64,000 nt of DNA from Candidatus Sulfotelmatobacter sp. (GTDB lineage: Bacteria > Acidobacteriota > Terriglobia > Terriglobales > Acidobacteriaceae), in assembly GCA_030041475.1 (NCBI GenBank), contig JASHNU010000030.1:1-64000 (forward strand), read 5' to 3'. Shown here piece after piece: positions 1 to 64,000 of this stretch; position 1 is the stretch's first letter, and each line of letters starts with the position of its first letter. A program made the translations under genes and the position numbers. The notes under the pieces were generated by a model, which searched no databases, was not told the origin of the DNA, and worked only from the letters and a program-made list of their open reading frames with translations.

Positions 1-1
1 C

Positions 2-1750
2 GCGCAGGCGGCCTATCCGTATTACATGCAGTTCACCAAGGAGGATGATGAGCGCTTCTGGTTCTACAATTCCATGCATTTCCCGGAACCAATGTCCACT
101 TTCGATGTCACAACTGCGGAAGCCGCCTATTGCGCCTTGGGCGCGGCCAACACTAGGGTGCAAAGCTTACCGACGACGCTTGGAATTGACTATCGCATCA
201 TCAACGGGCGGATCTACATCGGCGGTAATGCGGTAACGGATCCAGCCGAAATTGCGCGGCGAACACAAGAATTCCAGCAGCGGGCGTTCTATTACTACGA
301 ACATTGGGAGGAACTATTCGCACAGTGGAAGAACAAGATGTTGGGTCTGATCCGGGTAGCCGAGGCGCTGCCGAAGCTTACCCTGCCCGAGTTCGAGCCC
401 TTGGAACATGTCCGCGGCGGACGCGGTATTGCGTCCAACCACTACCTCCTCGACATTTACCAGAAGACGCTCGAGGGCTATTTCCGAATGTGGCACCATC
501 ATTTCGAGTTTCTGCTGCTCGGTTATGGCGCCTATCTTACTTTCTTCGATTTCTGCAAGAAGGCATTCCCGGAAATCAGTGAACAGACCGTGGCCCGCAT
601 GGTCGCAGGCATGGAAGCGGAAATCTTTCGGCCCGACGACGAACTCCGGCGTCTCGCCAAACGCGCCATCGAACTGGGAGTCGATGACGTGTTCCGCGAG
701 GGCACTGCTCCCGGCGACATCATCCGTTCGCTGGAGCGCTCCAACCCAGGTAGAAAGTGGCTGGAAGAACTGGCCGACTCCCGCGACCCCTGGTTCAACA
801 TCAATGTCGGCGATGGCTTCTACCACTACCATCGCTCCTGGAACGACGACCTCTCTATGCCATTTGCTTCTCTGCCCGGGTACATCGCCAACGTTAAAGC
901 CGGCGAACGCATTGAGCGGCCGATCGAGAAGCTGATGGCTGAACGCCAGCAGCTCATTAGCGCTTACCGCGAGCTGCTAAATAGCGAGGAGGAGCGTGCC
1001 GCCTACGACCAGATGATTCAACTCGCTCACCGCGTGTTTCCTTACGTCGAAGGGCATAAATTCTACTGTGAGCACTGGTACACCAATTTGTTCTTCAACA
1101 AAATCCGGGAGTTCGGGTCGCTTTTGGCCGAACACGGCTTTTTCCCGAACACCGAGGACATTTTTCACCTGACTCACTACGAAGTCGAGGCGGCGATCGT
1201 CGATCTCATGATCTCCTGGTCGAACGGCTCGCCCCCGCGCGGCCCCGCCCGCTGGACGGCGATTGTGAATGAGCGCAAAGCGGCAATTGCAGAATGGGCC
1301 AAGCACGAAACTCCGCCCGCACTGGGACCCGTTCCAGACGTCATTGACGATCCTGCCATTGTCATGCTGTGGGGCATCACGCGTGAGAACCTGGAGGCGT
1401 GGCTGGCAGCAGGCGAGAAGCCGGATTCCAATGAGATCAGGGGATTCGCCGCCTCCAGCGGCATAGTGGATGGCGTGGCCCGGGTGGTGATGTCGGTGGA
1501 AGAGATTGATCGCCTGCGCCGCGGGGATATCCTAGTCTGCCACATTACCAACCCCAGTTGGGCACCGGTTTTTCAAAAGATTGCAGCAGCAGTCTCCGAT
1601 ATCGGCGGCTCCATGAGTCATGCCGCCATCGTCGCACGGGAATACGGCTTGCCTGCAGTCGTGGGAACGGGCTCGGCTACGCAGAAGATCAAAGACGGCC
1701 AGCGCATTCGCGTGGATGGGGGGCGAGGCGTGGTGACGATCCTGCAGTAG
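2..1750 (+). CDS. PEP-synthase-like phosphotransferase, His-domain subunit (hydroxyphenylethanone kinase / phenylphosphate synthase type), 5'-partial
   Basis: This resembles the central and C-terminal part of PEP synthase. The C-terminal swivelling phosphohistidine domain carries GGSMSHAAIVAREYGLP, with the likely phosphorylated His near residue 532 of the visible protein. There is no ATP-grasp domain here; it lies in a separate gene at 2407. This two-subunit split is known from phenylphosphate synthase and from the kinases that phosphorylate the phenol of acetovanillone or 4-hydroxyacetophenone. The frame is open from base 2 with no stop before the first ATG at 26, so the true start probably lies upstream. 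The cytoplasmic role (phosphoryl transfer from ATP to a phenolic hydroxyl) is inferred from family and neighbours. Phenol or another hydroxy-aromatic cannot be excluded as substrate. Confidence 0.8.
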   Translation, partial: AQAAYPYYMQFTKEDDERFWFYNSMHFPEPMSTFDVTTAEAAYCALGAANTRVQSLPTTLGIDYRIINGRIYIGGNAVTDPAEIARRTQEFQQRAFYYYEHWEELFAQWKNKMLGLIRVAEALPKLTLPEFEPLEHVRGGRGIASNHYLLDIYQKTLEGYFRMWHHHFEFLLLGYGAYLTFFDFCKKAFPEISEQTVARMVAGMEAEIFRPDDELRRLAKRAIELGVDDVFREGTAPGDIIRSLERSNPGRKWLEELADSRDPWFNINVGDGFYHYHRSWNDDLSMPFASLPGYIANVKAGERIERPIEKLMAERQQLISAYRELLNSEEERAAYDQMIQLAHRVFPYVEGHKFYCEHWYTNLFFNKIREFGSLLAEHGFFPNTEDIFHLTHYEVEAAIVDLMISWSNGSPPRGPARWTAIVNERKAAIAEWAKHETPPALGPVPDVIDDPAIVMLWGITRENLEAWLAAGEKPDSNEIRGFAASSGIVDGVARVVMSVEEIDRLRRGDILVCHITNPSWAPVFQKIAAAVSDIGGSMSHAAIVAREYGLPAVVGTGSATQKIKDGQRIRVDGGRGVVTILQ

Positions 1751-1851
1751 TGTTCTTTGTGCGTTTCTCTACGTCCGCTGTGACCAACCGGACCTGAGGT
1801 ACAGCGGAGACAGAGTGATGCAGCGCGGCAAAGCCGCACCGGAGGCACATC

Positions 1852-2400
1852 ATGACCACATCAACTATTACAAGAATGACGGCTCCGCCATCCACTGCTT
1901 ACAAGATCGTGGATGTGCCCGAAGCGTATGCGGACGTGATCAAGCGGTACGGCATACCGGGTACATTTGTCGGCTCGTCGGAACAGGAGAGCCCCTGGGT
2001 GCCGTTCGGCCCCAATGCGGCAATCCGCCATCTTCTGTTCGACACCCGCCACAACATTTTCAGCAACATTTTGTGGATCAAGTCCGCCGGCGTCATTGGC
2101 ACACACAAACATCGCGGAACGGTTGTGATGGTTTGCCTCGAGGGGAGTGCCCGCTATCTCGAATACGATTGGGTCGCCGGCCCTGGAGCCTTCATCTATG
2201 AAACTCCCGGACTCGTTCATACTCTGGTGAGCGACCATCCCGATGGCGTCAAGCTGTTCGGTTGGCTGCAAGGTCCGATTGAGTTCTACGATGAGAAGGG
2301 GGCATTCGTGGAAACACTTGATGTGTGGTGGTTCATCAATCACTACGAGAGCTATTGTCGCGAGCACGGCCTTCCGGTCAATAAACAGCTTTACATTTAA
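1852..2400 (+). CDS. Cupin-domain dioxygenase-like protein (2,4'-dihydroxyacetophenone dioxygenase family)
   Basis: A small single-domain cupin of 182 residues. The first cupin motif contains THKHRGTVV, giving a His-x-His metal pair, and a further His follows in ETPGLVHTLV. The overall pattern fits the 2,4'-dihydroxyacetophenone dioxygenase family, non-haem iron enzymes that cleave the side chain of a hydroxyacetophenone. The start is supported by a GGAGG about six bases upstream of the ATG. The gene is inserted between the two kinase subunits, which points to a job on the same aromatic ketone. It could instead be a non-catalytic or sensory cupin: motif similarity alone does not prove dioxygenase activity. 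Confidence 0.75.
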   Translation: MTTSTITRMTAPPSTAYKIVDVPEAYADVIKRYGIPGTFVGSSEQESPWVPFGPNAAIRHLLFDTRHNIFSNILWIKSAGVIGTHKHRGTVVMVCLEGSARYLEYDWVAGPGAFIYETPGLVHTLVSDHPDGVKLFGWLQGPIEFYDEKGAFVETLDVWWFINHYESYCREHGLPVNKQLYI

Positions 2401-2406
2401 TGGTCG

Positions 2407-3456
2407 ATGCATGCCACCGCAAACATCCGCTGGTTCGCCGATATCGCACTTGCCGATCGCGCAGCCGTTGGCGGCAAAGGCGGTTCGTTAGGGGAGCTCA
2501 CGCGGGCCGATATCGCGGTGCCACGGGGTTTTGTCGTAACTACCCACGGATTCGAATGTGTTTTGGCCGGACTGGAAAGGGAGAACTCTATCCGGTCGCG
2601 TGTAGAGGCCCTGTCGCTCCGGGATCTCAAAGGAATCCGACTTCTTTCCGAAGAAATTCGCACGCGCATCAAGAACACCCCTCTGCCGCCAGACCTTTGC
2701 GTGGACATCGTGGCGGCGCATGCGGAGCTCTGCGGTCCGAACCTCAAGTGGCCAGTGGCGGTGCGCTCCTCCGCTACGACTGAGGACTCAGAGGAAGCCA
2801 GCTTCGCTGGACTTCAGGACACCTATCTCTGGGTCGAGGGGCCCGAGGCCGTCCTGAAGTATGTGCGCTCTTGTTGGGCCAGCCTCTACTCGACTCCATC
2901 CCTCTCCTATCGCCGAAAAGACGCCACTCTGGAAAACCGAGTATCGATCGCGGTCGTCGTCCAAAAGATGGTGAATGCGCGCTCAGCCGGAGTGATGTTC
3001 ACGCGGAGCCCACTGACCGGGGACCGCTCCGTAATCGCCGTTGAAGCAACTTGGGGGCTGGGTTCAGCCCTGGTCGGCGGCGAGGTTACACCTGATCGCT
3101 TTGTAATCGCTAAGATCACTGGCGATATCTCCGTGCGAGAAATTTCCGACAAGACCATGCAGCATGTTCCGGCCGAGGGCGGCGGGATCAAGAGAGTCGA
3201 AACCCCGCAAGAACTTCGGAGTGTACCCTCGATCAGCGACACAGAGCTGAATGCTCTGGCGCAAGTTGGCCGCAAGGTTGAACGTCATTATGGGAGACCC
3301 CAGGACATCGAGTGGGCGATTGACCGCTCGGGCGAAATTCTGTTGTTACAGAGCCGCCCCGAGACTGTGTGGTCGGGCAAGGACCAACCTCCGGCTGCGA
3401 AGCCCGCGGAAAACCCGCTTCTGCACGTGATGAACATTTTTGGAGGTCGGCGTTGA
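2407..3456 (+). CDS. PEP/pyruvate-binding (ATP-grasp) subunit of the split phosphotransferase
   Basis: 349 residues matching the N-terminal ATP-binding domain of PEP synthase and pyruvate phosphate dikinase. Visible motifs are GGKGGSLGEL near the N-terminus, VAVRSSATTEDSEEASFAG in the middle, GVMFTRSPLTGDRSVI, and EWAID followed by LLLQSRPETVW near the C-terminus. It lacks the phosphohistidine domain, which the gene at 2-1750 provides, so the two products should form one enzyme: this subunit phosphorylates the His of the other using ATP. It starts six bases after the cupin stop with no clear ribosome-binding site, so translational coupling is likely. Its TGA overlaps the TTG start of the biotin carrier gene. 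Confidence 0.85.
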   Translation: MHATANIRWFADIALADRAAVGGKGGSLGELTRADIAVPRGFVVTTHGFECVLAGLERENSIRSRVEALSLRDLKGIRLLSEEIRTRIKNTPLPPDLCVDIVAAHAELCGPNLKWPVAVRSSATTEDSEEASFAGLQDTYLWVEGPEAVLKYVRSCWASLYSTPSLSYRRKDATLENRVSIAVVVQKMVNARSAGVMFTRSPLTGDRSVIAVEATWGLGSALVGGEVTPDRFVIAKITGDISVREISDKTMQHVPAEGGGIKRVETPQELRSVPSISDTELNALAQVGRKVERHYGRPQDIEWAIDRSGEILLLQSRPETVWSGKDQPPAAKPAENPLLHVMNIFGGRR

Positions 3457-3899
3457 CGCTCACGGCCAAGGACGTGGCCGAAATCATGCGCATCCTCGAG
3501 GAATCGAGCTTCGATGAATTGTCGCTCGAAATGGATGGCGTCAAATTGAAGCTGCAGCGCGGGTCGGCGTTGCGGCAAGCACTCGATCCTCCGCCGGCAC
3601 CATCCCTGCCGCCGAATTCGCCAGAGCCGATACCAGAGTCAGCATCCGAATCTGGTTTGTTAGAAGTCCCTTCTCCTCTGGTCGGAATCTTCTATCTCGC
3701 CCCCAAGCCGGGTGAGCCTCCGTTCGTCGAGTTGGGGTCCAGGGTTGCGGAGGAGACAGTGATCGGAATCATCGAAGTCATGAAGCTGATGAACTCTGTC
3801 CGTTCGGGTGTGAAAGGCGAGGTGGCCGAGATCCTGGTCAAGAACGGTGCGGCGGTCGAGTATGGCGAAGTTCTGATGCGTGTGCGTCCGGAGGCTTGA
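3453..3899 (+). CDS. Biotin carboxyl carrier protein
   Basis: About 148 residues with the layout of AccB: a short helical N-terminal part, a Pro/Glu/Ser-rich linker (roughly 45-70), then a biotinyl domain. The biotinylation motif is EVMKLMNSV, with the acceptor Lys near residue 111. I place the start at a TTG that overlaps the previous stop (TTGA), because a GGAGG lies six bases upstream and the protein then begins directly with the AccB-like helix (TLTAKDVAEIMRILEE). It sits between the kinase genes and a carboxyltransferase, so it probably carries CO2 for a dedicated ketone or acyl carboxylase rather than for acetyl-CoA carboxylase. No biotin carboxylase gene is in the window. Confidence 0.85.
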   Translation: MTLTAKDVAEIMRILEESSFDELSLEMDGVKLKLQRGSALRQALDPPPAPSLPPNSPEPIPESASESGLLEVPSPLVGIFYLAPKPGEPPFVELGSRVAEETVIGIIEVMKLMNSVRSGVKGEVAEILVKNGAAVEYGEVLMRVRPEA

Positions 3900-3902
3900 A
3901 CA

Positions 3903-5390
3903 GTGGCGAATATTCAAATCGTTGAGACCTCACTTCGCGACGGCAATCAGAGCCTTTGGGCGGCACTTGGCGTTGACACCGCGAGGACTCTTAGCATCGC
4001 GCCGGTCATGGACCGCGTGGGTTTTAAGGCCATTGACTTTACTACGTCCACGCACATGGGCGTTGCCATTCGCTACAAGAAGGAAGACCCCTGGGAGCGG
4101 ATTCGACTGATGGCGAAGGCCACTCCGAATACGGCGCTGCAATTTCTCTCGACAGGCTTTCGCTTTATTTCCTGGGAAACAGCCAGCCCCGAATTCATGA
4201 AGCTGGCGTTCGCGACCTTGGTAAGAAACGGGATTCGCCGCTTCGCGCTTGCGGATCCGATGAACAATGCTGACTCCAACATCGCTTGTGCACGCATGAT
4301 CAAGGAGATTGGCGGCGAGTATGTCGTGGCTGCTTTGGTGTTTACGGTAAGCCCTATCCACGATGACTCGCACTACATAGAACGTGCCCGCAAACTTGCC
4401 GCGAGTCCGGACGTGGATGCCATTTATATCAAGGACCCTGGCGGCCTTCTGACGCCGCTGCGCGCACGCGTCATGATTCCGGCTGTCAAGGCGGTGATTG
4501 GAGACAAGCCTTTGGAGCTCCATTCGCATTGCACGATCGGTCTGGGCGAGTTGGTCTACATGGATGCACCGGAGTGGGGCGTAAGCACGCTGCAGTGCGC
4601 CTCGGGTGCCGCGAGTGATGGAATATCCAATCCACCCGCCGAGCGCGTGGTTGCCAATCTGCGCGAACTCGGGCACGAGATCGACATCGACGATGAAGCT
4701 TTGGCCGAAGTTGGCCGCTATTTTACCCGTTTGGCGGAAGCGGAGGGACTTCCCGTAGGGCGGCCCCAGGCTTTTGACGCCGCATACTACCATCACCAGT
4801 TGCCGGGGGGTATGACGGGCACTATGCGGCGGCACCTGGCGGAAGGCAGGCTGGCGCACCTGGAGGGAGCCGTCGTCGAAGAATTAGGCCGAGTGCGCCA
4901 GGAGTTAGGCTGGCCGATCGTGATGACTCCTTTCTCGCAGATGCTGTTGACCCAAGCGGTAATGAACGTTACCGGCAAGGAGCGGTACGCAGTCGTGCCG
5001 GACGAAGTGATTCGCTATGCCTTGGGGCGATTCGGAAAACCCAACCTGCCGATGGCGCCAGAGGTGATGGATCGCATTGATTCGATGCCGCGCACTCGCG
5101 AGCTTCGTCAAGAGCCGGTCATGCCGCCGCTTGCCGAGTTGCGCAAGCGAATCGGGCCGGAACTCTGCGACGAGGAGTTCCTGCTTCGCGCCACTATGCC
5201 GGCCGAACAGGTCGACGCCATGAAAGCCGCGGGGCCAGCTCCGCAGACTTACAATCCTGACGTCGCCCCGGTGATCAACTTACTTCGCCAACTCGCGAAG
5301 CACCGCGACATTGCGTGCCTATCGGTGGACAAGCCCGGTTTTAGGCTGGACTTGAAGGGCCGTCCAGAGCGGTTCAAGGCGACAGTATGA
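3903..5390 (+). CDS. Biotin-dependent carboxyltransferase (HMGL-like / pyruvate carboxylase B-type)
   Basis: 495 residues with the TIM-barrel carboxyltransferase fold. ETSLRDGNQSLW at the N-terminus matches the RDxxQS signature of pyruvate carboxylase and transcarboxylase 5S subunits. The metal-binding LHSHCTIGLG appears near residue 203, and YIKDPGGLLTP near 178 supplies the conserved Lys. A conserved C-terminal carboxyltransferase domain follows. The GTG start is preceded by GGAGG about nine bases upstream. There is no fused biotin domain; the preceding gene supplies the carrier. In this context the likely acceptor is a phosphorylated hydroxyphenyl ketone (inference); pyruvate or an acyl-CoA are the alternatives. 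Confidence 0.85.
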   Translation: MANIQIVETSLRDGNQSLWAALGVDTARTLSIAPVMDRVGFKAIDFTTSTHMGVAIRYKKEDPWERIRLMAKATPNTALQFLSTGFRFISWETASPEFMKLAFATLVRNGIRRFALADPMNNADSNIACARMIKEIGGEYVVAALVFTVSPIHDDSHYIERARKLAASPDVDAIYIKDPGGLLTPLRARVMIPAVKAVIGDKPLELHSHCTIGLGELVYMDAPEWGVSTLQCASGAASDGISNPPAERVVANLRELGHEIDIDDEALAEVGRYFTRLAEAEGLPVGRPQAFDAAYYHHQLPGGMTGTMRRHLAEGRLAHLEGAVVEELGRVRQELGWPIVMTPFSQMLLTQAVMNVTGKERYAVVPDEVIRYALGRFGKPNLPMAPEVMDRIDSMPRTRELRQEPVMPPLAELRKRIGPELCDEEFLLRATMPAEQVDAMKAAGPAPQTYNPDVAPVINLLRQLAKHRDIACLSVDKPGFRLDLKGRPERFKATV

Positions 5391-6250
5391 AACCCAAGTC
5401 GCGAAGTGGCAGGGATGGGTGCCTCAGACCTGTCGAGGGCCTGTTATTCGACCTCGATGGGACGTTGGTCCTCAGTGACCGTTCCTTCAGCGGCTATCTG
5501 GTACTGCCAGGAGCTGTAGAGCTGCTGAACAACCTGAAGACACGCGGCGTCCCCTTTGTTGTGCTCACAAACGGAACGCACTACCCCTCGTCAGTACAAG
5601 CACCTAAGCTGCGAGCCGTTGGCTTGCCGATCTGTGATGATGCTTTACTAACGCCTTCGAGCGTGGCAGCCGACCTGATGCCCGGCCATGGCGTTCGGAG
5701 AGCTTTAGTGTTGGGAACCCCCGGCGTCGGGCACCCTCTGGCGCAGGCCGGGATCCAGACTGTTTTCACTGGTGACGATGGCGCTGAGCAGGTCGATGCA
5801 GTCTATATCGGGTGGCACCCCGACTGCGGCATGAAAGATATTGAGGCAGCCGCGAAAGCCATCTGGAACGGCGCGGAGCTCTATGTGGCTTCCGACGTGC
5901 CCTTTTTCGCCACGGCTGGCGGCAAGAGCATGGGCTACTCCTACGCGATCTCGGCGGCAGTACGTCGCATCACTCGCGCGCCGATGATTCTCACCGGGAA
6001 ACCCTCTCTTCACGCGCTGCGGTTAGTAGCGAAGAGACTCGGCATTCCCATGAGCCGCGTAGGAGTAGTCGGAGACGATCCTCTGGTGGAAATGATCATG
6101 GCCCGGCGCGGTGGCGCCGTCGGGTTCGGGGTGACAACCGGTATCAGCAATGCTCGCGATTGGGCGAAGCAGCCGGCGGGCAGGAAGCCACACCGCATCC
6201 TGCGAAGCTTGGGAGAGTTGCTGGATGTGCCGGGAATCCGAGATCGCTGA
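5387..6250 (+). CDS. HAD-superfamily hydrolase, NagD/phenylphosphatase-like
   Basis: 287 residues. Motif I is LLFDLDGTLV near residue 21 and motif II is VVLTNGTHYP near 59. The layout fits the NagD/4-nitrophenylphosphatase group with a cap domain. A late GVVGDDPLVEM gives the metal-binding acidic pair. Its ATG overlaps the carboxyltransferase stop (ATGA), so it belongs to the same operon. In the Hpe/Acv type of pathway a phosphatase removes the phosphate installed by the kinase after carboxylation, and this gene is the natural candidate. Generic sugar-phosphate or nucleotide phosphatase activity is also possible. Confidence 0.8.
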   Translation: MKPKSRSGRDGCLRPVEGLLFDLDGTLVLSDRSFSGYLVLPGAVELLNNLKTRGVPFVVLTNGTHYPSSVQAPKLRAVGLPICDDALLTPSSVAADLMPGHGVRRALVLGTPGVGHPLAQAGIQTVFTGDDGAEQVDAVYIGWHPDCGMKDIEAAAKAIWNGAELYVASDVPFFATAGGKSMGYSYAISAAVRRITRAPMILTGKPSLHALRLVAKRLGIPMSRVGVVGDDPLVEMIMARRGGAVGFGVTTGISNARDWAKQPAGRKPHRILRSLGELLDVPGIRDR

Positions 6251-6343
6251 TTGCATACAGTACCCTTTAGGTAACCCACCTAAGTCCAAGCAGAACGAGA
6301 AAGAAGCGAGGAAAGAGGTCAATTCCTGTATACATTTTTCTGT

Positions 6344-6372
6344 TGACAGTATGCATTCGACCATAGTAATGA
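6344..6372 (+). promoter_or_regulatory. Candidate sigma-70 promoter for the TonB-receptor gene
   Basis: A perfect TTGACA is followed after 17 bases by TAATGA, about 165 bases before the receptor start at 6537. A palindromic TGTATACA lies just upstream at 6328-6335. The rest of the 286-base gap shows no gene. Assigned by eye only. Confidence 0.4.
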
Positions 6373-6536
6373 TCTTCGGGACTTTTGTGGGAAGTCTCTA
6401 TTTTTGGGGAATCTAAGTACTGGCAAGTTTCTCACCTGCGAACTCATACCAGTGGACTGTTGGCTGCGACACCTAGTCGCTGTCTGGGCCGTCTCTGCTC
6501 GAGCCGTGGAAAGGATTCGCTTAGGAAGGGGATCTT

Positions 6537-9500
6537 ATGAGAACGCGCTTGTTGGGTGTTGCCCTTTGCCTGCTTGGTGTAGCGGTATCTTCTGCCCCCT
6601 TGGCTGTCGCTCAGGCTGCCCTTAGCTTCGCTCAACTGAATGGCACGGTCGTAGATCCCGGAGGACGAGCGGTGGTTCGCGCGCAGGTGGTCGTGCATGA
6701 TCCCGACACCGGCCAAAGCTTTCAGGCAACCACCAACGATGCAGGATTTTTCGTGGTGCCGAACCTTACTCCCGGAAACTATGAACTGACGGTCAGCGCG
6801 ACCGGCTTCGCCCGGTACAGGCAGACTGGCATTGTCCTGACCGTGGGCCAAGTTGCCACGGTGAACCCCGCTCTGAAGGTGGCCTCAGTTTCTGAGGAAG
6901 TCACAGTAACCACGGAAGCCCCTCTGGTCGAGCCGACGAAAACGGAGATTAGCCAGGTTGTGGAAAGCCAGCAGGTTGAGTCCTTGCCCACCAGCAGTCG
7001 CGTGTTCACGGACTTCGCTCTTCTCACTCCCGGCGTGGCTACGAGCCGTACCAGCCTGGGCACGACCTTCACCGAGTTTGAGGTAACGCAGATTTCGTTT
7101 GGCGGCATGCGCTCATTCAGCAATGAGATCACCGTGGACGGAGCCGACTTCGTCAACGCCGCCAGCGGCATTCAGCGCGCCACGCCTCCCCAGGAATCCG
7201 TTCAGGAGTTCCGCGTAGTGAACAACAGCTTTGGCGCGGAATATGGCCGTGCGATGGGAGGAATCGTCAACATCGTCACCAAATCCGGCACGAACAAATT
7301 GCACGGTTCGATCTACGAATTTTTTCAAAATAGCGGGGCCGACGCGCACTCGCCCCTGCAACCTCCGCCGCTGCCGCACGCGCTCAGGCAGAATCAGTTT
7401 GGAGGCGCGGTCGGTGGTCCGATTGTCAAAGACAAGACTTTCTTCTTTCTGAACTACGAAGGCAAGCGCAGTGCGCAGTCGCCGGTGTATCCACCGGATC
7501 TAGTCAACAACATTTTGCTGATCGACCAGGCCAAGGCGGTGATGGGGTTGGCGCCCGAGGCATGTCTTGGCTCGGTTAGCACCTGTCTTCCCAATTTTGC
7601 CGGCAATCCCGCCAACATCACTCAGGGCCAAGCCTTTGGGTTCCTCGATGGTTTTCTAAAAACCGCCAACAACGATTTCGGCTTCGCTCGTCTTGACCAT
7701 CAGCTGACCACGAACAATCGCCTGGCTTTTCGCTACAACGTGGAGGATAGCCGCTCGACGAACCAACTGGTGGGGAATACGCTCGATGGCGGCGGGGTCG
7801 GTGTACCCAGCGGCGGCCGGAATCTTTTTATTCGCGATCAGGCCGTTGTCGCCACGGTAAACTCGTTGTTGAAACCCAATCTGGTCAACACCGTGCTCGC
7901 CCAATACACTCGGCGGCACTACAACTTTCCCGGCGCTACGGGCCAACCGGACTTCAGCATCCTAAACGATCTTGAACTGGGCCACAATTTCGGAACGAAC
8001 GACCGGTTGTACGAGACTCGAGCGCAGCTCTCCGAGTCCATCTCCTGGGTAAAAAGCAATCACCTGGCGAAATTTGGGGCGGATGGTAACTGGCTGACGA
8101 GCCTGGAGAATTTTCCCGGGTTCATGCCCACCCGTCTGCTGATACCGTCGGCCGGACCGAATCCCAGCAGCTGCCTATGGGATTTTGCGCAGTACTTCAA
8201 CTCAAACGGGGGCGGCAACTACCCAATACCGGCCAACGCCGCTGCCTTGGCCCTTGGTTGCCCGGTTACCGCAGACGACGGTGTCGTGTTTATGTATGCG
8301 GGCACGCCGCTACCAACCGATCCTACCGCCTGCAGCGGCAATGCCTCCGGCCCAACCCCCTGCATTCCGACCGTCACCACGGCCAATCCGCTTAACGGCA
8401 GCGGATTCCCCAACTCGACTTGGGCCGACGCGTACAATCCCTCGCTATTTAACGGCTTCAGCCGCGATATTAACCACGGATACTGGGGCGTCTTTGCCCA
8501 GGATCAATGGAAACTGAGTCCGAAGCTAACTTTGAATTATGGCCTGCGCTGGGACTACGAAACTGGTCTGTCGGCATTCGTCAACAATGACTACAACGAG
8601 TGGCAGCCGCGGGTTGGGCTTGCCTACGCTCCCACCAGCACCACAGTTATTCGCGCGGGATACGGGATTTTCTTTGACCGGCAAAATCTGACTTTCTTCT
8701 TCGTGCCCAACACACAGAAGATAGTGGCTGGCTATCAATGCGGCAATCAGGCGCCCTCCGGCATCGCAGCCGCCTGCAGCGCCCTCGGAGTCCAGCCTCA
8801 GGTATTTCCAAACATCATGTCGAATCTGGGCCAGGCCGGGCAGGGCTACCAGCTGCTGGCAGACCCGCCATCGCCCGGTCCACCCGGATCCCCCTGTGCT
8901 GGCGTTCCGGAGGCGCCTTGTCTCGCAGCCAAGATCATACAATCCGGGGCCTATAATACGGCCTTTCCCTCCGTAGAAATGGCAGGCACCTGCTTTACAA
9001 CCGGCGCTTGCGGCATTGGCGAGGGTGGTATGGACCATAACGCCCGCGCTCCTTACGCCGAGCAGGGTAGTTTGGAGATTGAGCATCAGCTCGGTCGCGG
9101 CTTCGCGTTTAATCTCAGCTATCTGTTCGTCGAGGCCCACAAGTTGGTTCGCGGGAACAACCTCAATATCCCCTGCCCGGCCGGCACCACCAAGTCGGCC
9201 GTCACCGACCCGCTGCCGGAATGGGTACCCGGTTGGCTCAATGCCGATGGCACACTTTCGCCGTGCACTGGGACGCCAACGCTTGGAACAGGCGCGATTG
9301 CCGGGCTAGGGCCCTTCTTCGGAGGCGCCCTCGGCTCAGGGCTGCGAACCATCAGCTCGGGGCTCGAAGATTACAATAACGACGTCGCCAACGCGATTTA
9401 TCATGGCGGAACGCTGACGGTACTGAAGCGGGGAAAGAATTTCAACTTGACGGCCAACTACACCTACTCCCACACCATCGACAACGGCAACTTCACCACT

Positions 9501-10190
9501 TTTATCAACCTGCCGCCCAACCAGTTTGACTATGCCGCGGAACGCGCGAACTCCAATCAGGACGCCCGTCATCGATTGGTGGCCAACTTCACCGCCATTG
9601 CGCCGCACAACGGGCCGTGGCGGAATTTTGAATTGAGCAACATCGTCACCCTGCAATCGGGCCGGCCTTTCACAATTTTTTATGGCAGCAACACGCTGAA
9701 CGATGTCGCGGGTGGTTCTACGGACCGTGTGGGAGGGTCCTCGTTCGTGCCGGGCTCATGTCCTGACGTGCAGAACTGCGCGACCATGATTCCGCGCAAC
9801 ACTTACATCGGCGATCCGTATTACAACTGGGACTTGCGGCTGGCGCGGAATGTACATATCAACGAGCGCCTGGCCGTGAATCTCGCGTTCGATGCCTTCA
9901 ACCTGCTCAACCGGGCAAATTTCGATGAAGTCACCGGCGTGTACGGCTCACCCGTTTTTTGCGGAGGCATCCCGCAGCACTACAACGATGCCTTGACCCG
10001 GGCCATCCAACAGCAGTCAACATCGGTGGCCTGTCCGAATGGAGGAACCGCCGTTCCCGGGGGAACGCTTGCTCCCACGCCAATCGGAACGACACTGTTT
10101 ATCCCAACGACGCCAAATCCAAACTTCGGGGTGCCGCGCACGGCGTTCAATCCGCGGCAGCTGCAGTTTTCAGTGAGATTCTCGTTCTGA
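6537..10190 (+). CDS. TonB-dependent receptor, Oar-like with carboxypeptidase-regulatory domain
   Basis: 1217 residues. A signal peptide (hydrophobic run in the first 25 residues ending APLAVAQA) is followed by a carboxypeptidase-regulatory Ig-like domain (about 35-120), a plug domain (about 130-260, with QEFRVVNNSFGAEYGRAMGG) and a long beta-barrel ending in FSVRFSF with a terminal Phe, as expected for an outer-membrane barrel. Acidobacteria carry many such proteins and their ligands are rarely known. Its position inside the aromatic-catabolism island suggests uptake of an aromatic or lignin-derived substrate (inference). A purine-rich GGAAGGGG precedes the ATG. Confidence 0.9.
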   Translation: MRTRLLGVALCLLGVAVSSAPLAVAQAALSFAQLNGTVVDPGGRAVVRAQVVVHDPDTGQSFQATTNDAGFFVVPNLTPGNYELTVSATGFARYRQTGIVLTVGQVATVNPALKVASVSEEVTVTTEAPLVEPTKTEISQVVESQQVESLPTSSRVFTDFALLTPGVATSRTSLGTTFTEFEVTQISFGGMRSFSNEITVDGADFVNAASGIQRATPPQESVQEFRVVNNSFGAEYGRAMGGIVNIVTKSGTNKLHGSIYEFFQNSGADAHSPLQPPPLPHALRQNQFGGAVGGPIVKDKTFFFLNYEGKRSAQSPVYPPDLVNNILLIDQAKAVMGLAPEACLGSVSTCLPNFAGNPANITQGQAFGFLDGFLKTANNDFGFARLDHQLTTNNRLAFRYNVEDSRSTNQLVGNTLDGGGVGVPSGGRNLFIRDQAVVATVNSLLKPNLVNTVLAQYTRRHYNFPGATGQPDFSILNDLELGHNFGTNDRLYETRAQLSESISWVKSNHLAKFGADGNWLTSLENFPGFMPTRLLIPSAGPNPSSCLWDFAQYFNSNGGGNYPIPANAAALALGCPVTADDGVVFMYAGTPLPTDPTACSGNASGPTPCIPTVTTANPLNGSGFPNSTWADAYNPSLFNGFSRDINHGYWGVFAQDQWKLSPKLTLNYGLRWDYETGLSAFVNNDYNEWQPRVGLAYAPTSTTVIRAGYGIFFDRQNLTFFFVPNTQKIVAGYQCGNQAPSGIAAACSALGVQPQVFPNIMSNLGQAGQGYQLLADPPSPGPPGSPCAGVPEAPCLAAKIIQSGAYNTAFPSVEMAGTCFTTGACGIGEGGMDHNARAPYAEQGSLEIEHQLGRGFAFNLSYLFVEAHKLVRGNNLNIPCPAGTTKSAVTDPLPEWVPGWLNADGTLSPCTGTPTLGTGAIAGLGPFFGGALGSGLRTISSGLEDYNNDVANAIYHGGTLTVLKRGKNFNLTANYTYSHTIDNGNFTTFINLPPNQFDYAAERANSNQDARHRLVANFTAIAPHNGPWRNFELSNIVTLQSGRPFTIFYGSNTLNDVAGGSTDRVGGSSFVPGSCPDVQNCATMIPRNTYIGDPYYNWDLRLARNVHINERLAVNLAFDAFNLLNRANFDEVTGVYGSPVFCGGIPQHYNDALTRAIQQQSTSVACPNGGTAVPGGTLAPTPIGTTLFIPTTPNPNFGVPRTAFNPRQLQFSVRFSF

Positions 10191-10249
10191 CAACCGCAAT
10201 AATCGCGGGGATAGCGGCTTTTTGTCAGCTGGCGAAAAGGAGCGATGTC

Positions 10250-10684
10250 ATGAGATTCCGAGGTTTTAACTTCCTGATTGGAATGACGCTGGCAGCCACG
10301 ACCATCTCCGTGGGACAAGAAGCGCACCCTGCAGTGAAGCACGCCACGGCAGCTGCCACCTCGCCTGCCTCAGGAAAAGAAATGTTTATGAGCTACTGCG
10401 CTTCCTGCCATGGCAAGGACGCCAAAGGAGACGGCCCGGCTGCCGGTGCGCTGAAGCAGGCTCCGGCCGATCTGACGTCACTCGCAAAGCAGAATGGCGG
10501 TAAGTACCCCACGGATAAAGTGACCAGCGTTCTTCGCGGACAGGCCAGCCTGATGGCGCACGGCGATCAGGATATGCCGGTGTGGGGCCCAGTGTTCTGG
10601 AAAATGAGCCAGGGACACGAAGAGCTGGTGCAGATGCGGATTGCGAATCTGAACAAGTACGTGGAGTCGCTGCAACAAAAATGA
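10250..10684 (+). CDS. Periplasmic c-type cytochrome
   Basis: 144 residues. The N-terminal hydrophobic segment (FLIGMTLAATTISVG) is a signal peptide. One haem-binding site, CASCH, lies near residue 48, with GDGPAAGALK after it and a Met (DMPVWGPVF) downstream as the likely sixth ligand. The ATG at 10250 is chosen because AAAAGGAG stands just upstream; an earlier in-frame start would lie inside the receptor gene. It could accept electrons from the PQQ dehydrogenase encoded at 15410. Confidence 0.85.
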   Translation: MRFRGFNFLIGMTLAATTISVGQEAHPAVKHATAAATSPASGKEMFMSYCASCHGKDAKGDGPAAGALKQAPADLTSLAKQNGGKYPTDKVTSVLRGQASLMAHGDQDMPVWGPVFWKMSQGHEELVQMRIANLNKYVESLQQK

Positions 10685-10843
10685 AGCGAAGACCCGTGGT
10701 CGCGGACTGAATTTAGCGGCGTAATCCTAAAGTTGCCGAGGCAAAGCCTTCCCCATTCGAATGCATGCGGCACACGCTTTTGTGCGCCCACGGAACAAGA
10801 TCCCAGCGAGGTTTCTACTCAGCAGATTCCGGGTTACCAGAGC

Positions 10844-12343
10844 ATGAGCAATTCCAAGACAGTCCCTCCGTTCCGCAAGCCTGAAGCGCACCATGGCTGG
10901 GTGCGGAAGCACGAGCTCGATGACTATCTTGATCGGCATCTTCCCATACCGACGCAAGTTGTCTCCAACGAGGAATTTATTCCGCTACCGCAGACCAGAA
11001 AGCAGCGCGCGGTTGAGAATGAATTACTCGAAATGGGAACTAGAATCTCGAAGAAATTAGGTATCGACCGCCGGCAGTTTTTTCAGACTGCTTGTGGAAT
11101 GGCTGCCGGCTTTGCGGCCATGAACACCGTGTTTGGGCGGTTCTTCCGAGTGGACTCCGCCGAGTTGTATGATGGGGTCGCAGCCGCCGCCATGAAAGCG
11201 GAGTATTTTATCTTCGACGTGCAAACGCACCATGTCGCCGCGGGACGGCATTTCATAGGACCGGCGGATGTTTTCGATACCCGGCGCGCAGCCGGCCAAT
11301 TCAATCCAGTGCTGAAGGGGAAAGAGCCGAAAGAATCCGATTTTGAGCTCGACAACTATATCAAGGAAGTTTTTCTCGACAGCGATACGCAAGTCGCCTG
11401 TCTCAGCGGCATTCCCGACATTACCGAAGAGAAGATGGTCATCCCGCCGGACGAGATGGTGAGGACGCGCAACATTGTCAATGAACTGACGCGTTCGCAG
11501 CGGATGATGAGCCACGGCCTCTTCTCGCCTGATTTGGGGACGAAGAACTTGGAGAATATGCACCGGCAGGCCGAGACCCTGAAAATTGATGCCTGGAAGG
11601 GATACACCGGTCAGGGACTCGGAGCAAATAAAGACGGATGGTGGATGGATGACGAGACGATCACGTATCCGGCGCTGGAGTACAGCCGCGACAAGTTGAA
11701 GATTCGCAACATCTGCCTGCATAAGGGACTGGCCATCGGTGTTTTTAACGAGGCGCATTGCCATCCGAAAGACATGGTCAAAGTGTCGAAGGACTTTCCG
11801 GAGTTGAATTTCCTGATTTATCACTCCGGCCTGAAGACTGTAGAGGATGCACTGCCTGCCGCAGAGGACGGGTTCCGCAAGAATGCTTATGTTCCCTGGG
11901 TCTCCGATTTGTGCGAGTACCGGCGGAAGAATCCGCACATGACCAACGTGTACATGGAGCTAGGAACCAGCTTCGGGACCGTAACCATCACGAGCCCCAT
12001 GCTGGGGGCGCACATGCTGGGAATGATCGTTCAGGCATTCGGCGACGACCATGTGCTCTGGGGAACGGATTCCATCTGGTGGGGATCGCCGCAGTGGCAG
12101 ATCGAAGCTCTGCGCCGCCTGGAGATGCCAGAATTGCTGATGAAGCAATTCGATTACGCACCACTCACGGCCGAAACAAAAGCCAAGATTTTTGGACTCA
12201 ATGCGGCCCGATTGTACGGCGTTGATCCAAAGGCAAAACGGAATCCGGTGCCGGCCGATTACGTAGACCGGCTGCGGAAACAATACAAGGAAGCCGGAAA
12301 TCCAGCACCAAGCAACACGCAATACGGCTGGGTGCGCGCATGA
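10844..12343 (+). CDS. Amidohydrolase-2 family protein with internal Tat-like signal
   Basis: About 499 residues. A hydrophilic segment of about 75 residues precedes a twin-arginine-like motif (DRRQFFQTACGMAAGFAAMN), then the amidohydrolase barrel. Recognisable metal and active-site stretches are FDVQTHHVAAG, FNEAHCHPKDM, FLIYHSG and LWGTDSIWWGSP with the conserved Asp. The family contains decarboxylases and hydrolases of aromatic acids (LigW, ACMSD and relatives) as well as many uncharacterised members. The start at 10844 is preferred over upstream codons because the residues before it look untranslated. The substrate is unknown; an aromatic carboxylic acid or lactone is a reasonable guess from context. 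Confidence 0.8.
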   Translation: MSNSKTVPPFRKPEAHHGWVRKHELDDYLDRHLPIPTQVVSNEEFIPLPQTRKQRAVENELLEMGTRISKKLGIDRRQFFQTACGMAAGFAAMNTVFGRFFRVDSAELYDGVAAAAMKAEYFIFDVQTHHVAAGRHFIGPADVFDTRRAAGQFNPVLKGKEPKESDFELDNYIKEVFLDSDTQVACLSGIPDITEEKMVIPPDEMVRTRNIVNELTRSQRMMSHGLFSPDLGTKNLENMHRQAETLKIDAWKGYTGQGLGANKDGWWMDDETITYPALEYSRDKLKIRNICLHKGLAIGVFNEAHCHPKDMVKVSKDFPELNFLIYHSGLKTVEDALPAAEDGFRKNAYVPWVSDLCEYRRKNPHMTNVYMELGTSFGTVTITSPMLGAHMLGMIVQAFGDDHVLWGTDSIWWGSPQWQIEALRRLEMPELLMKQFDYAPLTAETKAKIFGLNAARLYGVDPKAKRNPVPADYVDRLRKQYKEAGNPAPSNTQYGWVRA

Positions 12344-12420
12344 CCCAATCGGCAGCTGCGACGTGCTCGTCTATCTGAGGAGAAGATCTAGAATTAAGTT
12401 TGCTGCGCGCAGGAGGAAAT

Positions 12421-13914
12421 ATGGCCACCACAGTAGTCCCGCAAGTACAAACCAGCGTTAGCGAGTTCGTTGCTAGTCCCCGAAAAATGTTAATTGGGGG
12501 CAAATGGGTAAGTGCGGTTTCTGGCAAAACGTTTGAGACTTACAACCCGGCTACAGGCGAGGTTTTGGCGCACGTTGCGGAAGGGGACAGAGCGGACGTC
12601 GACCTGGCCGTTAAGGCCGCTCGCAAGGCTTTCGAGTCCGGCCCGTGGCCTGAGATGTCGCCCTCAGAAAGAGGCCGGCTGCTCTGGAGACTCGCAGAGT
12701 TAATCGATCAGCACAACCAAGAACTGGCTGAACTGGAGACTCTCGACAACGGGAAGCCGGTGTACTTCTCTCGCATCGTGGATGTGCCGACCGCTTCCGA
12801 TGCGTTTCGCTACTACGCGGGTTGGGCGACCAAGGTGGAGGGCAGCACCATTCCTATCTCAGCCCCGGGAGCGAAATATCTGGCTTATACCCTGCGCGAG
12901 CCAGTGGGCGTGGCGGGTCAGATTATTCCGTGGAATTTTCCTCTGATCATGGCTTCCATGAAACTGGGCCCGGCTTTAGCTGTAGGCTGTACCTGTGTCT
13001 TGAAGCCCGCTGAACAAACTCCTTTGACCGCGCTGCGACTGGGAGAACTCATTATGGAGGCCGGCTTCCCGGATGGCGTGGTCAACATCGTGCCGGGTTT
13101 TGGTGAAACCGCCGGAGCCGCGCTTGCATCCCACCCCGATGTCGACAAGATCGCATTCACTGGCTCGACCGAGGTTGGAAAACTTATCCTGAACGCCGCC
13201 AGCGGAAATCTGAAAAAGGTTTCGCTGGAGTTGGGCGGCAAGTCTCCCAATGTCGTCCTTCAGGATGCCGATTTGGAAAGCGCGATCCCGGGCAGCGCCA
13301 TGGCTATTTTTTTCAACCAGGGTGAAATCTGCTGCGCGGGCTCGCGACTATTTGCGCACAAAAGCATTTTCGACAGGGTGGTGGAAGGTGTTGCCGGTTT
13401 CACCAAGGGCTTTCATATCGGCCCGGGAATCGATCCCGCCAACAACATGGGACCGTTGGTTTCAAAGGAGCAGCAAGAGCGAGTGTGCGGGTATCTGGAA
13501 TCGGGGGCGAGAGATGGCGCCAAGGCAGTGGTTGGAGGCAAGAGGATCGACGGCCCTGGGTACTTCGTACAACCAACGGTGCTGGTCGACGTGAAGCCGA
13601 GCATGAAAGTGGTCCGCGAAGAAATTTTCGGCCCGGTGGTCACAGCAATTCCCTTCGACGACTTGGACGAAGTCGCCAGCTTCGCCAACGACAGCATCTA
13701 CGGTCTGGCCTCAGCCGTGTGGACTCGGGACATCAGCAAGGCGCATCGTCTGGGGGCGAAGTTGAAAGCCGGAACCGTTTGGATCAACTGCTATAACGTG
13801 TTCGATTCCGCCCTGCCTTTCGGGGGATACAAGCAGTCGGGCTGGGGGCGCGAGTGGGGCAAACCGGCGCTGGATTTGTACACGGAGACCAAGTCGCTAT
13901 GTGCGCGCCTTTAA
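12421..13914 (+). CDS. NAD(P)-dependent aldehyde dehydrogenase
   Basis: 497 residues, the usual length for the ALDH superfamily. Motifs: PWNFPLIMASMKLGPAL, the cofactor-loop FTGSTEVGK, the catalytic Glu in LELGGKSPN, and the catalytic Cys in NQGEICCAGSR. The C-terminal PFGGYKQSGWGRE is also present. A strong AGGAGG lies five bases before the ATG at 12421. It oxidises an aldehyde to an acid in the cytoplasm. Sitting between an amidohydrolase and pcaHG, it may process vanillin-, 4-hydroxybenzaldehyde- or side-chain-derived aldehydes; the sequence resembles the broad betaine/aromatic group and does not fix the substrate. Confidence 0.92.
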   Translation: MATTVVPQVQTSVSEFVASPRKMLIGGKWVSAVSGKTFETYNPATGEVLAHVAEGDRADVDLAVKAARKAFESGPWPEMSPSERGRLLWRLAELIDQHNQELAELETLDNGKPVYFSRIVDVPTASDAFRYYAGWATKVEGSTIPISAPGAKYLAYTLREPVGVAGQIIPWNFPLIMASMKLGPALAVGCTCVLKPAEQTPLTALRLGELIMEAGFPDGVVNIVPGFGETAGAALASHPDVDKIAFTGSTEVGKLILNAASGNLKKVSLELGGKSPNVVLQDADLESAIPGSAMAIFFNQGEICCAGSRLFAHKSIFDRVVEGVAGFTKGFHIGPGIDPANNMGPLVSKEQQERVCGYLESGARDGAKAVVGGKRIDGPGYFVQPTVLVDVKPSMKVVREEIFGPVVTAIPFDDLDEVASFANDSIYGLASAVWTRDISKAHRLGAKLKAGTVWINCYNVFDSALPFGGYKQSGWGREWGKPALDLYTETKSLCARL

Positions 13915-14095
13915 ACAGCTGGTCTGATCGGCAAGCCGGTTTTGCGCGGCCAAGGATCTGCGCGAATCGCACAAAGTTGCGGCGCTGTGCGGCGTTTGAG
14001 CCGCGCGCCGAAATCCCGAGTGGAACGAGTGACCTCAGGCGACGCTGCGATCGTGCGTTTGGTTTGCGTCCCTATCAACTGATGAGAGGAGTCGC

Positions 14096-14818
14096 GTGGA
14101 TTCCGTGAGTACGCAGGTTTCAATCAAGCCCTATGCAAGGCCGCCCAAGGGCAGTCAGCCGCCGCTGTTGTACGAACCTTACCGTGCGACCATTAAGCGG
14201 GCCCCACTGAAGCCCATGATTGTGCTGCCGCATACGCTATCGGAAGTTACCGGACCTATTTTCGGACATGAGAAGGTTGGGGAAAAGGATAACGATCTCA
14301 CCTGCCAATACCCAGGCGAGCCAATTGGAGAGCGCATCATCGTCAGCGGACGCGTGCTCGACAGCAACGGGCGGCCCGTCCCCAACGCGCTCATCGAGAT
14401 TTGGCAGGCGAACTCCGCCGGAAGGTATAGGCATATTAAGGAACAGCATCCCGCTCCCCTCGATCCGAACTTCAGTGGCGCGGGTCGAACTCTGACCGAT
14501 GAACATGGAGCTTACCGTTTCATCACCATCAAGCCCGGCGCGTATCCCTGGTTCAATCATTACAACGCGTGGCGGCCGGCGCACATTCACTTTTCAGTCT
14601 TTGGGACAGCTTTTATTACTCGCCTGGTTACGCAAATGTATTTTCCCGGCGATCCGCTGTTTGCCTACGACCCCATCTTCCAATCCATACCGGATGAACG
14701 AGCGAGACAGCGCCTGATCTCAAGATTCGATCTGGAGACCACGGAGCCGCAATGGGCAAAAGGCTTCAAGTTCGACATCGTGCTGCGCGGTCCGGAGGAC
14801 ACGCCTTTTGAAACCTGA
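14096..14818 (+). CDS. pcaH: Protocatechuate 3,4-dioxygenase beta subunit
   Basis: 240 residues, the normal PcaH length. The four iron ligands can be read directly: Tyr111 (GRYRH), Tyr150 (GAYPW), His163 and His165 (WRPAHIHF). The intervals of 39, 13 and 2 residues equal those of the Pseudomonas enzyme (Tyr408, Tyr447, His460, His462), and Arg160 in WRP is kept. The reaction is intradiol cleavage of protocatechuate to beta-carboxymuconate in the cytoplasm. The GTG start has GAGAGGAG upstream. The last codons overlap the TTG start of pcaG. The 180 bases before it hold no gene. Confidence 0.93.
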   Translation: MDSVSTQVSIKPYARPPKGSQPPLLYEPYRATIKRAPLKPMIVLPHTLSEVTGPIFGHEKVGEKDNDLTCQYPGEPIGERIIVSGRVLDSNGRPVPNALIEIWQANSAGRYRHIKEQHPAPLDPNFSGAGRTLTDEHGAYRFITIKPGAYPWFNHYNAWRPAHIHFSVFGTAFITRLVTQMYFPGDPLFAYDPIFQSIPDERARQRLISRFDLETTEPQWAKGFKFDIVLRGPEDTPFET

Positions 14819-15389
14819 GATAGATCTGGTTCCGACGCCCTCTCAAACCGTCGGCCCATTTTTCGCGATCGAACTTACCACGGACGAGCATTGCATCAAA
14901 TGCGTCGCCGGTCCGCAGGCTCAGGGGAAGCGCGTGTGGATCACGTTTCGGGTGCTGGATGGGGATGGCGCGCCGGTAAACGACGCCATGCTGGAAATTT
15001 GGCAAGCCGACGCGAACGGAAAGTACAAGCATCCCGAGGACGTGCAGCCCAAAAAGCTCAACGCCGGATGGATGGGCTTTGGCCGAATAGCCACTGGAGA
15101 GGATGGCAGCTGCGTGCTGGAAACGATACGCCCGGGACGCGTTGCGCAGGGCACTCCGCAGGCGCCACACCTCACAATCGCCGTCTTTGCTCGCGGAATG
15201 CTCAAGCCGCTCTACACGCGGGTTTATTTCGCCGGAGATGCCGCGAACGATGAAGATCCTATCCTGCGCCTGGTTCCGGCTGAGAGACGTGAAACGCTCC
15301 TGGCCCGCCCAGATCCAGCCCGCCCCGGATATTGGTCTTTCGATGTTCGACTTCAGGGCGATCAGGAAACCGTCTTTTTTGAGGTGTGA
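14808..15389 (+). CDS. pcaG: Protocatechuate 3,4-dioxygenase alpha subunit
   Basis: 193 residues. TPSQTVGPFF near the N-terminus is the characteristic PcaG signature. The core follows the intradiol-dioxygenase fold (MLEIWQADANGKY, GRIATGEDG, PHLTIAVFARGM, TRVYFAGD). As expected for the alpha subunit, the Tyr/His iron ligands are absent. It starts at TTG inside the end of pcaH, with a GGAGG about ten bases upstream, so the two subunits are translationally coupled. Together they form the ring-cleaving enzyme. No pcaB, pcaC or pcaD is visible in the window. Confidence 0.92.
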   Translation: MKPEIDLVPTPSQTVGPFFAIELTTDEHCIKCVAGPQAQGKRVWITFRVLDGDGAPVNDAMLEIWQADANGKYKHPEDVQPKKLNAGWMGFGRIATGEDGSCVLETIRPGRVAQGTPQAPHLTIAVFARGMLKPLYTRVYFAGDAANDEDPILRLVPAERRETLLARPDPARPGYWSFDVRLQGDQETVFFEV

Positions 15390-15409
15390 TTTCCACGTCT
15401 GTCTACCTC

Positions 15410-17560
15410 ATGCCCCTTGCCGAGAGGAAATCGAAGCTGGGCCCTGCAATCAGACCTCTTGCTGTCACACTTTTTCTTGCCGTGATTTCGGCGGCGTGCA
15501 AACAAACGAGAGTTGCTTCCGAGATGCCCATCAAACCTGCGGATGTCAACGAATCCCGCATTATCAACGCGGACCACGAGCCGGGAAATTGGATGGCCTA
15601 TGGCCGCACCTACGGCGAGCAGCGCTTCAGCCCGCTGAATCAGATCAACGATCAAGATGTGTCGCAGCTCGGATTGGCCTGGTACTACGACTTGGACACG
15701 AATCGCGGTCAGGAAGCAACTCCCATAGTCGTTGACGGCGTTATGTACTTTACCAGCGCCTGGAGCAAGGTTTTCGCGCTCAATGCCGCCACGGGGAAAC
15801 TGCTGTGGTCCTATGATCCCAAAGTCCCAGGCAACTGGGCGGTGAATGCATGTTGTGATGTAGTGAACCGGGGAGTTACGGCATGGAATGGCAAGATTTT
15901 CGTCGGAACGCTCGATGGACGCTTGATCGCCCTTGATGCGACGACCGGCCGTCGCGTTTGGGAAACGCTCACCGTCGATCCCAACTTCCGCTACACCATT
16001 ACCGGCGCTCCGCGCGTAGTCAAGGGCAAGGTAATTATCGGCAACGGCGGCGGGGAGTTCGGCGTTCGCGGCTATGTTTCCGCGTATGACAACGAAACGG
16101 GAAAATTAGTCTGGCGCTTTTATACCGTGCCGGGCGATCCCGCGAAACCGTTTGAAAGTCCGATTCTGGCAAGAGCTGCCAAGACCTGGACTGGTGAGTG
16201 GTGGAAGCTTGGCGGTGGCGGCACAGTATGGAACACAATCGCTTATGATCCAGAACTCGATCAGCTCTATATCGGCACGGGGAACGGTACTCCGTGGAGC
16301 GCAAAATTTCGTAGCCCCAAGGGCGGAGACAATTTGCTCACTTGCTCAATTGTTGCGCTCAAACCCGACACGGGGGATTACCTCTGGCATTATCAGGAAG
16401 ATCCTGCCGACGCCTGGGATTTCGACGCCGACGAAGACATCATCCTTGCCGATCTTGTCATTGACGGGCGTGCTCGCCAAGTTTTAATGCAAGCCCCCAA
16501 GAATGGTTTCTTCTATGTCCTAGACCGCACGAACGGCGCGCTCATTTCCGCCAAGCCTTACACGTTCGTAAACTGGGCCAGTGGAGTAGATCTGAGAACC
16601 GGTCGCCCGGTAGAGACCGCCGTGGCCAGATATCAGGGAGCCGACCCTGCGCCAATCGTGCCCGGACCCGTTGGTGCGCACAGTTGGCAACCGATGTCAT
16701 ACAGTCCAGTTACCCATCTTGCCTACATTCCGGTGAATGACGCCGGTTTCAAATACAAGCTACCCGAAAGCTTCGAAGCGAAGAAGCTCGCGCCGAATTA
16801 CGGAATCGACGTCGTGGCGGCAGGTCTTCCGCAGGATCCTAAAGTGAAGAACGCAATTCTCGCGACCGTGAAGGGAAAATTAGTGGCTTGGGATCCGGTG
16901 CAGCAGAAGGCTGTTTGGACGATGGAACGGACCGGCCCCTGGAACGGCGGAACGCTCGCGACGGCGGGAAATTTGGTTTTTGAAGGAACAGCTGGCGGTA
17001 ACTTCGAAGCGTATCGTGCCAACAACGGCGAGAAGATGTGGTCATTTCGAGCACAGACCGGGGTCATGGCTGGCCCCGTGATCTACCAAGCCAGCGGGGA
17101 AGAGTATGTGGCGGTGCTTGCCGGTTGGGGCGGCGTGTTTCCGCTGGCCGCGGGTGAGGTTTCTTTCGCCTCAGGGCGAGTACGCAATGTCAGCCGCATG
17201 CTAGTCTTCAAGCTCGGGGGCAAAGCCAGCCTACCGCCCGCGCAAGCTGTGGAGTACCCACAGTTGACAGCGCTACCGAATCCAGCGAGTGCGGCAACGA
17301 TTCGGAAAGGCGAACAGCTTTTTCAAAGCTATTGTGCCGAATGTCATGGTGATGTCGCCGTGAGCGGAGGCGTGCTGCCGGATCTGCGGCGGAGCAGCAC
17401 ACTCGCAGATGACACGTGGTTCGAGATAGTGTTGCAAGGCGATTTGCAATCGCAAGGAATGGTTTCTTTCTCGAAGGAACTTTCTCGCGATGATGCATTC
17501 GCAATCCGCTCGTACGTAATTTTTCGCCGCAATCAGGACGCGCTCCCGGAAAAGCGTTGA
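15410..17560 (+). CDS. PQQ-dependent alcohol dehydrogenase with C-terminal cytochrome c domain
   Basis: About 716 residues: an export signal (hydrophobic LAVTLFLAVISAAC), an eight-bladed PQQ propeller (about 40-590) and a haem domain (CAECH near 645). The vicinal disulfide NACCD and the DAWDFDADEDI stretch are typical of quinoprotein alcohol dehydrogenases. It would oxidise an alcohol in the periplasm and pass electrons through its own haem to a cytochrome. The Cys after the hydrophobic run could be lipidated, but the residues before it are not a good lipobox. An in-frame GTG at 15386, overlapping the pcaG stop, is an alternative start; the ATG gives a more normal signal peptide. Possible substrates are vanillyl- or hydroxybenzyl-type alcohols. 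Confidence 0.9.
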   Translation: MPLAERKSKLGPAIRPLAVTLFLAVISAACKQTRVASEMPIKPADVNESRIINADHEPGNWMAYGRTYGEQRFSPLNQINDQDVSQLGLAWYYDLDTNRGQEATPIVVDGVMYFTSAWSKVFALNAATGKLLWSYDPKVPGNWAVNACCDVVNRGVTAWNGKIFVGTLDGRLIALDATTGRRVWETLTVDPNFRYTITGAPRVVKGKVIIGNGGGEFGVRGYVSAYDNETGKLVWRFYTVPGDPAKPFESPILARAAKTWTGEWWKLGGGGTVWNTIAYDPELDQLYIGTGNGTPWSAKFRSPKGGDNLLTCSIVALKPDTGDYLWHYQEDPADAWDFDADEDIILADLVIDGRARQVLMQAPKNGFFYVLDRTNGALISAKPYTFVNWASGVDLRTGRPVETAVARYQGADPAPIVPGPVGAHSWQPMSYSPVTHLAYIPVNDAGFKYKLPESFEAKKLAPNYGIDVVAAGLPQDPKVKNAILATVKGKLVAWDPVQQKAVWTMERTGPWNGGTLATAGNLVFEGTAGGNFEAYRANNGEKMWSFRAQTGVMAGPVIYQASGEEYVAVLAGWGGVFPLAAGEVSFASGRVRNVSRMLVFKLGGKASLPPAQAVEYPQLTALPNPASAATIRKGEQLFQSYCAECHGDVAVSGGVLPDLRRSSTLADDTWFEIVLQGDLQSQGMVSFSKELSRDDAFAIRSYVIFRRNQDALPEKR

Positions 17561-17575
17561 GAAAAGGAGGATCTT

Positions 17576-18682
17576 GTGTATCCAAGCGATGTGGTTGGAA
17601 GTCTGTTGCGCCCTACCTATTTGAAGGACGCTCGCGAACGTCATGAGAAAGGGCAGATCAGCCACTCGGAATTCAAGTCTCTCGAGGATCGGGCGGTTGA
17701 CGAAGCGGTCGAGTTGCAGAGGGCGGCGGGCCTGGCAGTGCTCACTGACGGAGAGATGCGGCGCTACGCGTTTTTTGGGCACTTGATTGATGCTGTCGAG
17801 GGCTTCGATAAACTCGGGGGCTGGGCGATTCCATTTCGCAATGAGCAGGGTGATGAGATGGTGTTGCCCAGGCCGGTCGTGGTCTCGAAACTTCGCCGGA
17901 AACGTCCCTTGTGCGCGGAAGAGTTTACCTACCTGCGGGCGCGTACTAATCATCCCGCAAAAACAACAATGATCAGCGCGCAACAAGCAGCCGCTTATTA
18001 CGACAACAAGAAGTCCTCGGCCGCTTATCCCAAGATTGACACTTATCTGGCGGATCTGGTGGACATTTTGCGGGATGAGGTAGAGGAGTTGATCCGCCTG
18101 GGATGCACATACATTCAGATTGACTCGCCGCAATACGCCGCATTGCTGGATCCTCAATTGAGGGAGGGATACCGGCAGCGAGGCAACGATCCCGACCGTC
18201 TTCTCGACCTTTCCACCGAAATGGATAATGCGGTCATCGGCAATCACCCCGGAGTAATTTTCGGCCTGCACCTTTGCCGCGGCAACAACCGAAGCAGGTT
18301 CTACGCTTCCGGGGATTACGGCCCGATTACAAAGGTCTTTCAGAAGACACGCTTTCACCGTTTCCTGCTTGAATATGACGATGAGCGTTCGGGCGGCTTC
18401 GAACCTTTACGCCAGGTTCCTGAAGATCGTACGGTCGTGTTAGGACTCGTCAGCTCCAAGAAGCCAAGTCTGGAGAGCAAAGACGAACTGAAACGGCGCA
18501 TCCATCAAGCCTCGCAGTTCATTCCGCTGGAGCGGCTGGCGCTCAGTCCACAATGTGGCTTTGCCTCGACCATCGAGGGAAATCTGGTAAGCCCGGCCGA
18601 TCAAGAAGCCAAGCTGCGCCTGGTTGCCGAAACGGCCAGGGAAGTTTGGGGTGCACCGGCTGTGACGCGCATGCGCGCCTGA
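17576..18682 (+). CDS. MetE-like (cobalamin-independent methionine synthase C-terminal type) zinc methyltransferase
   Basis: 368 residues, about half of MetE, so it is the catalytic barrel only. The zinc ligands of the family are present as HLC (in IFGLHLCRGNN, near 232-234), a Glu in LLEYDDE and a Cys in LSPQCGF near 327. The N-terminal VGSLLRP and TDGEMRR are also typical. Such stand-alone proteins move alkyl groups to or from a thiol; relatives include MetE core enzymes and coenzyme-M alkyltransferases. The GTG start has a strong AAAAGGAGG upstream. Co-location with pcaHG and the PQQ dehydrogenase hints at a role in aromatic O-demethylation or sulfur chemistry, which is speculation. Confidence 0.75.
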   Translation: MYPSDVVGSLLRPTYLKDARERHEKGQISHSEFKSLEDRAVDEAVELQRAAGLAVLTDGEMRRYAFFGHLIDAVEGFDKLGGWAIPFRNEQGDEMVLPRPVVVSKLRRKRPLCAEEFTYLRARTNHPAKTTMISAQQAAAYYDNKKSSAAYPKIDTYLADLVDILRDEVEELIRLGCTYIQIDSPQYAALLDPQLREGYRQRGNDPDRLLDLSTEMDNAVIGNHPGVIFGLHLCRGNNRSRFYASGDYGPITKVFQKTRFHRFLLEYDDERSGGFEPLRQVPEDRTVVLGLVSSKKPSLESKDELKRRIHQASQFIPLERLALSPQCGFASTIEGNLVSPADQEAKLRLVAETAREVWGAPAVTRMRA

Positions 18683-18730
18683 AGCAGTTACAGCACCTTA
18701 CTGCGTTGATGGATCGGCTGGATCAGCTGC

Positions 18731-19120
18731 TTAAGGCGTCGTGCTGAGATGCGTGGCTTGCGTTGAAGAATTTGGCGGCATCAACGACCGGTTCTTGCTC
18801 TTTGGAACACCATACCGTTTGCGATGCCTGGCTCCCCACGCTGACATAAGCTTGAGGATGGGCTTGAGGCTTTCTCCATGCTTGGTTAGAGAATATTCCA
18901 CTTTAGGTGGCACCACGGCATAAACTTTGCGGCGAATGATTTCGTCGCGTTCCAGGTCTCGCAGGTGCTGGGTCAGCATCTTCTTGGTCATGCCGGGAAT
19001 CAACTTGCGAAGTTCTCCAAATCGCCGCGTCCCGCTTTCGAGATAAAACAGGATCAGCGGCTTCCACTTGCCGCCAATTACGTCCGTGGTCAGCTTAACC
19101 GGGCAGTAATATTCTTCCAC
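18731..19120 (-). CDS. HxlR-family winged-helix transcriptional regulator
   Basis: 129 residues. The HxlR core is clear: [20 protein letters not shown], with the conserved early Cys at residue 6, then [20 protein letters not shown] and [10 protein letters not shown], ending in a basic tail. The family responds to aldehydes, quinones or redox stress, often through that N-terminal Cys. The GTG start faces away from the gene at 19229, and the 108-base divergent gap holds TGCCTACTGGCA (19157-19168), a short dyad that could be its operator. It probably controls the 19229-25190 operon and itself. It is convergent with the MetE-like gene. Confidence 0.88.
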
Positions 19121-19156
19121 GCTAGTCTCCGTCGGTGGTGATAGGTTACAAAAAAG

Positions 19157-19168
19157 TGCCTACTGGCA
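19157..19168. promoter_or_regulatory. Possible HxlR operator dyad
   Basis: TGCC-TACT-GGCA in the gap between the divergent regulator and reductase genes. A TTGACT lies at 19180-19185 pointing towards the reductase, but no good -10 follows. Weak evidence. Confidence 0.25.
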
Positions 19169-19228
19169 AAGAAGAGACTTTGACTTACAATCGGCATTCT
19201 ACGCCATCTCGTCGAGGAGCCATCGCAC

Positions 19229-20338
19229 ATGAGCAAAAGACCGGTGGTGATTTACGGGGCCAATGGTTTCTCCGGTAGGCTGATCGCCGAATTTCTCCGC
19301 GAGTACAACACACCTTTCATAGCGGCGGGCAGAAGCGCTTCCAGGATCAAGGACGTGATGGATCACGTCCCGGGCATCGAGACTGCTGATTTTGAGATTG
19401 CGGAAACCACCGGAACGACCGAAGATCTCACGCGCATCTTCAACGGCGCCAAGGTTGTTTGCAACACCGCCGGCCCATTTATCTACAACGGCCCCAGAGT
19501 CATTGAAGCGGCCCTAAAGGCTGGTTGCCATTACATCGATATCGGCGGGGAGCAGACCTGGCTTCGCGAGGTCGCTGAGAAGTGGGGCGAGAAATTCAGC
19601 GAGCGGGGGCTTCTCGCTGCCCCTGCCACTGCTTTTATGTGTGCGGTTAGCGATGCCGCGGCCAGGCTTTGCTTGCAGTCTGGGGCAATCGACACGCTCG
19701 AAACTGTCACGATGTTCAAAGGCATTCCAACCTTTGGTTCCACGCAGACGATTTTTGCGGTCATCCAAACGGACGCCTATTATCTGGAGCAGAATCAGTA
19801 CAAGCCCTGGCCGCGCGCGACTCGCTATGACGTGACCATTCCCGGCTATTTGCAAACCCAGCTGGCGCTGGCGTGGGGAGGGTTCCCTCAGCCTGTCTGG
19901 TTTAAGAACCACCCGCAAGTTGCTAATGTGCGCTCAATGGGCGGATTGCTCGATCGCCAGATCATGGAAGGCGTAGCGGCAACCGAAAAAATGTACGAAG
20001 AACAGATTCGGCCGTTGGCCAAGGCTGAGCGGGAAAAGAAGCTTGCCGAGATGGCGAACGCGGTGCAGGCGGGAACACCACCGCGCGAAAACCCGCGTGA
20101 ACAGCGTACGATTGAGGTCGTTGTGGGCCGGGGTTCGACTGATTACGCACAATGTGTGGTCTTCGGCACTTGTTGCTATCGACAGACTGGACTGATCCAG
20201 GCATTCGCCGCGCATCACCTGGTGCACGCGGCGCCGGGGAAGGTTGGCTTTGCTTCGCCCGCGGAAGCATTCGGACATCACGAAATATTGCGGGTTCTGG
20301 AAGAGCACGGCTTTGCCAAGGTTCGGTTTACTTCCTGA
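19229..20338 (+). CDS. Saccharopine-dehydrogenase-like NAD(P)-binding oxidoreductase
   Basis: 369 residues with an N-terminal Rossmann fold (VVIYGANGFSGRLIAEFL) and the CHYIDIGGEQTW stretch seen in saccharopine-dehydrogenase-like and trans-acting enoyl-reductase proteins. GAGGAG precedes the ATG. It is the first gene of an operon with an acyl-CoA ligase, a lipoyl carrier and E1 subunits, so it may reduce or dehydrogenate a CoA-bound or free aromatic side-chain intermediate. No exact substrate can be read from the sequence. True saccharopine dehydrogenase is unlikely because no lysine-pathway genes are nearby. Confidence 0.75.
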   Translation: MSKRPVVIYGANGFSGRLIAEFLREYNTPFIAAGRSASRIKDVMDHVPGIETADFEIAETTGTTEDLTRIFNGAKVVCNTAGPFIYNGPRVIEAALKAGCHYIDIGGEQTWLREVAEKWGEKFSERGLLAAPATAFMCAVSDAAARLCLQSGAIDTLETVTMFKGIPTFGSTQTIFAVIQTDAYYLEQNQYKPWPRATRYDVTIPGYLQTQLALAWGGFPQPVWFKNHPQVANVRSMGGLLDRQIMEGVAATEKMYEEQIRPLAKAEREKKLAEMANAVQAGTPPRENPREQRTIEVVVGRGSTDYAQCVVFGTCCYRQTGLIQAFAAHHLVHAAPGKVGFASPAEAFGHHEILRVLEEHGFAKVRFTS

Positions 20339-20354
20339 TTCATAGAGACTAGTC

Positions 20355-21923
20355 ATGCGCGCGATCGACTATTTGGACAAGGGTGCCGAAGCAAACCTCG
20401 ATCGCACTGCCGTTATCGCCGCCGACGACTCCTGGTCCTATCGCGAAATGCGCGCGGCGACGGAAAATATCGCTCGCGCTCTGCGGGCGAGCGGATTACG
20501 CGATCAGGAGCCTGCCGGCATCTACTCGCACAACGATGCCCGAGCGCTGTTTTGCATGCTGGGCATCATGCGGGCGGGAGCCGTGTGGGTGCCGATCAAT
20601 TACCGCAACGCTCTTGACGCCAACGTCGAATACATGAACTACGTTGAAATGGCGTGGCTCTTCTATCACAGCCAGTTTCGAGACAGTGTTCGTGAAATCA
20701 AGCAGCGCGTACCTTCGCTGCGCGGCATAATCTGTCTCGATCGCGACGATGACGAACATCCATCTTTGCAGACTTTCATTGAACGTGGTGCAGGCGCTGA
20801 GGTGCCGGATTGGGGCGATGCGTACGGAAATCCTGACCGGCTTGCCGGACTGGTGCCCACTGGAGGAACGACCGGGCCGGCCAAAGGCGTTCGTGTAACT
20901 AATCTTGCCTTGGGCACGATGACGGAGATGGCCACGCATTACTGGGTTGGCGATCTGGAACATCCTGTCTGCCTGAATAGCGCACCACTGTCGCATGCAG
21001 CGGGCGTCCTGGCGTTCGTAATGTGTTCGCTAGGGGCGACCAATGTGATTATGCCCAAGTTCGATGTGCTTGAAGTGCTTCGCAATATTGAGCGCTATCG
21101 CGTGACGCACCTCTATCTTCCCCCCACCGCACTCTACAATCTGCTCGCGCATCCGGAAGTGCGCAACTTTGATTATTCAAGCCTCCGCGGTTTTCTTTTG
21201 GCGGGATCGCCGGTGGCTCCGGACAAATTGAGGAACGCGGTGGAAGTCTTCGGCCCATGCATGTGTCAGTCCTACGGTCAGACGGAAGCGCCGATGATCC
21301 TGACCTTTCTCGACAGCCAGACTATTGCGGCAGCGGCCGACGGGGTGCATCCGGAACGGCTGGCCAGCTGCGGCAAGCCGACTTTGGCGGCGCGACTCGC
21401 CATCATGGACGACGCCGGCAGGATTTTGCCGGTTGGTGAACGCGGGGAAATCGTGGCGCGCGGTTCGCTGATCTGCGGCGGCTATTACAAGATGCCTGAG
21501 GCGACGGCAGAAATCCGCACTCATGGCTGGCACCATACCGGGGATGTCGGTTACCTGGATGAAGAAGGCTACGTCTATATCGTAGATCGGAAGAAAGACA
21601 TGATCATCTCTGGCGGCTTTAATGTTTACTGCACTGAGGTGGAAGCGGCGGTGATGTCACTGCCTGAGGTTCACGAGTGCGCGGTGATTGGCGTTCCTCA
21701 TGAGAATTGGGGCGAGGCGGTCAAGGCATTCGTTGTGCTTGATCCGGGCGCATCGTTAAGCGAGGCAGCCATTATTTCTCATTGCAAATACAAGTTAGGG
21801 GGAGTAAAGGCTCCAAAATCTATCGAATTTTGCGACGACATTCCCAAGACTGCTGCCGGCAAGATAGATCGAAAGAAAATGCGCGCTCCCTACTGGCAAA
21901 ATGCCGAAAGGCAAGTGCATTAG
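20355..21923 (+). CDS. AMP-forming acyl/aryl-CoA ligase
   Basis: 522 residues with the full ANL pattern: P-loop-like VPTGGTTGPAKGVRV near 175, SYGQTEAP near 310, HTGDVGYLDEEGYVYIVDRK near 395, and the catalytic C-terminal Lys in PKTAAGKIDRKKM. It activates a carboxylic acid as the adenylate and then the CoA thioester. The gene starts 17 bases after the reductase stop. In this island the acid may be an aryl-propanoic, aroyl-acetic or benzoic acid; a fatty acid is also possible. The family reads clearly, the substrate does not. Confidence 0.88.
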   Translation: MRAIDYLDKGAEANLDRTAVIAADDSWSYREMRAATENIARALRASGLRDQEPAGIYSHNDARALFCMLGIMRAGAVWVPINYRNALDANVEYMNYVEMAWLFYHSQFRDSVREIKQRVPSLRGIICLDRDDDEHPSLQTFIERGAGAEVPDWGDAYGNPDRLAGLVPTGGTTGPAKGVRVTNLALGTMTEMATHYWVGDLEHPVCLNSAPLSHAAGVLAFVMCSLGATNVIMPKFDVLEVLRNIERYRVTHLYLPPTALYNLLAHPEVRNFDYSSLRGFLLAGSPVAPDKLRNAVEVFGPCMCQSYGQTEAPMILTFLDSQTIAAAADGVHPERLASCGKPTLAARLAIMDDAGRILPVGERGEIVARGSLICGGYYKMPEATAEIRTHGWHHTGDVGYLDEEGYVYIVDRKKDMIISGGFNVYCTEVEAAVMSLPEVHECAVIGVPHENWGEAVKAFVVLDPGASLSEAAIISHCKYKLGGVKAPKSIEFCDDIPKTAAGKIDRKKMRAPYWQNAERQVH

Positions 21924-21986
21924 CGCAGGTGCATTGGGCTAAGAGCGCAAAATCCGCCTGTGAAGATCTGAGCCGAGGGTGCATCC

Positions 21987-22253
21987 TTGACAGCGGTGGT
22001 CGTACCCAAATCCGGCGGAGTCACCACTACTAAAGCGGTTGTCGTGCGATGGCTGAAGCACGAAGGGGACCGCGTGAAGGCCGGAGAGCCGTTGGTCGAA
22101 TTGGAGACGGAAAAAGTCAGCTACGAGCTCGAATCGCCTTTCAGCGGCATACTCATAGGGCTCCTGGCCCACGAGACTGCCGAGGTCCCGGTCGGAGAAC
22201 CGCTTTGCGAGATTGCAGAATCGGCTGGGAAACCTCAAAAGAAAAAGAAGTAG
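21987..22253 (+). CDS. Free-standing lipoyl (biotin/lipoyl-attachment) domain protein
   Basis: About 88 residues, one lipoyl domain and almost nothing else. The attachment site is ETEKVSYELES, where Lys lies on the hairpin turn as in E2 lipoyl domains (ETDKA type), not the EAMKM type used for biotin. The C-terminus ends in a short Lys-rich tail (KPQKKKK) instead of an E1/E3-binding and acyltransferase domain. It starts at TTG, with only a weak GAGGG upstream. It precedes E1 alpha and beta genes, so it probably accepts the acyl group made by that E1. No catalytic E2 and no E3 gene is present nearby. Confidence 0.8.
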   Translation: MTAVVVPKSGGVTTTKAVVVRWLKHEGDRVKAGEPLVELETEKVSYELESPFSGILIGLLAHETAEVPVGEPLCEIAESAGKPQKKKK

Positions 22254-22262
22254 GAGGCCGAA

Positions 22263-23318
22263 ATGTCCCGAAATACGCCCAAGAAAGCCGCTCGACGATC
22301 GCAAACTGGCACCGACCAATTGCAATGGATCTACACCCAAATGGTTCGCATCCGTGAATTCGAAGAGGCCGTGAAACGCACGTTCATCGAACATCCGGGA
22401 GTAATTCGGGGCCATTCTCACTTGGGCGATGGCGCCGAGGCCAGCATCGTTGGCGCACTCTCGACGCGACACGATACAGACATCGTGATGCCGAGTTACC
22501 GTTGTCACGGATATCCGATCGTGCTCGGAACGCCGCTGCGCAAGATGATGGCGGAAGTGCTCGGCCGCAAGGACGGCTTGTGCCGCGGTTTCGGTGGATC
22601 GATGCACCTGGCCGATCCGTCGCGGTATTTTCCCGGAACATCAGGAATCATTGGGCAGAGTATTGCACACGCTACCGGTGCCGCTCTCACCGCGCAGGTG
22701 AAGCACAGCGGCCAGATCGTCTACTGTTTCTTTGGTGACGGCGCTTCGAAACAAGGGGCCTTTTTCGAGTCGCTCAACATGGCTGCGGTATGGAAGCTTC
22801 CCATTGTCTACGTTCTCGAAAACAATCAATATCAGGCGTACACACACTTCAGCCTGGAGGATGCCAATGCCGTGGCCGGAGATCCGTTGTCGAAGAAAGC
22901 GGAAGCCTTTAGCATCCCCGGCGCCAGCGTTGATGGCACGGATCCAGTGGCCGTCGGAAAAGTTGTTGCCAAAGCCGCCGATCGGGCCCGTGCCGGCAAA
23001 GGGCCAAGTCTGGTCGAAACGAAGTTCTACCGCTTAAGCGCTCACGGAAATGTAATCACGGTTCCGCCGCTGCCGACGCAGTTTCCCGAGCACGAAGCGG
23101 TCGCGGTCTATGGCAACCGGAGGGAATTCGAGCATTGGAAAGCCAAAGATCCGGTCCGACGCTTTCGCGCACGCCTGCTGAAAAATCGCGTGCTCACTGA
23201 AGCTTCAGCCAAGCGAATTGAGGCCGCCGCTCGCGCTGAAGTTGAGGATGCTGTGCAGTTCGCCCTGGCAAGCCCGCTGCCGGCGCCCGAAGAGGCGCTG
23301 CAATACGTTTACGCGTAG
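22263..23318 (+). CDS. Thiamine-diphosphate-dependent dehydrogenase E1 alpha subunit (acetoin/pyruvate dehydrogenase type)
   Basis: 351 residues. The TPP-binding motif runs from GDGASKQGAFFESLNMA to VLENNQY, near 160-190. GHSHLGDGAEAS and RGFGGSMHLAD are usual in the AcoA/PdhA group. A TAGGAGG lies just before the ATG. It forms a heterotetramer with the next gene product and decarboxylates or cleaves a 2-oxo or hydroxyketone substrate, passing the acyl group to a lipoyl domain, probably the adjacent 88-residue one. Acetoin dehydrogenase is the nearest well-known relative, but the context suggests an aromatic or C2-C3 side-chain substrate. Confidence 0.88.
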   Translation: MSRNTPKKAARRSQTGTDQLQWIYTQMVRIREFEEAVKRTFIEHPGVIRGHSHLGDGAEASIVGALSTRHDTDIVMPSYRCHGYPIVLGTPLRKMMAEVLGRKDGLCRGFGGSMHLADPSRYFPGTSGIIGQSIAHATGAALTAQVKHSGQIVYCFFGDGASKQGAFFESLNMAAVWKLPIVYVLENNQYQAYTHFSLEDANAVAGDPLSKKAEAFSIPGASVDGTDPVAVGKVVAKAADRARAGKGPSLVETKFYRLSAHGNVITVPPLPTQFPEHEAVAVYGNRREFEHWKAKDPVRRFRARLLKNRVLTEASAKRIEAAARAEVEDAVQFALASPLPAPEEALQYVYA

Positions 23319-23327
23319 GAGGAAAAG

Positions 23328-24305
23328 ATGGCCAGAGAAATGATGTATGGCGATGCGATCGCCGCAGCCATTATCGAAGAGATGCAGCGCGACCCCAACA
23401 TAATCTTCTATGGCCAGAATATGGCGATGACTGAGCGCGATCCCATGCTCAGGAAATTCGGCAAAGAGCGCGTGCGCATCGCGCCGATCTCGGAAACTGC
23501 GGAAATTGGCATTGGCATTGGCGCCGCCATGACCGGTTTGCGTCCCATTGTCGAACTATGGATGAGCGAATTCATGCTGGTCGCCTTCGATCAGGTCATC
23601 AACGAAGCTCCTCGACTGCGCTACATGTCCGGCGGGCAAGTGAGCGTGCCGGTGGTACTGAAAGCGGGCTACGGTTTCTGCGCGGGTTGGGCCGGCCAGC
23701 ACTCCAACTGCATTTATCACACGATGATGGGCATCCCCGGTTTGAAAGTTGTGGTGCCCTCGACGCCAGCCGATGCCAAAGGCTTGATGGCCGCAGCCAT
23801 CCGCGACGATAACCCGGTCGTATATTTGCATCCTTATATGCTCACCCTGGATAAAGGTGAAGTGCCCGATGGCGAATACGTTGTGCCGATCGGGGTTGCT
23901 GACATCAAACGTGCAGGAACGGACGTGACGATTGTGGCCGTCGGCTGGATGGTGAAGAAGGCGCTGGCGGCCGCCGAGCGACTGGCGGCGGAGAACATCA
24001 GCGCTGAGGTCGTCGATCCAAGGACACTGGCGCCGCTTGACGTCACGACCATCGTTAATTCCGTGAAGAAGACAGGCCGAGTTGTGCTGGTGGATCAGGC
24101 GCCACGGCAGTCGTCCGCCGCCGCAGTGATTGCCGGTGAGATCGCTGAACATGCGGTCGGAGATTTGCACGCTCTCAAGATGGTAACTGCTCTCGACACT
24201 TCCATTCCTTATAGCGAACCACTGGAAAACTTCGTCGTTCCGAATGAAGACAAAATCGTTGAGGCAGTGAAATCGGTGCTGACGCAGGAAGTAATAGCCG
24301 TGTGA
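23328..24305 (+). CDS. Thiamine-diphosphate-dependent dehydrogenase E1 beta subunit
   Basis: 325 residues, the standard E1 beta length. AREMMYGDAIAAAIIEEM, the TAEIGIGIGAAMTGLRPIVE block and FDQVINEAPRLRYMSGGQ are family hallmarks; the C-terminal transketolase domain carries VVDPRTLAPLD. A TAGGAGG precedes the ATG ten bases after the alpha gene ends. It completes the active-site interface of the E1 heterotetramer. Its own sequence gives no substrate information beyond the AcoB/PdhB group. Confidence 0.9.
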   Translation: MAREMMYGDAIAAAIIEEMQRDPNIIFYGQNMAMTERDPMLRKFGKERVRIAPISETAEIGIGIGAAMTGLRPIVELWMSEFMLVAFDQVINEAPRLRYMSGGQVSVPVVLKAGYGFCAGWAGQHSNCIYHTMMGIPGLKVVVPSTPADAKGLMAAAIRDDNPVVYLHPYMLTLDKGEVPDGEYVVPIGVADIKRAGTDVTIVAVGWMVKKALAAAERLAAENISAEVVDPRTLAPLDVTTIVNSVKKTGRVVLVDQAPRQSSAAAVIAGEIAEHAVGDLHALKMVTALDTSIPYSEPLENFVVPNEDKIVEAVKSVLTQEVIAV

Positions 24306-24314
24306 GAATGCACG

Positions 24315-25190
24315 ATGCACAGCGATGTTGATCTGCTCGCTTCTTACTGGACGATTTCTTGTGGACTTCCGCATACCGACAAAGAATACAGCCCTTTCGA
24401 TTTCCGGGATCGCGTGGAATCGGCCGCCAGAGCCGGTTTCACCGGCTTTGGAATCTGGCACGCCGATCTTGAACATGTGCTCCGCAAGCTTACGCTCAGG
24501 GAGATGAAGCAAATTCTCGACGATAATGGAATCAGGCACGTCGAACTGGAATTCCTCACCGACTGGTTTCTCGGTGGCGAGCGAAGGAAGGCATCGAATA
24601 TTTGCAAGGCGCTGCTGCTCGATGCTGCCGAAGCCTTGCAGGCACATCACCTGAAGGTCGGCGATTTCTATCAGCAAACGACTCCAATGGCGCGCTTGAT
24701 CGACGCTTTCGGGACATTGTGCATGGAGGCCGCAGAGCGCGGGACCAAAGTTGGATTCGAGCTGATGCCGTTCGCCATGATCCAAACTCTGGAGGCTGCA
24801 CTCACGCTCGTGCAAGGTGCCGGCGCGAGTAATGGCGGCATCTGTCTGGATACCTGGCATATCGTGAAGCTTAAAATTCCTTACGATCAGCTACGCCGGA
24901 TTCCGTCACAATACGTCACTAGCGTCGAGCTGAACGACGGCACGTTTGAATGTCCGTGGAGCTTGCACGAGGACACGGTAAACCATCGCCGATTGTGTGG
25001 CGAAGGGGAATTCGACGTAAAAGGGTTCATCGCAGCGATTCAAGATGCTGGGTACCGCGGCCCGTGGGGAATCGAAGTGCTCTCAGAAGAGTTGCGAAAG
25101 TGGCCGCTCGAACGTCTGACGACCCAGGCTTTTGAAACAACGATGGCACAATTTACCGGCGCTGCACGGCGATCCGGAAGACCGAGTTGA
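24315..25190 (+). CDS. Sugar-phosphate-isomerase/epimerase-like TIM-barrel protein
   Basis: 291 residues of the xylose-isomerase-like AP-endonuclease-2 fold. Likely metal ligands appear in VGFELMPF (Glu), CLDTWHIVK (Asp, His), VELNDG and GIEVLSEEL (Glu). Members include inosose dehydratase, hydroxypyruvate isomerase and many uncharacterised epimerases; some dehydrate ring compounds such as 3-dehydroshikimate to protocatechuate. That last activity would fit this island, but it is only a possibility. It is the last gene of the 19229-25190 operon. The ATG is ten bases after the E1 beta stop. Confidence 0.7.
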   Translation: MHSDVDLLASYWTISCGLPHTDKEYSPFDFRDRVESAARAGFTGFGIWHADLEHVLRKLTLREMKQILDDNGIRHVELEFLTDWFLGGERRKASNICKALLLDAAEALQAHHLKVGDFYQQTTPMARLIDAFGTLCMEAAERGTKVGFELMPFAMIQTLEAALTLVQGAGASNGGICLDTWHIVKLKIPYDQLRRIPSQYVTSVELNDGTFECPWSLHEDTVNHRRLCGEGEFDVKGFIAAIQDAGYRGPWGIEVLSEELRKWPLERLTTQAFETTMAQFTGAARRSGRPS

Positions 25191-25370
25191 ATCGACGCTA
25201 AGTTCGACAATTCGACGACCGAATCCGCTAGCGACTCCTCCTATCCACGACTTTTTTCCGTTGGAAAGTTGCGCTCGAAATTGCGCTCCCCGATCAGCCA
25301 TTTTCCGCAACTGTCAGTGCTTCATTGACTGACTCAGGGGCCGTCCGTAAGATGGACCGATCCGAAAGGC

Positions 25371-28265
25371 ATGCTGCTTCGAATGATCGGTCAGACGATT
25401 TCACACTACCGGATCGTGGAGAGACTCGGCGGTGGTGGTATGGGAGTGGTGTACAAAGCCGAGGACATCACCCTGCACCGCTTTGTCGCTCTCAAGTTTC
25501 TGCCTGACGATGTGGCCCGTGACCCACAAGCCCTCGCCCGCTTCCTGCGCGAAGCGCAGGCTGCGTCGGCATTGAACCACCCCAATATCTGCACCATCCA
25601 CGAGATCGGACAGGAGGGTCAGCCCTTCATCGTCATGGAGTTTCTGGATGGCGTAACGCTGAAGCATCGGATCGCTGGCAGACCGCTCGCGATGGATGAG
25701 TTGCTCGGCCTGGCGATTGAAATTGCTGATGCACTCGATGCGGCGCACGCGCAGGGCATTGTTCACCGCGACATCAAGCCGGCCAATATCTTCGTCACCA
25801 GGCGCGGGCACGCCAAGATTCTCGATTTTGGACTGGCGAAGGTGAAGTCGGCTTCTGTCTCGGGGAGCGGCATTACGGCGGCCACCGTGGAAGGGTTTGC
25901 GATAGGAGAATCGCATCTGACCAGCCCGGGCTCGACGATGGGGACAGTAGCGTACATGTCTCCGGAGCAGGCGCGAGCCAAGGATCTGGACGCGCGCAGC
26001 GATCTGTTCTCATTCGGCGCCGTGCTCTATGAGATGGCAACGGGCGCGCTGCCGTTCCGCGGAGAAAGTTCCGCCGTCATTTTCAAGGCGATTCTCGATG
26101 CCACTCCGACTGCGCCGGTGCGATTAAATCCGGACGTGCCGGCGGACCTGGAAAGGATCATCAACAAAGCTCTGGAGAAAGACCGCAATTTGCGTTATCA
26201 GAGCGCGGCCGAGATGCGCGCGGATTTACAGCGTCTCAAGCGCGACACCGAGTCGCATATCACCGCCGCGGTCGCGGCGGCCGAGGAGCCAAGCCAGGCC
26301 CGCCGTGGGATTGGGAAGCTCTACTACGGCGCCGCTGCAGTATTGCTGGCGGCAGTGGTGGCCGGGGCAATCTATTTTCGCTCACATCCGAAGCAATCGC
26401 TTACCAGCCGCGATACGGTCGTGCTGGCGGATTTTTCCAATAGCACGAATGACCCCGTTTTCGACGACACGCTTAAAACAGGACTCAGCGTTGCCCTGAA
26501 TCAGTCGCCATTCCTGAATGTGCTTTCGGAGAATACAGTAGCGGAAACGATGCAACGCATGACTCGGACCCCCGGAACCAGACTCACTCCGGAGCTGGCG
26601 CGCGAAGTGTGCCTGCGCGCGGGCAGTAAAGCTTACATTGCCGGTTCGATCGGAAGTTTGGGGAGCGAATACGTTTTGGGATTGAAGGCGGTTAATTGTC
26701 AGAATGGCGATGTGCTGGCGCAGGAGCAGGTCACATCTCCGTCTAAGGAGCGCGTTCTGGATGTTCTCGGCAGTTGCGTTTCCAAACTGCGTACCGAGCT
26801 GGGTGAGTCGCTGGCTACCGTGCAGCGGTTTGATATTCCACTGGAGCAGGCTACAACCTCGTCCCTGGAAGCTCTAAAAGCCTATAGCCTCGGACAGAGG
26901 ACCGATCGCGAGCAAGGGCCCGTGGCGGCCTTGCCGTATCATCAGCGGGCGATTCAGCTCGATCCCAATTTTGCCATGGGCTACATGGCGGTAGGCGGTG
27001 AATACTTCACCCTTGCCCAGACGGGACGCGCCAGTGAATACCTAACCAAGGCTTTCGAATTGCGCGATCACGCCAGCGAGCGAGAAAAGCTGGCGATCAC
27101 CGCCACGTACTATTTGAACGTCACGGGAGAGCTGGGCAAGGCGGCGCAGGCTTATCAGGAGGAGATTGGAAGTTACCCACGAAGTGGAGGTGCGCGTCTG
27201 AATCTGGGCGTCGTGTATGCCGAGCAGGGCCAGTATGAGAACTCGACGGAAATGTCGCTGGAAGAAATGCAGCTGAACTCCGACAACGTGGCGCCATACG
27301 ACAATCTCGCCGACTCCTACATCGCACTGCAGAGATTCGATGACGCTCGCAAGACAATCAGCGAGGCGCAAGCGAAAAAGTTGGAAGACTACCAAACGCG
27401 CCTGGCTGTGTATATTCTCGCGTTCCGTGTTTCGGACTCTGCAGCCATGGCGGAACAGTTGCGTTGGTTCGACGGCAAGCCGGAGGAAAACTATGGGTTA
27501 GCGTTCGGCGCCGACAGCGAGGCCTACCACGGGCGCCTGCATGAAGCGAGAGAAATGTTGAAGCGCGCGGTTGAATCTGCCATTCGCGCCGACAGCAAAG
27601 AAAATGCGGGCGTGTGGCTGGAGAATTTTGCGCTCTACGAAGCGGCAGTCGGCAATCGCGACGAAGCGCGCCAGAAAGCCGTGGAAGGTCTAAAGCTCGC
27701 GCCCAGCAGTCAGGGAGTGAACAGCGAAGCCGCGCTGGCCTTCGCTACGTCAGGCGAAACAGCGCGGGCTGAGTCATTGGCGAAGGACTTGAATCTGCGT
27801 TATCCGCTGGACACGCAAATGCAATCGCTCTGGCTGCCCGCCGTTCATGCACAACTCGCGCTGGGATCGGCGCAACCACAGGCTGCCGTCAATGCACTGC
27901 AGGCGGCGTCCGGCATTGAGTTGGGGCAGATCACGTTCGTCAACAATCTCTCGTGCCTCTATGACGTTTATATTCGCGGTGAAGCCTACCTCGCCGCGGG
28001 CCAGTCCAGCGCGTCGGCCAATGAATTCCAGAAGATCATCGACCACAGCGGCATCGTTTGGAATTGCTGGACTGGCGCCCTGGCGCATCTGGGTGTTGCC
28101 CGGGCCAATGCAATGCAGGCCAAGACATCGAAGGCCGCCGATGCGGATGCTGCCCGCGTCCGCGCCCTCGCCGCCTACAAAGAATTTTTCTCTCTCTGGA
28201 AAGACGCCGATTCCGACATCCCCATCCTGAAGGAAGCCCAAGCGGAATTTGCCAAGCTGAACTGA
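25371..28265 (+). CDS. Membrane serine/threonine protein kinase with periplasmic TPR region
   Basis: 964 residues. The kinase domain covers about 13-285: glycine loop [11 protein letters not shown], Lys42 in VALKF, catalytic HRDIKPANI near 132, DFGLAK near 152 and SPEQARAK. One transmembrane helix ([19 protein letters not shown]) lies near 316-335. Outside it are a region that begins [19 protein letters not shown] and then TPR-type helical repeats to the end. This architecture is very common in Acidobacteria. It should sense something outside the membrane and phosphorylate cytoplasmic targets. An in-frame ATG at 25383 is an equally good start. The last 28 codons recur as a broken copy at 55803. 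Confidence 0.9.
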
Positions 28266-28423
28266 TAGCTTGCGCAGTGGCTGAGGGCGCCTCGCTGGCG
28301 CTCTGTTACTAGTGGGCATCAGATCCATCCGCCCAGCTTCTTACCCGGACCACTCTGAACATCGAAAGATGCGGTCTTGGAAGCAAACGTGCTGGCAGAT
28401 CGCTGGGAGCTATACGCGAGCCT

Positions 28424-28870
28424 ATGAGCGTTCATTTTTTTCAGGAGGAAGCAGAGCAAACGGCAAGTGTCATCGACCCCCTGCTACCGTTACCGATGCC
28501 CGCAAAATGGAAGTCTGCACGAATCGCCATCAAGGCGAAGGGAAGGATTCTGCTGATCGACGCGGCCGATGTAATCGCGATCGAAGCGCAAGGGAACTAT
28601 GTCTTATTGCACCATGTCTCCAGCTCGCATTTGCTGCGAGAATCCATTGCAACCATGGAAGAGAGGCTGCAACCACACGGGTTTGCGCGGATTCACCGTT
28701 CCGTGCTGGTGAACGCAGCGCTGGTCGAAGAGATTCAACCACGGCGCGCCGGTGAGTATGTCGTACGCGTTAAGGGAGGCCGCGAGTACACAGTGACGCG
28801 TACGTACAAAAAGAACCTGCAACTGCTGGCGCAGTTGTGGATCGGCACCGATGGCTTCGATGCAGAATAA
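28424..28870 (+). CDS. LytTR-type DNA-binding protein without receiver domain
   Basis: 148 residues. After a short N-terminal tail the LytTR domain covers about 40-140: ILLIDAADVIAIEAQGNYV, LLRESIATMEERL, FARIHRSVLVNAALVEEI and a final TRTYKKNLQLL. There is no response-regulator receiver domain. It lies between a membrane kinase and a TonB-receptor gene, all on the same strand, and may regulate the receptor. An AGGAGG stands at 28443, inside the gene, so the start at 28424 is not certain; later ATG codons would still keep the whole LytTR domain. Confidence 0.82.
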   Translation: MSVHFFQEEAEQTASVIDPLLPLPMPAKWKSARIAIKAKGRILLIDAADVIAIEAQGNYVLLHHVSSSHLLRESIATMEERLQPHGFARIHRSVLVNAALVEEIQPRRAGEYVVRVKGGREYTVTRTYKKNLQLLAQLWIGTDGFDAE

Positions 28871-29159
28871 ATCGTGAAGGTTGTACGAAGAATAATTCCC
28901 GCACAAGACAGTCAACACTCTCAAGCCCTCACATTTCCAAACTTTTGGAGTTCCGCTCCCGTTTGCCGTATTTCCACCGATTCTCGTGACAGTTTCAAGT
29001 GCAAATATTTTGACCTGTAGAGTCCGCGCTGCGACGACCGTCTAGTTCACTTCCCACATTTCACAACTGCACGTCTTCTGCAGCAGGTAACAGGTTGAAA
29101 AATCGACGGACGCGTTCTGGTCTGCAAGTTGCTTTAACTGCCTCGACTAGGAGGAAGCG
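28871..29159. other. Intergenic region before the second TonB-receptor gene
   Basis: 289 bases with no convincing coding frame. AGGAGGAAGCG just before 29160 is the receptor ribosome-binding site. I see no clear LytTR tandem site and no strong promoter. Confidence 0.5.
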
Positions 29160-32100
29160 ATGCACATTCGTGGAACAAAACTGGCTCTGGTTCTGCTGTT
29201 TGCGGGTTTTCTACAAAACACCTTGTTGGTGTGTGCGCAATCCACATCCACCGGCACGGTGAACGGCTCCATCACGGATTCCACCGGCGCCGTGGTGTCA
29301 GGCGCCACAGTTACGCTGACGGATACCACGACCAACGCGGTGCGCAGCACAGCGAGTAATGCAGAAGGCCGCTACATTTATGTCGACGTAGCTCCAGGCA
29401 TCTACAGCATTGCCGCTGCCAAGTCAGGCTTTGCCACGGTGAAGGCGCAGAACGAAGAGGTGAAAGTGGGCGCGAGCCTGACGGTCAATCTGCAACTGCA
29501 GGTCGGAGGCTCGAACGTAGTGGTTGAGGTGCAAGCCACCGGCAACGAGTTGCAAATGATGAATGCGACCGTGGGCAACACGATCACGAGTCTCACCATC
29601 GACAATCTGCCGAGTCTGGGCCGCGACGTGAGCACATTCGTCGAGTTGCAGCCCGGCGTGGCGCCTGATGGAAGTGTTGCAGGCGCAGTAGTCGACCAAA
29701 GCTATTTCTCGCTCGATGGCGGCAACAACAGCAGCGACATGGATGGCAGCCAAAACGTTTATTTTTCCAGCATGGCGGGCGACCCGACCGGTGGCGTGGC
29801 CACGCAGAACAATCTGGGCGCTGGCGTTGGCGGCCCGACGGGCGTTGTGCCCACTCCACAAGACAGTGTGGAGGAATTCAAGGTCAACACTGCGAATCAG
29901 ACTGCGGACTTCAACAGCTCCGCTGGTTCCGAAGTCAAGGTCGTCACCAAGCGCGGAACGAATGCCTGGCACGGCACGGGCTACGAATACTACAAAGACA
30001 ACAACTGGTCGTCGAACAGCTTTCAGAACAACTTTTCGGATATTGGGCTTCCCAGCTTCCATTACAGCCGGTTCGGTGCAGCGATCGGCGGCCCGCTCAT
30101 TCCCACGGAAATCCTCGGGGGCAAAACCTACTTTTTCGGCAATTATGAGGGTTTTCGGTTCCCGAACGCAGAGACCATCAACCGCGACGTTCCTTCGCCG
30201 GCTCTGCGGCTCGGCCTGGTGACCGATCCCACGACCGGGACGCTCTACAACCTCAACCCGACCAGTGTCATGTATAACGGCACGATGTATCCAGGCACGG
30301 GAAGCACGATCGATCCCCGCGGAATCGGAATTGATCCACTTGTGCAGCAAATCTGGAATAAGTATGAGCCGCAATCGAACGCGGCTTGCATTAACACCTT
30401 CTGCGACGGAGCCAACATTCTGGGGTTCTCGGGCAACGTGGCCCTGCCGACTTCCAGTAATTTCATGGTTGCGCGCGTGGACCACGATTTCTCGGCCAAG
30501 CAGCATTTCATGTCGAGCTATCGCTGGTTCCGGCTGCAGACCAACAACGACAATCAGATTGATATCGGCGGTTTTTTCCCGGGCGATACGCAGGGAGTTC
30601 CGGCCTCGCTGTCGAAGGGGCCGCTGCAGTCGTTTATCTATGTAGCCGGGCTGACGACTAACCTCACTTCCAACACCACCAACGATTTCCACTACAGTTT
30701 CCTGCGCAACTGGTGGTCTTACGACCGCGTCGGAGACACGCCACAGACTGCAACGCTGGGCGGCGCTCTCGAGTTCTTCAGCGGCCAAGCGAATGGTCTA
30801 AGCCAGGATCTCGGTCCTTACAACGTGAACACCCAACAGACGCGCAATCGCGTGTGGGATGGGCACGATCAAATGTTTCGCGATGACCTTTCCATGCTGA
30901 AGGGCAACCATCTGTTCCAGTTCGGCGGCACGTATCAGCACAACTGGGACTACCATTCCCGCACCGACAACGGCGGCGGCATCAATTATCAGCCGGTGTA
31001 TATGCTGGGCAACGGACCGTCCGGATCAGGGCTCTCCTCCGATCTATCCATCTGCTCATTAGAGACGAAGGGAACTCCCGATATCGCTAACTGTCCGGCG
31101 CTTACCGCAGCCACGCTGGGGATCGTCTCCATTTCACAGATTGCTTACACCCGGTCGGGGCCGAATCTCACTCTGAATCCGCCTCTGACCGAGGCGTTCG
31201 ATCAAAGCACGATTCCTTACTACAACGTGTACTTCAGCGACACCTGGCACATGAAGCCGACATTCACACTGACGTATGGTCTGGGCTGGACGCTGGAAAT
31301 GCCGCCCGTGGAAGCGAATGGCAAACAGGTCGATTTGGTCGATGCATCAGACACACAGATTTCAGGCGCAGGGTACATGGCGGCCCGGAAGCGTGCTGCG
31401 TTGCAGGGGCAGGTCTACAATCCGGAAATCGGTTACGCGCTGGTGGGCAATATCGGCAATGGACTGAAATATCCGTATAACCCGTTCTACGGCGAATTCA
31501 GTCCTCGCATTGCCGCCGCGTGGAGCCCACACTTTGACGGCGACTCACTTGTGGGCAAAATCTTCGGTCACGAGGATACGGTGATTCGCGGTGGCTATGG
31601 GCGCGTCTTCGGCAGGCTCAATGGAGTGAACCAACTGCTGGTTCCTTTGCTGGCTCCCGGATTGATTCAGCCAGTGGTGTGCAACAACAACCTCAGCAAT
31701 GGGACGTGCGGGACATCGCAGGCAAATCCGAGCAATGCATTCCGCATTGGTGTGGACGGCCTTACGGCGCCGATTCCAGCCGCCAGTGCGACTCTGCCTC
31801 AGCCGGCATTTCCCGGATATAACGTGATTCCGGCTGCGACAGCGACCGCGCTGGATCCAAACTATCGGCCGGACCAGGTCGATTCGTTTGACTTGACCGT
31901 TCAGCGGCAGCTCTCCCGCAAAGTCACATTGGAACTCGGCTATATCGGCCGCAGGATCAATCACGAGTACTATCCCATCAACCTGAATGCCGTGCCCTAC
32001 ATGATGACGCTGGGCGGGCAGACCTTCGCCAACGCTTATATGAATGTGGTGATGCAATACTGCGGTGGTGTCACAGGCTTGGCCGGCGGTGGTTGTACGA

Positions 32101-33182
32101 AGAGCGCTGGCGCCGTTACTCCGCAACCGTTCTTTGAAACTGCACTCGCCAACACCGGGTACTGCACAGCTGGAAATTGCACCGCGCGAGTTGTCGCAAA
32201 CGAAGGCGTCAATCTGGCAAATGCTCAGGTCTGGAGTTTGTGGAGCGATCTGGACAGCGGCGTCGGTTGCCCGCCGAGCGGGTGTGCTAACGGAAGCGCT
32301 TTTGACTTCCCCCATTCGATGATGAACACGGTCACCGGGCCACTCGGACCGCAGATGACCTCCGGCGTTGCGGTGAACACCAGCGAGGGCTTCGGCAACT
32401 ACAACGCGGGTTTCGCCTCGCTGAAAATGGCCGACTGGCGCGGCTTAACCCTGCAGTCGAACTTCACCTACTCCAAGGCGTTGGGCACGGCGTCGGTAGT
32501 GCAGGCCAGCAGTGAACTCACTCCGGACGATCCGTTCAATCCCTGGACGTGGTATGGCACGCAGTCGTTCAATCGCAAGTTCGTCTACAACGCGTTTTTC
32601 GTGTACCAGCCCCCGTTCTACAAGGGCCAGCAAGGATTGTTAGGACGTTTGCTGGGCGGATGGTCATTCTCGTCGGTATTCACGGCGGGCAGCGGCTCTC
32701 CGATCGAAGTCCTGACCACGACCGGAGCCGGACAGGAATACGGCGCCGGCGACAACTCCAACTACTTCGGCGACGAAAACGCAGTCCCAGTCGGACCTGT
32801 GACCAGCGGCCACGCATACTACAACCGGTTGTCCAGCGGCTTGCCGGTGAACATTTTTTCCGCCGGAACGAGCGCGGTGAATCTTTTCCGCAATCCGATT
32901 CTCGGCCTGGATAATCGCGATGGCGGCTTCGGCAACCTTACCGGTCTACCCTACTGGAACATGGACTTCAGCATCCGGAAGAACATCCGGGTGGCGGAAA
33001 GCATCAGCCTTGAATTTCAAGGCGTCTTCGCCAACGTCCTCAACCACAATCAATGGCTCGATCCGATCGGCTTAGGACTTTTCGATGCCGGAACCAACAA
33101 TTTCGGCACCTTGCCCGGCTCGGCGCAAGAACAACCGGGCGGCGACCGTCAGATAGAGCTGGGTGCGCGCGTGCGTTTCTGA
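29160..33182 (+). CDS. TonB-dependent receptor, Oar-like with carboxypeptidase-regulatory domain
   Basis: 1340 residues. A signal peptide (LALVLLFAGFLQ..LLVCAQ) is followed by the carboxypeptidase-regulatory domain (about 36-125, NGSITDSTGAVVSGATVTL), a plug (about 130-280, with VEEFKVNTANQTADFNSSAG and VKVVTKRGTNAWHGTGYEY) and a barrel ending IELGARVRF with a terminal Phe. An AGGAGG lies seven bases before the ATG. It is larger than the first receptor and clearly a different paralogue. The ligand is unknown; no substrate genes are next to it, only the kinase and LytTR regulators. Confidence 0.9.
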   Translation: MHIRGTKLALVLLFAGFLQNTLLVCAQSTSTGTVNGSITDSTGAVVSGATVTLTDTTTNAVRSTASNAEGRYIYVDVAPGIYSIAAAKSGFATVKAQNEEVKVGASLTVNLQLQVGGSNVVVEVQATGNELQMMNATVGNTITSLTIDNLPSLGRDVSTFVELQPGVAPDGSVAGAVVDQSYFSLDGGNNSSDMDGSQNVYFSSMAGDPTGGVATQNNLGAGVGGPTGVVPTPQDSVEEFKVNTANQTADFNSSAGSEVKVVTKRGTNAWHGTGYEYYKDNNWSSNSFQNNFSDIGLPSFHYSRFGAAIGGPLIPTEILGGKTYFFGNYEGFRFPNAETINRDVPSPALRLGLVTDPTTGTLYNLNPTSVMYNGTMYPGTGSTIDPRGIGIDPLVQQIWNKYEPQSNAACINTFCDGANILGFSGNVALPTSSNFMVARVDHDFSAKQHFMSSYRWFRLQTNNDNQIDIGGFFPGDTQGVPASLSKGPLQSFIYVAGLTTNLTSNTTNDFHYSFLRNWWSYDRVGDTPQTATLGGALEFFSGQANGLSQDLGPYNVNTQQTRNRVWDGHDQMFRDDLSMLKGNHLFQFGGTYQHNWDYHSRTDNGGGINYQPVYMLGNGPSGSGLSSDLSICSLETKGTPDIANCPALTAATLGIVSISQIAYTRSGPNLTLNPPLTEAFDQSTIPYYNVYFSDTWHMKPTFTLTYGLGWTLEMPPVEANGKQVDLVDASDTQISGAGYMAARKRAALQGQVYNPEIGYALVGNIGNGLKYPYNPFYGEFSPRIAAAWSPHFDGDSLVGKIFGHEDTVIRGGYGRVFGRLNGVNQLLVPLLAPGLIQPVVCNNNLSNGTCGTSQANPSNAFRIGVDGLTAPIPAASATLPQPAFPGYNVIPAATATALDPNYRPDQVDSFDLTVQRQLSRKVTLELGYIGRRINHEYYPINLNAVPYMMTLGGQTFANAYMNVVMQYCGGVTGLAGGGCTKSAGAVTPQPFFETALANTGYCTAGNCTARVVANEGVNLANAQVWSLWSDLDSGVGCPPSGCANGSAFDFPHSMMNTVTGPLGPQMTSGVAVNTSEGFGNYNAGFASLKMADWRGLTLQSNFTYSKALGTASVVQASSELTPDDPFNPWTWYGTQSFNRKFVYNAFFVYQPPFYKGQQGLLGRLLGGWSFSSVFTAGSGSPIEVLTTTGAGQEYGAGDNSNYFGDENAVPVGPVTSGHAYYNRLSSGLPVNIFSAGTSAVNLFRNPILGLDNRDGGFGNLTGLPYWNMDFSIRKNIRVAESISLEFQGVFANVLNHNQWLDPIGLGLFDAGTNNFGTLPGSAQEQPGGDRQIELGARVRF

Positions 33183-33199
33183 GCTTTGCCGTTAAACTT

Positions 33200-33261
33200 T
33201 GTCCGTCTCATGGCGTGCAGGCATTCAGGCAGAGGATGCCTGCACTGCCCTGGGACGGACA
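33200..33261. repeat. Long two-part inverted repeat downstream of the receptor gene
   Basis: TGTCCGTC (33200-33207) pairs with GACGGACA (33254-33261). Inside it, GTGCAGGCAT (33215-33224) pairs perfectly with ATGCCTGCAC (33236-33245) around an 11-base loop. There is no T-run, so it is not a classical terminator; it could be a repeated intergenic element or an RNA structure. It begins 18 bases after the receptor stop. Confidence 0.55.
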
Positions 33262-33358
33262 TGCTGCTTCGAAAGTTTCGTAGCAACGCACCATAGTCGC
33301 GTACCAAGGCACCATCGTCTTTGGCAATTTCGTCTTCGCTCTGTGCATCACCGGCTTC

Positions 33359-33397
33359 GTGCGCCGCAGCCGCCAAGCGGCGCACGAGGGCTGATTT
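33359..33397. terminator. Hairpin with nearby T-run, possible terminator
   Basis: GTGCGCCGC (33359-33367) pairs with GCGGCGCAC (33377-33385) around a nine-base loop. A run of five T follows about ten bases later, which is far for a classical terminator. The remaining 33262-33483 sequence holds no gene; the lutA operon starts at 33484. Confidence 0.35.
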
Positions 33398-33483
33398 TTG
33401 ACCCTCGTTCGGCGAATCCCTGTATATTTCCCTGTTAGCCTTGGCGTTGAGTTCGTTCTGCCATTCCGGCTGACGGGAGTGTC

Positions 33484-34233
33484 ATGCCCAGAGTAGGTCT
33501 GTTCATCCCGTGTTACATCGATCAGTTTTATCCGCAAGTCGGACTGGCGAGCTGGCGGTTGCTGCGGCGGCTCGGCATCGAGGTAGAGTTTCCTGAGGAG
33601 CAGACCTGCTGCGGCCAGCCCATGGCCAATTCAGGGTGCGCGGAGTGCACGCGGCCGCTGGCGGAAAAATTCCTACGGATCTTTGGCAAGTATGATTACG
33701 TGGTCGCGCCCTCAGGCAGTTGCGTATCGATGGTACGCAACCACTACGCCCAGTGGCTGAGCGGGCGCGAGGGCTTCGACCACCTGCGCGCGAACACGTT
33801 CGAACTGTGCGAGTATCTGGTCGATGTCGCGCGGGTCAGCAAAATTGACGGCGACTTTCCCTGCAAAGTCGGCCTGCACATGAGCTGCCACGGCTTGAGA
33901 GAGTTACGGCTGGCGCGCTCGTCTGAGTTGATGGTGAAGCCGTTCAACAAGGTGCGCTTCCTGCTCGGACAACTGCGAGGCATTGAAATTGTCGAACTGA
34001 CTCGCCCGGATGAGTGTTGCGGATTCGGCGGCACCTTTGCCGTGAATGAAGAAGCGGTTTCCTGCCTGATGGGCCGCGACCGCCTCGCCGACCACGAGCG
34101 CGCCGGAGCGGAAATCATTACCGGCTTCGACACGTCGTGCCTCATGCATCTCGAGGGACTGATTCGCCGCGAGAAGAAACCGTTGCGCGTAATGCATGTG
34201 GCCGAGATTCTGGAACAGGCCAGGCTTTCGTAA
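33484..34233 (+). CDS. lutA: L-lactate oxidation complex subunit LutA (Fe-S, CCG-domain)
   Basis: 249 residues with two cysteine-rich CCG domains: TCCGQPMANSGCAEC near 40 and ECCGFGGTFAVNEEAVSC near 178. The Cys in LHMSCHGLREL is also kept. This is the LutA/glycolate-oxidase-GlpC-like family, and the order lutA-lutB-lutC fits the three-protein complex that oxidises L-lactate to pyruvate at the membrane. The start context GGGAGTGTC before the ATG is acceptable. LutB follows after 33 bases. Confidence 0.92.
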   Translation: MPRVGLFIPCYIDQFYPQVGLASWRLLRRLGIEVEFPEEQTCCGQPMANSGCAECTRPLAEKFLRIFGKYDYVVAPSGSCVSMVRNHYAQWLSGREGFDHLRANTFELCEYLVDVARVSKIDGDFPCKVGLHMSCHGLRELRLARSSELMVKPFNKVRFLLGQLRGIEIVELTRPDECCGFGGTFAVNEEAVSCLMGRDRLADHERAGAEIITGFDTSCLMHLEGLIRREKKPLRVMHVAEILEQARLS

Positions 34234-34266
34234 ATCAAGCTTGCCTAAATCAGGCTTTCATAAATT

Positions 34267-35646
34267 ATGATCGGACACGCCGAAAAAGCCGCGCCCTTTG
34301 CCGCCAATGAAAAACGGGCGCACTGGCATGACCAGGCGCTGTGGTTCGTGCGGCTGAAGCGCGACCGCCAGGCTGAAAGCATTCCCGAGTGGGAGGAGTT
34401 GCGGCAGACGGCCTCGGCCATCAAGGCGCACACGCTGTCACGCATCGCCGATTATCTGGAAGAGTTCGAGCGCAACGCGACGAACAATAGGATCCAGGTC
34501 CACTGGGCATGTGATGCGGCGGAGCACAATGCAATCGTGCACAAAATCCTCGCGGATCGCGGCATCACGCGGCTGGTGAAGTCGAAGTCGATGCTCACTG
34601 AGGAATGCCACCTCAATCCTTATCTCGAAGCGCGAGGCATTGAGGTCACAGACACGGACCTCGGTGAGCGCATCGTGCAGCTTCGACACGAGCCGCCCAG
34701 CCACATCGTGCTGCCGGCGATTCATCTGAAGAAAGAAGATATCGGCGAGCTGTTTCACAAGGAACTCGGGACTCAGGCGGGTGCTTCTGACCCGAAATAT
34801 CTGACCGAGGCCGCGCGCGGACACCTGAGGCAGAAGTTCATGGCCGCGCAGGCCGGGCTGACGGGAGTGAATTTCGCTGTTGCCGAGACTGGCGGTTTCG
34901 TGGTGTGCACGAACGAAGGCAACGCCGACATGGGCACGAGCCTGCCCCGAGTGCACATCGCCTGCATGGGTTTCGAGAAGCTCGTGCCCAGGAGCAAGGA
35001 TCTCGCGGTCTTTCTCCGCCTCCTCGCCCGCAGCGCCACCGGCCAGCCCGTAACCAGTTACACCACGCATTTTCACGGGCCGGTGCGCGGCGGCGAACTG
35101 CACATCGTTATCGTGGACAATGGGCGGAGCACGATCCTGGGGCAGGAAACGTTCCGGCGGTCGCTCTCCTGCATCCGCTGCGGCGCATGCATGAACACCT
35201 GTCCAGTGTTCCGGCGATCGGGCGGCTACAGCTACGGCTATACGATTCCCGGTCCGATCGGGTCTCTTCTGGCGCCGCTGCGCGATCCGAAGAATTTTGC
35301 CAGCCTGCCGTTTGCGTCGAGCCTGTGCGGTTCTTGCTCGGACGTGTGTCCAGTCAAGATCGATCTGCATCACGAGCTATACGCGTTTCGCCAGGACATG
35401 GTGCGAGGCAAGAGAGTGCCGCTTGCGAAACGGCTGGCGATGGCAGGAATGAGCTACGTTCTTGCGCAAACCTGGGCCTACCGGCTCGCGGGCGGGCTGA
35501 TGCGCGGGATCGTGCCGCGAATGCCTCGGGCGCTGGTGTACGGCCCATGGAATCCGTGGGGGCGACAGCGAGAACTGCCTCCGATGCCACGCCATAGTGC
35601 GCGGGGCCTAATCCAGCGCGACCTCACTCAGAAGGGGGCGAAGTGA
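34267..35646 (+). CDS. lutB: L-lactate oxidation iron-sulfur protein LutB
   Basis: 459 residues. The N-terminal two thirds is a LUD domain (GVNFAVAETGGFVVCTNEGN). Two ferredoxin-type 4Fe-4S sites follow: CIRCGACMNTCPVF near 304 and CGSCSDVCPVKID near 356. A C-terminal domain typical of LutB ends the protein. It should move electrons from lactate towards the quinone pool. The stop TGA overlaps the GTG start of lutC. No strong ribosome-binding site stands before the ATG. Confidence 0.92.
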   Translation: MIGHAEKAAPFAANEKRAHWHDQALWFVRLKRDRQAESIPEWEELRQTASAIKAHTLSRIADYLEEFERNATNNRIQVHWACDAAEHNAIVHKILADRGITRLVKSKSMLTEECHLNPYLEARGIEVTDTDLGERIVQLRHEPPSHIVLPAIHLKKEDIGELFHKELGTQAGASDPKYLTEAARGHLRQKFMAAQAGLTGVNFAVAETGGFVVCTNEGNADMGTSLPRVHIACMGFEKLVPRSKDLAVFLRLLARSATGQPVTSYTTHFHGPVRGGELHIVIVDNGRSTILGQETFRRSLSCIRCGACMNTCPVFRRSGGYSYGYTIPGPIGSLLAPLRDPKNFASLPFASSLCGSCSDVCPVKIDLHHELYAFRQDMVRGKRVPLAKRLAMAGMSYVLAQTWAYRLAGGLMRGIVPRMPRALVYGPWNPWGRQRELPPMPRHSARGLIQRDLTQKGAK

Positions 35647-36233
35647 GCAGCCGTGACTCGATTCTCGCCGCTTTACGCCGCAATGCGCCGGCCACGTCGC
35701 CATTGCCTGAACCGCCGGCGGGCATTGTCTACCCCGATCCTGCAAAGCAGTTTGCGGAAGCGTTCACCTCGGTCGGCGGAAAATTTGTTCGCCTTGCGCG
35801 CCGTGAAGACATAGACCCGGAGCTGGAGAAAATCGAAGCATACGCGCACGCACGCAAGATCGCTTCGCTGGTTGCGGGCATTGGCAGATCCAATGTTGAT
35901 CTCAACGGGCTGAAGGATCCGCACGAGCTTGAGGGGCTGGACGTTGCCATCATTGCCGGTGAGTTTGGTGTCGCCGAAAACGGCGCTGTATGGGTTCCGG
36001 GAAGCGCGCTCGGTCCCCAGCGGGCGATCTTTGTCGTGACGCAGCACCTTGTGCTGGTTGTGCCGGCAAGCGAGCTCGTTCACACCATGCATCAGGCATA
36101 CGAACGCATCCGCTTCCAGGGCCTTGGGTTCGGCGTATTTATTTCCGGGCCGTCGAAGACCGCCGACATTGAACAGGCGCTCGTGATCGGAGCGCACGGC
36201 GCACGCAGCTGCACGCTCTTCCTGGTGGGATAA
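35643..36233 (+). CDS. lutC: L-lactate oxidation subunit LutC (LUD domain)
   Basis: 196 residues of one LUD domain; VAENGAVWVPGSALGPQRA and VLVVPASELVHTMHQAYER are characteristic. It starts at GTG overlapping the lutB stop (GTGA) with AAGGGGGCG just upstream. Third member of the LutABC complex. Its 3' end faces the lactate permease gene on the other strand. Confidence 0.9.
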   Translation: MSSRDSILAALRRNAPATSPLPEPPAGIVYPDPAKQFAEAFTSVGGKFVRLARREDIDPELEKIEAYAHARKIASLVAGIGRSNVDLNGLKDPHELEGLDVAIIAGEFGVAENGAVWVPGSALGPQRAIFVVTQHLVLVVPASELVHTMHQAYERIRFQGLGFGVFISGPSKTADIEQALVIGAHGARSCTLFLVG

Positions 36234-36261
36234 GCGGGACCACCCAGAAGCTACTGAAGGC

Positions 36262-36312
36262 GAATCACTCGACCAGAATCACTCAACCCAGAATCACTGG
36301 ACCAGAATCACT
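36262..36312. repeat. Four short tandem copies of GAATCACT
   Basis: GAATCACT begins at 36262, 36276, 36291 and 36305, a 14-15 base period with partly conserved CCA before it. The array fills the gap between convergent lutC and the lactate permease; the last copy covers the permease stop codon. Confidence 0.7.
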
Positions 36313-38140
36313 GCACGACCAGATGCGTGAATGGCGGCACGTACGCTTGCAGAAAGACGAGAATGCCGACCAGGCACGCGAGCGCAATGCTGTGCCAGAA
36401 AACGTAGCGCAGGATGTCGCCCTCGTGCCCGTACCATTCCGTGGCCGTGCTGGCGACCACGATGCTCTGCGCGTCGATCATTTTGCCCATCACGCCGCCC
36501 GAGCTGTTCGCCGCCGCCATGAGTTGAGGAGAGATTCCAATCTGCTGCGCCGAAATTTTCTGGAGGCTGCCGAACAGCACATTCGACGAAGTATCTGAGC
36601 CGGTCAGAGCTACGCCCAGCCATCCGAGAAGCGTGCCGAAGAAAGGATAAAGATGCCCGGTGCGCGCGAAAGCCAGGCCCATGGTGGCGTCCAGGCCTGA
36701 GTAGCGCGTGAGGATGCCGAGCGAGAGCATGGCGGCGATCGTCATCAGCGAGAATCGCACGTGCCACAAGGTCTGCCACCACATCACCACCATCTTCGGC
36801 AGCGACAGGCCCATGATGAAGCCGGAAACGATGGCGGCGAACAGAATTCCCGAACCCGTGGCGGAGACCCAGTTCAGGCCGAATACCGCGCCTTCCGCCG
36901 TCGGCTTCGCGACCACCGGAGGTACGCGCTGCACCATCTTGTTGAGGCCGTTTACGGGAATTTGCGGATTCGTGACCTTGCTCGGCAGTGGCGACCAGGA
37001 ACTCATCGACGGGAAAACTTTCTCCGGCGTATTCATGATTTTCTTGCCGGTCACCGTCCCCCAACAGAAAACCAGCACGCTCAGGATCAGCCACGGCAGC
37101 CAAGCGCGAGCCACTTCGCCCCGGCTATACCCATGCGAACCGCGAGCCGCACGCTCATCCTGTTGGCCTTCATGTCCCCAAACCTGCTTGGGCTGCCAGA
37201 TCTTCAAAAAGAGGATGAGGCAGATCATCGAACTAAGGGCGGCGATGATATCGGTCAACCACGGCCCGTGATAGTTCGAAACCAGAAACTGAGGAACGGC
37301 AAACGTAACGCCCGCGACCGCAATCGGCGGCCAAATCTCCTTCATTCCCTTGAAGCCGCAATACGCCCACACCAGCCAGAATGGCACCAGCACCGAGAAA
37401 AAGGGCAGGATGCGGCCGACTTGTGCGCCCAGCGTGACTTCGCTGTAACCCGTGACCGCCGCCAGGGCGATGATCGGCGTCGCCAGCGCGCCGTAAGCCA
37501 CGGGCGCGGTGTTGGCAATCAGCGACAGTCCTGAGGCCTGTAGCGGCTTGAATCCGAGTCCGATCAGCAACGCTGCCGTGACGGCTACTGGCGTGCCGAA
37601 GCCTGACGCGCCCTCGAAGAACGCGCCGAAAGAGAAGGCAATCAGCAGGAGTTGCAGCCGCGTGTCTTGCGTGATGCCCGTCATGCTCTCTTGCAGCACC
37701 TTGAACCGCCCGGTCGCGCACGTCATGCGATACAAAAAGATGACGTTCAGGATAATCCAGCCGATCGGGAAGAACCCGTAACACGCCCCGTAAATGGCGG
37801 TGATGCTGGCCATCTTGACCGGCATGTGAAACAGGCCGCAGGCCACCAGGATCGCCGTAACCAGGCCCAAAAATGCGGAGTAATGGGCTTTCATTCGAAA
37901 CAGGGCGAGCGTGCCCAGCAGCACGACCACAGGCAGGGCGGCGCAAACAGTTGAAAGCAGCCAATGGCCCAGCGGATTGTAACCCTGCGCCCACGGTGCC
38001 GTCGGCGGAGCGCCCGTCCAGGCGAAGACCACGATAGCGAGGGCCACTAGGGCCATCAGAACGGTGGGAATCGGCCCTCCTCGCTCAGGCGTTGGGGCGG
38101 GTTTCGCAGGAGAAGCTGTGGGGCTGGCAGTAACGGCCAT
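36308..38140 (-). CDS. lctP: L-lactate permease (LctP/LldP family)
   Basis: 610 residues with many hydrophobic helices, somewhat longer than the usual 550 because of a soluble insertion between about 270 and 390 (KQVWGHEGQQDERAARGSHG and the region with the MNTPEKVFPSMSSW stretch). Family hallmarks include FGAFFEGASGFGTPVAVTAA, GYNPLGHWLLST, LTGSDTSSNVLFG and GGVMGKMIDAQSIVVA. It imports lactate (or glycolate) with protons. GAGGTGAT stands upstream of the ATG. It is convergent with lutABC, which oxidises the imported lactate. Confidence 0.92.
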   Translation of the reverse strand: MAVTASPTASPAKPAPTPERGGPIPTVLMALVALAIVVFAWTGAPPTAPWAQGYNPLGHWLLSTVCAALPVVVLLGTLALFRMKAHYSAFLGLVTAILVACGLFHMPVKMASITAIYGACYGFFPIGWIILNVIFLYRMTCATGRFKVLQESMTGITQDTRLQLLLIAFSFGAFFEGASGFGTPVAVTAALLIGLGFKPLQASGLSLIANTAPVAYGALATPIIALAAVTGYSEVTLGAQVGRILPFFSVLVPFWLVWAYCGFKGMKEIWPPIAVAGVTFAVPQFLVSNYHGPWLTDIIAALSSMICLILFLKIWQPKQVWGHEGQQDERAARGSHGYSRGEVARAWLPWLILSVLVFCWGTVTGKKIMNTPEKVFPSMSSWSPLPSKVTNPQIPVNGLNKMVQRVPPVVAKPTAEGAVFGLNWVSATGSGILFAAIVSGFIMGLSLPKMVVMWWQTLWHVRFSLMTIAAMLSLGILTRYSGLDATMGLAFARTGHLYPFFGTLLGWLGVALTGSDTSSNVLFGSLQKISAQQIGISPQLMAAANSSGGVMGKMIDAQSIVVASTATEWYGHEGDILRYVFWHSIALACLVGILVFLQAYVPPFTHLVVQ

Positions 38141-38466
38141 GCATCACCTCGAGAAGCGAGCTGGCTAAAATCGAATCGATACGCCTCGTGCTTTTGCGCA
38201 AAAGGATGACTGCGAATGAGCCGCTTCCAGGCGCGACAATTGCGGCTCCTTCGACCTTGGAACCGGGCAAGGCTAGCACACGGTGGTGAAGCAAAACAAG
38301 AACAAGATGTTGGGGCCGTAGCCCTGCCAAACCCGGCCAAAATCACTGATTTTTTCTCAGATTTGTGCTAACCCCTCAGCCCGCCGGCGGTCCAATGCAA
38401 TGGCGGCCCAGGGCCGGTTACTTTCCTCTCATTCGTTCTTGCGTCCCTACTGGCCTGAGGTGAAGC
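38141..38466. other. Intergenic region between divergent lactate permease and ABC permease genes
   Basis: 326 bases without a credible gene. It must hold promoters for both directions, but I see no clear -35/-10 pair. A CCTGAGGTGAAGC before 38467 is the ribosome-binding site of the permease gene. Confidence 0.5.
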
Positions 38467-39723
38467 ATGCGCATGCTGGTGGACATTTTCGCCCAGACCC
38501 TGCGAACGCTTTGGGCCCATAAACTGCGTTCCTTCCTCACCATGTTCGGCATTGCCTGGGGCGTAGGCTCGCTGCTTCTGCTGGCCGGCGTGGGCGAAGG
38601 CTTCCGCAACGGAAATCGCAGGGAACTCGAATCGTACGGCAAGAACATCATTTTCTTCTTCGGCGGACGCGCCCCCCAGGTAGAGGGCAGCTACAATTCC
38701 ATGAAATGGTTCAACCTCACCTATGACGACTACCTGGCGATCAAGAACGAGTCAACACTCGCCATGAACGTTTCACCGGTGATCGCGCGCGACGACATCC
38801 GCGCCGTCAGCGATTACACCAGTACCAACGGACAGGTCTCGGGCGTCCCCGCGATTTATAGCCATGTCCGAACCATCCCGCTGCAGGTTGGGCGCTGGAT
38901 CAACGATGACGACGACAACCAGCGGCGGCGCGTGTGCGTGCTCGGACGCGAGATGACCCGCAACATGTTTCCCGGCCGGCCTGCTGTGGGTGAAACCATT
39001 CTGCTCAATGGCATCCGTTTTGAGGTGATCGGCGTGCTTTCCATGATCGGCCGAGAAGAGCAGAACGCGACCAACGTCCGCATTTTTGTTCCCTTCAATA
39101 CCATGCGCGAGCTGTTTCCGCTGACCGGCGATAACTCGAAAGATGGCAATGCGGTTTCTTTCATCAACTACACGCCGCGCAGTTTTGAAGAAAACGAACT
39201 GGCCAAGGCGGAACTGCATCGCATCGTAGCACGCAATCACGGCGGCTTCGACCCGAACGGCGCGGACATTTGGGAAGAATGGGATACCGTCAAAAACCAG
39301 AAAACCATGGGCAAGATTTTCACCGCCATGGACTGGTTCCTGGGTGGAGTGGGCCTGGTGACGCTGGCGCTGGGCGCGATCGGCATCGTGAATATCATGC
39401 TGGTCGCGGTGTCGGAGCGCACGAACGAGATCGGTTTGCGCAAAGCCCTGGGCGCAACCCACCGCAACATTCTGTTTCAGTTCTTTCTGGAAGGCGCATT
39501 CCTCACGCTCATCAGCGGAGCGCTCGGAGTGGGCGGCGCAATGTTGGTGATTCATCTGCTGAAGGGAGTGCAACTGCCCCAGGGGTTCGACACGCCGCGA
39601 ATCGTGCCGGTATCGGCCATCAGTGCGGTGCTCGCACTGGCGCTCGCTGGTATTACTGCCGGTCTTTACCCAGCACGCAAAGCCGCGATGCTGGAACCCG
39701 TCGAAGCTTTGCGGCAGGAGTAA
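38467..39723 (+). CDS. MacB-type ABC transporter permease
   Basis: 418 residues. An N-terminal transmembrane helix (FLTMFGIAWGVGSLLLLAGV) precedes a large periplasmic MacB-PCD domain (about 50-280) and a C-terminal FtsX domain with three helices (GVGLVTLALGAIGIVNIML, ISERTNEIGLRKALGA-like stretch, LALALAGITAGLYPA). It ends PVEALRQE, as such permeases do. It should work in lipoprotein or small-molecule export driven by a separate ATPase. A close paralogue follows after three bases. No ATPase or membrane-fusion gene is near. Confidence 0.88.
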   Translation: MRMLVDIFAQTLRTLWAHKLRSFLTMFGIAWGVGSLLLLAGVGEGFRNGNRRELESYGKNIIFFFGGRAPQVEGSYNSMKWFNLTYDDYLAIKNESTLAMNVSPVIARDDIRAVSDYTSTNGQVSGVPAIYSHVRTIPLQVGRWINDDDDNQRRRVCVLGREMTRNMFPGRPAVGETILLNGIRFEVIGVLSMIGREEQNATNVRIFVPFNTMRELFPLTGDNSKDGNAVSFINYTPRSFEENELAKAELHRIVARNHGGFDPNGADIWEEWDTVKNQKTMGKIFTAMDWFLGGVGLVTLALGAIGIVNIMLVAVSERTNEIGLRKALGATHRNILFQFFLEGAFLTLISGALGVGGAMLVIHLLKGVQLPQGFDTPRIVPVSAISAVLALALAGITAGLYPARKAAMLEPVEALRQE

Positions 39724-39726
39724 GTC

Positions 39727-40974
39727 ATGACACGAGATCTGCTGGTAGAAGCGTACAGCGCGATGCGCCACAACCGACGCCGCACGGCTCTAACCATGCT
39801 GGGCATGGCCTGGGGAATTGCCACGGTTGTTATTCTGCTGGCCTTCGGCTCGGGATTTGAGCGCGCGATCACGATTCTCTTCAGCTCCTGGGGTACTGAC
39901 GTCATCGGCGCTTTTCCCGGCCGCACCTCGCTGCAGGTAGGCGGCTCGAAAGCCGGAACTCAGATCCGTCTGAAAATCGCAGATGTGGACTATGTTCGCA
40001 ATGAAGTTCCCATGATCAAGGGCGTGACTCCGATTTTCGACAAACAGGGAGCGACCATTCAGCACGACACCCGGACCTTCACCAACCTGTTCCTCACCGG
40101 TGTGTATCCGGTCTACCAGCGCATTCGAGCCTTCGATGTGGCCGCTGGCCGTGGGCTCAGCGAAGATGATCAGCTGCAGCATGCCCGCGTGGCTGTGATT
40201 GGCGACGAAGCCAAGCGGCGTCTGTTTTCAGGCGAACCGGCTCTGGGCCAGAACATCCGCATCAACGGTGTTAGTTTTCAGGTGGTTGGCGTTTACCAGC
40301 ACAAAGTACAGAGCGGCGATGACAACGACAACACCATGGTGGTGATCCCGTTCAGCAGCATGGGCGATCTTTACGACACCCAGTACATTTCCGGCATGTT
40401 CATGGACTATGAAGGAGAAGATCATCAACAGATCGCGCGGGTCGCGCGCAGCGTGCTTGCCGGGCATCACAGCTTTCGACCAGACGATCGCCGGGCTGTG
40501 TTTATCGCAGATTTCAAGCAGGACTTCGACGAGTTTGCCGCCGTGACCACTGCGTTGAAAGTGCTGCTGGCTTTCATTGGTGCGCTGACGCTCGGAATCG
40601 GCGGCATCGGGCTGATGAACATCATGCTGGTGTCGGTGCAGCAGCGCACGCGCGAAATCGGCGTGGAAAAAGCGTTGGGCGCCCAGAAGCGATACATTCT
40701 CTTTCAGTTTCTAGCCGAGGCTCTAGTCATTACCTTCGTGGGAGGCGCTGCCGGTGTAGGTATCGCTTACCTGATTTCCTGGGGCGTGGGAGCGTTGCCG
40801 CTGATGAGTGCCTTCGGCGACAACTTGCAGGCGGGCGACATCCATCTGCACATCAACCTCGGCAGCTTGGCTGTGTCGTCGATTATTCTTAGCGTGGTGG
40901 GCATTCTAAGCGGAATGCTGCCGGCGATCCGCGCAGCGCAACTCGATCCTATCGAGAGCCTGCGCTACGAATAG
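39727..40974 (+). CDS. MacB-type ABC transporter permease (second of pair)
   Basis: 415 residues with the same plan as the preceding gene: N-terminal helix (TALTMLGMAWGIATVVILLA), periplasmic domain and FtsX domain (GIGGIGLMNIMLVSVQQRT, REIGVEKALGAQKRY), ending DPIESLRYE. Start is three bases after the first permease stop. The two are diverged paralogues and probably form a heterodimeric channel. ATPase and adaptor must be encoded elsewhere. Confidence 0.88.
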   Translation: MTRDLLVEAYSAMRHNRRRTALTMLGMAWGIATVVILLAFGSGFERAITILFSSWGTDVIGAFPGRTSLQVGGSKAGTQIRLKIADVDYVRNEVPMIKGVTPIFDKQGATIQHDTRTFTNLFLTGVYPVYQRIRAFDVAAGRGLSEDDQLQHARVAVIGDEAKRRLFSGEPALGQNIRINGVSFQVVGVYQHKVQSGDDNDNTMVVIPFSSMGDLYDTQYISGMFMDYEGEDHQQIARVARSVLAGHHSFRPDDRRAVFIADFKQDFDEFAAVTTALKVLLAFIGALTLGIGGIGLMNIMLVSVQQRTREIGVEKALGAQKRYILFQFLAEALVITFVGGAAGVGIAYLISWGVGALPLMSAFGDNLQAGDIHLHINLGSLAVSSIILSVVGILSGMLPAIRAAQLDPIESLRYE

Positions 40975-41013
40975 CGTGACTGACTTAGCAAAGCAGGGAT
41001 GAAGGCCCGGGAG

Positions 41014-42048
41014 TTAGTGCGCATCGCGCCAGTCGAGAATCACCTTCCCACAATTCGCCGAGCGCATGGCTTCGAGACCGGCCTCGAAATCGCGATAAGA
41101 CAGCCGGTGCGTGATGACCGGCGAGATGTCAAGGCCGCACTCCAGCATGATCGTCATCTTGTACCAGGTTTCGTACATTTCGCGGCCATAGATGCCCTTG
41201 ATCGTCAGCATGCTGAAGATCACCTGATGCCAGTCGATCGCCATTTCGCCCGCCGGGATGCCGAGCATGGCGATCTTGCCCCCATGGCACATGTTGTCGA
41301 GCATCTCGCGAAACGCTGGCGTATGGCCTGACATCTCAAGACCAACGTCGAACCCCTCCTGCATGCCGAGCTGCTTTTGCACGTCTTTGAGCCGCGTGGT
41401 CTTGGAATTCACCGCCTTGGTGACACCCATTTTTTTGGCGAGCTCCAAGCGGTACGGATTTACATCGGTGATGACAACGTAGCGCGCGCCCGCATGCCGC
41501 GCCACGGCCGCCGCCATAATTCCGATAGGACCAGCGCCAGTGACGAGCACATCTTCGCCAAGGACAGGAAAAGAGAGAGCCGTGTGCACGGCGTTGCCGA
41601 AAGGATCGAAGATCGCCGCAACCTCTTTATTGACTTTGGGATCGTGCCGCCAGATGTTCGACATGGGGAGCACGATATACTCGGCAAAGGCGCCGGGCCG
41701 ATTCACGCCAACTCCCTTGGTGTGGGCGCAGAGATGACGCCGCCCCGCGAGGCAATTGCGGCAGCGGCCGCAGATCACGTGGCCCTCGCCACTCACCAGT
41801 TCGCCCGAGCGGAAGTCGGAGACGTTCGCTCCCACCGCCACGATTTCGCCAACGAACTCGTGACCGATCACCATGGGCACGGGAATCGTGGACTTGGCCC
41901 ATTCGTCCCACTCATAAATGTGAAGATCGGTGCCGCAAATGCCGGTAAAGAGCACGCGGACTTTCACATCGTTAATTCCAAACTCCGGCTCAGGAACGTC
42001 TTCGAGCCACAGACCGCGGGCGTCCCGGCTCTTTACTATTGCTTTCAT
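41014..42048 (-). CDS. tdh: L-threonine 3-dehydrogenase (zinc alcohol dehydrogenase family)
   Basis: 344 residues, nearly co-linear with E. coli Tdh: [18 protein letters not shown] (catalytic zinc Cys), [14 protein letters not shown], structural zinc [15 protein letters not shown], and the Rossmann motif [11 protein letters not shown]. It oxidises threonine to 2-amino-3-oxobutyrate with NAD. The usual partner kbl is not adjacent. The upstream region towards the divergent epimerase gene (42049-42224) has no gene. A sorbitol-type dehydrogenase is the alternative, but the WDEWA segment favours Tdh. Confidence 0.88.
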
Positions 42049-42224
42049 GAATGAACCTCGATAGGTGCTCGTAGGAAATTTCGCAACTGAGCAGTGTAGT
42101 TCATCGCGTGTAGAGATTGAAAATCTGTCGGGAGCGGGAATCCGTAGGGATTGAATTTGGCGAATGGGTCCGGTAGTGTCTCAGTTTGCGATCCATCTTA
42201 GAGATTGGAGCAGAGGGAACATAA

Positions 42225-43175
42225 ATGGCCGGTAGTCAGCGCAGAGTTCGGGTGATCGACTCGCATACTGGCGGCGAGCCGACTCGGGTCGTCATCAGCG
42301 GCGGGCCCGAGCTCGGAACAGGGCCGCTGGCCGAGCGGCTGGAGCGCTTTCGCAGTCAGCACGACAGTTTCCGCTCAGCCGTTGTGAACGAACCGCGGGG
42401 CTCCGACGTCATGGTCGGAGCGCTGCTCTGCGAGCCTTCCGATCCTTCCTGCGCGGCCGGCGCCATCTTCTTTAATAATGTCGGTTACCTCGGCATGTGT
42501 GGGCACGGGACGATCGGCCTGGTCGCGACTTTGTCGTACACGCGGAGCATCGAGCCCGGAATGCTGCGGATCGAGACGCCGGTTGGAATCGTCGGTGCGA
42601 TCTTGCACGAGAGCGGCGAAGTCACGGTGAACAACGTTGCCAGCTATCGTCTTGCGGCTAACGTCGAAGTGGATGTCGGCGCCTACGGCAAGATCCGCGG
42701 AGACGTCGCCTGGGGCGGTAACTGGTTTTTTCTGGTGCGCGATCACAGCATCGACTTGGAGCTCGCCAAGATTGAAGAGTTGACGAACTTTACCTGGGCG
42801 ATTCGTCAAGCGCTGCACCGGCAGGCAGTCACGGGCGCGGGGAATCAAGAAATCGATCATATCGAGCTATTTGGGCCGTCATCGAGTTCCACGGCCGAAA
42901 GCAAGAATTTTGTTCTTTGTCCCGGCAAGGCCTACGACCGTTCTCCCTGCGGCACTGGAACGAGCGCGAAGCTGGCCTGCCTCTATGCCGATGGAAAAAT
43001 TCGCGAAGGGCAGATTTGGCGGCAGGAGAGCATCGTCGGCAGCATTTTTGAGGGCAGCATCGCCGTTCGCGACGGCAAGGTGTATCCCAGCATCAAAGGC
43101 TCCGCGTTCGTAAACGGCGAAGGCGAGCTGGTGTTCGATCCGCGCGATCCGTTCTGCATGGGTATTCGATCATGA
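42225..43175 (+). CDS. 4-hydroxyproline 2-epimerase / proline racemase family
   Basis: 316 residues. Both catalytic cysteines are present: Cys92 in GMCGHGTIG and Cys242 in SPCGTGTSA. That supports an epimerase or racemase; the related dehydratases have Thr at one site. RVIDSHTGGEPTRVV opens the family core. It would turn trans-4-hydroxy-L-proline into cis-4-hydroxy-D-proline. The downstream D-hydroxyproline dehydrogenase subunits strengthen this. The stop overlaps the next gene (ATGA). GGAACATAA precedes the ATG. Confidence 0.9.
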   Translation: MAGSQRRVRVIDSHTGGEPTRVVISGGPELGTGPLAERLERFRSQHDSFRSAVVNEPRGSDVMVGALLCEPSDPSCAAGAIFFNNVGYLGMCGHGTIGLVATLSYTRSIEPGMLRIETPVGIVGAILHESGEVTVNNVASYRLAANVEVDVGAYGKIRGDVAWGGNWFFLVRDHSIDLELAKIEELTNFTWAIRQALHRQAVTGAGNQEIDHIELFGPSSSSTAESKNFVLCPGKAYDRSPCGTGTSAKLACLYADGKIREGQIWRQESIVGSIFEGSIAVRDGKVYPSIKGSAFVNGEGELVFDPRDPFCMGIRS

Positions 43176-44314
43176 ATGTGACGTACGACATCATTATTGT
43201 CGGTGCCGGAATTGTCGGCGCAGCCTGCGCGGACGAACTCTCGCGCCGCGGCATGGCGGTCGCGATTGTCGACCGGGAATGGATCGGCGGCGGTGCGACG
43301 GCGGCAGGCATGGGCCACATCGTCGTTATGGACGACAGCGAGGCGCAGTTCGCTCTTATGCGATATTCGCAGCAGCTTTGGCACAAGCTTCGCCTTGAGT
43401 TGCCCGATGACGTGGAGTACGAACAGACAGGCACAATCTGGGTCGCTGCCGATGAAGAAGAAATGGCGGAAGTGCGCCGCAAGCGGAATTATTACGGCCA
43501 GCGTGGAGTTCCCGTCGAAGAGCTTGATGCGCAGGGCTTGAAGCATCTCGAGCCGCATTTGCGTGACGCCCTCGCTGGTGGTCTCCGCGTGCCCGACGAT
43601 GCCGTGTTATATCCGCCATGCGGCGCGCGCTTCCTGATGGAGCGGGCGCAGCAATCCGGAGCGAAGCTGCATTTAGGGCGCAGCGTAACCCAGATTGGGG
43701 ATGGCTGCGTCCGACTCACGGACGGCCTCGAGATGCAAGCCCAGTACATCGTGAACGCGGCGGGGACTTCCGCAGGCGATCTCACGTCAGGACTTGAGAT
43801 CAGGAAACGGAAGGGGCATCTCGTCATCACTGATCGTTACGCCCGATTCCTGCGGCATCAGCTTCTCGAACTAGGGTACCTGAAGAGCGCTCACTCAGTG
43901 ACTACCGACTCGGTTGCATTCAACGTTCAGCCGCGCCGCACTGGGCAGATTCTGATTGGTTCGTCGCGGCAATACGGTGCAGAGCATAAGGAAGTGGACC
44001 ACGAGATTCTCGCCCGCATGTTACGCCGAGCGGAGGAATACATGCCAGGCCTGCGCGCCATGTCCGCCATTCGCTGCTGGACCGGATTTCGCGCCGCGAC
44101 GCGCGACAAGCTGCCGCTGATCGGCCCGTGGCCAGACGATCCTTCACTGTGGCTCGCGACGGGACATGAGGGATTGGGAATCACCGCGTCGCTGGGGACG
44201 GCACGGATTCTTGCCGATCAGATCACGGGAGCGGCTCCGGAGATACCAATCGAGCCGTACTTGCCGTCGCGGATGATGTTGTCACAAACCCTAAAGGAGC
44301 CCGCCAATGCGTAA
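43172..44314 (+). CDS. FAD-dependent D-amino-acid/D-hydroxyproline dehydrogenase catalytic subunit
   Basis: 380 residues of the DAO/glycine-oxidase fold. The N-terminal FAD motif is IIIVGAGIVGAACADEL, and the C-terminal GHEGLGITASLGTARIL holds the second FAD contact. It should oxidise cis-4-hydroxy-D-proline to the imino acid in the membrane-associated or cytoplasmic dehydrogenase complex. The ATG overlaps the epimerase stop, and its own stop overlaps the next start. Electron partners are the two following genes. Confidence 0.88.
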   Translation: MNVTYDIIIVGAGIVGAACADELSRRGMAVAIVDREWIGGGATAAGMGHIVVMDDSEAQFALMRYSQQLWHKLRLELPDDVEYEQTGTIWVAADEEEMAEVRRKRNYYGQRGVPVEELDAQGLKHLEPHLRDALAGGLRVPDDAVLYPPCGARFLMERAQQSGAKLHLGRSVTQIGDGCVRLTDGLEMQAQYIVNAAGTSAGDLTSGLEIRKRKGHLVITDRYARFLRHQLLELGYLKSAHSVTTDSVAFNVQPRRTGQILIGSSRQYGAEHKEVDHEILARMLRRAEEYMPGLRAMSAIRCWTGFRAATRDKLPLIGPWPDDPSLWLATGHEGLGITASLGTARILADQITGAAPEIPIEPYLPSRMMLSQTLKEPANA

Positions 44315-44552
44315 CGAAATTGCATTGAAGGTCAACGGGACACACATCGTCGTGCCTCCGGGCGCGACCGTGGCTGTGGCGGTCGCCCTCGCAGGGCAGG
44401 TTTGCCGAAAGTCCGCTAGCGGAGCGCCGCGCGGCCCCTTGTGTGGAATGGGAATCTGCTTCGAGTGCCGGGTTGCAATCAACGGACAACCGCATTGCCG
44501 CAGTTGCCAGGCCTTTTGCGAGGAGGGCATGGACGTGAGGACGAATGGCTAG
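44307..44552 (+). CDS. [2Fe-2S] ferredoxin-like small subunit (D-hydroxyproline dehydrogenase gamma type)
   Basis: 81 residues. Cysteine pattern C-x(13)-C-x(4)-C-x(2)-C (QVCRKS, PLCGMGICFEC), with additional Cys in HCRSCQAFC. It resembles the small [2Fe-2S] subunit of the HcnABC and D-hydroxyproline dehydrogenase family. It overlaps the genes on both sides by a few bases, so the four genes 42225-45840 are one operon. Confidence 0.85.
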   Translation: MRNEIALKVNGTHIVVPPGATVAVAVALAGQVCRKSASGAPRGPLCGMGICFECRVAINGQPHCRSCQAFCEEGMDVRTNG

Positions 44553-45840
44553 CTCCACGCCAGACGGATTCGATGTCCTCGTCGTTGGCGCTGGACCCGC
44601 CGGGATGGCTGCAGCCGTTCGCGCCGCCGAGTGCGGTATCTGCGTGGGAATTGTAGACGACAACGCCGCCGTCGGCGGGCAGATCTGGAGAAAGTCGGCC
44701 GAAGAAGACGTCACCGAGGATGCAAAAAGTTGGGCGGATTGCCTCAAAGCCAGGCAAGTCACCGTGCTAGGCGGGATGCACGTATTCGATCAGCCAGAAC
44801 CGGGCATTCTGCTTGCCGAGAGTTCTGACAATCGGAGTGTCCTTCATTACGAGAAACTCGTGCTCGCAACCGGCGCGCGCGAGAGGTTTCTGCCCTTTCC
44901 CGGATGGACGCTACCGAATGTGATAGGAGCGGGCGGGCTGCAAGCAATGGTGAAGTGTAGACTTCCCATTCGCGGCAAACGGGTGGTCGTGGCCGGGACC
45001 GGGCCGCTCCTGTTGGCAGTCGCCGCGTATCTGAAGGCGCATGGCGCTGAAATTCTCAAGATCTGCGAACAGGCATCGTGGCTGACTCTGCTCCGCTTTG
45101 CAACATCTCTTCTAACGCAGCCGGCGAAAATCTGGCAGGGAATACAGCTTTCGCAGCAACTTGGTGGCATTCCATTCCTGACCAGCAGTTGGGTCGCCGC
45201 AGCTCACGGCGACAAAATGCTGGAGGCAGTAACCATCACAAGCGGCAGCGAGACTGAAACAATCGATTGCGATTACTTGGCGTGCGGTTTTCATCTTGTC
45301 CCCAATATCGAACTGCCGATCTTGCTGGGCTGCGAGATCAGCGACGGGTTCGTTCAGGTAAACGATCTTCAGGAAACGAATGTGTCGGGCGTTTTTTGTG
45401 CCGGCGAACCGACCGGAATTGGTGGAGTCGAGTTGGCGCTGGTCGAAGGGCAGATCGCCGGTCTGGCCGCGGCGAGCCGCATTGCTGAAGCGAGGCATCT
45501 GTTCGGGAAGCGGGAAGGATTCCGCCGCTTTGCACGGTCCTTGCAGAGAGCTTTTCGGTTACGACCCGAATTGCGAATGCTGGCAGGGCCTGAGACGATC
45601 GTGTGCCGATGTGAAGATGTTATGTACGCACAATTATGTCCGTATACCTCGTGGAGATCGGCAAAGTTGCAGACCCGATGCGGCATGGGTCCCTGTCAGG
45701 GACGTGTATGCGGAGCCGCGACGGAGTTTCTTTTCAACTGGAGCCTGGATTCGGCACGTCCGCCAGTGTTTCCCGCGCGAGTCGAGAGCCTCGTCGCAGT
45801 GCGCGACATCAAACAGCAAGATCCGCAGAAAATTTCCTGA
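44545..45840 (+). CDS. NAD(P)/FAD-dependent oxidoreductase with C-terminal [2Fe-2S] (BFD-like) domain, dehydrogenase alpha subunit
   Basis: 431 residues: FAD domain with VLVVGAGPAGMAAAVRAA at the N-terminus, a second dinucleotide motif VVVAGTGPLLLAVAAYL, and a C-terminal BFD-like cluster domain (VCRCEDVMY near 352, CGMGPCQGRVCG near 378). Matches the alpha subunit (HcnB/OoxA-like) of the three-subunit dehydrogenase. It would pass electrons from the catalytic subunit to an acceptor. The pathway genes after it (imino acid deaminase, 2-oxoglutarate semialdehyde dehydrogenase) are not in the window. Confidence 0.87.
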   Translation: MASSTPDGFDVLVVGAGPAGMAAAVRAAECGICVGIVDDNAAVGGQIWRKSAEEDVTEDAKSWADCLKARQVTVLGGMHVFDQPEPGILLAESSDNRSVLHYEKLVLATGARERFLPFPGWTLPNVIGAGGLQAMVKCRLPIRGKRVVVAGTGPLLLAVAAYLKAHGAEILKICEQASWLTLLRFATSLLTQPAKIWQGIQLSQQLGGIPFLTSSWVAAAHGDKMLEAVTITSGSETETIDCDYLACGFHLVPNIELPILLGCEISDGFVQVNDLQETNVSGVFCAGEPTGIGGVELALVEGQIAGLAAASRIAEARHLFGKREGFRRFARSLQRAFRLRPELRMLAGPETIVCRCEDVMYAQLCPYTSWRSAKLQTRCGMGPCQGRVCGAATEFLFNWSLDSARPPVFPARVESLVAVRDIKQQDPQKIS

Positions 45841-45865
45841 CGTTTCGTCTCCGCTAAAGGCCAGC

Positions 45866-46423
45866 CTAGCTCGAACCCGTCTGACTCCCCAGGTTCGACC
45901 AACCTTGCAGCTTCACCAGCCAATTCGATGGCTCGGGCAGAATCGCAAACTTCGGCAGATCTCCGCGCACCATCGCCACTTCGTCGCAGCAGTGATATCT
46001 GGGGCAGGCGTGGCAATCTTTGTAGATTTTGTCCGGAATGTCTTCACGCTGAGCCACCGAGAATCCCTGCGCCGCGAAGAAATCTGGCTTGCGCGTAAAA
46101 AGGCAGATGCAGTCCACGCGATGCCGCTTCGCCTCGGCCATCAGAGCTTTTACCAGGCGGCTGCCGCCGCCGCGGCCCTGTGCCCACGGCGCAACAGTGA
46201 TGGAGCGGATTTCCGCGAGATGCGTCCCATAAAGATGCAGAGCGCCGCAGCCGATCACGCGGCCATCGTCTTCGAGCACGACAAAGTCCCGGACGTTCTC
46301 GCAGATTTCAGCGAGCGTGCGCGGCAGCAGCGTGCCGTCGCCGGAATACGCCGAGATCAGTTCGTGAATCTGCTCCGCGTCGGGCAGAATGGCTTTACGC
46401 GTGCGCATGGGTTTCGTGGGCAT
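45866..46423 (-). CDS. GNAT N-acetyltransferase, short ArgA-like N-acetylglutamate synthase
   Basis: About 185 residues. The GNAT core is AEIRSITVAPWAQGRGGGSRLVKALM with the acetyl-CoA loop GRGGGS, followed by ICLFTRKPDFFAAQGF. A Cys cluster CHACPRYHCC lies near 145-155, as in the short NAGS proteins fused or linked to ArgH. I choose the ATG at 46423 because GAGGAGG stands directly upstream, although the spacing is short; ATG 46408 is the alternative. The start overlaps argH by about 29 bases. It should catalyse the first arginine step: acetyl-CoA plus glutamate. Confidence 0.8.
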   Translation of the reverse strand: MPTKPMRTRKAILPDAEQIHELISAYSGDGTLLPRTLAEICENVRDFVVLEDDGRVIGCGALHLYGTHLAEIRSITVAPWAQGRGGGSRLVKALMAEAKRHRVDCICLFTRKPDFFAAQGFSVAQREDIPDKIYKDCHACPRYHCCDEVAMVRGDLPKFAILPEPSNWLVKLQGWSNLGSQTGSS

Positions 46424-47813
46424 GAACCTCCTCGCGAAGCGACTCGATTCTCTTCCGGGCAGCATCGATTGCCTGGCGAACGCGCGCCGGAGCGGTGCCG
46501 CCCGGAACATCGTGCATCTCCAGCACCGATGCCAACGTCAACGAGTCGTAAAAATCCTGAGAGAAAGCCGGACTGACAGACTGCAATTCATGCAAAGGAA
46601 GATCCTGCAACTCACAATTTCTTTCCACACAAATCTGAATTGCCTTGCCGATCCGTTCATGCGCGAGCCGCGAAGGCACTCCACGCCGGACAAGATAAGT
46701 CGCGGCAGCCCAGGCGTTCATGAATCCGGACTGCGCGACCTGGTTCATGCGCTCCGAGTGAAACTCCACGGACTTTATCCATCCCGCCACCAGCGGCAAC
46801 ATTGCGAGAAGCGTCGCCGCAGAATCGAACAGAGGCTCCTGCGTCTCTTGCAGATCCTTGTTGTAAGCCAGCGGCAGGCTTTTCACACTGACCATGAGTG
46901 CAGTAGCATTGCCGAGAATCCGTCCGCACTTGCCGCGCACGAGCTCGAGCAGGTCGGGATTTTTCTTCTGCGGCATCGCGCTGCTCCCGGTGGAATACGC
47001 TTCCGGTAGCTCGAGGAATCCATATTCCTGCGACGAAAAAAGAATCGTCTCTTCCGCCCACCGGCTCAGATGCAGCGAAACAAGCGAGAGAACGTTGGCG
47101 AACTCCAATGCGAAGTCACGATCGCTGGTGGCATCGATGCTGTTCGCAGTTGGCCTATGGAAGCCGAGGGTCTCGGCCATAAATCCGCGGTCGAGTGCGA
47201 GAGTTGCCCCCGCTACCGCACCCGAGCCTAATGGACAGACATTCAGCCGCTTGCGGCAATCAGCCAGTCGGCCCGCATCCCGCAAGAACATTTCGACGTA
47301 GGCGAGCAGCCAGTGCGCGACCAGAACCGGCTCAGCCTTTTGCAAGTGTGTGTAGGCAGGCATCGCAGCATCGCCAGTTCGCTCGGCGCGATCGATCAGG
47401 GTGCAGCACAGCTCGCCAAGATCGTGCCGCAAATGATCGATCGTCGCTCGCACGAACAGTCGCAAGTCGGTGGCAATCTGCTCGTTGCGGCTGCGGCCGC
47501 TGTGCAGCTTGTAGCCGGCGTCGCCGATCAACGCCGCCAGTTGCTTCTCGACAAAGTGATGAACATCTTCCGCTTCGCCGTCGTCGAGAAACGACGGCTC
47601 CGACGCGGCGCGCTCGCCGATCTGTTCGAGTCCCTGCAGGATGCTGATGAGTTCGTCGGCAGACAATACTCCGGCATTCTTCAACGCCCGCGCGTGGGTA
47701 GCGCTGGCCGCGAGTTCATATCGCAGCAGGCGCCGATCGAAGTCAAACGACCGCTGCCAGCGCTCGAACTCCGAATCCAGTGGCTGCCGGAACCTTCCCG
47801 ACCACATCTTCAT
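46395..47813 (-). CDS. argH: Argininosuccinate lyase
   Basis: About 472 residues. WSGRFRQPLDSEFERW opens the protein; the fumarase/lyase signature GSSAMPQKKNPDLLELVRG lies near 287, and SRNEQIATDLRLF near 110. The argG stop and argH start overlap as TGATG; a GTG one codon earlier (47816) is possible, but GGAGGT is better spaced for the ATG. It splits argininosuccinate into arginine and fumarate. Its C-terminus ends in a His/Ala-rich EVHAHETHAHA tail that overlaps the NAGS start. Confidence 0.95.
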   Translation of the reverse strand: MKMWSGRFRQPLDSEFERWQRSFDFDRRLLRYELAASATHARALKNAGVLSADELISILQGLEQIGERAASEPSFLDDGEAEDVHHFVEKQLAALIGDAGYKLHSGRSRNEQIATDLRLFVRATIDHLRHDLGELCCTLIDRAERTGDAAMPAYTHLQKAEPVLVAHWLLAYVEMFLRDAGRLADCRKRLNVCPLGSGAVAGATLALDRGFMAETLGFHRPTANSIDATSDRDFALEFANVLSLVSLHLSRWAEETILFSSQEYGFLELPEAYSTGSSAMPQKKNPDLLELVRGKCGRILGNATALMVSVKSLPLAYNKDLQETQEPLFDSAATLLAMLPLVAGWIKSVEFHSERMNQVAQSGFMNAWAAATYLVRRGVPSRLAHERIGKAIQICVERNCELQDLPLHELQSVSPAFSQDFYDSLTLASVLEMHDVPGGTAPARVRQAIDAARKRIESLREEVHAHETHAHA

Positions 47814-49015
47814 CACGCGACCTCCACGCGCGATCGCGCCCGCGAGCGCGAAGGCAGACCCAGAATGCGGATGAACCCGGCAGCGTCTTTCTGGTCGTAA
47901 TTGTCCCCCATAGTGAACGACGAAAGATCCGTGCGGTACAGCGAGAACTCCGATTCGCGGCTCACAACGGAAACATTTCCCTTGTACAGAGACAAGGTGA
48001 CGGTGCCCGTCATTTCTTTCTGCGTGCTCTCAACGAAGGCATCGAGCGCCTCGCGCAGCGGTGTGAACCAGAGGCCGAAGTAAACCAGTTCGGCATACTT
48101 CAAACCGATCTGCTGCTTGAAATGAGCGACTTCGCGCTCCAGGCAGAGCGCTTCCAGTTCGCGGTGCGCGGCGATTAACAGCGTTCCGCCGGGAGTTTCG
48201 TAACATCCGCGCGACTTGATGCCGACAAACCGGTTTTCAACCAGATCTACCCGGCCGATCGCGTTGCGCGCGCCGATTTCGTTCAGCAATTCGACGAGCG
48301 AGACCGGATCGAGTGCCATCCCGTTCACAGCAACGGGAACGCCCTGCTGGAAACCAATCGTGACCTGTTCTTCCTTATCCGGAGCTTCCTGCGGCGATTT
48401 GGTGAGCTGCCATGTCGTCGCCAGCGGCGCATTGCCGGCATCTTCCAGTTCACCACCCTCGTGGCTGACGTGCCACAGGTTGCGGTCGCGACTGTGAATC
48501 TTCGTCCGGCTCGCACTTACTGGAATGCCGTGCTGCTCGGCGTAATCCAAGCAGTCCTCCCGTGATTTCAACGTCCACTCGCGCCACGGTGCGACGATCT
48601 TCAGCTCTGGAGCTAGCGCCTGGTAGGTCAGCTCGAATCTCACCTGATCGTTGCCCTTCCCGGTGCATCCGTGAGCGACGGCGGTTGCTCCTTCGCGCAG
48701 CGCCACTTCTACCTGATGCTTCGCGATGACAGGACGCGCCAGCGAAGTCCCGAGCAGATATTTGTGCTCGTAAACTGCGCCGGCTTTCAGCGCGGGAAAG
48801 ACGTAGCCGGTCAGAAACTCTTCCCGGAGATCCTCGACGACCACCTTACTCGCTCCCGTCGCATAAGCTTTTTCGACGACCGCTCCAATGTCGTCTCCCT
48901 GACCAACATCGCCGACCATGGCGATCACGCCGTAGGAGTAGTTCTCCTTCAACCATGGAATGATGATCGAGGTGTCGAGTCCACCGGAATAGGCAAGAAC
49001 TATTTTTTCAGGCAT
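47813..49015 (-). CDS. argG: Argininosuccinate synthase
   Basis: 400 residues, standard length. The ATP pyrophosphatase P-loop is LAYSGGLDTSIIIPWLKENY at the N-terminus; GCTGKGNDQVRFE and SRGCYETPGGTLL are also conserved. It joins citrulline and aspartate. The start overlaps argF by eight bases and the stop overlaps argH, so translation is coupled along the operon. Confidence 0.95.
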   Translation of the reverse strand: MPEKIVLAYSGGLDTSIIIPWLKENYSYGVIAMVGDVGQGDDIGAVVEKAYATGASKVVVEDLREEFLTGYVFPALKAGAVYEHKYLLGTSLARPVIAKHQVEVALREGATAVAHGCTGKGNDQVRFELTYQALAPELKIVAPWREWTLKSREDCLDYAEQHGIPVSASRTKIHSRDRNLWHVSHEGGELEDAGNAPLATTWQLTKSPQEAPDKEEQVTIGFQQGVPVAVNGMALDPVSLVELLNEIGARNAIGRVDLVENRFVGIKSRGCYETPGGTLLIAAHRELEALCLEREVAHFKQQIGLKYAELVYFGLWFTPLREALDAFVESTQKEMTGTVTLSLYKGNVSVVSRESEFSLYRTDLSSFTMGDNYDQKDAAGFIRILGLPSRSRARSRVEVA

Positions 49016-50087
49016 GTGCGCTCCTTACGGGCAGGCGCACGGCGCCGCCCAGCAATAGATAAAGAATGGCTTTCTGCACGTGCAGGCGATTTTCCGCCTG
49101 CTCGAAAACGAGGGAATTTTCGGAATCCATGACTTCGTCGGTGACTTCGTGCCCGCGATGCGCAGGCAAACAATGCATGAATGCCGCATCGGGCGCGGCT
49201 TCCGCCATGAGTTCCGAGTTGACTTGATACGGTTTGAAGATCGCAGCGCGGTGTTCAGCCTCCCGCTCTTGCCCCATGCTGGCCCAGGCATCGGTGTAAA
49301 CGGCATCGACGCCTGTGACCGCGGCATGAGGTTCCGTGAGAAATTCGAGTTGAGCGCCGGTCTGCTTCGCGATCTTGCGCGCATCCGCAACGATCCTGGC
49401 GTTCGGTTCGTAGCTCTTAGGTGTGGCGACTCGGATCGAAGACCCCGCACACGCGCAGGTGAGCAGCAGCGAATGAGCCATATTGTTGCCATCGCCAACG
49501 TAGGCCAGAGTGATGTTTCTCAAATCACCGAATCGCTCTGTGAGCGTGAAGTAGTCGGCTAGGGCCTGGCAGGGATGCTCCAGATCGCTGAGCGCATTAA
49601 TGACCGGCACCGAAGCATGATGGGCCATCCCCTCGATCGTTTCCTGGGCAAACGTGCGCAGCACGATGATGTCGACCCAGCGCTCCAGATTGTGCGCAAT
49701 GTCGCTCAGCGATTCGCGGGCGTCGAGCCGGCTCTGGGTTTGATCAACAAACATGCTCGTGCCGCCAAGGCTCGCCATCCCTGCCTCAAACGTGAGCCGA
49801 GTCCGCAGCGACGGCTTCTCAAAAAACATGACCATCTGTTTGCCGGCCAGCGACCGCTGGAAAACCGAGGGGCGCGACTTCATCAGTTCCGCCAGGTGCA
49901 GCACTGCCTCGACACCTTGCGGTCCGAGATCGCGCGTAGAAATCAGATCGGGGCACCAGAAAACGCCGGGAAACGTGTCCGGCGTGATAACCGTTCTGTT
50001 TTGCAAGGGAGTATTCAACGTAGCTTCCTCTTTCTGATCTTTCTCGTACTTGCCTACGGGCTTGCGCGCTGCGCCGGTCTGGCTCAT
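49008..50087 (-). CDS. argF: Ornithine carbamoyltransferase
   Basis: 359 residues; the N-terminal 45 or so are an extension compared with typical OTCases. The carbamoyl-phosphate motif is FFEKPSLRTRLTF, followed by DLEHPCQALADYFTL and the ornithine-side MHCLPAHRGHEVTDEV. These fit ornithine rather than acetylornithine carbamoyltransferase. The ATG overlaps the argB stop (ATGA). A later start near the segment TPDTFPGVFWCPDLIS is possible but no better supported. Confidence 0.92.
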   Translation of the reverse strand: MSQTGAARKPVGKYEKDQKEEATLNTPLQNRTVITPDTFPGVFWCPDLISTRDLGPQGVEAVLHLAELMKSRPSVFQRSLAGKQMVMFFEKPSLRTRLTFEAGMASLGGTSMFVDQTQSRLDARESLSDIAHNLERWVDIIVLRTFAQETIEGMAHHASVPVINALSDLEHPCQALADYFTLTERFGDLRNITLAYVGDGNNMAHSLLLTCACAGSSIRVATPKSYEPNARIVADARKIAKQTGAQLEFLTEPHAAVTGVDAVYTDAWASMGQEREAEHRAAIFKPYQVNSELMAEAAPDAAFMHCLPAHRGHEVTDEVMDSENSLVFEQAENRLHVQKAILYLLLGGAVRLPVRSAHA

Positions 50088-50869
50088 GCGGGAATCACCT
50101 CGGTGCCGCAGGGAATCTTCGTCAGGAAGAAGTGGGTCAGCGCATCTGCATCGCTGGCAGGGAGAATCCTCACGCGGCCCACACCCTGCTGCAGTGCCTG
50201 TTTACAGGCGCGAAGTTTCGGCAGCATGCCACCGCTCACCACCGCACCCGCAACCAGATCATCGGCGTGTTTCATACTCAGCCAGGGAATGACCGCGCCG
50301 GCAGCGTCCTTCACACCCGGAACATCCGTCAGAAAAATAAGCGCATTCGCATGGCAGGCTGCAGCGCATGCCGCCGCCATCTCATCGGCGTTCACGTTGT
50401 AGTATTCGCCGTCGGCTCCCAAAGCCAGCGAAGCGAGCACTGGAATTCCACCCTGCTGCCAGAGGGCTTCAATCCAGCACGGTTCGGCGAAGCAGATTTC
50501 GCCCACGAAACCGAGATCACTGCCGCGCACCAGCTTCTTGCGCGCGCGGAACGTCATGCCGTCACCACCACAAAATCCAACCGCAGGCATACCCGTTGCC
50601 TGGATCGCAGCCACCATCTTTTTGTTGATCATTCCGCCCAGCACCATAAGCGCGACGTCGCGCGTTTCGGCATCGGTCACTCGAAGGCCACCGACAAATT
50701 CGCTCTGCTTGCCAAGTTTCTTCAACATACGGGTGAGCGCGCTGCCTCCGCCGTGAACCACCGCCACGCGATGGCCGTCCTGGGCCAGGTCGGCGATGGC
50801 GCGTGCGCATTTGCGCAACACAGCTGCGTCTTCCAGCGCCGTTCCTCCGATTTTGACCACGATTGTCAT
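50084..50869 (-). CDS. argB: Acetylglutamate kinase
   Basis: 261 residues. Amino-acid-kinase motifs: VVKIGGTALED at the start, VVHGGGSALTRML near 40, INKKMVAAIQA and NVNADEMAAACAAA. The start at 50869 overlaps the argC stop (ATGA) and gives the normal NAGK length; an upstream frame extension runs into argC and is rejected. It phosphorylates N-acetylglutamate and is often the arginine-feedback point. Confidence 0.94.
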   Translation of the reverse strand: MTIVVKIGGTALEDAAVLRKCARAIADLAQDGHRVAVVHGGGSALTRMLKKLGKQSEFVGGLRVTDAETRDVALMVLGGMINKKMVAAIQATGMPAVGFCGGDGMTFRARKKLVRGSDLGFVGEICFAEPCWIEALWQQGGIPVLASLALGADGEYYNVNADEMAAACAAACHANALIFLTDVPGVKDAAGAVIPWLSMKHADDLVAGAVVSGGMLPKLRACKQALQQGVGRVRILPASDADALTHFFLTKIPCGTEVIPA

Positions 50870-51912
50870 TGCAAGCCCTCGTCCTCCGGCCATCCGTACA
50901 TCAGATTCATGTTCTGCACCGCTTGCCCGGCCGCACCCTTGAGCAGGTTGTCGAGGCACGAGATCAGCACCACGCGCTGGCCGTCATCGGCCAGGCAAAA
51001 CCCAAGGTCGCAATAGTTCGTGTGCAGGGAAAAGTTCACCTGCGGCAATGTGGGCGTCTGGAAAATGCGCACCCAGCGCTTGCTGGAATAAAAAGTTCGC
51101 AAGCAGGATTCCACTCCCGCCGGCGCCATCTTCCGGTTCAGGTGCACGTAGATCGTCGACAGAATCCCACGCGGAATCGGCAGCAGATGCGGCGTGAAGA
51201 TCAATTCCTGTGCGGTCAAACCGAGTTGCTCGACCATCTCGCCAACATGCCGGTGCGTGAACAATGAATAGGCAGAAAGATTGTCGGCCACCGAAACAAA
51301 GTGAGTTTTCGCGGTCGGCTCTTTCCCCGCGCCCGACACGCCAGATTTCGAATCCGACACGATGCCGCGCCGGCGATCGACGATTCCGGCTTTGAGCAGC
51401 GGCGCCAGAGCCAGAATGACCGAAGTCGCATAACAGCCGGGATTCGCGACCAGCGCCGCATTGGCCACGCGGTCTGCATTCAACTCGGGAAGTCCATAGA
51501 CGGCCTTTTCAGTGAATTCCGCCGCAGTGGCAGAATCCGCGTCGTGAAAGTTGTAGATCGCGCGATGCTGCTCCTTCTTCAGTCGCCACGCTCCGCTCAG
51601 ATCGATAACCCGCAGACCTTCTGCCATAGCTTGAGGCACAACCGAGCGCGAAGTCTGGTGCGGCGTCGCCAGAAAAAGCAGCTGCACTCCCTGCTCTTTC
51701 ATAGCCGGCCAAGAGAGGGTATGCAGCGGGTAGCCGCCGTTGCCCGAAAGCGCCGGGAATACATCGGCGAGATCCGAGGCGCCGCCGTTGTCCGCCGGCC
51801 GGCGCAGCAGCAGCGGTTTTTCCAGCCGCGAATGGCGCAGTAGAATCCGTGTCAATTCGAGGCCGGAATACCCGGTCGCGCCCAGCACTGCGGTCTTGAG
51901 TTTCGTCGCCAT
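50866..51912 (-). CDS. argC: N-acetyl-gamma-glutamyl-phosphate reductase
   Basis: 348 residues. The NADP motif is AVLGATGYSGLELTRIL, and the catalytic Cys lies in ANPGCYATSVILAL near 150. SGVSGAGKEPT and the late PHLLPIPRGI stretch are also conserved. First structural gene after argR, five bases behind it. It makes N-acetylglutamate semialdehyde. argD and argJ are not in this operon. Confidence 0.95.
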   Translation of the reverse strand: MATKLKTAVLGATGYSGLELTRILLRHSRLEKPLLLRRPADNGGASDLADVFPALSGNGGYPLHTLSWPAMKEQGVQLLFLATPHQTSRSVVPQAMAEGLRVIDLSGAWRLKKEQHRAIYNFHDADSATAAEFTEKAVYGLPELNADRVANAALVANPGCYATSVILALAPLLKAGIVDRRRGIVSDSKSGVSGAGKEPTAKTHFVSVADNLSAYSLFTHRHVGEMVEQLGLTAQELIFTPHLLPIPRGILSTIYVHLNRKMAPAGVESCLRTFYSSKRWVRIFQTPTLPQVNFSLHTNYCDLGFCLADDGQRVVLISCLDNLLKGAAGQAVQNMNLMYGWPEDEGLQ

Positions 51913-51917
51913 TCTCG

Positions 51918-52361
51918 TTACGACAGCATCTCCTCAATCCGATTCGCCAGATTGCGCGCCTCCTCCTTGTCCGGACAAACGATCAGAATCGTGTCGTCGC
52001 CGGCAATCGTGCCCACGACTTCGCTCCAATCCGCTTCGTCGAGGGCCGCGGCGACGGGTTGCGCGCTGCCGACAATCGTCTTAATGACGAGCTGATTCTG
52101 CGCCGAGCGAACATCGAGAACGAACTCGCGGACAAGGCGCGAAACCGGAGGTAACGCCAGCCCGGTCGAGCTCTCCCCCTGGAGAAGCGAGTAACCGTGC
52201 GAAGTTTTGCTGAGATTCAGATCGCGAATGTCACGCGAAAGCGTGGCCTGGCCCACCTTGAATCCGCGACGCCGAAGGACCCGCTGAAGGTCCTCCTGAC
52301 TGGCGATGGAGCCGTGCTTCAGCGCTTCCAGAACCGCACGTTGCCGGAGGGTTTTATTCAT
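51918..52361 (-). CDS. argR: Arginine repressor
   Basis: 147 residues. The N-terminal winged helix includes the family core SQEDLQRVLRRRGFKVGQAT and LSRDIRDLNL; the C-terminal trimerisation and arginine-binding part contains GTIAGDDTILIVCPD. It is first in its own operon, and the start codon lies at the edge of two ARG boxes (52364-52397), so autorepression by arginine is very likely. Confidence 0.95.
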   Translation of the reverse strand: MNKTLRQRAVLEALKHGSIASQEDLQRVLRRRGFKVGQATLSRDIRDLNLSKTSHGYSLLQGESSTGLALPPVSRLVREFVLDVRSAQNQLVIKTIVGSAQPVAAALDEADWSEVVGTIAGDDTILIVCPDKEEARNLANRIEEMLS

Positions 52362-52363
52362 GA

Positions 52364-52397
52364 TGAATAAATATTCATTACAATGAATAAATATTCC
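52364..52397. promoter_or_regulatory. Two tandem ARG boxes (ArgR operator)
   Basis: TGAATAAATATTCA (52364-52377) is an almost perfect ARG-box core. A second copy, TGAATAAATATTCC, lies at 52384-52397, with centres 20 bases apart, which fits hexameric ArgR binding. A further TTTATTCA (52353-52360) makes an extra inverted half-site over the argR start. Confidence 0.85.
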
Positions 52398-53182
52398 CCT
52401 ATGTTACGGACATTGTGCTGGATGTCAAGGGAAAAAACGGCAGGCGTTGCTTTGGAGGGTTCAGAACCACAGGACGTTGAGCACGGGTGAATGAAAGCTA
52501 GGACGATTGATGAACCTGCTCGTCGCCAGTCCTAGCACGCATTGGCGAGGCTCCGCCCTGTGGCGTACACTTCCGCGAAATAAAACCGGGATGTGAGCAG
52601 CCGACCACGATCACCATGCCTTCGGGCGTACATCGCACCCGGCCACTGCACTGGGGAACCTGCATTCACTGCGCTCAGAAAGGCTTTCGGTGATCGATAT
52701 CTCTATGCCGGCCCTGGTACGACCTTGCGACGCGGGGAAATGTCTCAGAAAGTGAACCCAGGCGCCGCGGCGCGTTTTTTGATCGCCGAGTTTCACTGAC
52801 TCGTGCTGCAAGTGGAATGGGACAACCATGTGAAGATAGAGCCTCAGATTCAGCTTTTGGACAATTTTCTCGAATCGATTTCTTCGCCTTTCTAATCGTG
52901 GCTGACCCACGATCACAGCCCTCCTTTCTCGGCTTGAATATCGCCAGAATGTAAGTTCTTTTTGTAAGCTCCCATCTGGATCGGTTGGAGCTCTGGTGCC
53001 GATTTGCCCGTTATCCAAGAATCTTAGGGGCAGTCGACCCGGGCCCGAACGACAACTTAGCGTTCGAGGCTGCAAATCCGGGTTTGACTCCGGGTGCCCG
53101 CCCACCAGTTTCAAACCGGAGTAGAGAAAACGGCAGGCGATTAGGCTTCTGATTCCCGGCCTTCTCGCAAGAAATCTGCGAG
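52398..53182. other. 785-base gene-poor stretch upstream of the arginine operon
   Basis: No coding frame here shows conserved features. A perfect seven-base hairpin ATCGTGG-CTGAC-CCACGAT lies at 52895-52913. Around 53027-53107 there is a tRNA-3'-end-like stretch (GGTTTGACTCC and CCACCA), but it does not fold as a cloverleaf. Possibly decayed DNA. Confidence 0.5.
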
Positions 53183-54304
53183 CTAAAGGATCGGCATTCG
53201 TGCATGGCTGTACGAAGAGTTCTCTGGAAGTTCGTAAGGAACGACACGCCCGTCCAGACTACTCCGAGGAACGTAATACACCTGTTTCAACTTCCGCACC
53301 GCGCTAACGCGAAGGGCCTCCTCCGGAGACCTCATGATCGTTGAACTCGCACCGTACGATGCCGATGCTTCGACAAGATACCAAGAAGCATCGGGAAGGC
53401 TGGCGCGACGCAGAGCATCTCTGGTAATTCCGGAGTCGAGAAGCAAGTGGTGGAGTCCCCGTTTGCTGGAAAGAACGTAGAACACTGGAACACTCCCCAT
53501 TCGGTCGGAGTGCGTGGCCAGTACACGCCCAGCCTCGTTCTCGATTGTCGCTTGACTGACGTCTGCGGGTTCTTGCAGGAAGACAAGCAAGGCCTTGGGC
53601 ATCGCCACATAGTGCAAGTTCCTGATGCTGGCGGAACGCAACAGAAAACCGCCTGCCAAGGCCCCAGCCAGCAAAATCGTCAGGGCAACGTAGCCGCGGA
53701 TTGAGGTCCAGGGGAGCGAGCCCAGCGTGGCGTCGACCATCTTCCCTCCCAACCCGCCGGGAATGAACATCGGCGTGGATCGCTTGTAAGTCAGGTATTG
53801 CTCGCCGAGCTGGTTATCCATGCGCTGCTCTTCGCTACGCGCCAGTGCGTAATAGCCGATCAGCATGACGAAGAGGAGCAGGAGATTAGTAAACCTTGGC
53901 CAGTAAAAGACTAAGCCAAATCCGGCGACTGCAAAGCTGAGGTACTGCGGGTGCCGGACGTAGCGATAAAGCAAAGCCGTCGCAACTCCTTTCCTCGCGA
54001 ACTTCGTCCAGTAGAGATACGCAGCATGCACAAGGAACGACGCAATTCCGATGATGGCCAGGTATCTTGGGAACTTCACAAGGACGGCAAACCAGGCAGA
54101 GTTGGGGGTTGACAAGTGAGGCGCAAAGAACTCGGTTAACCAGACAAGGAACGAATGGCTTTCCGTCCAGGTCAGGACGGGCGAATAAGCGCTGTAGAAA
54201 TAGGCAGCGAATGGACTGGCCATAAACACCGCCTCAGAGATCGCAATGAGGAACGCGCCCAGGCTGGCGAATGAGAATACGCGTGTAAAAGCTTGTTTGC
54301 GCAA
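53183..54304 (-). CDS. Membrane methyltransferase of the isoprenylcysteine carboxymethyltransferase/PEMT type
   Basis: At least 370 residues. Several transmembrane helices precede the ICMT/PEMT signature YRYVRHPQYLSFAVAGFG near 130 and the following RSEEQRMDNQLGEQYLTYKR. A C-terminal soluble part of about 150 residues is unlike standard ICMT. The start is uncertain: the frame stays open to 54451, but that would overlap the upstream SnoaL-like gene by 100 bases. A TTG at 54304 and a GTG at 54403 are candidates, none with a good ribosome-binding site. It may methylate a membrane-bound or lipid-like substrate with S-adenosylmethionine. Confidence 0.72.
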   Translation of the reverse strand: MRKQAFTRVFSFASLGAFLIAISEAVFMASPFAAYFYSAYSPVLTWTESHSFLVWLTEFFAPHLSTPNSAWFAVLVKFPRYLAIIGIASFLVHAAYLYWTKFARKGVATALLYRYVRHPQYLSFAVAGFGLVFYWPRFTNLLLLFVMLIGYYALARSEEQRMDNQLGEQYLTYKRSTPMFIPGGLGGKMVDATLGSLPWTSIRGYVALTILLAGALAGGFLLRSASIRNLHYVAMPKALLVFLQEPADVSQATIENEAGRVLATHSDRMGSVPVFYVLSSKRGLHHLLLDSGITRDALRRASLPDASWYLVEASASYGASSTIMRSPEEALRVSAVRKLKQVYYVPRSSLDGRVVPYELPENSSYSHARMPIL

Positions 54305-54351
54305 AATACGTACCCGGTCGAGGCGATAGCTAACGCATTGCCTTGGGATGT

Positions 54352-54879
54352 TTATGGATTGGTTGGAGCGTGGCTTGGAAATTTCGGCTCTTGGCCCGTG
54401 CACAACACGCCTAGCTGCTTCAGCACCGAGAGCATACACCAGACGCCCCATTCATCCGAGATCTTTCCCGCCCTAAAGCGAAACAGGGTCATTCCTGGAG
54501 TCTTGAACGGTTTGCCGGTGGCAGGAAGTCCCATTCCCGGTTGAGTGTTCGTGCCCCACGCCGTCCAGTACACAACGACCAGGTCGCCCTCGGCCACTAT
54601 GTGGTTGACCGCGAGCTGCAGGTCGGGCACCCATTTGCGTTCTTCCTGCGCCGCTGCCAGGTCTTCCGCCAGAGTGAAATCGTGCTCAGAGCCATGGCCG
54701 ACAAAGTCGGCGGTATGGAAGTCGGAGTACTTTTCGAGCTTTCCTTGGCCGAGCACTTCCTCAAAGAACGCCCGCGCAACGGCCTTGTTTTTCTCTTGTT
54801 CGCTTACTTGTTGAGCTTGAGAGGGAAGAGTCATGGCTACGACCAATAGGGATAAGACAAAAGCGCATTTTTTCTGCAT
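54352..54879 (-). CDS. Secreted SnoaL-like (ester-cyclase family) protein
   Basis: 175 residues with a signal peptide (KKCAFVLSLLVVAMTLPSQAQ). The SnoaL/NTF2-like fold follows: KAVARAFFEEVLGQGKLEKY, DFVGHGSEHD and FRFRAGKISDEWGVWCM are usual. The ATG at 54879 has AGGAGG six bases upstream. It lies just downstream of a MerR-type operator, so it is the likely MerR target. Such proteins are usually small hydrolases or binding proteins; the substrate is unknown. Confidence 0.82.
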   Translation of the reverse strand: MQKKCAFVLSLLVVAMTLPSQAQQVSEQEKNKAVARAFFEEVLGQGKLEKYSDFHTADFVGHGSEHDFTLAEDLAAAQEERKWVPDLQLAVNHIVAEGDLVVVYWTAWGTNTQPGMGLPATGKPFKTPGMTLFRFRAGKISDEWGVWCMLSVLKQLGVLCTGQEPKFPSHAPTNP

Positions 54880-54936
54880 ACAAACCTCCTGACACAAATT
54901 TCCTTGAGCCCTCGTTTTCCTAACGCGGACAAAGCT

Positions 54937-54968
54937 AGTGTCCGGTCTATACCTAGGTATAGAGTCAA
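54937..54968 (-). promoter_or_regulatory. MerR-type operator/promoter
   Basis: CTATACCTAGGTATAG (54947-54962) is a perfect 16-base palindrome. On the minus strand it is flanked by TTGACT (-35) and GACACT (-10) with a 20-base spacer, the over-long spacing typical of MerR-activated promoters. It points at the SnoaL-like gene. Confidence 0.78.
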
Positions 54969-54977
54969 GGAAAAAAT

Positions 54978-55439
54978 TTAGGAGGCGGCGATTGCGGCAG
55001 ATCGAGGGGTCTTGGGCCGCTCTGACTGGGCTTTCAGCGGTGGTGGGGCATTGAGTCGAGCGCGGATTTGGTTTAACGCCCCTTGCAATTCATCGCGGAG
55101 TTGAATTGACGAGTGGATTTGCTCATTCATGGCTTGCAGCTTCCTCTCCCCAATGTTCAAGCCCTCGCGAAGGCATGCCTGCGAGCAATCGTCATAAGGG
55201 GATGGCGCCCCCGTGTCGCTGGGCAAAATCCATAACTGCAGGACACGCCGGATTTCTGCCAGCTTGAAACCAAATCGCTGCATCTTCTTGATCACGGCGA
55301 CGGTCTCAAGGTCCTTCTCGTTGTAAATGCGATATCCCGCGGGCGTCCGGCGAGGGGTACGGATGAGGCGCCGCCGTTCGTAAAAGCGAACCGCCTGCAC
55401 GCTCACGCCCGCACGTTTTGCGAGTTCGCCGATTCTCAT
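54978..55439 (-). CDS. MerR-family transcriptional regulator
   Basis: 153 residues. N-terminal MerR helix-turn-helix MRIGELAKRAGVSVQAVRFY followed by ERRRLI and GYRIYNEKDLETVAVIKKMQ, then a long dimerisation helix. A Cys pair in DDCSQACLREG near 85-90 resembles the metal- or thiol-sensing cysteines of this family. It is upstream of a palindromic operator and the SnoaL-like gene in the same orientation. The inducer could be a metal, an oxidant or an organic compound; the sequence does not tell. Confidence 0.88.
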   Translation of the reverse strand: MRIGELAKRAGVSVQAVRFYERRRLIRTPRRTPAGYRIYNEKDLETVAVIKKMQRFGFKLAEIRRVLQLWILPSDTGAPSPYDDCSQACLREGLNIGERKLQAMNEQIHSSIQLRDELQGALNQIRARLNAPPPLKAQSERPKTPRSAAIAAS

Positions 55440-55802
55440 ACGCTGATATTAACCATGGCCGATACGTCAGCCCACCACGGAACCGATCAAGACGGCAGCA
55501 ACGAGCTCGTCCCACGGGCCATCTAAACCCAGCAGCAATACACAACACATACGAGAGCGCTCCAGCCACGACACCGAATAAGACTTTCGACAGATGTGGC
55601 AACGGGCGAAAACCGCGCCATCCATCGCTTCTTGACGGTAAATGTTCACATTTTTCAGTTTGTCAATGCTGTGATTCGCAGCACACTGACCAGTGCGCAC
55701 AAGAGTGAGCGTGGCTCAGATGCAAATGCGCCTACTGACTGTTATCACTGCCTTGCGTCGCGTCCCGCTAATAGGAGACTCCGCAAAAGCCCGAGCCGCT
55801 TA
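55440..55802. other. Intergenic region between the MerR gene and the kinase fragment
   Basis: 363 bases without a supported gene. A minus-strand frame contains a small hydrophobic stretch (FGVVAGALSYVLCIAAGF), but it has no start signal and is interrupted. Nothing else stands out. Confidence 0.4.
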
Positions 55803-55886
55803 CCAGAATTTTTTGCCCTCTGGAAAGACGCCGACTCCGACATTCCCATCCTGAAAGAAACCAAGGCGGAATACGCCAAGTCGCAA
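55803..55886 (+). pseudogene. 3'-terminal fragment of a kinase-TPR gene
   Basis: [20 protein letters not shown] repeats the C-terminal end of the kinase at 25371-28265 ([20 protein letters not shown]). By hand alignment 64 of 75 bases match 28182-28256. There is no kinase, membrane or TPR part upstream, and the normal stop is lost, so it is a remnant of a paralogue rather than a gene. Confidence 0.72.
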
Positions 55887-56023
55887 GCAGCGTGGGCTAT
55901 CCCCGACCACTTGTTGCTGTGGAATCCCCTTCACACCAGCAACCGCCCCAGAAGTCGGGTCTGACAGATGAGCGTTATCGCCATATCACGTCAACTACCT
56001 GCCGTTCCTAGCGACAAAACTGC

Positions 56024-56455
56024 CTAAGGGCAGGTGAGTTGCGCAGTACCCGCGACAAAGCATCCGCCGCCGCAGACAGTCATTGCCAGACAGTTTGCGC
56101 CGAGCGGAAACCGAGGGTCGTTCGCCCAGACCGTGTATGTGCCCACAGCTCCGCTCGCACATTGGGCCAAGCCTGTTCTGGTTACCGATATTGCATTCGT
56201 GGACGCGTCTTGGTAACACGTGCCCCAACCGGCAGGGAGCGGAGTGACCGTGTAGGGGGCGGTATTGTAATTGCCGGTGGCGATAAACTGCACTTGACCA
56301 TCGGGGTAATCCTGTGCGTCGGCGGTTGGGGGGCTCAAACTGACGGAGAGAAGTTGGCGCTCTGAACTCGGGTCTGAATTTGCACCACAGGACAGCGCAA
56401 GAGAAGCAGCCACAGCCAGAGCGAAGAAGGACAGACTGAGCCGAAGCTTTTCCAT
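56024..56455 (-). CDS. Small putative lipoprotein
   Basis: 143 residues. The N-terminus is a lipoprotein signal ending LALSC (Cys23). The mature part has an Ig-like beta pattern (VSLSPPTADAQDYPDGQVQF) and several Cys pairs. GGGAGGGG stands upstream of the ATG. Similar small lipoproteins with Ig-like repeats are common in Acidobacteria; function unknown. It stands alone, with no partner gene. Confidence 0.7.
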   Translation of the reverse strand: MEKLRLSLSFFALAVAASLALSCGANSDPSSERQLLSVSLSPPTADAQDYPDGQVQFIATGNYNTAPYTVTPLPAGWGTCYQDASTNAISVTRTGLAQCASGAVGTYTVWANDPRFPLGANCLAMTVCGGGCFVAGTAQLTCP

Positions 56456-56711
56456 AACGCCCCTCCCATCGGATACGAACCCGAAAGCAGGCAGCGAGTT
56501 GCCTCAGGATACTGGGGAAGATTAGCAGAGCAAAGCGAAGTCTCCTGGAGAGCAATTTACCACCCGCAGTCGGCCATCGGCCATCACCGGGGGCTAACTC
56601 CTTCCCGCCATTAAGACAAATTCGACAAGCCAACTGGCTTTAAATGAGGACTCTCGGTTGGATTCCTGGCCGCGAGGCATCAAGAATTCTCTACGGCGAA
56701 CAGAAGGGAAT

Positions 56712-58436
56712 TTACTTGAGTTCGCCGAGGAACACGCCATAAGGTTCCAGCGTGACGTCGTTTCCTTTGGCCGACGACTGCCCAGTTGCGATCAGTTTGC
56801 GCACCTTAGAGAATCCCCGATGAGTGAAGTCGAAGTGGCTTGTCTGCTTCGTCCCCGACATGTTTAGAACCACAAGCACAGTCTCGCTAGCGGACGCGCG
56901 CAGGTACGAAAGCACGTTCGGGTCCGTCTCATCGAGAGCAACGTAGTCGCCCTCGAGCAGCGCATCGTTCGTGTGCCGCAGCTTCAAGACCTCCTTGTAA
57001 AACGCCAGGACAGAGTGCGCATCTTTCGACTCAGTGGCGACATTGTGCGTCTTATAGGTGTCGGGCACCGGCAGCCATGGCGCGCCCTTGGAGAAGCCTG
57101 CATTCTCGCTCGCGTCCCACTGCATCGGAGTACGCTCGCCGTCCCGGCCCTTTTCCTGAGGCCATCCCTTTAGGCCGATCGGATCCTTTACGTCCTCTCT
57201 GCGCATGGGAGGAGTCGTCTTCATTCCAATCTCTTCGCCGTAATACATAATCGGAGTGCCGCGCAGAGTCAGATACATTCCGGCCATGAGTTTCGCAATC
57301 TGGTCGTTGTGCTGGCCATCGCCATAGCGGTCGTAGGAGCGAACGATGTCGTGATTGCTGATGACGTATGTAGGCCAGCCCTTTGCCGCATTGACCGCGG
57401 CAATCTGCCTGCGGAACTCCGCCGCCGAAAGCGTGTTCACGGTGGTAAAGAGGAAATCCATCGGCAGCTGTAACTCGTCGTCGTGGTCGCCGTAGTAGCG
57501 GTTCAGCTCATCAATGTCCGTTGTCCATGTCTCCCCAATCAGAGCGGCGTCATATTCATCGGCAATTTTGCGCAGCCCGCGCAGTACGTCGTGCACTTCG
57601 GGCAGTTTCGAGTTGTATTTGTTTTCCTCTTTCGGATCGCCAAATGCATTCACTCCGGGCAGAATCGGATTGTCGTGGAGGCTCGGGTCTTCAAACAAAG
57701 TATCTACCGCGTCCAGGCGAAATCCTGACACGCCGCGTTTGTACCACCAGCGGGTCACGTCGAACATCGCATCTTTCACCGCCGGGTTGCGCCAGTTCAG
57801 GTCCGGTTGCGCCTTATCAAACATGTGGTAGTAGTACTGGCCGGTGGTGGCATCGAACGTCCACGCCGATCCCCCGAAGTCCGAGATCCAGTTGTTCGGC
57901 GGCTGCCCCGGGCCTTTGCCGTCGCGCCAGATGTACCAGTCGCGGTGCGCCGATGTCCGCGACGATCTGGAATCCAGAAACCACTTGTGCTGATCCGACG
58001 TGTGATTGACGACGAAATCGAGGATGATGTGAATGCCGCGCCTCTTCGCCTCGCGGGCCAGAGTATCGAAGTCCGCCAGCGTGCCATACACGGGATCGAT
58101 ACTCTCGTAGTCGGAAACGTCGTAACCAAAATCTACTTGCGGCGAGGGGAAGCAAGGCGTGATCCAGATCGCGTCTGCGCCCAGATCCTTCAAGTAGCCC
58201 AGCTTGGAAGCAATACCCATGAGATCGCCGACGCCGTCATTGTTGCTGTCGGCGAAGCTGCGCGGGTAAATCTCATAAAACACCGCATGCCGCCACCACT
58301 GCTTCCCTTCCGTCTTCGAGGCGTTTTGCTCCGGTTGCTGGGCCGCTGCAAACGCCGCGCACACCAGCCAGATTGCCGCCAGGCAGACGCACCATGATGG
58401 TTGAAGGCTTCTGTCTGGGATGGGAGTTCGTTTCAA
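56712..58436 (-). CDS. Secreted GH13 alpha-glucosidase/alpha-amylase
   Basis: About 574 residues. The signal peptide (CVCLAAIWLVCAAFAAAQ) sits at the N-terminus if the TTG at 58436 is the start; an upstream TTG at 58580 would leave a 65-residue tail before the signal and is less likely. All four GH13 regions are visible: DFVVNHTS, GFRLDAVD with the nucleophile Asp, GETWT with the acid Glu, and ISNHD. The sequence fits the oligo-1,6-glucosidase/alpha-glucosidase group. It would cut maltodextrins or alpha-glucosides in the periplasm or outside the cell. MalQ and a sugar transporter are next to it. Confidence 0.88.
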   Translation of the reverse strand: MKRTPIPDRSLQPSWCVCLAAIWLVCAAFAAAQQPEQNASKTEGKQWWRHAVFYEIYPRSFADSNNDGVGDLMGIASKLGYLKDLGADAIWITPCFPSPQVDFGYDVSDYESIDPVYGTLADFDTLAREAKRRGIHIILDFVVNHTSDQHKWFLDSRSSRTSAHRDWYIWRDGKGPGQPPNNWISDFGGSAWTFDATTGQYYYHMFDKAQPDLNWRNPAVKDAMFDVTRWWYKRGVSGFRLDAVDTLFEDPSLHDNPILPGVNAFGDPKEENKYNSKLPEVHDVLRGLRKIADEYDAALIGETWTTDIDELNRYYGDHDDELQLPMDFLFTTVNTLSAAEFRRQIAAVNAAKGWPTYVISNHDIVRSYDRYGDGQHNDQIAKLMAGMYLTLRGTPIMYYGEEIGMKTTPPMRREDVKDPIGLKGWPQEKGRDGERTPMQWDASENAGFSKGAPWLPVPDTYKTHNVATESKDAHSVLAFYKEVLKLRHTNDALLEGDYVALDETDPNVLSYLRASASETVLVVLNMSGTKQTSHFDFTHRGFSKVRKLIATGQSSAKGNDVTLEPYGVFLGELK

Positions 58437-58591
58437 AGCAGCTCGGAAACACGCAGATCCTGGAATCGGAGGCAGAAGCGAGATTCTAGCATGAGCCCAA
58501 CCGGATGCGACTGACTGAGACTTGCGCCGCTGCTGAGCGAGGCTGTCCCCTGTTGGTAGTGACTCAGTTTGAATCGCCAAAGCGATGAGCC

Positions 58592-58699
58592 ATCCCGAAG
58601 GCGCGCGTTTTCACCAGCGCGCCGAGGGACCTCGCGCGCATCCGTGGGGTCTCCGCGCTAGATCCCTCGCTCCGCCTGAAAAGCGGCTTCGCTCGGGAT
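58592..58699. repeat. Intergenic element with terminal inverted repeats
   Basis: ATCCCGA (58592-58598) at one end faces TCGGGAT (58693-58699) at the other. In between are GC-rich, palindrome-prone segments (GCGCGAGG-like, GGAGCGAGGGATCT on the minus strand). It lies between the divergent GH13 and malQ genes. The pattern resembles REP/MITE-like elements. The remaining 58437-58773 sequence holds no gene. Confidence 0.45.
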
Positions 58700-58773
58700 G
58701 ACGCAACGAAAGCGCTGAACCACTATCCCCTCCCTTCTTGCTTGGAATATCCAGGCTGCGTATTGTTAGGGGC

Positions 58774-60300
58774 ATGAAGTTCTCCCGCTCCAGCGGAATC
58801 CTCCTGCACATCACGTCTTTGCCGGCTTCGTTTGGAATTGGGGATTTGGGCAGCAGCGCTTACGAATTCGCCGACTTCCTCGCCGCAGCCGGACAAAGGT
58901 TGTGGCAGGTTCTGCCGTTGAATCCCACCGGCTACGGCGATTCCCCTTATCAGTGCTTCTCCGCTTTTGCGGGAAATCCTTTGCTCATTAGTTTGGAGCA
59001 CCTGCGTGATGCGGGCACGCTGCCGGCCTCCGACTTGGCGAGCGCGCCCTCATTTTCCGAAGCCTCAGTGGACTATGGGGCGGTCATTGATTTCAAGTTC
59101 CGGGTTTTGCGCCGGGCGGCACAAGTGTTTTTCGCTGACGGCTCACGCGCCGATCATGCCGCCTTCGAACACTTCTGCGAGAGCGCCCGACCTTGGCTGG
59201 ACGATTTTGCTCTTTTCATGGCGTTGAAGCAGCAACAGGGCGGAGTGATGTGGACTCGCTGGGAACCATCGGTCCGCCGCCGTGACTCCGGCGCTTTGGA
59301 GCAGTGGTCGTGCAAACTCGCACCGGAACTGAAGGCACGCAAGTATTGGCAGTTTGAGTTTTTTCGGCAGTGGGAGGCACTCAAGCACTATTGCCAGGAG
59401 CGCGGAATTCGCTTCATGGGTGACGTTCCTATCTACGTAGCCCATGACAGCGCCGATGTGTGGTCCCGACCGGACATGTTCCGCCTCGACGACCAGGGCA
59501 TGCCGTCGGTCGTCTCCGGCGTACCGCCGGATTACTTCAGCGCGACGGGGCAATTGTGGGGGAATCCCATTTATCGCTGGGACGTTCTGGCGGCGAACGG
59601 ATACCAGTGGTGGATCGAGCGTTTTCGCGCCACGCTCAGTCTGTTTGACATGGTGCGGCTGGATCACTTCCGCGGCTTTGAGGCGTACTGGGAGATTCCC
59701 GTTGGCGAGACGACGGCGGTTCATGGACGGTGGGTGAAGGGGCCGGGTGAAACTTTTCTTTCGGCGCTGCAGGATGCCTTTGGCGGCTTGCCCATCGTAG
59801 CGGAAAATCTGGGTGTGATTACTCCGGCGGTGGAAGAATTGCGACAAGAGTTTGGGCTGCCGGGAATGGCGCTGTTGCAGTTCGCGTTCGGCAACGATCC
59901 GCAGGGGCCGTCGTTTCGTCCTCATAATTACGCGCGCGATCTGGTGGCGTACACTGGCGGTCACGACAACGACACCACGGTGGGATGGTGGTCGAGTTCG
60001 GGGGCTAGCGACAGCACGCGTACGCCGGAGGACGTTCGCCAGGAGCACGATTTTGCGCGGGCGTATCTTGGGCTGCATGAGAGCGATGAGATTAACTGGG
60101 CGCTGATTCGGGCCGTGCTGGCTTCGGTGGCTGATGTCGCAATCATTCCGCTGCAGGATGTGCTTGGCCTGGGCACGGAGGCGCGCATGAATCTTCCTGG
60201 CCGGGTGAGCGGAAACTGGAAGTGGCGCTATCGCCGCGGGGCGCTGACAGGGGAGCTGAGCGGCAGGTTGCGATCTCTGACCACGATTTACGATCGGTAA
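58774..60300 (+). CDS. malQ: 4-alpha-glucanotransferase
   Basis: 508 residues, GH77. RSSGILLHITSLPASFGIGD opens the family core; GYGDSPYQCFSAFAGNP, GDVPIYVAHDSADVW, VRLDHFRGFEAYWEIP (nucleophile Asp) and VAENLGVITPAVEELR (acid Glu) follow, and YTGGHDNDTT is the third acidic region. The ATG at 58774 is the first credible start before the conserved N-terminus. It transfers glucan segments in the cytoplasm. The sugar transporter follows after 20 bases. Confidence 0.94.
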   Translation: MKFSRSSGILLHITSLPASFGIGDLGSSAYEFADFLAAAGQRLWQVLPLNPTGYGDSPYQCFSAFAGNPLLISLEHLRDAGTLPASDLASAPSFSEASVDYGAVIDFKFRVLRRAAQVFFADGSRADHAAFEHFCESARPWLDDFALFMALKQQQGGVMWTRWEPSVRRRDSGALEQWSCKLAPELKARKYWQFEFFRQWEALKHYCQERGIRFMGDVPIYVAHDSADVWSRPDMFRLDDQGMPSVVSGVPPDYFSATGQLWGNPIYRWDVLAANGYQWWIERFRATLSLFDMVRLDHFRGFEAYWEIPVGETTAVHGRWVKGPGETFLSALQDAFGGLPIVAENLGVITPAVEELRQEFGLPGMALLQFAFGNDPQGPSFRPHNYARDLVAYTGGHDNDTTVGWWSSSGASDSTRTPEDVRQEHDFARAYLGLHESDEINWALIRAVLASVADVAIIPLQDVLGLGTEARMNLPGRVSGNWKWRYRRGALTGELSGRLRSLTTIYDR

Positions 60301-60319
60301 GATTCCTGGGCAGACCTTC

Positions 60320-61672
60320 ATGGACAAACCACCACGTACGTTCTGGCAAATTTGGAACATGAGCTTCGGCTTCCTCGGCATTCAATTTGGCTGGGGATTG
60401 CAGATGGCGAACATGAGCGCGATCTACGAGTATCTCGGGGCGCGCGCGGATCAGATTCCGATTCTCTGGCTGGCGGCTCCGCTGACCGGTTTGCTGGTTC
60501 AGCCCATCATCGGTCACGCCAGTGACCGCACATGGGGAAGGCTGGGGCGAAGGCGTCCTTACTTTCTCGCTGGGGCGCTCTTGAGTTCGACGGCGCTGAT
60601 TCTGATGCCGCAATGTTCGGCGCTGTGGATGGCAGCTGGGCTGTTGTGGGTGCTGGACGCTTCGATCAACATCAGCATGGAGCCGTTTCGGGCGTTTGTG
60701 GCCGACCTGCTACCGGAGTTTCAGCGGACGCGCGGTTTCGCGATGCAGAGCCTGTTCATCGGATTAGGCGCGGTGGTGGCCTCCGCGCTGCCCTACTTGC
60801 TTACGAACGTATTTGGCGTGGCGCGAACGAGCGGAGAAGGAGCGATACCGTTCACCGTGCGGCTGTCGTTTTATATCGGGGCAGCGGCGTTTCTGGGGGC
60901 CGTGCTCTGGACAATCTTCACGACGGGAGAGATTCCTCCGGCAAATCTGGAAGAATTTCGGAAGCAGAAATCAGAACATGGCGGCCTGGCGGCGAGTGCG
61001 CGCGAGATTCTTGCATCGGTTCGCGAAATGCCGCGCACCATGCGGCAACTGGCGTGGGTGCAGATCTGCACCTGGCTGGGACTTTTCTGTATGTGGCTTT
61101 ATTTCCCCGTGGCCGTCGCGCGGAATGTGTTTGGAGCGAGCGATACGAGTTCCCCGATTTACTCGGCCGGCGTCGAGTGGGCAGGTGTTTGCTTTGGGAT
61201 GTACTCGCTTGTGTGCTTCGGATTTTCGTTTCTGCTGCCGACCCTGGCACGGCAATGGGGACGCAAGACAACTCACAGCCTGTGCCTGATTTGCGGCGGG
61301 CTGGGCCTGCTCTCGGTGGCGATCATTCACAGCAAGTATTTGCTGTTGCTCTCGATGACGGGCATCGGCATCGCGTGGGCCAGCACGCTGGCGATGCCCT
61401 ATGCAATCCTTGCGGGCTCGCTGCCCCACGGCAAAACCGGCGTGTACATGGGAATTTTCAACTTCTTCATCGTGATTCCGGAGATCACCGCGTCGCTGTT
61501 GTTTGGGTGGGTGATGTCGCACCTGCTCAACGACAACCGCCTTTCGGCGGTTGTGGCGGGAGGCGTCTTCTTCATTTTGGCGGCGGCCTTAACGCAGCGC
61601 GTGGAGGATCCCTACGACGCGCGGCAGCCGGTCGGCGATATAGCAGGGCAAGCCGTGGCAGCAAAATCGTGA
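60320..61672 (+). CDS. MFS sugar transporter (GPH/SLC45-like)
   Basis: 450 residues with about twelve hydrophobic helices. SFGFLGIQFGWGLQMANMSA at the N-terminus and IIGHASDRTWGRLGRRRPYF (the MFS loop between helices 2 and 3) are typical of the sucrose/maltose:proton symporter group. With GH13 and MalQ next to it, it probably imports maltose or short maltodextrins. The ATG lies 20 bases after malQ, likely the same transcript. Direct proof of substrate is not possible from sequence. Confidence 0.88.
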   Translation: MDKPPRTFWQIWNMSFGFLGIQFGWGLQMANMSAIYEYLGARADQIPILWLAAPLTGLLVQPIIGHASDRTWGRLGRRRPYFLAGALLSSTALILMPQCSALWMAAGLLWVLDASINISMEPFRAFVADLLPEFQRTRGFAMQSLFIGLGAVVASALPYLLTNVFGVARTSGEGAIPFTVRLSFYIGAAAFLGAVLWTIFTTGEIPPANLEEFRKQKSEHGGLAASAREILASVREMPRTMRQLAWVQICTWLGLFCMWLYFPVAVARNVFGASDTSSPIYSAGVEWAGVCFGMYSLVCFGFSFLLPTLARQWGRKTTHSLCLICGGLGLLSVAIIHSKYLLLLSMTGIGIAWASTLAMPYAILAGSLPHGKTGVYMGIFNFFIVIPEITASLLFGWVMSHLLNDNRLSAVVAGGVFFILAAALTQRVEDPYDARQPVGDIAGQAVAAKS

Positions 61673-61719
61673 TCTTAAGTAATTGCTGAATCAGGCGTGA
61701 CGCAAGACGAGTGCACGCT

Positions 61720-62982
61720 TCACCGCGCCCGAACTGCGACGAGTTCCGTTTCAAGCGGCACGCCGCGTGCAATCTTCACTCGCACCAGCGCCTCGAAGGG
61801 CTTGATCTGTCCCGAATTGCCTCCTGGAATCAGCTTCAGCAAGTGGTCGACCGAATCGGGGCGGCACACGAATTCGACAGCACCTTGTGTGCCGAAGGTT
61901 GTCGTGCCCGCCAAAATCATCACGTAGCGCGAAGGCTCGAGGCCGGGCACCAGACTGACGATGCCATAGTCTTCGATCATGGGCGAATCCGACGGTGTTG
62001 CCAAAAATCGGTCAGTTTCTCCGGGATGCGGGCGCTTGATAACGATGGACAGATCTCCCTGCCGCGGACCGGAAGGCACGCGCTCAAATACAAACTCCTG
62101 CGTACCCGGAATATCCAGCAGGGAAAGATTCTCGGAAGGCGAGCCCACAAAGATCAAATCGGTATTCTTAGCGTCATCGAGAGAGAACAAACTGCCGCGC
62201 TTGACGCGGAGCTGACGGCCGAGCGAGTCGAACAGCAGATCCAGTTCGTGAACGGCGAGCACTTCTCCTACGCCGGTGTACTGATCGCGCACGATGCCCT
62301 TGGGATCGTGTTTGGCATCGTAATAACGCATGCCGGTTTCGGGGCGTCCTACAAAGCCAGCATTGCTGTATATCGCACGAGGATCCTCCGGGCCGGAAAT
62401 GAAAGGTGCCCAGAATGTGCGCAGCGAGGCGCTGGCCGGCGTCGCCGTGGCCGCCACGGCCGAAGACTGCATTCGCCGGGTCCATAACAAGTCGCCTAAG
62501 GCTAGTAATGAGATCGCCAGCGCTGCAGACAAGCCGATGACGGCAACTCGCCAAGAGTAGCCGACCGCATCCTCGTGCAAGCTTTGGTCGCGTCCTTCTA
62601 AACGAGGCACGGCCTGCACATGGGAGTCTGCCGTGCGTTCCTCGAACAAGACGTGGTAGCTGCCCTTCGGCAGTTTGACGACGATTGTGTCTGCCGCCCC
62701 TTCCCCGGCGTAGTATTCCGCCAACTTTTGCCGCAAGCGGCCAGCCTGAACGCGAATGGTCGAGTCGGACTGTGGATCGAAGTCGGCCCGGCGCCCATAG
62801 ACTTCAGTGGCGATTTGATATTCCTTCAGAGGTTCGCCGGGATGATCGAGGGCATGTTTGGCCAGGTATTGCAGAAGCTTGCACAACGACTCGGCCCCGC
62901 GCAGGCTATGACTATTGGTAAGCCGATCTATTTCCTGAAAGTATTGATCCCGACCCGGCACTAAAGCCCGCGTTACGCCCAT
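61720..62982 (-). CDS. Membrane-anchored winged-helix transcriptional regulator
   Basis: 420 residues. An N-terminal OmpR/ToxR-like DNA-binding domain (about 20-110: EYQIATEVYGRRADFDPQSD, then STIRVQAGRLRQKLAEYYAG, VVKLPKGSYHVLFE) is followed by one transmembrane helix (VAVIGLSAALAISLLALGDL near 148) and a large outer domain of about 250 residues. Such proteins are common in Acidobacteria. It diverges from the TonB-receptor gene at 63216, so that receptor is its likely target. The signal sensed by the outer domain is unknown. Confidence 0.85.
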   Translation of the reverse strand: MGVTRALVPGRDQYFQEIDRLTNSHSLRGAESLCKLLQYLAKHALDHPGEPLKEYQIATEVYGRRADFDPQSDSTIRVQAGRLRQKLAEYYAGEGAADTIVVKLPKGSYHVLFEERTADSHVQAVPRLEGRDQSLHEDAVGYSWRVAVIGLSAALAISLLALGDLLWTRRMQSSAVAATATPASASLRTFWAPFISGPEDPRAIYSNAGFVGRPETGMRYYDAKHDPKGIVRDQYTGVGEVLAVHELDLLFDSLGRQLRVKRGSLFSLDDAKNTDLIFVGSPSENLSLLDIPGTQEFVFERVPSGPRQGDLSIVIKRPHPGETDRFLATPSDSPMIEDYGIVSLVPGLEPSRYVMILAGTTTFGTQGAVEFVCRPDSVDHLLKLIPGGNSGQIKPFEALVRVKIARGVPLETELVAVRAR

Positions 62983-63215
62983 GGCAACATCTTGTAACAG
63001 CTGACGGTATCGTATTGCAAACAGACCATTTTACTCCAGTAACCGTATCAAACCTAGTGATACGTGACGCCCCACCCGTTTTGTACTAAAACCTGCACCT
63101 CTGATGAATTCGCAAAGGATTTAGCTGCGAAACACCGCGACCCACGGGGGCGAGGGTTGCGGCTGCGGGTTTCTTTAATGAATCGCCTGTCGGGCGACCC
63201 CCAGTGGGAGGAAAT

Positions 63216-64000
63216 ATGCCAAAGAAGTTCTTCTTGCTCCTCGGAATTCTGGTGTGCATAGCCGCTGTCGCCTTCGGCCAGTCGAGCACGGGCACAATCG
63301 GCGGGTCAGTGCGAGACGCTCAAGGGGCGGTGATCCCGGACGCATCGGTCAGCATCACGAACCAGGGAACGAACCGAGCCGTCGAATTAAAGAGCAACGG
63401 CGACGGGCTCTTCACCTTGCCCGGACTCGATCCCGGCCCGTACAAGCTCGAAGTCAAGCAACCCGGCTTTCGTACCGAGACTAGGGTGGTGACGCTACAG
63501 ACCGCGCAAGTCCTGAGTCTCGATTTTTCCATGCAACCCGGCGAAGTCTCACAGACGATCGAGGTAACTGCAGGGACTCCGGTGGTGGATACGGCAACGT
63601 CCGGCGTGAGTGATGTCGTGGTTGGCCGTCAGGTCACCGATCTGCCACTGAACGGCCGCAACTTTACCGAGCTGGCTTCGCTGGTACCAGGCGTCACCCG
63701 CGGGCAGCCAGGCAACCAGCAAACAGGTCAAGGCAACCAGGCTGAGACTTTCCGTTATGCCACCAGCGGCGGTGGAGCGCTCTCCGTCAACGGAGTCCGT
63801 CTGCAGGCCAACAACTTCTTGTTCGACGGCATCGACAACAACGAATCGCTGGTGAACACGATTGTGTTCTTTGTGCCTCCGGACGCCATTCAGGAATTCC
63901 GCGTTGATACCAACGTAGCGCCCGCTGAATACGGCCGCGCCGGTGGCGGCGTGGTCAACGCAACCTACAAATCAGGCACGAACGACTGGCACGGTACGGG
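63216..64000 (+). CDS. TonB-dependent receptor, Oar-like (3'-truncated by window end)
   Basis: 261 complete codons are visible and the frame is open at the end of the window. The signal peptide (LLLGILVCIAAVAFGQ) is followed by the carboxypeptidase-regulatory domain (TGTIGGSVRDAQGAVIPDAS, about 24-105) and the plug start (VTDLPLNGRNFTELASLVPG, AIQEFRVDTNVAPAEYGRAG, SGTNDWHGTG). A GGGAGGAAAT stands before the ATG. Third receptor of this kind in the window; substrate unknown. Upstream gap 62983-63215 contains repeated GTATC/GATAC words (63007, 63045, 63059) but no gene. Confidence 0.9.
   Translation, partial: MPKKFFLLLGILVCIAAVAFGQSSTGTIGGSVRDAQGAVIPDASVSITNQGTNRAVELKSNGDGLFTLPGLDPGPYKLEVKQPGFRTETRVVTLQTAQVLSLDFSMQPGEVSQTIEVTAGTPVVDTATSGVSDVVVGRQVTDLPLNGRNFTELASLVPGVTRGQPGNQQTGQGNQAETFRYATSGGGALSVNGVRLQANNFLFDGIDNNESLVNTIVFFVPPDAIQEFRVDTNVAPAEYGRAGGGVVNATYKSGTNDWHGT

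Follow-up and report, generated by a model that had tools for sequence, protein, structure and literature searches.

Among the major products of lignin breakdown are acetovanillone, 4-hydroxyacetophenone and beta-hydroxypropiovanillone, compounds whose catabolism is sought after in biorefining. In Rhodococcus rhodochrous GD02, acetovanillone and 4-hydroxyacetophenone are phosphorylated by the two-subunit kinase HpeHI, the phosphates are carboxylated by HpeCBA and dephosphorylated by HpeD, and HpeE and HpeF have been proposed to convey the beta-keto acid through a CoA route to vanillate or 4-hydroxybenzoate (PMC9618137). Sphingobium SYK-6 employs AcvABCDEF, with finishing by VceA and VceB. In Novosphingobium sp. 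MBES04, a cluster with a gene like that of 2,4'-dihydroxyacetophenone dioxygenase (DAD) is most strongly induced by beta-hydroxypropiovanillone, the oxidation of which gives vanilloyl acetate; its promoter also responds to 2,4'-dihydroxyacetophenone, and the strain is reported not to assimilate the phenylpropanone (PMC10866074). N. aromaticivorans, whose route involves vanilloyl acetaldehyde via HpvY, has neither VceA nor VceB; its authors stated that further enzymes are still to be found, and how bacteria without VceA/VceB cleave vanilloyl acetate was still an open question in 2025 (PMC11837543).

Two cupin enzymes are relevant here. In the pocket of DAD, Trp61 and Asp63 hold the phenol hydroxyl group and Phe129 stacks on the ring; a part in the handling of peroxide and O2 has been proposed for Tyr93 and Glu108. 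Dke1, an Fe(II) enzyme with a 3-His site, converts many beta-diketones able to form cis-beta-keto-enolates (PMC4019311). The papers searched on Hpe/Acv clusters name no cupin, and none describes one inside the kinase pair, in agreement with the initial annotation of the present locus, which knew of no such arrangement. Here, I describe a cupin occupying that very place.

The cupin gene and its operon

The window, i.e. the whole stretch of DNA analysed, comprises 64 kb from the start of contig C105, which is 98,050 bases long and belongs to a draft genome of 4.6 Mb, whose nearest named relatives in a scan of species genomes are Candidatus Sulfotelmatobacter MAGs. The cupin open reading frame (182 aa) is a real gene and scores above the gathering cut-off of Pfam Cupin_7. 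It lies, as initially annotated, between the two kinase subunit genes, in an operon with the order H-cupin-I-C-B-D (Table 1); 101 bases separate it from the hpeH-like gene, and the C, B and D genes follow the hpeI-like gene with touching ends. The six bases to the second kinase gene, to which attention had been drawn, are there in the window, but the size of this gap is not conserved, ranging from about 24 to 190 bases in relatives.

Table 1. Features of the operon, with positions in the window
Feature	Position	Strand	Basis
HpeH/AcvB-like kinase subunit (PEP-utilising mobile domain)	2-1750	+	PF00391, NCBIfam PRK08296; 57% identity to R. leguminosarum H
Part of the hpeH-like gene within the contig, its 5' end (about 22 codons) lying beyond the contig start	2-1750	+
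Cupin ribosome-binding site GGAGG	1841-1845	+	Read from the sequence, 6 bases 5' of ATG 1852
Cupin, DAD sister subfamily, G-type	1852-2400	+	Cupin_7, DAD structures, purifying selection, AlphaFold model (mean pLDDT 93)
Codons of putative iron ligands H85 and H87 (HKH)	2104-2112	+	Align with DAD His76 and His78; invariant in 199 cupins
Codon of Y102, equivalent to DAD Tyr93	2155-2157	+	Invariant in 199 cupins
Codon of E117, equivalent to DAD Glu108	2200-2202	+	Invariant; 6 residues before the third His, spacing as in Dke1 Glu98-His104
Codon of putative iron ligand H123	2218-2220	+	Aligns with DAD His114; invariant
HpeI/AcvA-like kinase subunit (PPDK_N, ATP-binding)	2407-3456	+	PF01326; 51% identity to R. 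leguminosarum I
HpeC-like biotin carboxyl carrier protein	3453-3899	+	PF00364; TIGR00531 near cut-off
HpeB-like carboxyltransferase	3903-5390	+	HMGL-like and PYC_OADA; 55% to R. leguminosarum B
HpeD-like HAD-IIA phosphatase	5387-6250	+	PF13344, TIGR01460; 43% to R. leguminosarum D

Both the two-component kinase and the HAD phosphatase are recognisable from Pfam and NCBIfam models and from their identity to the complete R. leguminosarum cluster, and the carboxyltransferase is 62-73% identical to many Sphingomonadaceae homologues. The operon thereby resembles hpeHICBADEF of GD02 in its two-subunit kinase, carrier protein, carboxyltransferase and phosphatase; it differs in lacking A and E and in carrying the cupin between H and I, whereas GD02 has hpeA, the CoA ligase/hydrolase pair hpeE/hpeF and no cupin. 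The three-component carboxylase is incomplete, C and B being present and hpeA not being found in the window operon or in the operons of the cupin-bearing relatives. Other AccC genes occur elsewhere in the window genome. The possibility that hpeA resides on a neighbouring contig was rejected, as the sole AccC gene near a contig edge (C44) belongs to an unrelated locus. Operons devoid of their own hpeA are in fact common, including every operon with the cupin and about half of the HpeHI operons of Sphingomonadaceae (window 3453-5390; loci L205, L207, L209, L215-L222 and L231-L233), which suggests that a shared housekeeping AccC serves them. A search of viral contigs found nothing.

As for the finishing steps, HpeE is absent from the window genome and from each of the eight relatives whose operon contains the cupin; most of these relatives possess HpeF-like genes. 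BKACE/VceA is absent from the window genome too, and no finishing module, either HpeE plus HpeF or VceA plus VceB, is present within the window operon. The likeness to SYK-6 is hence confined to the kinase-carboxylase-phosphatase logic toward vanilloyl acetate, for SYK-6 finishes by VceA and VceB, encoded elsewhere in its genome.

Conservation of the gene order and co-occurrence with the pathway

A scan of 84,980 species genomes retrieved 80 cupin loci. The H-cupin-I order recurs in seven Ca. Sulfotelmatobacter/Terriglobales MAGs, the cupins of which are 90-95% identical, and in a single genome of the Hyphomonadaceae, the cupin of which is 78% identical, with C, B and D following wherever the contigs reach (two of the seven MAG loci end before the last genes). 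The cupin displays dN/dS values of 0.05-0.09, near those of hpeH (0.03-0.13) and below those of I, C and mostly D; it is under strong purifying constraint. No cupin lies between H and I in the nearest other HpeHI operons, those of Sphingomonadaceae (H 70-74%, B 62-73%), and none was seen in the annotated plasmid stretches with the hpe clusters of R. leguminosarum (order H-I-C-A-B-D-E-F, with HpeE/HpeF), P. putida (E-Tm1-C-A-B-D-F) and Sphingomonas bisphenolicum (VceB-VceA-Tm1-C-A-B-D), in which the Tm-1-like (UPF0261) gene presumably encodes the single-component kinase MarK. The position of the cupin is a lineage feature in two phyla and no general rule. In the B tree, the Hyphomonadaceae gene falls outside acidobacteria and sphingomonads (support 88), and the H-cupin-I order is either ancestral or was gained twice. 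Conservation of the position, on which the initial annotation had made its proposal depend, holds in one group of Acidobacteriota and one alphaproteobacterium and, in trans, the cupin is a near-constant companion of the pathway, yet it is missing inside most kinase operons.

This companionship is best seen among 249 Sphingomonadaceae genomes, in which hpeB was sought at E up to 1e-100 and the cupin at E up to 1e-45: hpeB is found in 32, the cupin in 34, both in 31 and neither in 214 (Fisher p 6e-35, uncorrected for phylogeny). In the lone genome that has hpeB but no cupin, the cluster includes VceA (71%) and VceB, and three genomes have the cupin without hpeB. In seven genomes with a Tm-1-type cluster, the cupin lies 3.4-14 kb from hpeB (in one of them, G780, the contig shows B and D only); in HpeHI-type Sphingomonadaceae the distance is 26 kb to 2 Mb, or the two genes are on different contigs. 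A Tm-1 kinase gene occurs within 10 kb of 28 Sphingomonadales cupin loci. Plasmid pNL2 of N. aromaticivorans F199 yielded no cupin match at E 1e-60. A shared lignin-eating lifestyle could be behind part of the co-occurrence.

A sister subfamily of 2,4'-dihydroxyacetophenone dioxygenase

By sequence, the nearest solved structures are those of DAD from Alcaligenes sp. 4HAP (4p9g/5bpx, E 5e-21, 32% identity), likewise set in aryl-ketone side-chain metabolism. The HxH and later His of a metal cupin, spotted from the outset, indeed align with the three iron histidines of DAD and, together with the equivalents of Tyr93 and Glu108, are invariant in an alignment of 199 family cupins. An AlphaFold model of the cupin, built from 45 sequences, was compared with known structures by VIA-align: the best matches are the Ralstonia cupin 3ebr (Z 22), DAD (Z 20), 3cjx (Z 19) and the acetylacetone dioxygenases (Z 17-18), with KdgF lower in the list and unrelated cupins beginning at Z 14. 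After DAD, the next match of known function is thus Dke1, the Dke1-type fold being retrieved with 3bal_A (Z 17.2 over 139 residues, rmsd 4.6) and 2o1q_A (Z 17.6). The C-C cleavage of beta-dicarbonyls by the 3-His Fe(II) site of Dke1 may, by analogy, be counted as a further likeness, in addition to the position of the Glu before the third His; on the other hand, identity is 15%, and the substrates of Dke1 are diketones, with no known aroylacetate.

The initial designation as DAD-type holds at the family level only. All nine hpe-linked cupins have F70, N72 and G137 in the pocket, N72 being invariant throughout the subfamily, and the DAD motifs G(X)3RHXHP and EGHTLV are replaced by GVIGTHKHR and LVHTLV. 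In the subfamily, Ser49 of DAD becomes Ile, Trp61 Phe or Tyr, Asp63 Asn, His80 Gly, Trp137 Phe, Tyr153 Phe and Met156 His (the window cupin having Phe for Trp61), while the position of Phe129 is occupied by either Gly or Phe, which defines a G-type and an F-type. The hpe-linked cupins are all G-type, with Leu at the position of DAD Glu112; the G clade has 97% support in the tree, and the hpe-linked set is grouped with weaker support. Orthology to DAD is ruled out by the pocket residues and by the tree, in which the cupin belongs to a separate clade. It is a member of a sister subfamily of DAD that is so far uncharacterised, and the known pathway in which it occurs is here arranged in a new way.

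In sphingomonads, DAD-like, G-type and F-type cupins occur in tandem and in fixed order at 39 of the 80 loci, the trio lying between a TonB receptor and SDR, alcohol dehydrogenase and VanA-type Rieske genes (L095, L105, L115, L131 and others, around 8900-11100). At about half of the 80 loci, the subfamily is accompanied by DAD-like paralogues which retain Trp61 and Asp63.

The genomic island

According to gene order in relatives (L068 and L071-L073), contig C9, reversed, appears to run into C105. Just upstream of hpeH there are thus genes for a MarR regulator, a CoA ligase, an enoyl-CoA hydratase/3-hydroxyacyl-CoA dehydrogenase and a GcvT-type O-demethylase, and the C9 stretch further contains an F-type cupin about 19 kb and an HpeF-like amidohydrolase (C9:15841-16665) about 16 kb from hpeH. 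The GcvT-type gene beside the latter scores above the NCBIfam cut-off for LigM and just short of that for DesA. Joined at this junction, the F-type cupin, the HpeF-like gene, the two genes of GcvT O-demethylase type and the hpe operon form one lignin island. Downstream of the operon, the window encodes a TonB receptor, PcaHG, an aldehyde dehydrogenase, a PQQ dehydrogenase and a CoA ligase. Given the LigM-type demethylase, PcaHG and the other genes of the island, guaiacyl acids are plausible end products.

The receptor (6537-10190) is a large TonB-dependent protein with a CarboxypepD_reg-like N-terminus, is located directly 3' of hpeD and is kept in relatives; it is a candidate outer-membrane importer of the aromatic substrate. 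An Amidohydrolase_2 gene (10733-12343) with a twin-arginine-like signal (RRQFFQ) is 88% conserved in L071, where it too lies 3' of the hpe operon; it was considered as HpeF and discarded, identity being no more than 22% over 157 aa. Near the operon, no gene for glyoxylate use was recognised, and hydroxypyruvate isomerase was dropped as a glyoxylate marker, since the AP_endonuc_2 genes resemble QuiC instead.

Outside the hpe operon, the usual setting of the cupin is with an SDR and a zinc alcohol dehydrogenase, both of which accompany it at 54 loci. In other acidobacteria, the F-type cupin is found with VanA, PcaGH and PQQ dehydrogenase, and no kinase gene was found. Plasmid NZ_CP077418.1 of Rhodococcus qingshengii carries two tandem DAD-family cupins together with an annotated glucose 1-dehydrogenase and 2,3-butanediol dehydrogenase, a P450, a VanB-type reductase and the formaldehyde-fixing pair hxlAB, a gene set that looks like a guaiacyl-ketol catabolic cassette.

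The possible role of the cupin

The best explanation, to which I would give a probability of about 0.4, is that the cupin is an Fe(II)- and O2-dependent enzyme cutting the aroylacetate product of the operon to an aromatic acid, as a CoA-free alternative to HpeE/HpeF or VceA/VceB. By analogy with the published homologues, H and I would phosphorylate a hydroxyphenyl methyl ketone at the phenol, C and B would carboxylate the methyl ketone together with a biotin carboxylase encoded at another place in the genome, and D would remove the phosphate, giving an aroylacetate such as vanilloyl acetate or 4-hydroxybenzoylacetate. What I infer for the cupin itself is its use of iron and O2, its substrate, the release of glyoxylate and its replacement role: as one of the mononuclear Fe(II) dioxygenases related to DAD and Dke1 it would bind the beta-keto acid via its keto-enolate on the 3-His iron, an aroylacetate being, by analogy, a beta-dicarbonyl of the sort accepted by Dke1, and cleavage with O2 would yield vanillate or 4-hydroxybenzoate, presumably with glyoxylate. 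The aromatic acid would then pass to the island's genes for LigM-type demethylation and for 3,4-cleavage of protocatechuate, the cupin standing in for the CoA-dependent finishers.

This reading is favoured by the conserved order, the low dN/dS, the co-occurrence with hpeB, the invariant ligands, the DAD/Dke1 fold and the missing HpeE and BKACE/VceA, as well as by the clusters with HpeE/HpeF or VceA/VceB, which show no cupin in their annotated stretches. N. aromaticivorans, devoid of VceA/VceB, illustrates the need for such an enzyme, and the induction in MBES04 provides a hint; there, a gene described as DAD-like heads a four-gene lignin-induced operon (cluster G-II), and the paper reports no link to a kinase or carboxylase. 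Against it, the HpeF-like amidohydrolase and the CoA ligases lie within about 16 kb, so that a CoA route may coexist, and the view that the cupin plainly replaces HpeF is weakened by the presence of an HpeF-like gene in the same island. Also on the opposing side are the three cupin genomes without hpeB, a possible shared lifestyle, the lack of a recognised glyoxylate-use gene nearby and the reported failure of MBES04 to assimilate the phenylpropanone, and the dehydrogenase neighbours at other loci would suit ketol chemistry equally well.

The latter point leads to the main rival, a less likely reading, according to which the cupin performs true DAD chemistry in parallel to phosphorylation and carboxylation, converting an aryl alpha-hydroxyketone (2-hydroxy-acetovanillone or the C3 Hibbert ketone 2-hydroxy-1-guaiacyl-propan-1-one) into vanillate and formate or acetate. 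DAD is the closest characterised relative, an SDR and a zinc alcohol dehydrogenase stand beside the cupin in most non-hpe loci, the Rhodococcus plasmid combines two such cupins with dehydrogenases, the MBES04 promoter responds to 2,4'-dihydroxyacetophenone, and the change of Phe129 to Gly would give space for a methyl or methoxyl group. The operon, however, makes no alpha-hydroxyketone and contains neither a hydroxylase nor an alcohol dehydrogenase, DAD activity may already be covered by the paralogues with Trp61 and Asp63, and the near one-to-one link with hpeB would be left unexplained.

It is rather improbable that the cupin is a regulatory, binding or detoxifying accessory which travels with lignin genes and has come to lie between H and I by accident, with no specific Hpe step to perform. 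The hpe operons of Sphingomonadaceae, Rhizobium and P. putida do without a cupin, and the F-type copy of other acidobacteria keeps company with VanA, PcaGH and PQQ dehydrogenase in loci where no kinase gene was found; but an accessory fits poorly with a gene order shared by two phyla, with the strong purifying selection, with catalytic residues that do not vary and with co-occurrence with hpeB in 31 of 32 genomes, even where the two are unlinked. The substrate-binding or proofreading function put forward in the initial annotation is likewise unlikely, because the catalytic residues are invariant. Least probable of all is an O2-free reaction, either a metal-dependent retro-Claisen hydrolysis to vanillate and acetate or another cleavage or decarboxylation of the beta-keto acid, or action on the 4-phospho form before HpeD, which shares the genomic arguments for an aroylacetate dioxygenase and has precedents in non-oxygenase metal cupins such as KdgF, but is at odds with the invariant equivalents of Tyr93 and Glu108 and with the nearest structures of known function, which are dioxygenases.

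Cleavage of an aroylacetate by the cupin also modifies the original proposal of an alternative oxidative exit from the same ketone: the exit is probably oxidative and the link to aryl ketones stands, but the substrate is more likely the carboxylated beta-keto acid. Somewhat more tentatively, the subfamily as a whole might be the missing O2-dependent, CoA-free aroylacetate dioxygenase of lignin catabolism, cleaving vanilloyl acetate and finishing both the hydroxyphenylethanone carboxylation and the beta-hydroxypropiovanillone pathways in bacteria without HpeE/HpeF or VceA/VceB, including relatives of N. aromaticivorans. A concrete gene family is hereby named and its site of action predicted, and genomes with the pathway nearly always carry the cupin. 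An oxidative finisher independent of both ATP and CoA would make a simple component for strain engineering and, if the proposal is true, a new reaction would be added to the small group of 3-His iron dioxygenases cutting aliphatic C-C bonds.

Other loci

Two further gene associations were noted. On plasmid NZ_CP020716.1 of Cnuibacter physcomitrellae (Actinomycetota), a DAD-like cupin lies about 2 kb from a divergent carboxyltransferase/BCCP/AccC/BioY operon, a further case of a cupin in the vicinity of biotin carboxylase genes. In the window (19229-24305) and in L031 (3108-4244), a DUF5938/saccharopine-dehydrogenase-like gene is followed by a CoA ligase, accompanied in the window by E1 alpha and beta subunits; in other acidobacteria, the pair of DUF5938 and ligase genes is also found flanking the F-type cupin.
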